From a virus, in IMG/VR virus record IMGVR_UViG_3300020477_000873, positions 1 through 29,981 of that record: a DNA stretch of 29,981 nt; one strand, 5' to 3'. Below, piece after piece: positions 1-29,981 of the stretch. Each line of letters begins with the position of its first letter. Within the stretch, counting starts at the first letter, position 1. The translations under genes and the position numbers were made by a program. The notes under the pieces are model-generated. The model was given only the letters and a program-made list of their open reading frames with translations, did not search any database and was not told the origin of the DNA.

Positions 1-1067
1 GCGCATGATACTTGAGGCCAGTGGTCTCGTCCACCGCCCTTGTTAATCTTAGGTGTTCTTCCAAACTCTCCCCAAACAACAACCAGCGTGTCGTCTAACA
101 TTCCACGGTTGTCAAGATCTGTTACTAGGGCTGAAACGCATTGATCTAGCTTTGCACCATGATCTCTTACGAGGTCGAAGTTTGATCCGTGGCTATCCCA
201 GCGACCATAAGATAACGTAACAGACCTAGCGCCAGCTTCAACAAGCCTGCGGGCCATGAGGACATGCTCATTAACAGTGGGTGCGCCGTCATACTGAAAT
301 TTAAAAGGCTTTCCATCGCCATACATTTCCCTTATCTTTGGGCTTTCTTTGGAAATATCTAAGGCGTCAACTAAAGCGCTTGATGTTAATACCCCAAAAG
401 CTTCTTCTGTGAATGTATCGGCAGCTATTGACTTATCTATAGCTTCCCTTACTCCAGAAAAACCGGCGAGTAGATCTTTACGACTTCTAAATCTATCTAC
501 GTCAAGGTTAAGCTTGAGATCTTTCATCATTTCGCCGTTGGGCTTGAAGGGTTTGTGAGTTTCCCCTAAGTATCCAGCTCCTCCAGCTTCAGACCAAGGT
601 CCGTGCTGAGTCTTGTCTGCTAAGCCAACAGCTACTGGCACAGCGGGATCAACTGGGCCTAAAATTTTAGATGCACATGCTCCAATAGCCGGATAGCTTG
701 TACCAGAAACCATCTCTTTTCTGCTCCAGCCAGTAACACATTGGTGTCCATCATGACTACCATCAGATCCAACTATAGATCTAATGGCTGTAAACTTATC
801 AAACATAGACGCAATCCTAGGAAAGCATTCTCCTATCTGAATCCCGTTTACAGCGGTTGAGATTGGCTTGAAAGGCCCCCTTATCTCTGATGGGGCTTCT
901 GTTTTAATATCCCACATGTCTTGATGTGGTGGGCCTCCACCTAGAAAGATGTTAATCACGGCTTTGTGTGATGTTCCCAGCCTATCCTGTGCATACATGA
1001 CTTGAGGCATTGATAACATGCCAAGACCACCAACTGTCAAAAAGCTTCTTCGGGACAAGGTTAGCAT
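1..1067 (-). CDS. DUF1501 family protein with Tat signal (3' end outside window)
   Basis: The product starts with a twin-arginine signal (SRRSFL at residues 5-10, then a hydrophobic stretch ending near AQ), so export through the Tat pathway is predicted. About 355 codons are present and the C-terminus lies beyond the window. It matches DUF1501 (alkaline phosphatase/sulfatase-like fold): GGGPPHQDMWD near residue 41, YGRWDSHGSN, and GEFGRTPKIN followed by GRDHW near the end. These His/Asp clusters are the probable metal or substrate site. Its substrate is not known. The ATG at 1067-1065 has AAGGA upstream and lies 13 bases after the stop of the next DUF1501 gene, so the two are probably co-transcribed. 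It diverges from its two neighbours in the second cluster (GSDGSHDGH). Confidence 0.9.
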   Translation of the reverse strand, partial: MLTLSRRSFLTVGGLGMLSMPQVMYAQDRLGTSHKAVINIFLGGGPPHQDMWDIKTEAPSEIRGPFKPISTAVNGIQIGECFPRIASMFDKFTAIRSIVGSDGSHDGHQCVTGWSRKEMVSGTSYPAIGACASKILGPVDPAVPVAVGLADKTQHGPWSEAGGAGYLGETHKPFKPNGEMMKDLKLNLDVDRFRSRKDLLAGFSGVREAIDKSIAADTFTEEAFGVLTSSALVDALDISKESPKIREMYGDGKPFKFQYDGAPTVNEHVLMARRLVEAGARSVTLSYGRWDSHGSNFDLVRDHGAKLDQCVSALVTDLDNRGMLDDTLVVVWGEFGRTPKINKGGGRDHWPQVSC

Positions 1068-1080
1068 GGTTATATTCCTT

Positions 1081-2337
1081 TTATATAATTAAATCTTCTA
1101 TAACTTTTCCACCGTCCACAATCTCTATAGGTCTGTCACCGGGAGCCATTAGCTCCTTGTCGGAAACTATACCAAGTCTGTCGTAAATGGTAGATGCCCA
1201 GTCTTCTATGTTGACTGGGTTTTCTTCTGGCTCACTAGCGGTTGCGTTGGATGTACCGTATGTCATCCCGCCTTTAATTCCACCGCCAGCAATAATTGTG
1301 CTGAATACTTTAGGCCAATGGTCTCTGCCAGCATTGGCGTTGATCTTTGGAGTTCGTCCAAACTCAGAAACAACACATACTAATGTGGAGTCAAGCATAC
1401 CTCTATCGCTTAAGTCCCCTATAAGTGTTGAGAAACCCTTGTCAAAAGCTGGCAACTGACTCCTCATGCTTCCTGCTATATTGTTGTGCATGTCCCAGCC
1501 ACCATACGTTAAGGTTACAAATCTAGTGCCAGCCTCTACTAGTCTTCTTGCTAGTATCATTCTGGCTCCAGCGGTATTTCTTCCGTACTTGTCTCGCAAC
1601 TGATCTGGTTCTTTATTGAGATCAAACGCCTCACTAGCTTTGACATCACCTATCAGGCTGTACGCTCTTTGGTAGAATGAGTTGACCGCATCAATAGAGT
1701 CTGCGGATTGCTTAGAGTTAAAGTCTGTATTAACTATATCAAGAACTCTTTGCCTACGGCTGAATCTCGGGGCAGGCACTGGAGTCTTTAGGTCGCGGAC
1801 TTGGAAATTTGAGCTAGCTGGATCAGAGCCTAAACCGAAACCTGCGTAAGAGCTGCTTAAGTAGCCTGTGCCAGCGTATTCGTTTGGCTGATTAGGTATG
1901 CATACATACGGTGGAAGGTTATGCCTAGGACCGAACTCATGTGAGACAACGGAACCCATAGATGGGTACTGAAGCGCTGGGCTGGGGCGATAACCCGTGA
2001 ACATGTTGTGTGTTCCACGCTCATGAGCAGCTTCTCCATGAGTCATGCTGCGGATAATTGATATCTTATCAGCAACCTTAGATGTATTAACAAGAAGCTC
2101 GCCAAGCCTAGTGCCGGGAACGTTAGTTTCAATACTACCTAAAGGTCCACGATACTCAAGGGGCGCAAACGGTTTTGGGTCTAGCGTCTCTTGGTGAGCC
2201 ATTCCTCCGGGCAAGTATATAAAGATTACACTCTTGGCTGGCCCCTCCTTGCTTTCATAAAACTTTTGATCACCTCTTGCAAAGGATATCCCCAATCCCC
2301 CCAAGACTCCTGCTTGTAAAAAAGATCTTCTTAGCAT
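1081..2337 (-). CDS. DUF1501 family protein with Tat signal
   Basis: A 418-residue protein, full length for DUF1501. The N-terminus has a twin-arginine motif (LRRSFLQAG, residues 2-10) and a hydrophobic stretch, so Tat export is expected. Family landmarks appear in order: PGGMAHQETLDPKP near residue 43, HGEAAHERGTHNMFTG near 100, YGGWDMHNN in the second half, and SEFGRTPKIN with GRDHW towards the C-terminus. The fold belongs to the alkaline phosphatase/sulfatase group. Most members have no tested activity, so calling it a sulfatase would go too far. The ATG follows the stop of the upstream DUF1501 gene by one base and its weak ribosome site (AAAGG) lies inside that gene, which implies coupled translation. 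Confidence 0.93.
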   Translation of the reverse strand: MLRRSFLQAGVLGGLGISFARGDQKFYESKEGPAKSVIFIYLPGGMAHQETLDPKPFAPLEYRGPLGSIETNVPGTRLGELLVNTSKVADKISIIRSMTHGEAAHERGTHNMFTGYRPSPALQYPSMGSVVSHEFGPRHNLPPYVCIPNQPNEYAGTGYLSSSYAGFGLGSDPASSNFQVRDLKTPVPAPRFSRRQRVLDIVNTDFNSKQSADSIDAVNSFYQRAYSLIGDVKASEAFDLNKEPDQLRDKYGRNTAGARMILARRLVEAGTRFVTLTYGGWDMHNNIAGSMRSQLPAFDKGFSTLIGDLSDRGMLDSTLVCVVSEFGRTPKINANAGRDHWPKVFSTIIAGGGIKGGMTYGTSNATASEPEENPVNIEDWASTIYDRLGIVSDKELMAPGDRPIEIVDGGKVIEDLII

Positions 2338-2338
2338 A

Positions 2339-3592
2339 TTATAATATAACCTTTCCTTCTCCCTCTAATAGGTATCTAGGCCTTCCGCCTTGATCTGTCC
2401 TCTGGATTTCCTTCGGAATACCGAAGTGATCAAACATAGTGGCCGCTAAATCAATAGGTGTTACCTTGGACTCTGTTGGGTAATAAGCTTTGTCTGATTT
2501 GCCGATAACCCTACCGTGGCTATACTTGCCTCCTGATAGCAGCATAGGGGTGATTGATGGCCAATGGTCTCTGCCAGCATTCTGGTTCAGTCTAGTTCTA
2601 CCAAACTCGCCGGTTACAACTAGCAAGATCTTTTCAGAAAGTCCGCTTTGATAGATGTCTTGCACAAATGCTGCAAGAGCTTTGTCGAGTGGTGGAACCC
2701 TGCCTTCAAGAGCCTTCTTGATATTTCCATGCATGTCCCAGCCACCATAGTGAACTGTTACAAACTTGGTTCCGAATTGAGCCAGCCTTCTAGCTAGTAG
2801 CATCTGATCACCAATACCACCCTTGCCATACATTTCACGCATAGATTCTGGCTCTTTGTCTAGGTCAAAAGCTTCTTTAGCATTTCCTAAAATAACGTTA
2901 TAGGCTTGGTTGCCAATCTTAGTAAACGAGGAGGCTTGAGCAGAAGCGTTTGGATCAAACAAGTCAAATGCAGCGAGTAAATCTTTACGCTCCTTGAATC
3001 TACCAACTTCAATCCTAGGCGTGAGGTTATCTTTATTGGACGGATCAAACGGCTTGTGCGCTCCACCTAAAAATGCAGGTTGCTCGCCCTCAATCTTGCC
3101 TTGCTTGACATATGCTGGCATGCCGTTTGTTGGATGGTTGGAACCAAACACTGCTGATACAACAGCACCGTGTCCGGGATACTCAGAGTTTGCAGTGTTC
3201 TCCCTCTTGGGGTTATGATGCCCTGTCATCATCCAGTGAGTTGCTTGGCGATGCGAGGAGTCTCCGTGTGAGAAGGAGTTTATTGCGGTGAGGTTGTCCC
3301 CTTGCTTGATTAACTCTTGAAAAAGGCCCCCAAAGGCAAGGCCATTAGTGTGGGTTACGGGGGAGGTTACCGGCTTGTATGGGTCTGGAACTGATTCAGT
3401 TGGGGCGTGGAAGGTTTCAAACTGTGTCGGACCACCTCCAAGCCAAACCCACACCACTGACTTGTCATTGTATGCAACATTCAAGTCTTCTTCTTGCGAA
3501 AAAGCAATGTCGGAAAAGGGGGTCATTCCTAATCCTGCGCCAATACCACCCACTCTAAGAAAATCTCTTCTGTTGAAACCTAGATCCAGCAT
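2339..3592 (-). CDS. DUF1501 family protein with Tat signal
   Basis: A 417-residue protein and first of three tandem DUF1501 genes in the direction of transcription. Residues 8-16 (NRRDFLRVG) are a twin-arginine signal followed by a Gly/Ala-rich hydrophobic segment. Core motifs are GGGPTQFETFH near residue 52, SHGDSSHRQATHWMMTGH near 108, YGGWDMHGN, and GEFGRTRLN followed by GRDHW. The start is set by AGGAGT six bases before the ATG. It lies 29 bases after the stop of the nuclease gene at 3622-4644, with no terminator between, so it appears to belong to the replication operon. The family is common in Planctomycetes and rare in phages. The function in this phage is unknown. Confidence 0.93.
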   Translation of the reverse strand: MLDLGFNRRDFLRVGGIGAGLGMTPFSDIAFSQEEDLNVAYNDKSVVWVWLGGGPTQFETFHAPTESVPDPYKPVTSPVTHTNGLAFGGLFQELIKQGDNLTAINSFSHGDSSHRQATHWMMTGHHNPKRENTANSEYPGHGAVVSAVFGSNHPTNGMPAYVKQGKIEGEQPAFLGGAHKPFDPSNKDNLTPRIEVGRFKERKDLLAAFDLFDPNASAQASSFTKIGNQAYNVILGNAKEAFDLDKEPESMREMYGKGGIGDQMLLARRLAQFGTKFVTVHYGGWDMHGNIKKALEGRVPPLDKALAAFVQDIYQSGLSEKILLVVTGEFGRTRLNQNAGRDHWPSITPMLLSGGKYSHGRVIGKSDKAYYPTESKVTPIDLAATMFDHFGIPKEIQRTDQGGRPRYLLEGEGKVIL

Positions 3593-3621
3593 GTCAGACT
3601 CCTAATACTATACTAATTTTA

Positions 3622-4644
3622 TTAACCCGGAGCGTTATAATAACCTATACTAAATCCTTCTTTAGTACATTCTTTTACGGTCTTCTCCATACCGTGTTTG
3701 TTAAGGTGCTCCTCTATATATATACACATATTCTTGTCTGAACCCTCCCAGTTATTTTTATAATAATGGCAGAGCTTTGTACACTTCCAGTGTTCCCTCC
3801 TTGTAGACAGTGGTCTGGGGGTGTTGTTTCTTTTAATTGACTCGAAAGTTTCTCTGAGCATCTCTTTGAACTTTGCCCTGTCCTTACTATCAAAGCACAT
3901 AGAGAATGGCCCGCCATCTTTTATGTAAAAAATAGTCATTATGGACTGTTCGTACTCTGGAAAAAGCTTAGATATAGCATAATTATACAGGAGCAACTGC
4001 GGATCTTTACAAAGCTTTTCGTAAGTCTTCTCTTCCCCAGTGGCCCAATCAAGTCTACGTCCAGTTTTCCAGTCGATGACCTCTATTATACCATCTTCCG
4101 CTTCAGTTACAAGGTCTATCGTGCCCTTTATGGCAAGATTTCCTTTGATTATCTCACCATTAGGCATCTCGTACTCATACTTGGCCCAGTCTTCATCTAT
4201 CTCTATGTCAAAATGAGGCTCTGAAGCCACTACGTTTCTAGTTCTTGGGTCAAACTGCCCATCATTATATTCAAATACCACCCACACTAAGTCTAAGCAG
4301 TTCTTTCTGTCCTTGTCTGTAAATTTATTCTTGGAGTTTTTGATATAATAATCAAAGCTACGGTCCAACAAATCAACCACAAAGAAGTCGTCCATAAACT
4401 TATCTTTATGTATTTTAACTTCCCCTAGGGCATCATCATCTGACTTGAGGAATTTTCTTTGGGGGTTATCTTGCTTGAACTTTTTTAGGTCTGCAAGTAC
4501 TTCCATTACTTTATGAACTATGGTTCCTAGTTCTGCCTTCTTTCCGCTATCGGTTTGATAGCCAAGCACATATGTCAGAAAATACTGCATCTGGCAAAAT
4601 GAATAATTATTATAACTCGAACTTCTTATGTAGGTGACTAACAT
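3622..4644 (-). CDS. PD-(D/E)XK nuclease, Cas4/AddB-like with possible Fe-S cysteines
   Basis: A 340-residue protein of the RecB/Cas4 nuclease superfamily, expected to cut or resect DNA. Visible motifs are GTIVHKV with His44, GTIDLV with Asp177, the catalytic VIDWKTG (Asp191, Lys193), and QLLLYNYA with Gln216 and Tyr220. One cysteine near the N-terminus (Cys17) and three near the C-terminus (Cys288, Cys292, Cys307) resemble the arrangement that binds a 4Fe-4S cluster in Cas4 and AddB. The spacing (C-x3-C-x14-C) is not the textbook one, so the cluster is an inference. It follows the dNMP kinase gene by two bases and probably acts in phage recombination or host DNA breakdown. No cas genes are nearby. 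Confidence 0.85.
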   Translation of the reverse strand: MLVTYIRSSSYNNYSFCQMQYFLTYVLGYQTDSGKKAELGTIVHKVMEVLADLKKFKQDNPQRKFLKSDDDALGEVKIHKDKFMDDFFVVDLLDRSFDYYIKNSKNKFTDKDRKNCLDLVWVVFEYNDGQFDPRTRNVVASEPHFDIEIDEDWAKYEYEMPNGEIIKGNLAIKGTIDLVTEAEDGIIEVIDWKTGRRLDWATGEEKTYEKLCKDPQLLLYNYAISKLFPEYEQSIMTIFYIKDGGPFSMCFDSKDRAKFKEMLRETFESIKRNNTPRPLSTRREHWKCTKLCHYYKNNWEGSDKNMCIYIEEHLNKHGMEKTVKECTKEGFSIGYYNAPG

Positions 4645-4646
4645 AT

Positions 4647-5396
4647 TTACCTCAAAAACAAATTATTGTAAACTTCATCGTACATTGTTAAGCATTCATT
4701 GAGAGGCTTGTCATTTTCCACAACCGCATCAAAGTTACTCCAATCAAAATTTTCTTTATCGAGTCCACACTCGCTGGCATGGCAGTCGTCAGATGTTTGC
4801 CTTGTTAGCCTAATAACCTTACCGCCAGCTTCCTGAATAGACTTTACCTCATTTGGGAATCTGACATCAGCTATAATTGAAAGCGCTGAACCCTCAGCTT
4901 TAATTCTGCTGATTGCATGATCAACATGAACTGTTCCATGCATACTACGCATGATATCTGTACCAAAGAATTGCATGAACTCACGGGCTGTCATGGGGCC
5001 TTTTTTATTTTTGCCTGAAGGCATGTTTTCCCACAGCAGGTGGGGTATCTTCTCGTTCTTTCTTTCGTCTGTACCGTAAACCTGATCCGGCTTAAGGCCA
5101 AAAAATTCAACGCACAGATTTTTAAGCCCATCGGCAAAGCTGTACATTTTTACGTATGGCCATATCTCTCTCTCAGCGTACTGAACAAAAGAGGTATCCT
5201 TCCTACAAACGTCAAACTCTCCCCACCCATATCTACCGGTTGAATCTCGCGTTTCAATAACAAGAGTCCCCGTGTCCTCCTCAATATAGAAATCTCTAGC
5301 TAGGTTGAGTTCTTTTAGGATGTTCCCGTGTATGTAATTAGCAGTTGTGTTTTTACCCGACTGCTTCTTGCCCGATATGCCTAGTATCCTAGCCAT
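4647..5396 (-). CDS. deoxynucleoside monophosphate kinase (T4 gp1-like)
   Basis: About 249 residues. It would phosphorylate dNMPs to dNDPs to feed DNA synthesis. The N-terminus (MARILGISG) leads into a P-loop, GKKQSGKN at residues 9-16. Further signs are FADGLKNL, a MTAREFMQFFGTD segment and IIADVRFPNEV, an arrangement typical of phage dNMP kinases related to T4 gene 1. The ATG at 5396-5394 is chosen over an upstream TTG because GGAGG lies eight bases before it. That start overlaps the primase stop by eight bases. The set with ribonucleotide reductase, dUTPase and deaminase fits nucleotide supply. Whether it takes a modified dNMP, as T4 gp1 can, cannot be told from the sequence. Confidence 0.85.
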   Translation of the reverse strand: MARILGISGKKQSGKNTTANYIHGNILKELNLARDFYIEEDTGTLVIETRDSTGRYGWGEFDVCRKDTSFVQYAEREIWPYVKMYSFADGLKNLCVEFFGLKPDQVYGTDERKNEKIPHLLWENMPSGKNKKGPMTAREFMQFFGTDIMRSMHGTVHVDHAISRIKAEGSALSIIADVRFPNEVKSIQEAGGKVIRLTRQTSDDCHASECGLDKENFDWSNFDAVVENDKPLNECLTMYDEVYNNLFLR

Positions 5397-6420
5397 ACAA
5401 ATTACCTCCAATTTGAGTCAATATCTTAGATTCAATCAATTCAACTGGCATGTCGCCTATGTCTTTGCTTGTCATTCTTGGGAAGATCAAGTTGAACATT
5501 CTTCCCAGCCTTCTCTGTATATCAGTCTTCGCTTCTCTACCCGCCTGATCGTTATCGGTGAGTACTACGAGTGTTGTAACTTCGCTACTTGTCAGCTTGT
5601 GTATCTGTTGTTCTGTTAGGGTCTTGCCGAATATGCTAACGGCATTGTTAACACCGGCTTCATAAAGCCTCCATACATCTCCTTGCCCTTCAGTCACAAA
5701 GAGGCATGAGGTTGATGTTGCCACGTCTATAGCCCTGTGGTAGTTGTAGAGGAACATCCTCTTATCAAAGCCTTTTGTGAATAAAAACTTAGGCTTCATG
5801 TAGTGCTTAGTTGTTCTGCCTATGTGGGCTACAATCTCTGACCCATCGTCGTTGTGTATCGGTATGAGAGATCTGTTATGCATAGGTGAAGATTTGTCAA
5901 CACAGTCACCAACTTCAAAGTGTAGTAATGTTGACTCAGCAAAACCTCTTGTTTGAAAGTATGGCGAAGGGTGTATTACATTATACCTGACACCGGTGCT
6001 TTCTGACAACTTATTATTTTGGTGCTCGGTATTATTTCTAAATATGTTTACCAGCTTTACAAAATCATCTGGCTCCTCAACCTTTTCCACTTTGATGTCA
6101 TGGCTGTCTATGTTTAACACCTTGCACACCCAAAGCAAGGCTTCTTTAAAGCCGACAGGCTCACCCGTTGATTGAGACAAGACTCCTTGTATTAATCCAA
6201 AAATGTCATTGCCGTAGTCTTCTTGACAGCCTCTAGTCCAACATGTCCATATTCTCTTGTCTTTAGAAAGAGAGAAGGCTCGGCAGTTGTCGCTACCTTC
6301 GTGTATTGGGCACGTTGAGTATATATTGTCACCAAGAATCTCGTATGACATGTCTAGGTTGCTTAGTACTAATTCAATATCTTTAAAGATAATTGATTTA
6401 ACCTTCTTCAAGTCCATCAT
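5389..6420 (-). CDS. DNA primase, zinc-finger plus Toprim
   Basis: About 343 residues, making RNA primers at the fork with the helicase encoded just upstream. The N-terminal zinc-binding domain has Cys37, His40, Cys60 and Cys65 (CPIH, then CWTRGC), the CHC2 pattern of DnaG. The Toprim domain contains FVTEGQGD with Glu244 and VLTDNDQAG with Asp289 and Asp291, which bind the catalytic metal. It is shorter than bacterial DnaG because it lacks the C-terminal helicase-binding domain. An ATG at 6420-6418 is preferred over a TTG six bases further upstream. The next codon is also ATG, so the start is uncertain by one codon. It overlaps the end of the helicase gene by 23 bases. Confidence 0.92.
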   Translation of the reverse strand: MMDLKKVKSIIFKDIELVLSNLDMSYEILGDNIYSTCPIHEGSDNCRAFSLSKDKRIWTCWTRGCQEDYGNDIFGLIQGVLSQSTGEPVGFKEALLWVCKVLNIDSHDIKVEKVEEPDDFVKLVNIFRNNTEHQNNKLSESTGVRYNVIHPSPYFQTRGFAESTLLHFEVGDCVDKSSPMHNRSLIPIHNDDGSEIVAHIGRTTKHYMKPKFLFTKGFDKRMFLYNYHRAIDVATSTSCLFVTEGQGDVWRLYEAGVNNAVSIFGKTLTEQQIHKLTSSEVTTLVVLTDNDQAGREAKTDIQRRLGRMFNLIFPRMTSKDIGDMPVELIESKILTQIGGNLYG

Positions 6421-7858
6421 CTGCAATATTTTCCAACGCTTCTTGACTTATCAAACCAGTGTCTCCAGATGGCTGGTTGTTGAATTCATTTCTAGTTTTT
6501 AGTTCCAGTAGCTTGGCGTGCTCACCAACCATATTCATATTTATATAGTCGCCGTCGCTTAAGCCTGCACCGTGTCTGGATACAATAGGGACAAGTTTCC
6601 TGTTTCCAGCCTTGACGCCATCTTCAGCAAGCTCTTCGGCAGACTTTAGTTTGAATATACTGAAGGATGTACACAGCCATATGAGTCTGTCTGAACCACT
6701 AACGGTTGCAGTGGTCTCGGAAGTAATCCCGTCTCTGTTTAGCTGGACAAATGACAAGCATGGGAAGTCGTATTTAACGCACAGGTTATGTAGAGATGTT
6801 ATTTGGAAACCTAGAGCTTGGTACTCTTGAACATTGTGCGTTATGGAGTTAGATGTCATTAGCTTAAGGTAGTCATAGATAACAACGCACTCGTTTGTTC
6901 TTCCATATTCGTCTGTGCCAACCTCCTGCATTATCCACCTTTTAATGATATTCAATATTTGTTCAAAAGGTTTACCAGCTACTGATGTGTAACTGTACGG
7001 TATGGACTCTATATGTTCTACAGCTTCAGTAACTTTCTCAAGCTTTTCATCGTCATCGGAAAACTTTCCGGTTGCTATTTCGTTGATAGGTATGCCGCTA
7101 AGATTAGCAATGATTCTATTTAGATGGTCTTCTTTCGACATTTCTGTGTCTAACATTAGCACTGGCACCCCGTTGGACGCAACGTTCAATGCTACATTGT
7201 CAGCGAAAACACTCTTGCCAACCTTTGGTCTTGCCGATACAAGATCAACACATTTTCTTCTAAGGCCTCCCCCTATAGACATGTCGAACCTAGGAAATCC
7301 TGTTGATATACCAACTAGGTCGCACTTGTTATCCTTAAGGAACTCTATGTAGTCGTCAGCGCCTTCACCAATTCTTTCAGGCCTTTCCCCGCCATCATCC
7401 TCTCTGAGAAAGTCCATGATAGGAGTTTCTACCATGGCCATAATCTGGTCAACGCTCTCGCTACCGTCAACCTTGTCAGCATCCTTAGATATTTTAGATA
7501 CTAGCGACTTAATTTTTCTAGCAATCTCAAACTTCTTGATTTGAGAAGCAAACCTTGGTACATTCTCAACCTTGATAGGGAAATCAAAAAGAGATTTGAT
7601 GTACTCAAGCTCTTGCTTGCTGTTTATGATATCTGAGAAGTTAAGTTGTTCTGCCGCAGATAGAATAGAGGGCAGGTCAACTTCCGCCCCGCCCTCAATC
7701 ACTCTAGAAAGGCACTTGTAGAGAACCTGATTGTTGGTGTTACCAAAAGTTTGGTGATCTATTATGTCGGATATTTCAACGTAAGCTTCGGTTCCATATC
7801 TAAGCAAGCCCGCAAGGACAGCTCTCTCGGAACCAATGTCTGTCAAATTTGAACTCAT
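6398..7858 (-). CDS. replicative DNA helicase, DnaB family
   Basis: A 486-residue ring helicase that unwinds DNA at the fork. The N-terminal helical domain (residues 1-110) starts with SERAVLAGLL, a typical DnaB opening. The RecA-like motor domain begins at about 185 with STGFPRFD. Walker A is ARPKVGKS with Lys215, and MLDTEMSKE corresponds to the motif after it. Later segments (VIYDYLKLM, SFVQLNRD) match Walker B and the DnaB motif near the arginine finger. The length is normal. The primase gene overlaps its 3' end, giving a helicase-primase pair made together. The ATG has GGGAG ten bases upstream. No helicase loader is recognised, but several unknown neighbours could serve. Confidence 0.95.
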   Translation of the reverse strand: MSSNLTDIGSERAVLAGLLRYGTEAYVEISDIIDHQTFGNTNNQVLYKCLSRVIEGGAEVDLPSILSAAEQLNFSDIINSKQELEYIKSLFDFPIKVENVPRFASQIKKFEIARKIKSLVSKISKDADKVDGSESVDQIMAMVETPIMDFLREDDGGERPERIGEGADDYIEFLKDNKCDLVGISTGFPRFDMSIGGGLRRKCVDLVSARPKVGKSVFADNVALNVASNGVPVLMLDTEMSKEDHLNRIIANLSGIPINEIATGKFSDDDEKLEKVTEAVEHIESIPYSYTSVAGKPFEQILNIIKRWIMQEVGTDEYGRTNECVVIYDYLKLMTSNSITHNVQEYQALGFQITSLHNLCVKYDFPCLSFVQLNRDGITSETTATVSGSDRLIWLCTSFSIFKLKSAEELAEDGVKAGNRKLVPIVSRHGAGLSDGDYINMNMVGEHAKLLELKTRNEFNNQPSGDTGLISQEALENIADDGLEEG

Positions 7859-7882
7859 TACTTGGTAGACTCCCGGTCTTGT

Positions 7883-8257
7883 TTACCTTCCGGTACATTT
7901 ATTGCATCTGTAATATTCCCCGTATGTATATCTGGGGTCAATCTTATATGTCTTACCGCATACGTGACATTCTATATCCACCTTCTTTGGTGCCCCTCTT
8001 CTTCTTGGGGTTCTGGAAACGTTTGGCGTCTCAACGTCCCTAAATTCACCTGTATCTACCCACTTATTTTCACGGGCTGTCACTTTTGTTCTCCTCGTAT
8101 TAGTAGTTTGGTCATTTCTGGTTACTTTAAAATCTTCACTGACAGGCTCTTCACCTGCTTCCGCTTCTATTTCTTCGGTCTCGCTAGCACCCAGAGCCTG
8201 AAGTAGTTTTTTCTTCTGCTCGGGTGATAGTGAGCCAACAAAATCATCCATACTCAT
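7883..8257 (-). CDS. small zinc-ribbon protein, function unknown
   Basis: A 124-residue protein with an acidic N-terminal half, a basic middle (RTPRRRGAPKK, residues 82-92) and a C-terminal zinc ribbon: Cys97-x2-Cys100, 17 residues, Cys118-x2-Cys121. Such a layout suits binding to DNA or to a replication protein. It is placed directly before the helicase gene and its ATG overlaps the upstream stop by four bases (ATGA), with AAGGG as ribosome site. It could be a helicase loader, a single-strand DNA accessory factor or a transcription factor. Nothing in the sequence decides between these. Confidence 0.75.
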   Translation of the reverse strand: MSMDDFVGSLSPEQKKKLLQALGASETEEIEAEAGEEPVSEDFKVTRNDQTTNTRRTKVTARENKWVDTGEFRDVETPNVSRTPRRRGAPKKVDIECHVCGKTYKIDPRYTYGEYYRCNKCTGR

Positions 8258-8733
8258 AGTCTTTTACCCTTTTCTAAAAGAATGTCTCCCTTTCTCTTTA
8301 GCTCAAAAACCTTACCTTCCAGAGACTGAAGTCTGGCTTCAGCAACAACTCTCATTTGGTCGCACTTTGCAGCATAGCTGTTATCTCTAACAATGCTTTG
8401 ACGCTTTACTTCATGTTTGGTATACTGATCAAAGCTGGCAAGGTTAGCAACAACCATCTTCTCTATCTGGTCATTGCACCAACTAAGCACGACCTTGTTC
8501 TTGTTGATCTCGTCCTGAATATACGAAGCATAACCATACAGTAAGTATGCGTGGTCGAAGTGCTCTTGCTGTGTAAGTGAGGATATTGCCGAGATAGACA
8601 TGTCGGCAGAGATCAGGTATTCCTCATGGAAGTTTGAAAACCTGACATTGGAAAGGTCTAAGTAGTCGTCTATTTGCTCTATGTGCTTTGACAGTCTGTC
8701 AGCCGCTTTTAATTGCATTTCGCCATTCATCAT
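8254..8733 (-). CDS. helical protein in recombination block, unknown
   Basis: A 159-residue, almost wholly helical protein rich in Lys, Glu and Gln, with coiled-coil character in the last third (LQSLEGKVFELKRKG). It has no catalytic motif, signal or membrane segment. The start overlaps the upstream nuclease gene by 35 bases. A second ATG five codons later is possible and no strong ribosome site separates them. Its position two genes after the RecA-like gene is where phages often encode a recombination mediator such as UvsY. Size and helical content would fit, but I see no sequence match that proves it. Confidence 0.7.
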   Translation of the reverse strand: MMNGEMQLKAADRLSKHIEQIDDYLDLSNVRFSNFHEEYLISADMSISAISSLTQQEHFDHAYLLYGYASYIQDEINKNKVVLSWCNDQIEKMVVANLASFDQYTKHEVKRQSIVRDNSYAAKCDQMRVVAEARLQSLEGKVFELKRKGDILLEKGKRL

Positions 8734-9121
8734 CGGTATCCGAATATTTAAGTGTTATCAATTCTATCCCGTTCAGCTCACACCAGTCAGCCTTGTCTTC
8801 ATCTCTGGCTTTCGCTAACAAGAAATCTCTCTTAGTCTTATGGAAGAACGGTATGTGTTCATAATGCTGTCTACCGTGAACCTCTACCCCAAGCATTAAA
8901 TTAGGTATAAAGAAATCAAGATAGAGAACCGATCTTCTGTGGGAAGCAGTGCTGCCGGGGAGTTTGACTTCCTCTAGAATCCGGTAGCTACTATAAATCT
9001 CCTTGATTATTTTTCTGGCTCTAAGGTGGTGCTTGGATCTTCTCTTTGTGTCATTGTTGTACACGTCGTATTTGGAAAGGTTCCAAACATACTCTCTACC
9101 ATTAAAGCCTTTAGCTTTCAA
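8699..9121 (-). CDS. PD-(D/E)XK endonuclease-like protein (Vsr/DUF559-like), TTG start
   Basis: A 140-residue single-domain nuclease candidate. The core runs from VLYLDFFIP (Asp69) to GVEVHGRQHY (Glu80, His82, Gln85, His86), the D...ExH pattern seen in small Vsr/DUF559-type nucleases, and ends with WCELNGIELITLKY, the usual last strand of this fold. It might resolve recombination intermediates or nick DNA. The only in-frame start is TTG at 9121-9119. It is believable because AAGGA lies eight bases upstream, inside the end of the RecA-like gene, which it overlaps by 11 bases. Position between RecA-like and helicase genes supports a recombination role. Confidence 0.75.
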   Translation of the reverse strand: MKAKGFNGREYVWNLSKYDVYNNDTKRRSKHHLRARKIIKEIYSSYRILEEVKLPGSTASHRRSVLYLDFFIPNLMLGVEVHGRQHYEHIPFFHKTKRDFLLAKARDEDKADWCELNGIELITLKYSDTDDEWRNAIKSG

Positions 9122-10220
9122 TTAGAAGTTCCTTGATTTGTCTATAAACAAAATCGCAAACACCTCGGTTGGCATTCAGAAATTCCGAGAGATTATTTAC
9201 ACCCTGAAACTTGAAAAACTTCTCAACACTTTCATCACTAAGGTCAACATCGTTGTCGGCTAGTACTTTGGAGATTGCTGGATCTTCTTGATTTTCTAGG
9301 GCGCAGGAAATAGTGTACCAAGCTCCGGCAGCTTTTATTAACCTGAACTCACAAGCTATCTGAACTACCTCCTGAACTTCATCTATGCCAACACCATACT
9401 TAATCCAGCTCTCCGCTGTAGAGTTGGGGGTACCTCCTGCGTTAGATGTTAAAACTTTCCAGTTAGCTATCTGTCCTACGTGTGGGCCTGTGTCTTTAGG
9501 TACTTGCCATCTGCCTCTATGGGTAATGGCTATGTTTGTTCCAGCTTGATACTGAATCATATTACCGCCATCGGTCATCTTAGCTGGTGCCCACCTGCTA
9601 CCACCAGTATTAGCGATGTTGTGTAGGATGAATAATGCAATGGTCTTATTCTTCGTTACCTGACCCCCAATTCTCTTTAGAAACATTGATAGCAGCCGGG
9701 GTAGTGCATTTCTAACACCTGTTCTGATCAGTCCTTCCAGTTCATCTTTAGGAACCATGCTAGAGACGGAATCAACGATAATAACACACTCTGGGTCATT
9801 GTTTATGTAGATCTCAATGATGTTTAAGAAGTCTTCCGCTGAGAGAACTCTATCGTCTGTTGACTCAATGACTATAATATCATCCTTGTTCAGGCTTTCT
9901 ATCCCCTCAAAATTCTGAACTGCTAGGCGACCTTCTGTATTTACGTAGATAACTTTCTTGCCTTCCTGCTGGCATTTTCCTGCAAAGTGCAAGGCTGTTG
10001 TTGTCTTTCCAGTCTTGGGGTCGCCAGACATTACTACGCAACTACCTTCTCTGATGCCTCCACCTAAAGCTAAGTCAAGGGCTGGTGACACGCTTAGCAC
10101 TGAAAGACTGTTAAGGTTTTCCAGAACCTCGGTTCCCGGTCTTACGACATCGCCGTAAGTGGAGAACACGTTGTTGCTAGTAGGATCGTTATCAAATTTA
10201 TTGGTCTTCTTCTTTGCCAT
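9111..10220 (-). CDS. RecA/UvsX-like recombinase
   Basis: A 369-residue strand-exchange ATPase. It has Walker A GDPKTGKT (residues 66-73, Lys72), a TEGRLA segment at 95-100 and Walker B VIIVDSVSS with Asp150. A glutamine-containing later loop (NMIQYQAGTN) sits where RecA proteins bind DNA. It would pair single-stranded phage DNA for repair and recombination-dependent replication. The N-terminal oligomerisation part is short, as in phage versions, and the C-terminal 70 residues look lineage specific. The start has AGGG seven bases upstream and overlaps the preceding gene by 23 bases. Confidence 0.9.
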   Translation of the reverse strand: MAKKKTNKFDNDPTSNNVFSTYGDVVRPGTEVLENLNSLSVLSVSPALDLALGGGIREGSCVVMSGDPKTGKTTTALHFAGKCQQEGKKVIYVNTEGRLAVQNFEGIESLNKDDIIVIESTDDRVLSAEDFLNIIEIYINNDPECVIIVDSVSSMVPKDELEGLIRTGVRNALPRLLSMFLKRIGGQVTKNKTIALFILHNIANTGGSRWAPAKMTDGGNMIQYQAGTNIAITHRGRWQVPKDTGPHVGQIANWKVLTSNAGGTPNSTAESWIKYGVGIDEVQEVVQIACEFRLIKAAGAWYTISCALENQEDPAISKVLADNDVDLSDESVEKFFKFQGVNNLSEFLNANRGVCDFVYRQIKELLIES

Positions 10221-10650
10221 CTAATTCCCTCAACTTTTGTAATCGTGTTTTCTTTCCGTAGCCACGTCTTGTTTTTGGCTTGGAGGTTTCCTCTACCCTT
10301 ATAGTAGCGGACTGAGACGTTTGTTGCTTAATGATTTTTTCATATTTCTCAATGATTTTCGGTAAAGCTGGGTACCGAAGCGAATAAACCCTTTTGCACT
10401 CGGGTGAATTGATAGCTTTCACTATTGCGGCTTCGCTATATTTTTTAACTAATCTGTTTGCTAGCACTACTTGATGCTGATAGTGCTTCTTCCACTTAGG
10501 CAGGTTCCAGAATTTGTGCGCCTGAGATCCTATGTTCTCTTTCTCAGCCATTCTGTTGCACATAACTTCTGCAACATATTGGGCGCATGTTATAAAGTCT
10601 CCAGTAGAGGGGGACTTGTACCTGCTGTTATTCGTCGGTTCTTTCGGCAT
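10198..10650 (-). CDS. basic DNA-metabolism-associated protein, unknown
   Basis: A 150-residue protein. Residues 17-110 are helical with conserved-looking aromatic clusters (FWNLPKWKKHYQHQ, YSLRYPALPKII), and the last 30 residues are strongly basic (KPKTRRGYGKKTRLQKL), so it may bind nucleic acid. I do not recognise the family. It lies immediately before the RecA-like gene and overlaps it by 23 bases, which suggests a replication or recombination partner such as a helicase loader. The ATG has no clear ribosome site and overlaps the preceding gene by 23 bases, so translation probably depends on coupling. Confidence 0.72.
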   Translation of the reverse strand: MPKEPTNNSRYKSPSTGDFITCAQYVAEVMCNRMAEKENIGSQAHKFWNLPKWKKHYQHQVVLANRLVKKYSEAAIVKAINSPECKRVYSLRYPALPKIIEKYEKIIKQQTSQSATIRVEETSKPKTRRGYGKKTRLQKLRELDGKEEDQ

Positions 10651-11062
10651 GATGGTATATTATAGCTTCCTCAAAGCAATTGTCAAGTGTGTCTTCTGAT
10701 TTTTCCTCTTCAACCAGCTCAGGGATGAGCCATCTTGTTTTATGAACTACATCCCCTTTGAGCTTTCCAACGGTATAATAATTTCTAGTCCATGATCCTA
10801 CTTCTCCTAAGACCGATCTCACTAAGTAAGAACCCTCGCAATCATTCATGTCTACGGTTATCTTGTGAGATTTAAATTGCAAATTAATAGCGCTTACTGA
10901 CAAGTCTTCTTGCTGGCACTTTCTTTTTATATCAAGCCACTCCTTGTGGTTGTTAAAATATATATCAGTACCATTGGATAGGTTTACAGTTACCCATATG
11001 CACTCGCTATCACCTCTGTAGGCTTCGATAAAGCCTTTGTATGTTGTTATGAAATCAGTCAT
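10628..11062 (-). CDS. hypothetical protein, soluble
   Basis: A 144-residue protein with no recognised family. The N-terminal two thirds alternate strands and helices, and the C-terminal 30 residues are acidic (VEEEKSEDTLDN). Cysteines are scattered and do not form a zinc pattern. There is no signal or membrane segment. The ATG overlaps the upstream stop by four bases (ATGA), so translation is coupled to the helix-turn-helix gene before it. The only hint of function is membership of the replication-recombination operon. Confidence 0.72.
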   Translation of the reverse strand: MTDFITTYKGFIEAYRGDSECIWVTVNLSNGTDIYFNNHKEWLDIKRKCQQEDLSVSAINLQFKSHKITVDMNDCEGSYLVRSVLGEVGSWTRNYYTVGKLKGDVVHKTRWLIPELVEEEKSEDTLDNCFEEAIIYHHAERTDE

Positions 11063-11358
11063 TTTTTAATCCGTGTAACGCAGTCCCTTTTGCTAGACTT
11101 TTTCTTGGCTGTCTTCTTATCGTCGGCCATAGAGGAAGCGTTTTCTGTCATCAGCACAATACCTTCTCTTCTGGCCATCTGACTTCCAGCGGTAATCGTT
11201 GATGAAACGGGGTCTTCTTTATCTAGTTTGCTAACAAGATTCTTTACAGTGACAAGAGGCCTATCAAGAGCTTTTGCTATATCCTCAATGGATGTCGTCT
11301 TGTAGTGGCCTTTAACGTAATATTTTTCCGCAGTTCCTAATGGTCCTTTTTTAGTCAT
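11059..11358 (-). CDS. small helix-turn-helix protein
   Basis: A 99-residue protein. Residues 20-46 (TTSIEDIAKALDRPLVTVKN) fit a helix-turn-helix: a first helix with IAKAL, a turn, and a recognition helix with VTVKNLVSKL. The C-terminus is basic (KKTAKKKSSKRD), adding non-specific DNA affinity. It may be a transcription regulator of the early genes, but no matching operator is visible. GGAG lies nine bases before the ATG, which overlaps the preceding gene by eight bases. Confidence in the gene is good and in the regulator role moderate. Confidence 0.72.
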   Translation of the reverse strand: MTKKGPLGTAEKYYVKGHYKTTSIEDIAKALDRPLVTVKNLVSKLDKEDPVSSTITAGSQMARREGIVLMTENASSMADDKKTAKKKSSKRDCVTRIKK

Positions 11359-11689
11359 TGATAAAACTCCTTTGAGATCTAGTTAAGTATAACGAGTTAC
11401 GTGTTTTTAGATACAGCATATAAAAATCAAAAGTCTCCTTGCTGACTCTTCTCATCTTCGCATCTACATAATCCTCTCTGTGGCTATGCATACCCCAAGG
11501 ATCGTAGACAACACCGTTGTACACTTTGATGTAGTGAGACTCAGTAATGCCTGACCGAGTGGTGTTCTTGACAATTTTAGCGTAAGATTTTTCCTTTTCA
11601 TTATCCACGAGATCCCCCGTGCTATTAAAGGTTTTTTCTGTTGTGTGGTCATCTAAACCACCCTTTTTAATTTTACTTATGTATCTCAT
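11351..11689 (-). CDS. hypothetical protein, basic
   Basis: About 112 residues, basic, without Cys pairs, signal or membrane segments. No family is recognised. A segment rich in aromatic and charged residues (HYIKVYNGVVYDPWGMHSHR) is the most distinctive part. The ATG at 11689-11687 is preferred over an in-frame TTG seven codons upstream because GGAGG lies just four bases before it. It sits between a membrane protein gene and the helix-turn-helix gene in the replication operon. Confidence 0.68.
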   Translation of the reverse strand: MRYISKIKKGGLDDHTTEKTFNSTGDLVDNEKEKSYAKIVKNTTRSGITESHYIKVYNGVVYDPWGMHSHREDYVDAKMRRVSKETFDFYMLYLKTRNSLYLTRSQRSFIND

Positions 11690-11702
11690 TTTCCCTCCGG
11701 GG

Positions 11703-12035
11703 TTAACCAAAAACTAAATATAGTAGGAGTAATATCTGAAACATAAAAACTCCTAAACATACAAAGAAGCCCTTCCTCTTGTTCTTCCTATAGATCATGA
11801 TGATTGTCATGACAGACAGGAGTGTTCCAAATATTTTACAGGGTATTACAACAGACCAGTCACCTGTAATTAATGCCATTTTTACTATTACTGGATTCTT
11901 TTCTGTTAGCCTTAACGTGAGTTCGTTAGATGGGTCTATCAGCTTGATCGCCAAGAAAAGGTCGATGGCTGATATAAGACATATAATCAGCAGCATGCAC
12001 GCGATGCTCAAATTGCGACCATTCTTGGAATCCAT
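11703..12035 (-). CDS. small three-helix membrane protein (DUF5658-like)
   Basis: About 110 residues with three hydrophobic segments (about residues 9-31, 64-81 and 89-109) and a basic loop (YRKNKRKG) before the last one, which should face the cytoplasm. The segment IDLFLAIKL and later a KNP motif resemble DUF5658 membrane proteins of unknown function, a tentative match. The ATG at 12035-12033 is chosen because AGGTG lies six bases upstream. A GTG three codons earlier directly follows the PhoH stop. A membrane protein inside a nucleotide and replication operon is unusual. It could act at the host envelope early in infection. Confidence 0.7.
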   Translation of the reverse strand: MDSKNGRNLSIACMLLIICLISAIDLFLAIKLIDPSNELTLRLTEKNPVIVKMALITGDWSVVIPCKIFGTLLSVMTIIMIYRKNKRKGFFVCLGVFMFQILLLLYLVFG

Positions 12036-12044
12036 TTTGGGCAC

Positions 12045-12707
12045 CTACTCGTCTAAAGCTTGTAATATCTCACCGATGATCGAGTGTCTCTGGATGTCTT
12101 CATAGTCTAGCTCTACTGTACCTACGCCATCTATATATTCTATCTTATCCATACAAACATGTAAGCCGCTTCTGTCTCGCAGGTCTGTTTGCTTGAGGTC
12201 GCCATTGATTATACACTTAGAATGCTCACCCATTCTGGTGAGGAACATTTTTATTTGCTCCAGTGTGCAGTTTTGAGCTTCATCTAGAATCATATATGAA
12301 TCATGAAACGTGGCACCCCTCATGGTTTCTAGAGGCTCAAACCTTATTTGACCTTTATTCATATAGTGTCCATATAAAGACTGTCCAAGAAAGAACTTTA
12401 GATTCTCTTCCATCGGTAGTAGGTAGGGTTTGATCTTTTCATCAACATATCCGGGCATGGCTCCTATTTCTCTGCCAGCACAAACTAGTGGTCTTGTTAT
12501 CACAATTTGTTCTATCTTGCCGTGATGCAAGTGTTCAGAAGCTATACCGGCAGCTACAAAAGACTTACCAGTGCCTGCTGGCCCTACACAAAACGTCACA
12601 TCGTTGTCTATGATTGATCTTATGTATTCCCGCTGGTTGTACGTCTTAGCTTCTATCGGCTTTAGCTTCTGGGGTTGTTTATTGTTTTTCTTTTGTTTTC
12701 TGTGCAT
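12045..12707 (-). CDS. phoH: PhoH-like ATPase
   Basis: A 220-residue P-loop protein of the PhoH family: Walker A GPAGTGKS at 42-49, an ITRPLV motif at 70-75, and Walker B MILDEAQN at 139-146, followed by CIINGD near 165-170 as the sensor segment. It lacks the N-terminal PIN or KH domains of longer bacterial versions, the usual state in phages. The role in infection is unsettled. The family is linked to phosphate stress in bacteria and to RNA metabolism by similarity to helicases. AAGGT lies six bases before the ATG. It follows the dUTPase gene closely and is a common marine phage marker. Confidence 0.93.
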   Translation of the reverse strand: MHRKQKKNNKQPQKLKPIEAKTYNQREYIRSIIDNDVTFCVGPAGTGKSFVAAGIASEHLHHGKIEQIVITRPLVCAGREIGAMPGYVDEKIKPYLLPMEENLKFFLGQSLYGHYMNKGQIRFEPLETMRGATFHDSYMILDEAQNCTLEQIKMFLTRMGEHSKCIINGDLKQTDLRDRSGLHVCMDKIEYIDGVGTVELDYEDIQRHSIIGEILQALDE

Positions 12708-12717
12708 GTTTACCTTT

Positions 12718-13257
12718 TCATCTGCCCGAACTACCGAATCCGTCTTCTCCTCTTTCGCTGGAAGAGAGTTCGCTAACTTCGGTTAGTTGGAAATAAGGAA
12801 CTGGTTGGAATAATATTTGGGCAATCCTGTCACCCTTTTTGACATTAACAGCTTCAGGTGAAGAGTTGTAGAGGCATACGCCAACATCTCCCCTGTATCC
12901 AGAGTCAACAACCCCTGCAAATACGTCAATACCGCTCTTTACAGCCAGTCCAGATCGAGGCCATATCAATCCAACAAAACCTTTAGGTATCTGTAAAGAG
13001 ATTCCAGTCTTTATTAGAGATCTTGAGACTGGTGGTATTTCCACATTCTCAAGCGAATACAAGTCCCATCCGGCATCTGATAGATTTGCTTTTGTGGGTG
13101 TTGTGGCACCTTCGTCTAGCTTTGTAAACTTCAGAGACCTTATTGAGAGAGGTTCTTCTTGTTTACTAATCTTATTATTTTGTAGTTGATTCCTCCTATG
13201 AATGTGGTCATCGCACCCTGAGTTAGTAGACCTTCCATCGTAATTAATCGTATTCAT
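12718..13257 (-). CDS. dut: dUTP diphosphatase
   Basis: A 179-residue trimeric-type dUTPase converting dUTP to dUMP and pyrophosphate, which keeps uracil out of phage DNA and supplies the dTMP precursor. All five motifs are present: DAGWDLYS (61-68), PRSGLA (100-105), GVVDSGYRGDVGV (115-127), GDRIAQIL (142-149) and the C-terminal RGEDGFGSSGR, a P-loop-like tail. The first 36 residues form a polar, probably disordered extension absent from the minimal family. No later start replaces the ATG, which has AAGGA upstream. It is the second gene after the probable promoter at 15499-15504. Confidence 0.95.
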   Translation of the reverse strand: MNTINYDGRSTNSGCDDHIHRRNQLQNNKISKQEEPLSIRSLKFTKLDEGATTPTKANLSDAGWDLYSLENVEIPPVSRSLIKTGISLQIPKGFVGLIWPRSGLAVKSGIDVFAGVVDSGYRGDVGVCLYNSSPEAVNVKKGDRIAQILFQPVPYFQLTEVSELSSSERGEDGFGSSGR

Positions 13258-13269
13258 ACGTACTTTCCT

Positions 13270-15471
13270 TTACACTAGTTCACATTGACCACCAGAACAA
13301 GCCCATTCCTGTTCAGGTTTAACGTTGTTTTCTTCCTCTATGACTTGAGTATAGTCAACATCTTGATATTCCCTATTTAGGTCAACCCACTCTTTCCAGT
13401 TGTATACGTCCTTCATACAGTAGGTTAGCTGTCTAAGATCTCCCTCAAAATACTTATCGGCAAACTTCTTACATCTAACAGACCACTCTTTCTTTCCGTT
13501 ACCTTTTATTTTCGCTCCCACTCCTAGAAGTGAGTCGCAAGCGGCCCATAAGTTGTCCTCCCACAGGTTTAAGGCTACCTCTATAAGACCGCTTACAAAT
13601 AGAGACGCATCACCATAATGCCTTACCTGCTCCGTTGGTAGGTAAATTGCCGTGAACGGGGCTTGTGGGTAATCTTTATCTCCCGTGATTGGCAGGAGTG
13701 AAATTCCACAGAAAAACTTTCTATTCTTGTAGATAAACTTCTCAACCTCGTCCCACTCGTCTGGCTTGATATTTATCGTGTTGGAAACATTGTGTACCAG
13801 CCAAGGCTGCGTGCAAAGAGACTTGTTGGTTCCTGTAATTACCCAGTTTTGCTGGGTACTCTTAACATCAGACAGAAGGTCGATTGCCCCCATCTGGTTT
13901 TTTGTCTTTGCTCCCGCAGGAACCTCGACACAGAAAGCAACTACATCGTCGCTATCATTGTTTGACCAGACAGATTCTTCACATGCCCTCGGATTTATTT
14001 CTCTGAAGTAGTTGTAAATTGGTTCCATCTTGTTGGCCTGTACTCTTCTTATGTAACGCTTAGCGTGGTGAGGGTGTATGCCAGATGAAGTTCCCAGAAC
14101 ACAGCTACTGGTACCTTCAGGTTTAATGCAGGTGGTTCTAGCTGCTTGATTAATGCCTATAATTTTAGCAATTCTTTTATTCTCTGACTTGACCGCCTTA
14201 GCACCCGCCCTCTGTGTTTCTGGGTCTAGACATATTTCATGGTTCTCCATTATGCCAGTCATGGAGACCCCTAACAGGGCTTCTCTAGACACGATGCGTT
14301 CACTAGCTTCACCTAAATACGCGAAGCTGGCAAAACCGGCTTGAAGCGTACCTATAATCGAAGCGGCCTTGCACGCATCATAGAAGTCTTCTTCAGTCTT
14401 AACCTTGGCGCAGTTAATGGTACTTAGATTGCACGCTTGCCAACCACTCTCTCCTGTAGTCTCGTCTACTGGCCACATTCCAATCTCCACGCAGGGATTG
14501 ACTATTAGCTCTGTGGAGTCAGACCAAACAAAGCCCGGCTCACCAAATTCTTGTACAGATTTCATAAGCTCCGCAAACTGTTGGGCTGTAGTCTTATCTC
14601 GCAGCAATAAGGCTGAATTGTTAGACCTTCCTCTTTGAGGGTTCTCTACAAACCAAGAGCCAGTCTTAGCCTTTGCCATTTCGTCATCATCTGGGCTAAA
14701 TAAACAGATAGTAGCACTTCTTCGCACACCGCCTGAAATAACAGCGTCTGCACTGTGCATCACTATATCATATGCCTGAATAGGACTTAGCTTCCTTGTG
14801 TCCTTTGACGCAAACTCCATGTCCTTGAGGGCTTTGTCTAGTATTTTTCTTATGTTTGATAAAGCGTTCTTTAGTGGTTCTGGGCCGGGAGCCTTGCCTC
14901 CGCTTGATCTTAGATATGAACCAGCAGGACGTATCTGAGAGTAATCAAAATTTACATTCTTGCCAACATACTCAGGAAATAAGTCGCTTTGATCGAAATA
15001 GCTTGCCACTAATATTCCAACAGCATCAGACCATCCCTCTATGGTGTCGGGAATGACGTACTTTTTTGTTCCGTTCTTGTTTCTCACGAGAGGGGGTAGC
15101 TTGCCTATGTGGTGCTTCTGAACAGAGAAGCCTGTTCCACAGCCGCAAAGCAGAAGGTACATACATTCTTGAAAGAATCTGAGACGGTCACAGAACGAGG
15201 TGATACAATTATATATTCTTGCGTTATGTTTAAAGATTGGCTTGCCGCCAAACTGCAAGGCTCTCTGTGACCCCAAGACTTTTTTCTTACGCATCATTTC
15301 GTATGCCCACTCTATATCCTCATGCACCTCTGGGATATCGTAGTACTTATTTAACATCATTTCTTTAACTCGGCTAACTGCCTCGTTCCAAGTTTCTCTC
15401 CTCTTCTTTTCTGGTATCCATCTAGCGTATTTAGAAACAAAGCTGTAGCTCATCAAAGATTTTATAGACAT
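13270..15471 (-). CDS. nrdJ: adenosylcobalamin-dependent ribonucleoside-triphosphate reductase (class II, monomeric)
   Basis: A 733-residue reductase that makes dNTPs from NTPs with coenzyme B12, close in length to the Lactobacillus monomeric enzyme. Key parts are the NPCVEI motif with the thiyl-radical Cys327, the following ACNLSTINC segment, an N-terminal cysteine (YNCITSFC) for the active-site disulfide, and a C-terminal CSGGQC pair that re-reduces it. No intein or frameshift is seen. It needs host or environmental cobalamin and no oxygen-dependent radical subunit, useful in variable oxygen. It is the first gene after a terminator (15528-15562) and a probable promoter, so it seems to open the early replication operon. 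Confidence 0.95.
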   Translation of the reverse strand: MSIKSLMSYSFVSKYARWIPEKKRRETWNEAVSRVKEMMLNKYYDIPEVHEDIEWAYEMMRKKKVLGSQRALQFGGKPIFKHNARIYNCITSFCDRLRFFQECMYLLLCGCGTGFSVQKHHIGKLPPLVRNKNGTKKYVIPDTIEGWSDAVGILVASYFDQSDLFPEYVGKNVNFDYSQIRPAGSYLRSSGGKAPGPEPLKNALSNIRKILDKALKDMEFASKDTRKLSPIQAYDIVMHSADAVISGGVRRSATICLFSPDDDEMAKAKTGSWFVENPQRGRSNNSALLLRDKTTAQQFAELMKSVQEFGEPGFVWSDSTELIVNPCVEIGMWPVDETTGESGWQACNLSTINCAKVKTEEDFYDACKAASIIGTLQAGFASFAYLGEASERIVSREALLGVSMTGIMENHEICLDPETQRAGAKAVKSENKRIAKIIGINQAARTTCIKPEGTSSCVLGTSSGIHPHHAKRYIRRVQANKMEPIYNYFREINPRACEESVWSNNDSDDVVAFCVEVPAGAKTKNQMGAIDLLSDVKSTQQNWVITGTNKSLCTQPWLVHNVSNTINIKPDEWDEVEKFIYKNRKFFCGISLLPITGDKDYPQAPFTAIYLPTEQVRHYGDASLFVSGLIEVALNLWEDNLWAACDSLLGVGAKIKGNGKKEWSVRCKKFADKYFEGDLRQLTYCMKDVYNWKEWVDLNREYQDVDYTQVIEEENNVKPEQEWACSGGQCELV

Positions 15472-15498
15472 GCAAATTCTTTCTTATTATCCATTATT

Positions 15499-15504
15499 AG
15501 TATA
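15499..15504 (-). promoter_or_regulatory. probable -10 element before the reductase gene
   Basis: On the minus strand TATACT lies in an AT-rich stretch 28 bases before the reductase ATG and right after a terminator. A -35 match is poor (TTGTAT at 19 bases is the best seen), so a phage-modified polymerase may be involved. The call rests mainly on position: a terminator followed by a long operon needs a new start here. Confidence 0.4.
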
Positions 15505-15527
15505 ATTAATGTAAGTGCTACCAATAC

Positions 15528-15562
15528 AAAAAGCCACGCCCCAAGCGAGTTGGTGACGTGGC
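15528..15562 (-). terminator. rho-independent terminator
   Basis: Read on the minus strand, GCCACG pairs with CGTGGC (15562-15557 with 15538-15533), an inner CCAA/TTGG pair extends the hairpin, and five T follow at 15532-15528. It lies 22 bases after the stop of the gene at 15585-15971 and ends the membrane-protein cassette before the replication operon begins. Confidence 0.85.
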
Positions 15563-15584
15563 ATAAGTGGCAGGCATCTAGATA

Positions 15585-15971
15585 TTATTCTTCTTCATCT
15601 TTTTCAAATATGTTATCAAATATTTTTCTTACTATCCAGTTTATTACTGCTGAAAGCAGCACTTGTAAAATAAATGGAAAGACCCAGACGGGGAAAAATC
15701 CTTTAGCGTCTTGAGGGTCTAGTCCATCCTTGATATATTGTTTGCACTCATCCTTGAGTTGCTGTTGCCATTCCTTTGCGTTGGCTCCTGCGGGAACCCT
15801 AAAGCGATCAACACTTTCAAAACCCCCGCTTACTATTCTAGTCCATTCGTGCCCAAGTTGCAGACACTTTTCGGCAATTTTTCGTTCTTTGTCTTTTTTA
15901 TATTTAAGAGGGATTTCTGACCTTACTTTATCTATCCCCCTTACGAAAAGCGAAGCATATTTTCCTGTCAT
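15585..15971 (-). CDS. small protein with C-terminal membrane anchor
   Basis: A 128-residue protein with a basic soluble part (residues 1-90), one hydrophobic segment at about 91-114 (with FPFILQVLLSAVI) and an acidic tail. It would sit with the C-terminus through or at the inner membrane. No family is recognised. GAGGAG lies nine bases before the ATG. It is the last gene before the terminator at 15528-15562 and one of five membrane or secreted products in this seven-gene unit, so a role in the envelope (lysis or exclusion) is plausible but untested. Confidence 0.75.
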   Translation of the reverse strand: MTGKYASLFVRGIDKVRSEIPLKYKKDKERKIAEKCLQLGHEWTRIVSGGFESVDRFRVPAGANAKEWQQQLKDECKQYIKDGLDPQDAKGFFPVWVFPFILQVLLSAVINWIVRKIFDNIFEKDEEE

Positions 15972-15974
15972 AGG

Positions 15975-16262
15975 CTATAGCTCCTCATAGTCAAAGGGCA
16001 CGTCTGGAAAACCGTCTAGCTTTACTATGCCTCTGTTCTGTTTAAGTGTTAGTCCCAGAACGTCAAGAGTTATGGTAAAGATTTTCTTGACTTTTACAAC
16101 GGGCTTGTTGTCTATGAAGTCTACCTCGATGGTGTCTCTGTCTGGTGAGGATACTTTAATTACTGCTGGGTATTTACCTTTTATCGTATACTTATCGACT
16201 TTTAATCCATCTTCTGAGGCTAGTTTTTGCAGAACCTCAAACGCTTGAGTGAGATTGTCCAT
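15975..16262 (-). CDS. hypothetical small soluble protein
   Basis: A 95-residue protein, mostly beta-strand in pattern (AVIKVSSPDRDTIEVDF, KKIFTITLDVLG), lacking Cys and membrane segments. No family is recognised. The bases just before the ATG read GGGAGACCTCCC, which can fold into a four-pair hairpin over its own ribosome site (see findings). It lies three bases before the membrane-anchor gene and after the cysteine-rich gene. Confidence 0.7.
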   Translation of the reverse strand: MDNLTQAFEVLQKLASEDGLKVDKYTIKGKYPAVIKVSSPDRDTIEVDFIDNKPVVKVKKIFTITLDVLGLTLKQNRGIVKLDGFPDVPFDYEEL

Positions 16263-16283
16263 GGGAGGTCTCCCTTGCTGTGT

Positions 16284-16688
16284 TTAACGTTTTTTACATT
16301 GACATTTTCCATAGGCATTTTTACAATTACAGTATGTAGTTGCTGTATCGCAACTGCACCTATGCTTTTCCTCCTCATCATCGTCGTCGTCATCTTCTTC
16401 CGGTTCTTCGTGGTATGGACATTTGGTTTGATGCCCATCGCCGTGCCATATATACCCAGTACCTTTACAGGCACATTTTTCTACATCGGGGTGAGGTTTG
16501 GGTGTTATAGGTTGAGCCTCGGTCTCGTTTACTACGAAGGCTACAAAGGCCTCGTTTCTCTTTTCATCTATATCTATTTTGTTTTCTTTGATATTTGTGA
16601 TACCGGATGATATTTTACCATATGTGAACATAAAAATCAAGGCACATGTGGACACAAATAGTAAAAAATACTTTGTTTTCTGCATCAT
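16284..16688 (-). CDS. cysteine-rich secreted or membrane-anchored protein
   Basis: A 134-residue protein with an N-terminal hydrophobic segment (residues 6-23) that is a signal or anchor. Outside it come a CACKGTG segment (Cys72, Cys74) with HGDGH and Cys90-Pro, a run of Asp/Glu at 94-107, and a tail with six cysteines in C-x-C pairs (111/113, 120/122, 129/131). The cysteines may form disulfides or bind metal, and the HGDGH part also suggests metal binding. The family resembles no enzyme I know. Its ATG directly follows the protease stop, with AAGGA eight bases upstream, so protease and cysteine-rich protein are made together. Confidence 0.75.
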   Translation of the reverse strand: MMQKTKYFLLFVSTCALIFMFTYGKISSGITNIKENKIDIDEKRNEAFVAFVVNETEAQPITPKPHPDVEKCACKGTGYIWHGDGHQTKCPYHEEPEEDDDDDDEEEKHRCSCDTATTYCNCKNAYGKCQCKKR

Positions 16689-17591
16689 CTATATGATCCT
16701 TGTGTTGAGCTTTCTAGGTTTAAATCCCTCATATCCACTAAAAGCCCAGCAATCTCCCTGACTGAGCATACGTTTTTCCACTACATCTGCGTCAATCCAA
16801 AAAGAACCTGTTGGCTGTTCTAGTCTTTTAGGGCCTGCGTTCCAGCTCCCCCAAGAATTCACACACAAAACTCCGGGTCTCTTGTATCCATCATCAATGC
16901 CTAACAAACACATTTGGTGCGCCCATTCTCCTTTGGGCTTGGCGAATCCTTCTGAGTCTCTTTGGGATGAAAAACCTTGGTTGCTTGCAACTGTTATTGC
17001 GTAACCGTTTGCTAGCAAATCTCTCGCCTGCTCATAAGTATCCACTCTAGATACAGTTTGGATAGGGTGTTGCTTTGATATATCTAACAAGGTTTTTGGT
17101 ACTCCCCCAGACGGTCTACCCCAGCTTTTAGCTTTAGATCCGCTGTAAGTTGTAAGGTCTACGTTTCCGTACTTGCCTCTGGGAATAGCTCCATATTCAT
17201 TGCAGTACCTAGCCGCCCATACACCATAAGCTCCATCTCCCCTTAATGTTCCGCCACCTATGATAACTCTACAGCCACCATATATATCCTCAGTTGCTGT
17301 TTCAGCTACCCACTCCTCAAACTCTTTGTTTATGTGTATATCCACACACTTAGCAGCATCTACTGCATACGCAGCACCCTGTGATACGCAATCTCCTATT
17401 GTTTGGATTCTGTTTGGGAATTTTCCAGCAACTCTCTTGATTATATCATATAAGAGTATGGTCTTACCTTTGCCGGAATCTTTAATAACGCCCCAAGAAT
17501 CTTTGAAAACTGGGTGGGGCAAGGACTTCATCGCTTCGTCAACACCCTGCTCGTCTCTAACCCAACCCCCTAAGTGAGATAGGTTTTTCAT
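16689..17591 (-). CDS. papain-like cysteine protease (C1 fold)
   Basis: A 300-residue protein with the papain catalytic set: Gln63 (oxyanion hole) and Cys68 in QTIGDC, His225 in GEWAHQM, and Asn245 in CVNSWG. Surrounding text (AAYAVD after the cysteine, LLGIDDGY after the histidine) matches the fold. The first 60 residues are not a normal inhibitory propeptide and no signal peptide is seen. It could process virion proteins, cut a host envelope target, or have an amidase-type activity on peptidoglycan peptides. The ATG overlaps the preceding stop by four bases. Neighbours are membrane proteins, which favours an envelope role. Confidence 0.85.
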   Translation of the reverse strand: MKNLSHLGGWVRDEQGVDEAMKSLPHPVFKDSWGVIKDSGKGKTILLYDIIKRVAGKFPNRIQTIGDCVSQGAAYAVDAAKCVDIHINKEFEEWVAETATEDIYGGCRVIIGGGTLRGDGAYGVWAARYCNEYGAIPRGKYGNVDLTTYSGSKAKSWGRPSGGVPKTLLDISKQHPIQTVSRVDTYEQARDLLANGYAITVASNQGFSSQRDSEGFAKPKGEWAHQMCLLGIDDGYKRPGVLCVNSWGSWNAGPKRLEQPTGSFWIDADVVEKRMLSQGDCWAFSGYEGFKPRKLNTRII

Positions 17592-18106
17592 AGCTTTACA
17601 GCTCCAGATAGGGACTCGAATATACCTTGAAACCAGTCTCGATCCTCTTGGCTGTCAAGTTTTCTGGGTTCATCATATCCAGACGCTACTAGGTAACTAG
17701 AAACAGCGTCTGTAAATTCGGGGTACCGCTCACGATCCCAACCATAAGAAGTCTGAACCCTAGCTAATATGGGATCAAACTGTGAGGTATTGTCTAGATT
17801 CTTTGCGTGCTTTAGATATTCAGCGGCACCTGATAGAAGTTTATATATTAGAATTTTGTCGTCTTCGTTTTCTATTTTGTTGAATTCGCTCTCAACAAAA
17901 GCTAAAGATTCAGCGACTTTATCCACCTCGACTTCGGCCTGTTCTTCACCACTATCTCCCCCCGTGTCAACAACTTGGTCAACAGTGGGGGGTGAAAGCG
18001 GTGGATGGGTGAACTCTGATACTTTCAGTGTTCCCAATACCAAAACCAAAGCCCAAGGGATTAAAGCAGCTAAACTTACCTTTGTATCCGATAGTTTAGC
18101 CATCAT
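17588..18106 (-). CDS. single-pass membrane protein with acidic and helical exterior
   Basis: A 172-residue protein with one N-terminal hydrophobic segment at about residues 10-29 (LAALIPWALVLVLGTLKV), a Pro-rich linker, an acidic stretch (EEQAEVEVDKVAE) and a helical C-terminal domain. It resembles a signal-anchored periplasmic protein, perhaps spanin-like in layout, but it lacks a lipobox and I cannot assign a family. AGGA lies seven bases before the ATG. It is coupled by a four-base overlap to the papain-like protease, so the two may act together at the envelope. Confidence 0.72.
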   Translation of the reverse strand: MMAKLSDTKVSLAALIPWALVLVLGTLKVSEFTHPPLSPPTVDQVVDTGGDSGEEQAEVEVDKVAESLAFVESEFNKIENEDDKILIYKLLSGAAEYLKHAKNLDNTSQFDPILARVQTSYGWDRERYPEFTDAVSSYLVASGYDEPRKLDSQEDRDWFQGIFESLSGAVKL

Positions 18107-18127
18107 TAATAGATCCTTTTTAATGGG

Positions 18128-18361
18128 TTATGCAGGCGTATCCGGCTGGTCTACAACATGGTTGTTCTTAGCCCACTTAACAGCAGCATCTAAGAGAATG
18201 CTAACGATTGGAACTACAACCATACTGGAAGCCCCAAGATCAAGTGAGGATAGGTTTCCTCCGATGTAGGTGAGGCCTGCGGCTAGTCCAACTAGTAAAC
18301 CGTTGATACCAACACGTCTGAGGTCGCCCAAGTTTAAACTAAAAGCTTTTGATGGTTCCAT
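18128..18361 (-). CDS. holin-like small membrane protein
   Basis: A 77-residue protein with two hydrophobic segments (about 18-35 and 46-62) and a charged C-terminus. This is a class II holin-like layout, though no family is recognised. The ATG at 18361-18359 is chosen because AAAGG lies eight bases upstream. An upstream codon 11 residues earlier would give an unneeded overlap with the PAS gene. If it is a holin, the papain-like protein two genes downstream would be a candidate lytic partner. It could equally be an exclusion or structural membrane protein. Confidence 0.65.
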   Translation of the reverse strand: MEPSKAFSLNLGDLRRVGINGLLVGLAAGLTYIGGNLSSLDLGASSMVVVPIVSILLDAAVKWAKNNHVVDQPDTPA

Positions 18362-18365
18362 TGAC

Positions 18366-18950
18366 TTAACCTTTCTGAGAAATTTCTGATACACTTATTA
18401 AGAAACCGCCTTGTTCGTCCTCGTTGAGTTTGTAGGGAAACCCTACTATTCTCACATCCATATCATCTGATGTTTTCGTTTCCTTATCTAATCTCCTGTT
18501 CATGCTCAGGCAAGAATTCAACTCATGTATGAACTCTTCCCTTTCGTCTTCGTGAACATATGTTATCCAGTCTCTACCCTCTAGATTATTTGTAGACTGA
18601 CCGGTTAATTCATTGAAAGATTCATTTGTCCAGACTAACCTTCCTGCATTATCTGTCTCGAAGAGCGCTGTGGAATTGTAGTGCAATGCGGCTTTAGACC
18701 TTTGCTCTATTATTTTTTGACTTTCTTCTATCCTACCACAAGTGTCTCCAAGTTTGCAGACAACATCCTTCAGGCTTCCACCACCATTCGTGGTTATCTC
18801 TTTCTTGATCGTATCTATAGATTCTGACAAATCTTCGTGTTTGTCTATAAATTTCAAAGTTGGTTTAACTACCTTAAAAAATATCCAAGAAAGAAAACCT
18901 CCCGCAAAGCTTAAGAGTGTTGTTGTTATTACTACGGTATCTGGCTCCAT
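18366..18950 (-). CDS. membrane-anchored PAS-domain protein
   Basis: A 194-residue protein with a membrane segment at about 6-28, a linker with coiled-coil features (35-85, including TNGGGSLKD) and a PAS domain at about 88-190 (ALFETDNAGRLVWTNESF, then LTGQSTNNLEGRDW and VHEDERE, typical PAS text). PAS domains sense small molecules, light, redox state or protein partners. There is no kinase, cyclase or other output domain, so signal would pass by protein contact, maybe to the adjacent holin-like protein. The ribosome site AAGGGG lies between the terminator's T tract and the ATG. Confidence 0.85.
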   Translation of the reverse strand: MEPDTVVITTTLLSFAGGFLSWIFFKVVKPTLKFIDKHEDLSESIDTIKKEITTNGGGSLKDVVCKLGDTCGRIEESQKIIEQRSKAALHYNSTALFETDNAGRLVWTNESFNELTGQSTNNLEGRDWITYVHEDEREEFIHELNSCLSMNRRLDKETKTSDDMDVRIVGFPYKLNEDEQGGFLISVSEISQKG

Positions 18951-18965
18951 GACCTACCCCTTCTG

Positions 18966-19001
18966 AAAAAAAACGAGAGTCCTCCCGGAGGAGGAACTCT
19001 C
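18966..19001 (-). terminator. strong rho-independent terminator
   Basis: On the minus strand GAGAGT, a bulged T and CCTCC pair with GGAGG and ACTCTC around a TCCG loop, followed by eight T (18973-18966). It lies 15 bases after the glycine-rich gene's stop and only 15 bases before the next ATG, so downstream genes probably rely on read-through. Confidence 0.92.
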
Positions 19002-19016
19002 TTTATGGTTGGTAGG

Positions 19017-19766
19017 TTAGTTGTCAGTGCCTTCTCTGATGTCTCTACGTTTGTAATCGGTCTGCTTTGGATTCTTGCCACCGAACATGTAAGTGAGTTC
19101 GCCGGGAATACCAAACTGTGCAGCGCCACTAGGAATAGCAGCATGATCAGTAGATGCAGATTGACTAATAGCGTTAGTGAAGTTAGATGCTGCGGTAGGC
19201 TCGCCACTAGCTCCAGAAATAGTTCTACCCGGAACACGGTCAGTACTTGGTACTGCCAACATATTGTATGTCATTGTTCCGTGGTTGTAGACGCTATCTA
19301 CATTATGAACGCCATCATAGGTCGTAGTGGAGCTGTGTTCTCTACCGGTGCTATTTAGAAGGCTGGAGCTGTCATTGTTGACTTTTCCAGCTCCGGTAGT
19401 TCCCGCAGCTCGAAGGAGGAAGTTTCTGTCACCAGCTCTAGCGTCTGGGAAGTAAGCGAGACCTCCAGTGCCACCGCTTTTTGCTTTTACGATACCGTCA
19501 GGATTGTCGGTTTTTTCATCGCCGTTAGCTCGATTGGTGGCCGTTTTTGCTACTACGATAGATCCGTAGTCATAGCTCTTAGCGCCATTAATGTCGTTGA
19601 CATCAATGTTTTTTGTGATCTTAGAAGCGTCTCCCATACCGCCGACGTTTCCACCCTTGACCATAGAACCGCCGTCATTTGTTACGGGTGCTCCGTCGTC
19701 AGATCCGACTCTGCCGCTGTTTCCGGTGATGACTCTGAAGTCACCTGATGCTGATTGTGTAGCCAT
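19017..19766 (-). CDS. glycine-rich protein, possible virion protein
   Basis: A 249-residue protein rich in Gly, Ser, Thr, Asn and Asp and free of Cys. It has no signal or membrane segment and no enzyme motif. The composition, the start MATQSASGDF and the end with KRRDIREG suggest a structural or surface protein, but I recognise no family. It stands as a probable single-gene unit: a TATAAT element 70 bases upstream, GGGAG seven bases before the ATG, and a strong terminator 15 bases after the stop. That pattern implies high, separately controlled expression, as for a major capsid-associated or decoration protein. Confidence 0.75.
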   Translation of the reverse strand: MATQSASGDFRVITGNSGRVGSDDGAPVTNDGGSMVKGGNVGGMGDASKITKNIDVNDINGAKSYDYGSIVVAKTATNRANGDEKTDNPDGIVKAKSGGTGGLAYFPDARAGDRNFLLRAAGTTGAGKVNNDSSSLLNSTGREHSSTTTYDGVHNVDSVYNHGTMTYNMLAVPSTDRVPGRTISGASGEPTAASNFTNAISQSASTDHAAIPSGAAQFGIPGELTYMFGGKNPKQTDYKRRDIREGTDN

Positions 19767-19838
19767 AATAGACTCCCTATATAAAAAGTTAGATGTTCAA
19801 ATTCCGGCTCCACAATTTATTCCTATTTTCCTAACATT

Positions 19839-19869
19839 ATTATACACCTTATTCCATACGTTTTGCCAA
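19839..19869 (-). promoter_or_regulatory. probable promoter of the glycine-rich gene
   Basis: Minus strand TATAAT at 19844-19839 with TG directly before it, and TTGGCA at 19869-19864 as a -35 (spacer 19, longer than usual). It overlaps the end of the sigma-factor gene and leaves a leader of about 70 bases. Confidence 0.5.
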
Positions 19870-20304
19870 TTGCTGTACGGATTTTTTCACTTTTCTTCGT
19901 ATTGTTTCTCTGTTGCAGCCATGCTTCTTGGCTATTTCCTTGATGGTCATGTTGTCCATTCTGTCTAGAATGAGGTCGCTGTTAGAACATTTGTCTATTT
20001 CGTCCATCAATTCTATGGAAAAAAAGTGATCTGATTCGTCTGGGAGATTGGAATGTAGAGGTTGGTGCTTTCTTTTGTTAAACTTAACCTCTCTTATGCA
20101 TTCTATCCTAACCCCGCTATAGAGGTAAGTTGTAAACTTAGAACCCTTCTTTTCATCCCAATTAGTAAATGCTTTCCAAAGAGCATTCAACTTACAGGTG
20201 TGGATCTCGTCGTCATTAAGTTGACTTCTGAAAGATCCAGCCGCCTTGTTCATTATATTTTGTATGTCCTGATTTTGCAAAGCTTCTTCAATTTGTTTAT
20301 CCAT
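19849..20304 (-). CDS. sigma-70-family factor (short, ECF-like)
   Basis: A 151-residue protein with a sigma region 2-like part (about 20-75, LNALWKAFTNWDEKKGSKFTT with YLYSGVRIECI) and a region 4-like helix-turn-helix at 118-146 (MTIKEIAKKHGCNRETIRRK). The pattern of Trp/Phe, a KGSKFTTYLY segment and a C-terminal HTH fits a minimal sigma factor without regions 1 and 3. It probably directs host RNA polymerase to phage promoters, perhaps the unit just downstream, whose probable promoter lies at the gene's own 3' end. AGGAG lies six bases before the ATG. Confidence 0.85.
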   Translation of the reverse strand: MDKQIEEALQNQDIQNIMNKAAGSFRSQLNDDEIHTCKLNALWKAFTNWDEKKGSKFTTYLYSGVRIECIREVKFNKRKHQPLHSNLPDESDHFFSIELMDEIDKCSNSDLILDRMDNMTIKEIAKKHGCNRETIRRKVKKSVQQLAKRME

Positions 20305-20318
20305 GATATCTCCTATGG

Positions 20319-20747
20319 TTATTTAAGTTTATTTTCAAGGTTTTTTCTCACGTTTTTAAAATCAAACATCCTTCCAACCCCTATAAAGAATCGGTATCTG
20401 CTTACTAACCTAAGAACCTCAATCCCCTCTGTCTCGTTCAGTTTTTTGAGAATTGAGGGTGTTATATCAAAGTTTGTGTGCCCCACCCAGCAATCAAAAT
20501 TAGATACTAGTGCTGCGTCTTGAGCAAACTCGTCTGATATTGGGATTATCGGCAGCATTAAGTCCTCTTCTTTAGAGTTACTGCCTTTTTCTTGATCAAA
20601 ATACGATTCTTCTTGGTTGTCGTCTGCTTGACTATATTGTTGTGCCTCGATGATTTGATTGAGAAAGATTCTCATCATAGGAGATTTGAGCTGGCGTTCC
20701 AGAACGTCTTCGTACTTCTGCCAGCCTATTTTTCGTTTACTTGTCAT
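20319..20747 (-). CDS. hypothetical protein before the sigma factor
   Basis: A 142-residue protein with a basic start (TSKRKIGWQKYED), an acidic and Gln/Ser-rich middle (45-65) and a more compact C-terminal part with helices (SILKKLNETEGIEVLRLVSR). No family is recognised. GGAG lies eight bases before the ATG. A TATAAT element just upstream may start transcription of this gene and the sigma factor. It could be a regulator or partner of the sigma factor by position only. Confidence 0.7.
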   Translation of the reverse strand: MTSKRKIGWQKYEDVLERQLKSPMMRIFLNQIIEAQQYSQADDNQEESYFDQEKGSNSKEEDLMLPIIPISDEFAQDAALVSNFDCWVGHTNFDITPSILKKLNETEGIEVLRLVSRYRFFIGVGRMFDFKNVRKNLENKLK

Positions 20748-20761
20748 TTGATGACTCCCAT

Positions 20762-20790
20762 ATTATAACACATCGGAAGGTCGAATGCAA
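20762..20790 (-). promoter_or_regulatory. possible extended -10 promoter before 20747 gene
   Basis: Minus strand TGTTATAAT (extended -10; TATAAT at 20767-20762) with TTGCAT at 20790-20785, spacer 17. A start site seven bases on would fall in the ribosome site of the gene at 20747, giving a near-leaderless message, which lowers confidence. Confidence 0.35.
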
Positions 20791-21119
20791 GGTTCTTCTT
20801 TCAAAAATTCGTCTTCATTTATTTTACTGGCCAGCCTTATGGCTAGTTCTAGGAATATGTCCTCCTTCCCGCTGTCTAATAGTCCCTTTTTGGCAATCTC
20901 CAAAAGCTCTAAAAAAGAACCCTTGTCGTTAAGTGTTTCAATGAGTGTGAAGAAGTTGTTTACCGTAGATTCCTCATAATCCCTCATTTCCACATCTACA
21001 TAAACTTCTCCGTCCTCCTTAACATAATAAACAACGCATGCGTCTACTAAATCCTCCTTATGCCAATCGCTTTTCTGCTCTACTGGTTCAGGCTTTTTCT
21101 TCTTGAAAAAATTAAACAT
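20763..21119 (-). CDS. hypothetical acidic protein
   Basis: A 118-residue protein that starts with a basic patch (FNFFKKKKPEP) and continues as an acidic domain with strands (VVYYVKEDGEVYVDVEM) and helices rich in Leu (LLEIAKKGLLDSG). It has no Cys pairs, signal or membrane segment. The family is not recognised. GAGG precedes the ATG by nine bases and the gene overlaps the glycosyltransferase gene by eight bases, so it is translated together with the glycan island although it looks unrelated. Confidence 0.72.
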   Translation of the reverse strand: MFNFFKKKKPEPVEQKSDWHKEDLVDACVVYYVKEDGEVYVDVEMRDYEESTVNNFFTLIETLNDKGSFLELLEIAKKGLLDSGKEDIFLELAIRLASKINEDEFLKEEPCIRPSDVL

Positions 21120-22173
21120 TATTGATTACCTCTAATATTTTTCTAGCTGCATTTTCCCAAGTGTATTGATGGGCAGTTTCTATGCCAGCCTGATTTTTTT
21201 TCTTGTTCTTATGCACTTCCCTCATAGCTAGGGCTATTGATGATATTTCCTCATCGCCTATCTCAGCCCAGTTTCCGCACTTACCATGAAACCACTTGCC
21301 ATCATAGGCAAGTTCTCTGTTCTTTATCTGTACGAGTAGGGAGTTATCAGCGTTGCAGAATTCAGTGTGAGCTGAATAGTCTGTGGCTATTACCTGCTTT
21401 CCGCAAGACATCATCTCAAGAAGCTCAAGGTTCCAGCCCTCACCCCTTGATGGGAATACTCCGCAATCAGTTTGCGACATAATATTATACACCTCTTGCT
21501 GTGTCTCCTTCCTACCTATAAATTTTATTTTTTTAGAGAGGTTGGAGCGATTGTACAAGCTAATCCATTCGGATTGTTCAGATTGGCTATAAAATGGGTT
21601 ATCGCACATCATCCAGAGTTCAACATTGTCTTCTTCAGTGAAAGCTTCCTCAAATGCTTTGTATAGTATGTCATGACCCTTTCTTACTTCCCATTTACCA
21701 CAATTAAAAAAGATTGTCTTGTCTGTATGTTCTTTTTCCACATATTCAAATATGTCAGAGTCAACTCCTAGTGGTATGACATCAATTCTATCTTCATCAA
21801 AATCTATGTTACTTAGGCATACATCCTTTGCCCACTGGGAGCACACAAAGATTCTGTCGAGTGAGCTTAGGTGATGTTTTTCCAGATCGTTAAAGGCATC
21901 AAGTTCAAAAATGGGAAATCCTATTCTTATACCATGCCCCGCAAAACTAGACATGTCATGCTGATGCCAGATTTTTATTTGAGGTGCTTCAAAGACAGGC
22001 ATCTTGCTCATGGATATGAGTTCAGTTATGCAGCGAGCATCTTCTTCGTTGGTTACTGTTGGTTGACCTATTGGCCAAAGGGATACATCTGTAATCTGAC
22101 TTAGAGACTTGCATATATTAAGACCTGTGATCCCATAACCAAGTTGGTTGATAGGTGATATAATATTTATCAT
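21112..22173 (-). CDS. GT-B glycosyltransferase (GT4-like)
   Basis: A 353-residue sugar transferase with two Rossmann-like halves. The N-terminal part starts with a G-rich NQLGYGITGLN segment. The C-terminal part has CGKWEVRKG (158-166), a typical beta-strand and loop of family GT4, and RGEGWNLELLEMMSCG with the E-x7-E pair Glu245 and Glu253 that holds the nucleotide sugar. It would move a sugar from a nucleotide donor to an unknown acceptor. It is the last gene of the sugar island and overlaps the dehydrogenase-like gene by four bases (ATGA), which suggests shared use of one sugar nucleotide. Confidence 0.9.
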   Translation of the reverse strand: MINIISPINQLGYGITGLNICKSLSQITDVSLWPIGQPTVTNEEDARCITELISMSKMPVFEAPQIKIWHQHDMSSFAGHGIRIGFPIFELDAFNDLEKHHLSSLDRIFVCSQWAKDVCLSNIDFDEDRIDVIPLGVDSDIFEYVEKEHTDKTIFFNCGKWEVRKGHDILYKAFEEAFTEEDNVELWMMCDNPFYSQSEQSEWISLYNRSNLSKKIKFIGRKETQQEVYNIMSQTDCGVFPSRGEGWNLELLEMMSCGKQVIATDYSAHTEFCNADNSLLVQIKNRELAYDGKWFHGKCGNWAEIGDEEISSIALAMREVHKNKKKNQAGIETAHQYTWENAARKILEVINNV

Positions 22174-22988
22174 TGAACTGCCCTTCCTTTAAGTTTTTCC
22201 CAATCCCTCTCGGGTCTCACGTCTATATTTGTAGACCAAGCTCCCTCTAAGGTGTTTAAGTTTAGTCCCAACTTTTTTGCGAAGTGTATTATTCCATTTA
22301 AGTCTTTGGGAAAACAGCTACCGCCAAAGCCTAGTCTACCATCAGGGCCGGGAACGGCAAAGTGTGTGTTTCCGAGTCTATCATCGTAGGTGGCATACTC
22401 TATTACCTTATCGTAGTCTACCCCAACAGCATCACATAGCATACAGAACTCGTTAGCTATTGATACCTTTGCTGCCAAAAAACAGTTTGTCAGATATTTT
22501 ACAAACTCCGCTGTCTCTGATGTTGTCTGTACAATACTAGCTTTAGGAAAGACTTTGAGGTAGAACTGCTTCATTACCTTTGTTGCTGATGGAGTTCCAC
22601 CAAGAATGATTCTGCTGGTATTTTTGAAGTCTTCAGTAGCATTTCTCTCTAAGAGGAATTCAGGGTTGAAGACAACCCTTTGTTGATTTTCTGAGGAAAT
22701 TCTGGATGTCGTTCCCGGTGTTACGGTGGACTTAATAGCTACTATAGAGTTGGTGTCTATTTCTTTGCACACACTCTCAACTATTGATGTATCACACTCC
22801 CCATCTGGAGCCATAGGTGTGGGTACGCATACAAAAGTTATGTCGCATCCACTAGAAGCGTCAGATATACTACTGAACTCACCGTCCTTGAACTTGTCAT
22901 AAGTGTGGACATTGTAATGCTTTGAAAAAGCCTTCCTTAACGCAGTCCCAACAAACCCTTGTCCTATTATGCATACGTTACCTGTCAT
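22170..22988 (-). CDS. short UDP-glucose/GDP-mannose dehydrogenase-like protein
   Basis: A 272-residue member of the family that oxidises sugar nucleotides to uronic acids. The NAD-binding motif GQGFVG (9-14), the VPTP motif (55-58), Lys174 in LAAKVSIANE, and catalytic Cys225 in GFGGSCFPKD are present. Family enzymes are usually 420-450 residues long, with a C-terminal domain that completes the UDP-sugar site. That domain is missing and the gene ends cleanly with a stop, without frameshift. Short forms of this kind occur in phages. It could be active as an unusual dimer, act on another substrate, or have lost catalysis. Confidence 0.88.
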   Translation of the reverse strand: MTGNVCIIGQGFVGTALRKAFSKHYNVHTYDKFKDGEFSSISDASSGCDITFVCVPTPMAPDGECDTSIVESVCKEIDTNSIVAIKSTVTPGTTSRISSENQQRVVFNPEFLLERNATEDFKNTSRIILGGTPSATKVMKQFYLKVFPKASIVQTTSETAEFVKYLTNCFLAAKVSIANEFCMLCDAVGVDYDKVIEYATYDDRLGNTHFAVPGPDGRLGFGGSCFPKDLNGIIHFAKKLGLNLNTLEGAWSTNIDVRPERDWEKLKGRAVQ

Positions 22989-23708
22989 CTACTTATTCCA
23001 CTCCATTCTTATGGTTTTCCTTGCCTTGCTTCCGTATAATTCTTCCATAGCGGCCTCATTCTGCTCTCCATGAAACCCGAATGAGTTATAGGTTTCCAGT
23101 TCAAGCCTGTTGTAATATTTTTCTTCCCTAGCCCATTCAACAGAAAAGCTTAAAGCTGTTCTTGGGTCTGGAAAATTGATGCCCTTGGAAAGCATGTAGC
23201 TGAAGTGGTGGACGCATGAAAACCAGTCCTCTGGGACGGGTCTATCTGGGGGAAGTTGAGGTTCTTTATGTTGTTCGTTTGGGTTATACTTTTCAATTAG
23301 CTCCGAGGTTGCGTGTAAAAACTTCTGGCTCCGTAGGGAGAATCCTCCGTTGCCAACCCTGTTTTCCCAGCCATGCCCCCAAGCCGCACCTATATAATCA
23401 TAGTTAAGAAATTTGTCGTCCCATAGGTGTGGGTTTATGATAAAGCCGTCCCACTGTACTACCAAGCAGTGCTCTGTCGATACATAATCCTTAAGTTTGG
23501 ATAGGCAAAATCTGTTGTATCCTTCCTCGTCCATTTCTGGTATATCTATCACCTCTATGCCATCCAGCACCTCGTCGGTTGGGCATAATAATTTCTTTTC
23601 AGCAAAGTCAATACCCTCGCAGCATTTAACCATTGCCTTGAGAGCGTTGTTTGCCAGAGATCTTAAACCTGTTACTGATATGAGCGTAACCGTCTCTAGT
23701 TTTTTCAT
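22989..23708 (-). CDS. DUF5672 family glycosyltransferase-like protein
   Basis: About 239 residues. The landmarks VVQWDGFIINPHLWDD, YIGAAWGHG and RVGNGGFSLRS are those of DUF5672, a family of probable glycosyltransferases with a GT-A-like fold found in surface polysaccharide clusters and phages. A WFSCVHH segment follows in the second half. The ATG at 23708-23706 overlaps the preceding stop by four bases (ATGA), which decides it over a TTG two codons upstream. It lies between a GT-A enzyme and the dehydrogenase-like gene. Donor and acceptor are unknown. Confidence 0.85.
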   Translation of the reverse strand: MKKLETVTLISVTGLRSLANNALKAMVKCCEGIDFAEKKLLCPTDEVLDGIEVIDIPEMDEEGYNRFCLSKLKDYVSTEHCLVVQWDGFIINPHLWDDKFLNYDYIGAAWGHGWENRVGNGGFSLRSQKFLHATSELIEKYNPNEQHKEPQLPPDRPVPEDWFSCVHHFSYMLSKGINFPDPRTALSFSVEWAREEKYYNRLELETYNSFGFHGEQNEAAMEELYGSKARKTIRMEWNK

Positions 23709-24601
23709 TTGCAATACCTGTGTGTTGAATACGACGTTATCATTGATGGGTTAAGCAGTATACTGTATCCATTCTCAACCATCTGCTTATGTAAACAGGG
23801 GTGGTCACAATTTACAGTATATCCAGCACCCGGAGAATTGGCTGAGTACCTAAACTTCAAAAACGGCTCTCTCTTATATATAGCGAGGCCGTTAAAGTTT
23901 GAGTTGACAAGTAGAGGGGGTTCTCCCCTTACTGTTTTAAGGTGGTTGAATCCAGAGACCTCGTTAATCCTGAGATCAAAAACCTCTAGGGGTCGCATGG
24001 CCCAAGAGTCGAACATCATGTAGTATTGTTGCTCTACTTCCTCTAGACTCTTTGTGTTGGTGTACTCAGTGAGTATGCCGTAGGATGTAACACAGTCGGC
24101 AACTTCTAGATAAGCAAAAGAATTGAGAAAGCCTTCATAAGACCACCCGCCTTTAAGATCTAAATCTATAACAACCACATAGTCAAACTTATCAACATCT
24201 TCCATGGAAGATATATAATCCATATAGACATTGCGACATTCTGCCAGCTCTGTGGCCCGTATTAGTTGGTCTGGGTCGTCTTTTTCTCTGTAGTTTGAGG
24301 ACTCTCTTGAATTTGATATGAGATGCAGGTTGTCATCATCCACTGATAGCTCAGCAACCGTGTTGTCGGTAGAATCGTTTTCGTATATGACTATCCTGTG
24401 TTCTTTGAAGAACTCCGCAGTTTTATATATTCTTTCAAGGTTGAGTCTGGCAACAGGCTCTATGTTTCTGCATATACCACAAAATATAACAGAGCTTTCT
24501 TCACACAGCTCTTTTCCTTGGAGTACATACTTTTCGTATTGCTCAGAGTACTGCTCAGGTGCAGGAAAAAGATATTCAGGAAATCTCGTATCTATTAACA
24601 T
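23705..24601 (-). CDS. GT-A glycosyltransferase, CAP59-like, copy 1
   Basis: A 298-residue transferase: FCGICRNIE near residue 40, RIVIYENDSTDNT (69-81) for the nucleotide, and the metal-binding DLD at 146-148 in VVVIDLDLKGGW. The text resembles the CAP59/ANP1 group of sugar transferases rather than ordinary GT2. It is a clear paralogue of the gene at 25853-26770: both share the N-terminal RFPE-LFPA, CRNI, YENDS-D-T, IDLDL-GGWSY, NSLAY-like and SNFNGL segments, and an NPS-IT-YS end. The ATG overlaps the small unknown gene upstream by 26 bases. The ribosome site is at a long distance (about 12 bases). Confidence 0.85.
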   Translation of the reverse strand: MLIDTRFPEYLFPAPEQYSEQYEKYVLQGKELCEESSVIFCGICRNIEPVARLNLERIYKTAEFFKEHRIVIYENDSTDNTVAELSVDDDNLHLISNSRESSNYREKDDPDQLIRATELAECRNVYMDYISSMEDVDKFDYVVVIDLDLKGGWSYEGFLNSFAYLEVADCVTSYGILTEYTNTKSLEEVEQQYYMMFDSWAMRPLEVFDLRINEVSGFNHLKTVRGEPPLLVNSNFNGLAIYKREPFLKFRYSANSPGAGYTVNCDHPCLHKQMVENGYSILLNPSMITSYSTHRYCK

Positions 24602-24854
24602 ATATGGGTGTATTCCTTCCTACGTATGCAGATATAGTATTAAACTCTATCCACTCTACAGAGTCCTCGTATGTCATTCCGGCTTCCTTCATGCAGGCCT
24701 CGATCATTTTTTCGTAATCGTATACCACCCTTCCTGAATCATGGCCATCAGCAACGCCAATAATAGCACTGTCAAAGCCATCGGCAAAAAGAAGATCATT
24801 ACCAAAAACGTTAGAAAGGTGCTCTCTGACATCCTCGCTTGTTTGTCCATCCAT
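24576..24854 (-). CDS. small conserved phage protein, unknown
   Basis: A 92-residue acidic protein with ADGFDSAIIGVADG, RVVYDYEKMIEACMKEAGMTYEDS, then FNTISAYVGRNTPIYV. The pattern (VVYDY, then EWIEFN, then a GRNTP end) is one I associate with a widespread family of small proteins of unknown function in phage genomes. It has no signal, membrane segment or Cys pair. GAGG lies five bases before the ATG. Its place in the middle of the sugar island shows that this island is phage sequence and not a host contaminant. Confidence 0.75.
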   Translation of the reverse strand: MDGQTSEDVREHLSNVFGNDLLFADGFDSAIIGVADGHDSGRVVYDYEKMIEACMKEAGMTYEDSVEWIEFNTISAYVGRNTPIYVNRYEIS

Positions 24855-24866
24855 AAAGGCCTCACT

Positions 24867-25796
24867 TTAAACTCCAATATAATTTTCGTAAATAAGTCCA
24901 GCCAACGCTACGTCCTCTATAGCTAGGCCTGTCGAATCAAAAAAGCTGATTCCTGTTTCGTGGTCGAAACCAAGGGGTAATCCATTTTTAACAATATGAA
25001 ATAGATCCAGCATTGATTCCTTGTTTTCGCTATGCTGTGATTCACCAGAGTGAAAAGCTTGAACCTTATCGTCAACTACAAACAGTGAACACACGTTGGC
25101 CACATTGTCCTCAAACTCTTGTTTGCCTTCAGCGTCAGCTCCTATCGCGTTTACGTGCATGCCCGGCTCGATCCATGCAGCCTTAACGAAAGGTGATCTT
25201 GAAGGTGTTAGGGTTGTTAATATGTCACTACCCCTTACGCAATCTTCAATTGTATCACATACTTCGCAGTTGTCAACATTAATATTTGAACAAAGTTCGT
25301 TAGCTTTGTCTTTATCTAGGTCAAATAGTTTTATTGTCTTGATATTTCTAACATTACAGATAGCTTCAATTTGAAAGTTGGTCTGGAAACCGCAACCTAT
25401 GAATGCTGCCGTTTCAGCGTTACTATTAGACAGATACTTAGTAGCTACCGCTGTCACTGCCGCTGTGCGGTAGGAAGTGATCAGCATTCCATCCATAACT
25501 GCTAGTGGTCGTCCATTTTCTAGGCTATTGACTATTATAGTAGCAGATACGCTTGGGCCGTGTCCACGGGCACCATTTTGGGGGAACAGAGCCGCCCATT
25601 TAATCCCAGAATACTTCCCATGTCTGGCTGGCATTGCCCTGAAGTCGTTTCCTTCTAAACCCTCCTCTAGGTATATCTTAGGTACCATATCCCCTTTTTC
25701 GGGGTGCTTGAATACATCCTCCATTAGCTCTATAACTTGGGGCATGTGGAGATTGTCAGCGATTTCCTTTTCCGGTATAAAGATTGGGTTGGACAT
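24867..25796 (-). CDS. ornithine cyclodeaminase/mu-crystallin family protein
   Basis: A 309-residue NAD-dependent enzyme candidate. Key parts are a lysine in GIKWA (Lys66), the TSYRTAAVTAVATKYL segment (107-122, Arg110), the nucleotide-binding GCGFQ (134-138), and GADAEGKQE with Asp221, the residue that activates water in ornithine cyclodeaminase. The end holds FDSTGLAIEDVALA. Family members also act as alanine or ectoine-related dehydrogenases and in siderophore or non-protein amino acid synthesis, so the substrate is open. It is set between the two paralogous GT-A genes. GGAG lies six to seven bases before the ATG. This enzyme is very unusual in a phage. Confidence 0.9.
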   Translation of the reverse strand: MSNPIFIPEKEIADNLHMPQVIELMEDVFKHPEKGDMVPKIYLEEGLEGNDFRAMPARHGKYSGIKWAALFPQNGARGHGPSVSATIIVNSLENGRPLAVMDGMLITSYRTAAVTAVATKYLSNSNAETAAFIGCGFQTNFQIEAICNVRNIKTIKLFDLDKDKANELCSNINVDNCEVCDTIEDCVRGSDILTTLTPSRSPFVKAAWIEPGMHVNAIGADAEGKQEFEDNVANVCSLFVVDDKVQAFHSGESQHSENKESMLDLFHIVKNGLPLGFDHETGISFFDSTGLAIEDVALAGLIYENYIGV

Positions 25797-25837
25797 GTCT
25801 GGCTCCTTTTGTGGTTAGAGAAACTGTAAACCTCTTA

Positions 25838-25845
25838 ATTATACA
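25838..25845 (-). promoter_or_regulatory. possible -10 element before the cyclodeaminase-like gene
   Basis: Minus strand TGTATAAT in the 56-base gap after the copy 2 glycosyltransferase gene, about 42 bases before the ATG at 25796. No good -35 is seen. The same eight bases occur before the glycine-rich gene. Confidence 0.35.
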
Positions 25846-25852
25846 CTTTGAA

Positions 25853-26770
25853 TCAGACTTTGAGTGAGAATTCATGTGGAGAATATAACGTTATTAGAGA
25901 GGGATTCAAAAATATATCTTCGCCCCGCTTTCTCATTTCCCTGTGAAAATAGCTCCACTCGTTGGTTACGCTTCCATCTTTATTTTCCTCTGCCCCAAAC
26001 TGAACCCCCTTTATTGACTCAGGCCTGTATATCCCAAGACCGTTAAAGTTTGAGAAAACCCCTATTGGAGGATCTCCCCTTTCAAATCTATACAAATTAA
26101 CTATATCGCATATCTTTAGTTTTTCGTCACCATAATCCCTGTAAGCCCATGTGTCAAAAAATAGCCTTTCAACTTCAGAGAGTTCTTGGTCTGGAACACC
26201 TGCCAGTTTTCTTGTGATGGTTTTTTGCCTAAACTGTAGGCCGTTTGCGGTCATAGCACCCCACCCAAGATCACCATACGCTAATGAATTCATGATCCCG
26301 TCATAAGACCATCCACCAAGTAGGTCTAGATCTATCACAATTACAAAGTCTGGTTTATACGCAAGGGATTCTATGTACGTATGGCATTTATTTCTAAGGG
26401 AGGCTAGGTATTTAGGCCTCTCAACTTCCCTACCGCCAACGAAATGCTTGTGTCCTGTGTTTTCTTGAATTAATAAAAACTTGTCATCCTTTATTGAGTG
26501 GTTTAGTATTGATTCGGAAGTGCCATCTATTGAATCGTTTTCATATACGACAAATCTGTAGTCCCTAAAGAATGAGGCAGTGTGATACAATCTAGCTATG
26601 GTATGATCTAAGGTTCCTATTATGTTTCTACATAGTCCTGTTATTAGAATGTTGCACTTGGAAGCTACTTTCATTCCTGTTAGTAGAGACTTATTATAGC
26701 TTGAAACGTCAGAAGCTGGGAAAAGCTCTTCAGGAAAGCGTGAATATAATTTGTGTGTGTGTATATCCAT
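25853..26770 (-). CDS. GT-A glycosyltransferase, CAP59-like, copy 2
   Basis: A 305-residue paralogue of the gene at 23705-24601. It has ITGLCRNI (43-50), RFVVYENDSIDGT (72-84), the DLD metal motif at 147-149 (IVIDLDLLGGW), a GDPPIGVFSNFNGL segment and an NPSLITLYS end. The first residues (MDIHTHKLYSRFPEELFPA) give an N-terminal extension of five residues over copy 1. GGGGGAG lies just before the ATG. It probably adds a sugar to the same or a related acceptor as copy 1, and the divergence of the two suggests different donors or linkages. Confidence 0.85.
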   Translation of the reverse strand: MDIHTHKLYSRFPEELFPASDVSSYNKSLLTGMKVASKCNILITGLCRNIIGTLDHTIARLYHTASFFRDYRFVVYENDSIDGTSESILNHSIKDDKFLLIQENTGHKHFVGGREVERPKYLASLRNKCHTYIESLAYKPDFVIVIDLDLLGGWSYDGIMNSLAYGDLGWGAMTANGLQFRQKTITRKLAGVPDQELSEVERLFFDTWAYRDYGDEKLKICDIVNLYRFERGDPPIGVFSNFNGLGIYRPESIKGVQFGAEENKDGSVTNEWSYFHREMRKRGEDIFLNPSLITLYSPHEFSLKV

Positions 26771-26781
26771 TTCACTCCCCC

Positions 26782-28086
26782 TTATTCACATATCGGTAGT
26801 TGCATATTAAATTGTTCATCCATAGGTTCCCAAAATTTACTCACAAAGCACGAATCGCAGGCAGAGCATCTGAAAGATTCCCAACACACTACGGGTTCAG
26901 ACATCAGTGAGAAATTGTCGTCTAGTATATTTCCAACTGGTTTGTAGTGGGGTAGTGCGTGCCTGCCAAACATTTTTGATCTATCGACAGCGCTCATGCA
27001 GGTGTAAGCATCTCCAAAGCCATCTACATTTATACGCATACTACCCGCTGGGCAGAAAATGGGGAGCCTTGCTTTATCTGTACAGGGTTCTAGTTTAAGT
27101 GAGCAGTCGAGAGGTATTTCAACGGGTTCACAAAGAGGCCCGAAGTCCAGAGGGCTTAAAGGTTTTATATCTACTATTTGCTTGTAAAGATCAAGCTCCA
27201 TGCCGTCCTGATCCTCTTCTTCAAACACGGATACGTACTCATCCAGATTTAAGGTTATACCCCTATCTTTACAAAAATCTATTAGACCAGCTTCGTTCAC
27301 TATCTTTAGGTTGTCAGGATGTCTGACGAGTTCTATACCAAACTTTTCTGATCCGTACTTTTCAGTGTAATCCGCAACCTTCCTGATAAAGTCATCAACA
27401 TTGACCTGTGTGGGGTGAAGGCTTGCGTCTACGTCTACTCTGTTGGGGGGTAGTTCAGACCACTTGTCGAGATTAAAAGTCTTGCCGAAATTTGTTGTCA
27501 TGCGAAGTTCTATCTCAGGGTTTAGCATTTTTATTACGTCAACAAGACCTTTGTATAGGGTAGGCTCCCCTCCTGTGAAGTAAATTTCTTTGGGATTCAG
27601 TTTATTGAAAGATTCTGCCCACAATTCGGGTGTAAGCTTATTGTTTTTGGTATTTCTATAAATCTCATTGGCGGCTTCCTGCCAGCAGTACTGACACTTG
27701 TAATTGCATTTCCAAGTTAAAAACCACTGTATGTGTGGTTTTGCGTCAAGCATCGACTCGCTAACCTTAGATTTGTTTTTATCGTAATTATTCTTATCAA
27801 CTAGGTTGGATTCAGAGAGGTTTAAAAAATCTCCCTGTTGAGACCTGTTTACAATGGATACTATTTCAATCTGCGCGTCTTTTGGCTTCATTATCTCTAG
27901 TTTTAGTATACCCACAGAGGGGGTTTCATAGCTTATGGTTCTGGGGCTACCATACGTCACGCGAAATGTTTCTTCATGCTCTGAGGACAGCTCCTTGACT
28001 TTTATGTCGCAGACCTTGGGACTTGTTAAGTTGTAAACTATGTCTACATACTTGGACTTGAGATGTTGTGTAAATATTGTATTCAT
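26782..28086 (-). CDS. radical SAM enzyme with C-terminal Fe-S (SPASM-like) region
   Basis: A 434-residue enzyme. The 4Fe-4S site is CNYKCQYC with Cys127, Cys131 and Cys134, followed by YFTGGEPTL (169-177) for SAM. A C-terminal cluster (Cys401, Cys407, Cys410, Cys413) plus earlier cysteines in CPAG and TCMS fits an auxiliary-cluster (SPASM/Twitch-like) region used to bind peptide or sugar substrates. The first 115 residues form an unrecognised, strand-rich domain. It might modify a peptide or carbohydrate. No precursor peptide gene is evident next to it. The ATG overlaps the sulfotransferase stop by four bases. Confidence 0.9.
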   Translation of the reverse strand: MNTIFTQHLKSKYVDIVYNLTSPKVCDIKVKELSSEHEETFRVTYGSPRTISYETPSVGILKLEIMKPKDAQIEIVSIVNRSQQGDFLNLSESNLVDKNNYDKNKSKVSESMLDAKPHIQWFLTWKCNYKCQYCWQEAANEIYRNTKNNKLTPELWAESFNKLNPKEIYFTGGEPTLYKGLVDVIKMLNPEIELRMTTNFGKTFNLDKWSELPPNRVDVDASLHPTQVNVDDFIRKVADYTEKYGSEKFGIELVRHPDNLKIVNEAGLIDFCKDRGITLNLDEYVSVFEEEDQDGMELDLYKQIVDIKPLSPLDFGPLCEPVEIPLDCSLKLEPCTDKARLPIFCPAGSMRINVDGFGDAYTCMSAVDRSKMFGRHALPHYKPVGNILDDNFSLMSEPVVCWESFRCSACDSCFVSKFWEPMDEQFNMQLPICE

Positions 28087-28802
28087 GAAAAGGAGTATCC
28101 AAAAAATTCTATGTCTTCTTTACAAATGTTGTATACGGCTTCTATCATTTTCTCGTTGTAGTAATCTTTATAGTTCTTGTGCTTTGATTTGTTTGTGTGC
28201 TTTAGTGGCCTATAAGCAAGGCCGCATTTTTGAACCAAGTGCTTCCAGTGTGGCTTGTTAGGGTCTGTTAGATCTTCCTGTTTAAATATATCGTCTACCA
28301 AAAAGGGGATTTTTGGCAAGCCTTTCGATGTCCACCCTAAAGCATCTATTCCACGCCTTCTCTTCTTCATCATTAGGTCGCACAAATGTTCATCCGAGTC
28401 TCCGTATAAAAGCCACGAGTCTTTCATTTGAAAGTATATGTCTCTATGTGGTCGCGTCTCCATACCGCCCATCACCCACTCCTCAAAAGAGGAGAATTCT
28501 TTGTACCACTTAAAGTGGTCGTGGTAGCTGCGTTGTTGATGCCAGAAAAACCAAGATACGGCTCTGTCCCAAGGATTTCTGACAACTGAAAAGATATAAT
28601 CATATCCTTCAAGGTTGTCTGGTGGAATTACGCCGTCATCTCTTCCCATGACTATAGAGTTTAGTGATGGCTGTGGCGATTTAACCCACAAATTTCCATT
28701 TTTCCCCTGACAGGCCGCAGGGTTATGAGGGATCAAGCTCTCGGAAATGCTCGTCCCTGCACATTTTGGTATATGAATAAACAGAAAATTTGTTGTGCTC
28801 AT
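28083..28802 (-). CDS. sulfotransferase (Sulfotransfer_2-like)
   Basis: A 239-residue enzyme using PAPS. The 5'-phosphosulfate loop is HIPKCAGTS (residues 10-18) and the 3'-phosphate site is VVRNPWDRAVSWF (73-85, Arg75 and Ser83). The C-terminal part (KHKNYKDYYNEKMIEAVY, then IEFFGYSF) is typical of carbohydrate sulfotransferases of the 2-O type. It probably adds sulfate to a hydroxyl of a glycan, perhaps the one built by the neighbouring transferases. No PAPS synthesis genes are present, so the host must supply PAPS. No good ribosome site is close: AAGGA lies about 13 bases before the ATG. The 85-base gap upstream holds no clear promoter. Confidence 0.88.
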   Translation of the reverse strand: MSTTNFLFIHIPKCAGTSISESLIPHNPAACQGKNGNLWVKSPQPSLNSIVMGRDDGVIPPDNLEGYDYIFSVVRNPWDRAVSWFFWHQQRSYHDHFKWYKEFSSFEEWVMGGMETRPHRDIYFQMKDSWLLYGDSDEHLCDLMMKKRRRGIDALGWTSKGLPKIPFLVDDIFKQEDLTDPNKPHWKHLVQKCGLAYRPLKHTNKSKHKNYKDYYNEKMIEAVYNICKEDIEFFGYSFS

Positions 28803-28887
28803 AGTTTCTTGATGATTCCTTTTCTCAGTAGGTTGGAGATTATTTGTTTTTCACGCACTCTGTTGTGAGCTGTTGCGCGAAACTGAT

Positions 28888-29472
28888 CTAGCTATTTACT
28901 ATTTTTTTTGAATTATTAATTACCCCCTCAGTATCCCGGTTGAAGAAAAACCACCTCTCGTAGTGGCGCGGGTTATTGCTCTGATTGACGTAATGAAGAT
29001 ATACCATAAGATCATCCATTGAGTCAAAAATGTGCTCGTGTGGCAACATAAAAAACAGCCAGTTAGGAGCATTCTTCTTGCCCTGCTTGCAGTGGACTAA
29101 AATTGGCTTCTTCTGCCTGTTGGCTAAGGTTATCTCCTCGTAAGTTCCACACGCATGTACATCAAGATCAATGTGGGCTACGATGAAATCTGATATATCC
29201 ACACACCTAAGATCTACGGTTCTTATGACGCCATACTCCTGCTTAATTTTATCAAACTGTCCTGTTTCCTTGTAATGCTCCATCCAATATCTAGAGTCAT
29301 CGTCCTCGACCCCGACATCAATCGGTTTCTTGCAAGGGTTAAGGACAGTTACACCCATTTGCTCAAGGGTTGGGGTGATATTCTCTCTCCAACCTGAACC
29401 GGCGTCTGCAACGCGATCCATTGCTCCAACTAAATAGGTTCTGGTTCCATTAAGTCTGTTTATCGAATCCAT
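28888..29472 (-). CDS. nucleoside 2-deoxyribosyltransferase-like protein
   Basis: A 194-residue protein with the fold signature of this group: RTYLVGAMD at 11-19, a VTVLNPCKK strand, RYWMEHYKETGQFDKI, VDISDFIVAHID, and HACGTYEEI with Glu112 and Glu113 near where the catalytic glutamate sits. The family transfers deoxyribose between bases or cleaves nucleoside bonds. Several relatives act in base or nucleotide modification or signalling. The substrate cannot be named. GGAG lies eight to nine bases before the ATG, which overlaps the deaminase-like gene by 23 bases, so the two products probably act in one nucleotide pathway. Confidence 0.78.
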   Translation of the reverse strand: MDSINRLNGTRTYLVGAMDRVADAGSGWRENITPTLEQMGVTVLNPCKKPIDVGVEDDDSRYWMEHYKETGQFDKIKQEYGVIRTVDLRCVDISDFIVAHIDLDVHACGTYEEITLANRQKKPILVHCKQGKKNAPNWLFFMLPHEHIFDSMDDLMVYLHYVNQSNNPRHYERWFFFNRDTEGVINNSKKIVNS

Positions 29473-29860
29473 AATCTGTGCTCCACCATACTTTAGTAAT
29501 ATCCAACGCTTTTAGAATTTTATTACACCTCTTACAAGGCTTGCTGTTTCTTAATTCGCCATTCCTGTTTAGCCTCACGACTACCACTGAAAGGTTTTTG
29601 TCTATATAATATTTTCCCCACAGTCTAGAGATTAGATCTGTCTCGGCGTGCATATATGGGTATTTAATGTCAGTTTTAAACCTTTTTGATAGCCTGACAG
29701 CCTTTGCGTTGGTCTTCTCTGGGTCATTTTGACCAATCGCAATCAGTTTATTTTTTCTAAACCCAAAGGCGAAGTGGAACGCTGAACTTTTCTTTCGCTT
29801 TGATGTTACTGATGGTAGTATGTCCTCTGCTATACCAAGAGACTGCTCCAAAATACTCAT
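29450..29860 (-). CDS. cytidine/deoxycytidylate deaminase-like protein
   Basis: A 136-residue zinc enzyme candidate. The two hallmark motifs are MHAE (His71, Glu73) and PCKRC (Cys109, Cys112), the H-x-E and P-C-x2-C set for zinc binding and catalysis. A FAFGFRKNKLIAIG strand pair opens the fold. It could turn dCMP to dUMP (feeding the dUTPase product pool) or deaminate another base or RNA. The substrate loop is unlike standard dCMP deaminase, so the exact substrate is open. It is the first gene seen in transcription order. The leader (29861-29981) contains an A/T-rich run and no clear promoter. A modest GGA site precedes the ATG. Confidence 0.82.
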   Translation of the reverse strand: MSILEQSLGIAEDILPSVTSKRKKSSAFHFAFGFRKNKLIAIGQNDPEKTNAKAVRLSKRFKTDIKYPYMHAETDLISRLWGKYYIDKNLSVVVVRLNRNGELRNSKPCKRCNKILKALDITKVWWSTDYGFDKQT

Positions 29861-29981
29861 CGTGCTAATTCCAAAAATTTTTTATTGAAATGTTGAAAAA
29901 ATGTACTTGCTGTTCCACTCCGTTAACAAATAATTACCCCAAGATCAGGTAGATCCTATTGCTTAGGGAAATACAAACTAA
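29861..29981. other. A/T-rich non-coding end of window
   Basis: About 120 bases upstream of the deaminase-like gene. It holds a run of AAAAA and TTTTTT near 29873-29883 and otherwise no hairpin, -10/-35 pair or ORF I can support. It may carry a promoter that continues beyond the window. Confidence 0.3.

Follow-up and report, generated by a model that had tools for sequence, protein, structure and literature searches.

Chlorovirus PBCV-1 encodes soluble glycosyltransferases and sugar-nucleotide enzymes, by which its capsid glycan is built in the cytoplasm. PBCV-1 is a eukaryotic virus, unlike the phage described here, and the likeness lies in the types of enzyme and the cytoplasmic synthesis. 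Virion glycosylation by phage glycosyltransferases has been described for mycobacteriophages (Freeman et al. 2023, cited in PMC12619734). This account mentions no UDP-sugar dehydrogenase, sulfotransferase, radical SAM protein or swappable cassette (PMC12619734). In marine pelagimyophages, a host-recognition hypervariable region is rich in glycosyltransferases, has a UDP-glucose 6-dehydrogenase nearby and contains radical SAM cassettes which vary from one close relative to the next (PMC7029224), much as the content of the locus presented here is swapped. However, the pelagimyophage region is linked to tail-fibre genes, and no fixed anchor glycosyltransferase has been described for it (PMC7029224), whereas our locus occupies a slot between nucleotide-metabolism-like genes and a GT-B glycosyltransferase (GTB), without tail fibres. 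According to a first-pass annotation of the DNA, no phage system with this exact gene set is known; we also found no description of the same enzyme combination in the papers searched, although the pelagimyophage region is comparable.

The DNA analyzed here (the window) is the 29,981-base IMG/VR virus record IMGVR_UViG_3300020477_000873, which stems from an uncultured large-phage lineage. Beyond the island of sugar-related genes, it contains the phage genes for DnaB, primase, UvsX, exonuclease and ribonucleotide reductase, a dNMP kinase, a sigma-factor-like gene, and three DUF1501 genes at its left end (one by Pfam scan, the others by homology). No tail-fibre gene was recognized within the window. 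GTB has 246 relatives among the IMG/VR pattern hits and just two weak, partial matches (24-28%) in cultured phages, and g23 gave no match to cultured phages. Close cultured-phage relatives were found for none of GTB, g23, the first GT-A glycosyltransferase (GTA1) and the sulfotransferase (ST). GTA1 and the radical SAM protein (rSAM) retrieved no match from viral sequences as single-protein queries, and a pair alignment of rSAM searched against bacterial genomes returned the same phage, a single further contig of phage type and, beyond these, distant radical SAM cores. The same phage is present as a contig in a metagenome-assembled genome (MAG) filed as SAR202 (Chloroflexota), where 13 kb match the window at 99.99% identity. 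As this bin also holds a second, related phage (the 153-kb contig C7) and its sole DUF1501 gene beyond the two phage contigs is distant, mis-binning is possible and SAR202 is only a lead as the host.

The eight enzymes named in the first-pass annotation are all present as one directional set on the minus strand (21112-28802), as judged from profile matches. In the order of transcription, the island comprises ST (28083-28802), rSAM (26782-28086), GTA1 (25853-26770), an oxidoreductase of the alanine dehydrogenase/ornithine cyclodeaminase family (OCD, 24867-25796), the small phage protein g35 (24576-24854), the CAP59/GT69-like GT-A glycosyltransferase GTA2 (23705-24601), a DUF5672 protein (22989-23708), a two-domain UDP-sugar 6-dehydrogenase (UGD, 22170-22988) and GTB (21112-22173). 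The coupling by ATGA overlaps, also claimed earlier, can be read directly in the sequence at three junctions (ST/rSAM, GTA2/DUF5672 and UGD/GTB), and DUF5672 and UGD abut in TAGATG. The DUF5672 gene most likely starts at the ATG at 23708 and not at the TTG at 23714. Within the set, g35 (phrog_13182, E 2e-22) is probably not a pathway enzyme.

ST matches the sulfotransferase profile PF03567 with 28.9 bits (cut-off 22) and the galactose-3-O-sulfotransferase family phrog_3347 (E 7e-19). For rSAM, PF04055 scores 40.4 against a cut-off of 29.5. Its CxxxCxxC motif and five further C-terminal cysteines (C345, C363, C401, C407 and C410) are invariant in three orthologs, and the latter are in keeping with a putative auxiliary Fe-S cluster; its AlphaFold2 model reached a pLDDT of 50.8. 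A viperin-type antiviral function was considered for rSAM and rejected, as the match (48.9 bits vs 180) is confined to the radical SAM core. GTA1 is a paralog of GTA2 (36% identical) with an invariant DLD motif (D147/D149), and GTA2 exceeds the cut-off of PF11735/CAP59 (30.1 vs 28.8). GTB is a GT4-type enzyme with PF13692 and PF00534 over cut-off. The DUF5672 protein (PF18922, 84.1 bits) was modeled by AlphaFold2 with a pLDDT of 82.9, and a Foldseek search of the model against the PDB returned GT31-type chondroitin synthase, GT8 and GT6 enzymes (E 2e-8 to 1e-4). Judging from this model, DUF5672 appears to be the third GT-A enzyme of the island.

UGD passes TIGR03026 (198.6 vs 189.8) as well as PF03721 and PF00984, and keeps the catalytic Cys225 in the motif GGSCFPKD. 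The protein stops after the central domain and lacks the C-terminal UDP-binding domain. Such a short UGD is common in phages, with at least 552 confirmed relatives. Among the matches listed, which represent 66 dereplicated loci, the phage homologs are mostly 262-300 amino acids long and nearly all two-domain, and in 23 of these 66 viral loci UGD adjoins an SDR-type gene (sugar epimerase/dehydratase-like, by eye). This neighborhood supports a UDP-glucuronate chemistry.

OCD is a clear member of PF02423 (248.7 bits vs a cut-off of 24, E 9e-74). Its best PDB match, over the whole length, is the archaeal alanine dehydrogenase 1omo (E 8e-74), in which K40, R53 and D221 align to K41, R52 and D219 of OCD. 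OCD misses all NCBIfam equivalog cut-offs, including that for alanine dehydrogenase (221.6 vs 409.15). By sequence, this "cyclodeaminase" thus best resembles an alanine dehydrogenase or imine reductase. In other phages, OCD genes neighbor a ribonucleotide reductase (L005) or, as judged by eye, an exonuclease (L097, L098 and L101), a GDP-mannose-dehydratase-like gene (L099-L106) or amino-acid-catabolism-like genes (L007 and L108). The amino-acid-decorated glycan proposed in the first-pass annotation is therefore unsupported, given both this resemblance with its missed cut-offs and the occurrence of OCD in phages that lack the present glycan set.

To place the island in its lineage, we compared GTB loci. 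GTB occurs in 78 dereplicated loci; in 61 of these g30 comes next, and g29-g28-g27-g26 usually lie behind. On its other side lies a nucleoside 2-deoxyribosyltransferase-like gene (NDT; 28888-29472, minus strand, in the window), whose PF15891 score of 25.8 bits is under the cut-off of 30. NDT and GTB-g30-g29-g28 flank a slot, NDT being its left-hand border, and a dCMP-deaminase-like gene is a further nucleotide-metabolism-like flank. Both NDT and GTB are visible in 40 loci, where the position of NDT is kept. The slot is empty in 14 of these, with GTB overlapping or abutting NDT; it holds a single GT-A gene in 13 (GTA2 in 11, DUF5672 in two), one other gene in one and a multi-gene cassette in 12. 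As the slot contains zero, one or many genes, the window represents an enlarged form of a site that recurs. The island is a real sugar-building and sugar-decorating block at a fixed, often re-stocked site of a large uncultured phage family.

The half of the island next to GTB is conserved. The order GTA1-OCD-(g35)-(GTA2)-DUF5672-UGD-GTB recurs in L111/L003, in L112/L004 at 45-74% protein identity, and in L096 at 42-70%, the latter without GTA2 and with g35 moved. When the window is compared with L111, UGD shows no amino-acid change at a dS of 0.107 (dN/dS 0); dN/dS is 0.029 for OCD, 0.083 for DUF5672, 0.094 for GTB and 0.26 for GTA2. The GTB-side half is under purifying selection, and values this far below 1 argue for working enzymes and not for debris. 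Recurrence and low dN/dS together indicate that the gene set is more than chance.

The other half is exchanged. The identity shared with L111 breaks off at 25860, shortly upstream of OCD, and is regained at 28940, within NDT. The intervening 3.08 kb (25861-28939), which hold ST, rSAM and GTA1, are swapped between flanks that are 97.3% and 95.4% identical, and are replaced in L111/L003 by 3.4 kb of other DNA. This replacement encodes a Methyltransf_24 methyltransferase, a radical SAM/SPASM protein, a GTA1 of 59% identity and another GT-like protein recognized by eye (no Pfam match). Other loci carry different genes upstream of GTB: a CMP-sugar cytidylyltransferase, a GT29 enzyme and a 51% identical ortholog of the window rSAM in L016; a sulfotransferase-like gene in L096; a sulfotransferase-like gene, a PEP mutase/cytidylyltransferase, a split TPP enzyme, an Fe-ADH and LicD in L114; and GT61 with a HAD/nucleotidyltransferase in L126. 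Radical SAM proteins of three types occur across the loci, and slot contents with a recognizable family are mostly glycan enzymes. Candidate PEP-mutase homologs in L005, L085, L095, L167 and L175 were rejected, as their match is limited to the cytidylyltransferase domain; a true phosphonate cassette is found in L114 alone. From these comparisons, ST and rSAM are part of an exchangeable module, and the difference in encoded chemistry between near-identical phages suggests a changeable surface coat. According to the first-pass annotation, the set would be a chance collection if related phages had only one or two of its genes in scattered places. Most relatives indeed carry zero or one, yet at the same slot; OCD, UGD, DUF5672 and GTA1 stay with GTB across divergent phages, and it is ST and rSAM that come and go.

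Taken together, the locus is very probably a modular glycan-assembly locus with the island as its variable insert. From here on, we infer substrates, products, step order, acceptor and purpose. GTB would be the fixed enzyme, and the slot would be stocked with differing glycosyltransferases and tailoring enzymes in each phage. UGD would oxidize UDP-glucose to UDP-glucuronate, the four glycosyltransferases GTA1, GTA2, DUF5672 and GTB may assemble a short glycan, and ST may sulfate it. rSAM could alter a sugar by epimerization, dehydrogenation or deoxygenation, and OCD could provide a building block derived from an imine or amine, or act in host amino-acid metabolism. The exchange of ST-rSAM-GTA1 would then change the outer chemistry, similar to bacterial serotype loci, and the acceptor would most likely be a virion protein that is glycosylated in the cytoplasm. 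This explanation as a whole, i.e. a modular locus whose product is a sulfated, acidic glycan on the surface, carried by a virion protein, we consider evenly poised between right and wrong. Against it, the part of ST, rSAM and OCD in the sugar steps is presumptive, UGD is devoid of the domain that normally binds UDP, and the island lies on the replication-gene strand. Of the sulfated-glycan set proposed earlier, a functional glycan-building set and not a random pile stands, and sulfation is plausible.

As to the acceptor, no convincing transmembrane segment was found in the island proteins, and neither an initiating transferase nor a flippase, a polymerase or a membrane protein was recognized in the slot. 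Both findings favor an acceptor in the cytoplasm, be it a virion protein or DNA, over the assembly of a new envelope polymer. In the 153-kb relative (L209:11517-13622), the structural-gene strand carries an ST homolog (22% identical) together with genes that look methyltransferase- and GT-like by eye, a weak hint at virion modification. We therefore tentatively favor a virion protein over the host envelope and DNA, somewhat short of an even chance, although soluble glycosyltransferases may equally use host lipid-linked intermediates.

The same modular locus could possibly act on the host envelope instead, i.e. on an LPS-type, capsule or S-layer glycan; an altered cell surface might then exclude competing phages or stop progeny from re-adsorbing, and we regard this as a realistic possibility to which we give roughly one chance in three. 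LicD and CMP-sugar/GT29 genes are typical of cell-surface glycans, and such cassettes are present in sister loci. The authors of the pelagimyophage study favored the host envelope for a similar gene mix (PMC7029224). The composition of the slot and the lack of transmembrane segments in its products, as outlined above, speak against it.

Far less probable is a hypermodification of DNA, in which glycosylated and further decorated bases would block restriction. The nucleotide-metabolism-like flanks (NDT and the dCMP-deaminase-like gene) and the location on the replication-gene strand would fit, and a UDP-glucose dehydrogenase is also encoded by Bacillus phage SP-15, known for its phosphoglucuronated DNA. 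However, PF00303 (thymidylate synthase/dNMP hydroxymethylase) is absent from all 16 lineage and neighbor records searched, many of them 100-174 kb long and some of them fragments, and flavin-dependent ThyX-like genes were seen by eye instead. Sulfated, methylated, phosphonate or GT29 decorations are not known to occur on DNA. Both points lower this reading.

It is similarly improbable that the genes share no common pathway and gathered by chance at a hotspot of insertion, rSAM and OCD (the latter from amino-acid metabolism) having nothing to do with the sugar genes. In favor of this, ST and the window-type rSAM were seen beside OCD, UGD or DUF5672 in no other phage (the same-phage MAG excepted), some 8 kb separate GTB from OCD in L005, and in L115 about 7 kb lie between GTB and the UGD upstream of it. 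Against it, order and membership on the GTB side are kept over 42-74% protein identity, genes overlap, selection is purifying, and the recognizable slot families are mostly glycan enzymes.

Our analysis turns an odd gene list into a locus that combines a fixed slot and a conserved anchor enzyme with modules that can be exchanged; it occurs in many metagenomes and lacks close cultured relatives. It also points to DUF5672 as a family of GT-A glycosyltransferases and to a two-domain UDP-sugar dehydrogenase that is very common in phages. More speculatively, and with considerable doubt, the locus may be serotype-like throughout this widespread uncultured lineage, with a conserved GT-B enzyme and exchangeable cassettes (sulfation, radical-SAM sugar editing, CMP-sugar/GT29, phosphonate/LicD, methylation) re-dressing the virion with charged glycans as a phage counterpart of capsule switching. 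If the glycan coats virions, these phages would swap their surface chemistry as bacteria swap capsules, with a bearing on the range of hosts, on receptor mimicry and on the survival of particles.

The two oxidoreductases of the window island, the alanine dehydrogenase/ornithine cyclodeaminase-family protein (OCD) and the short, two-domain UDP-sugar 6-dehydrogenase, were also encountered in other phages beside genes of an amino-acid type. At L007:3447-10912, genes assigned by eye to an aldehyde dehydrogenase (ALDH), an amidinotransferase-like protein and a class-III aminotransferase are followed by OCD, and similar neighbours adjoin the short dehydrogenase in L215, L220 and L221. This cassette possibly serves arginine/ornithine or lysine catabolism. 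A further OCD-family gene (L108:10001-10897), on a 142-kb phage contig, adjoins PLP decarboxylase-like and proline-dehydrogenase-like genes, both judged by eye. In L004, which shares the conserved half next to the GT-B glycosyltransferase gene (GTB) with the window, the radical SAM gene (902-1930) lies in two pieces, of which one encodes the core (251 aa) and the other is a cysteine-rich ORF of 89 aa, reflecting either a frameshift or a genuine split.

Behind GTB, window genes g23-g29 (16689-20747) form a block that is conserved across dozens of loci and mostly lacks named functions; it includes a papain-like (g23, by eye), a PAS-domain (g26), a Ser/Thr-rich (g27) and a sigma-like product (g28). 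The left end of the window (3-3592) carries three tandem DUF1501 genes with Tat-type starts, a family typical of Planctomycetes-like bacteria. The related phage L201 also has three, one copy being 83% identical.

The SAR202 MAG OSU_TB57 holds the window phage (VFHP01000013.1) and a second, related phage contig of 153 kb, indicating either a host link or mis-binning. In this relative (G001:C7:63901-83900), the NDT-side slot is empty, and a second island of ~20 mostly sugar-related genes (DUF5672 named via BLAST, the remainder by eye) lies immediately ahead of the structural genes.

The slot of L114 (2477-6725) is occupied by a PEP mutase/cytidylyltransferase, a split TPP decarboxylase-like enzyme and Fe-ADH, together with LicD, and this set is a likely phage-carried pathway for phosphonate decoration.
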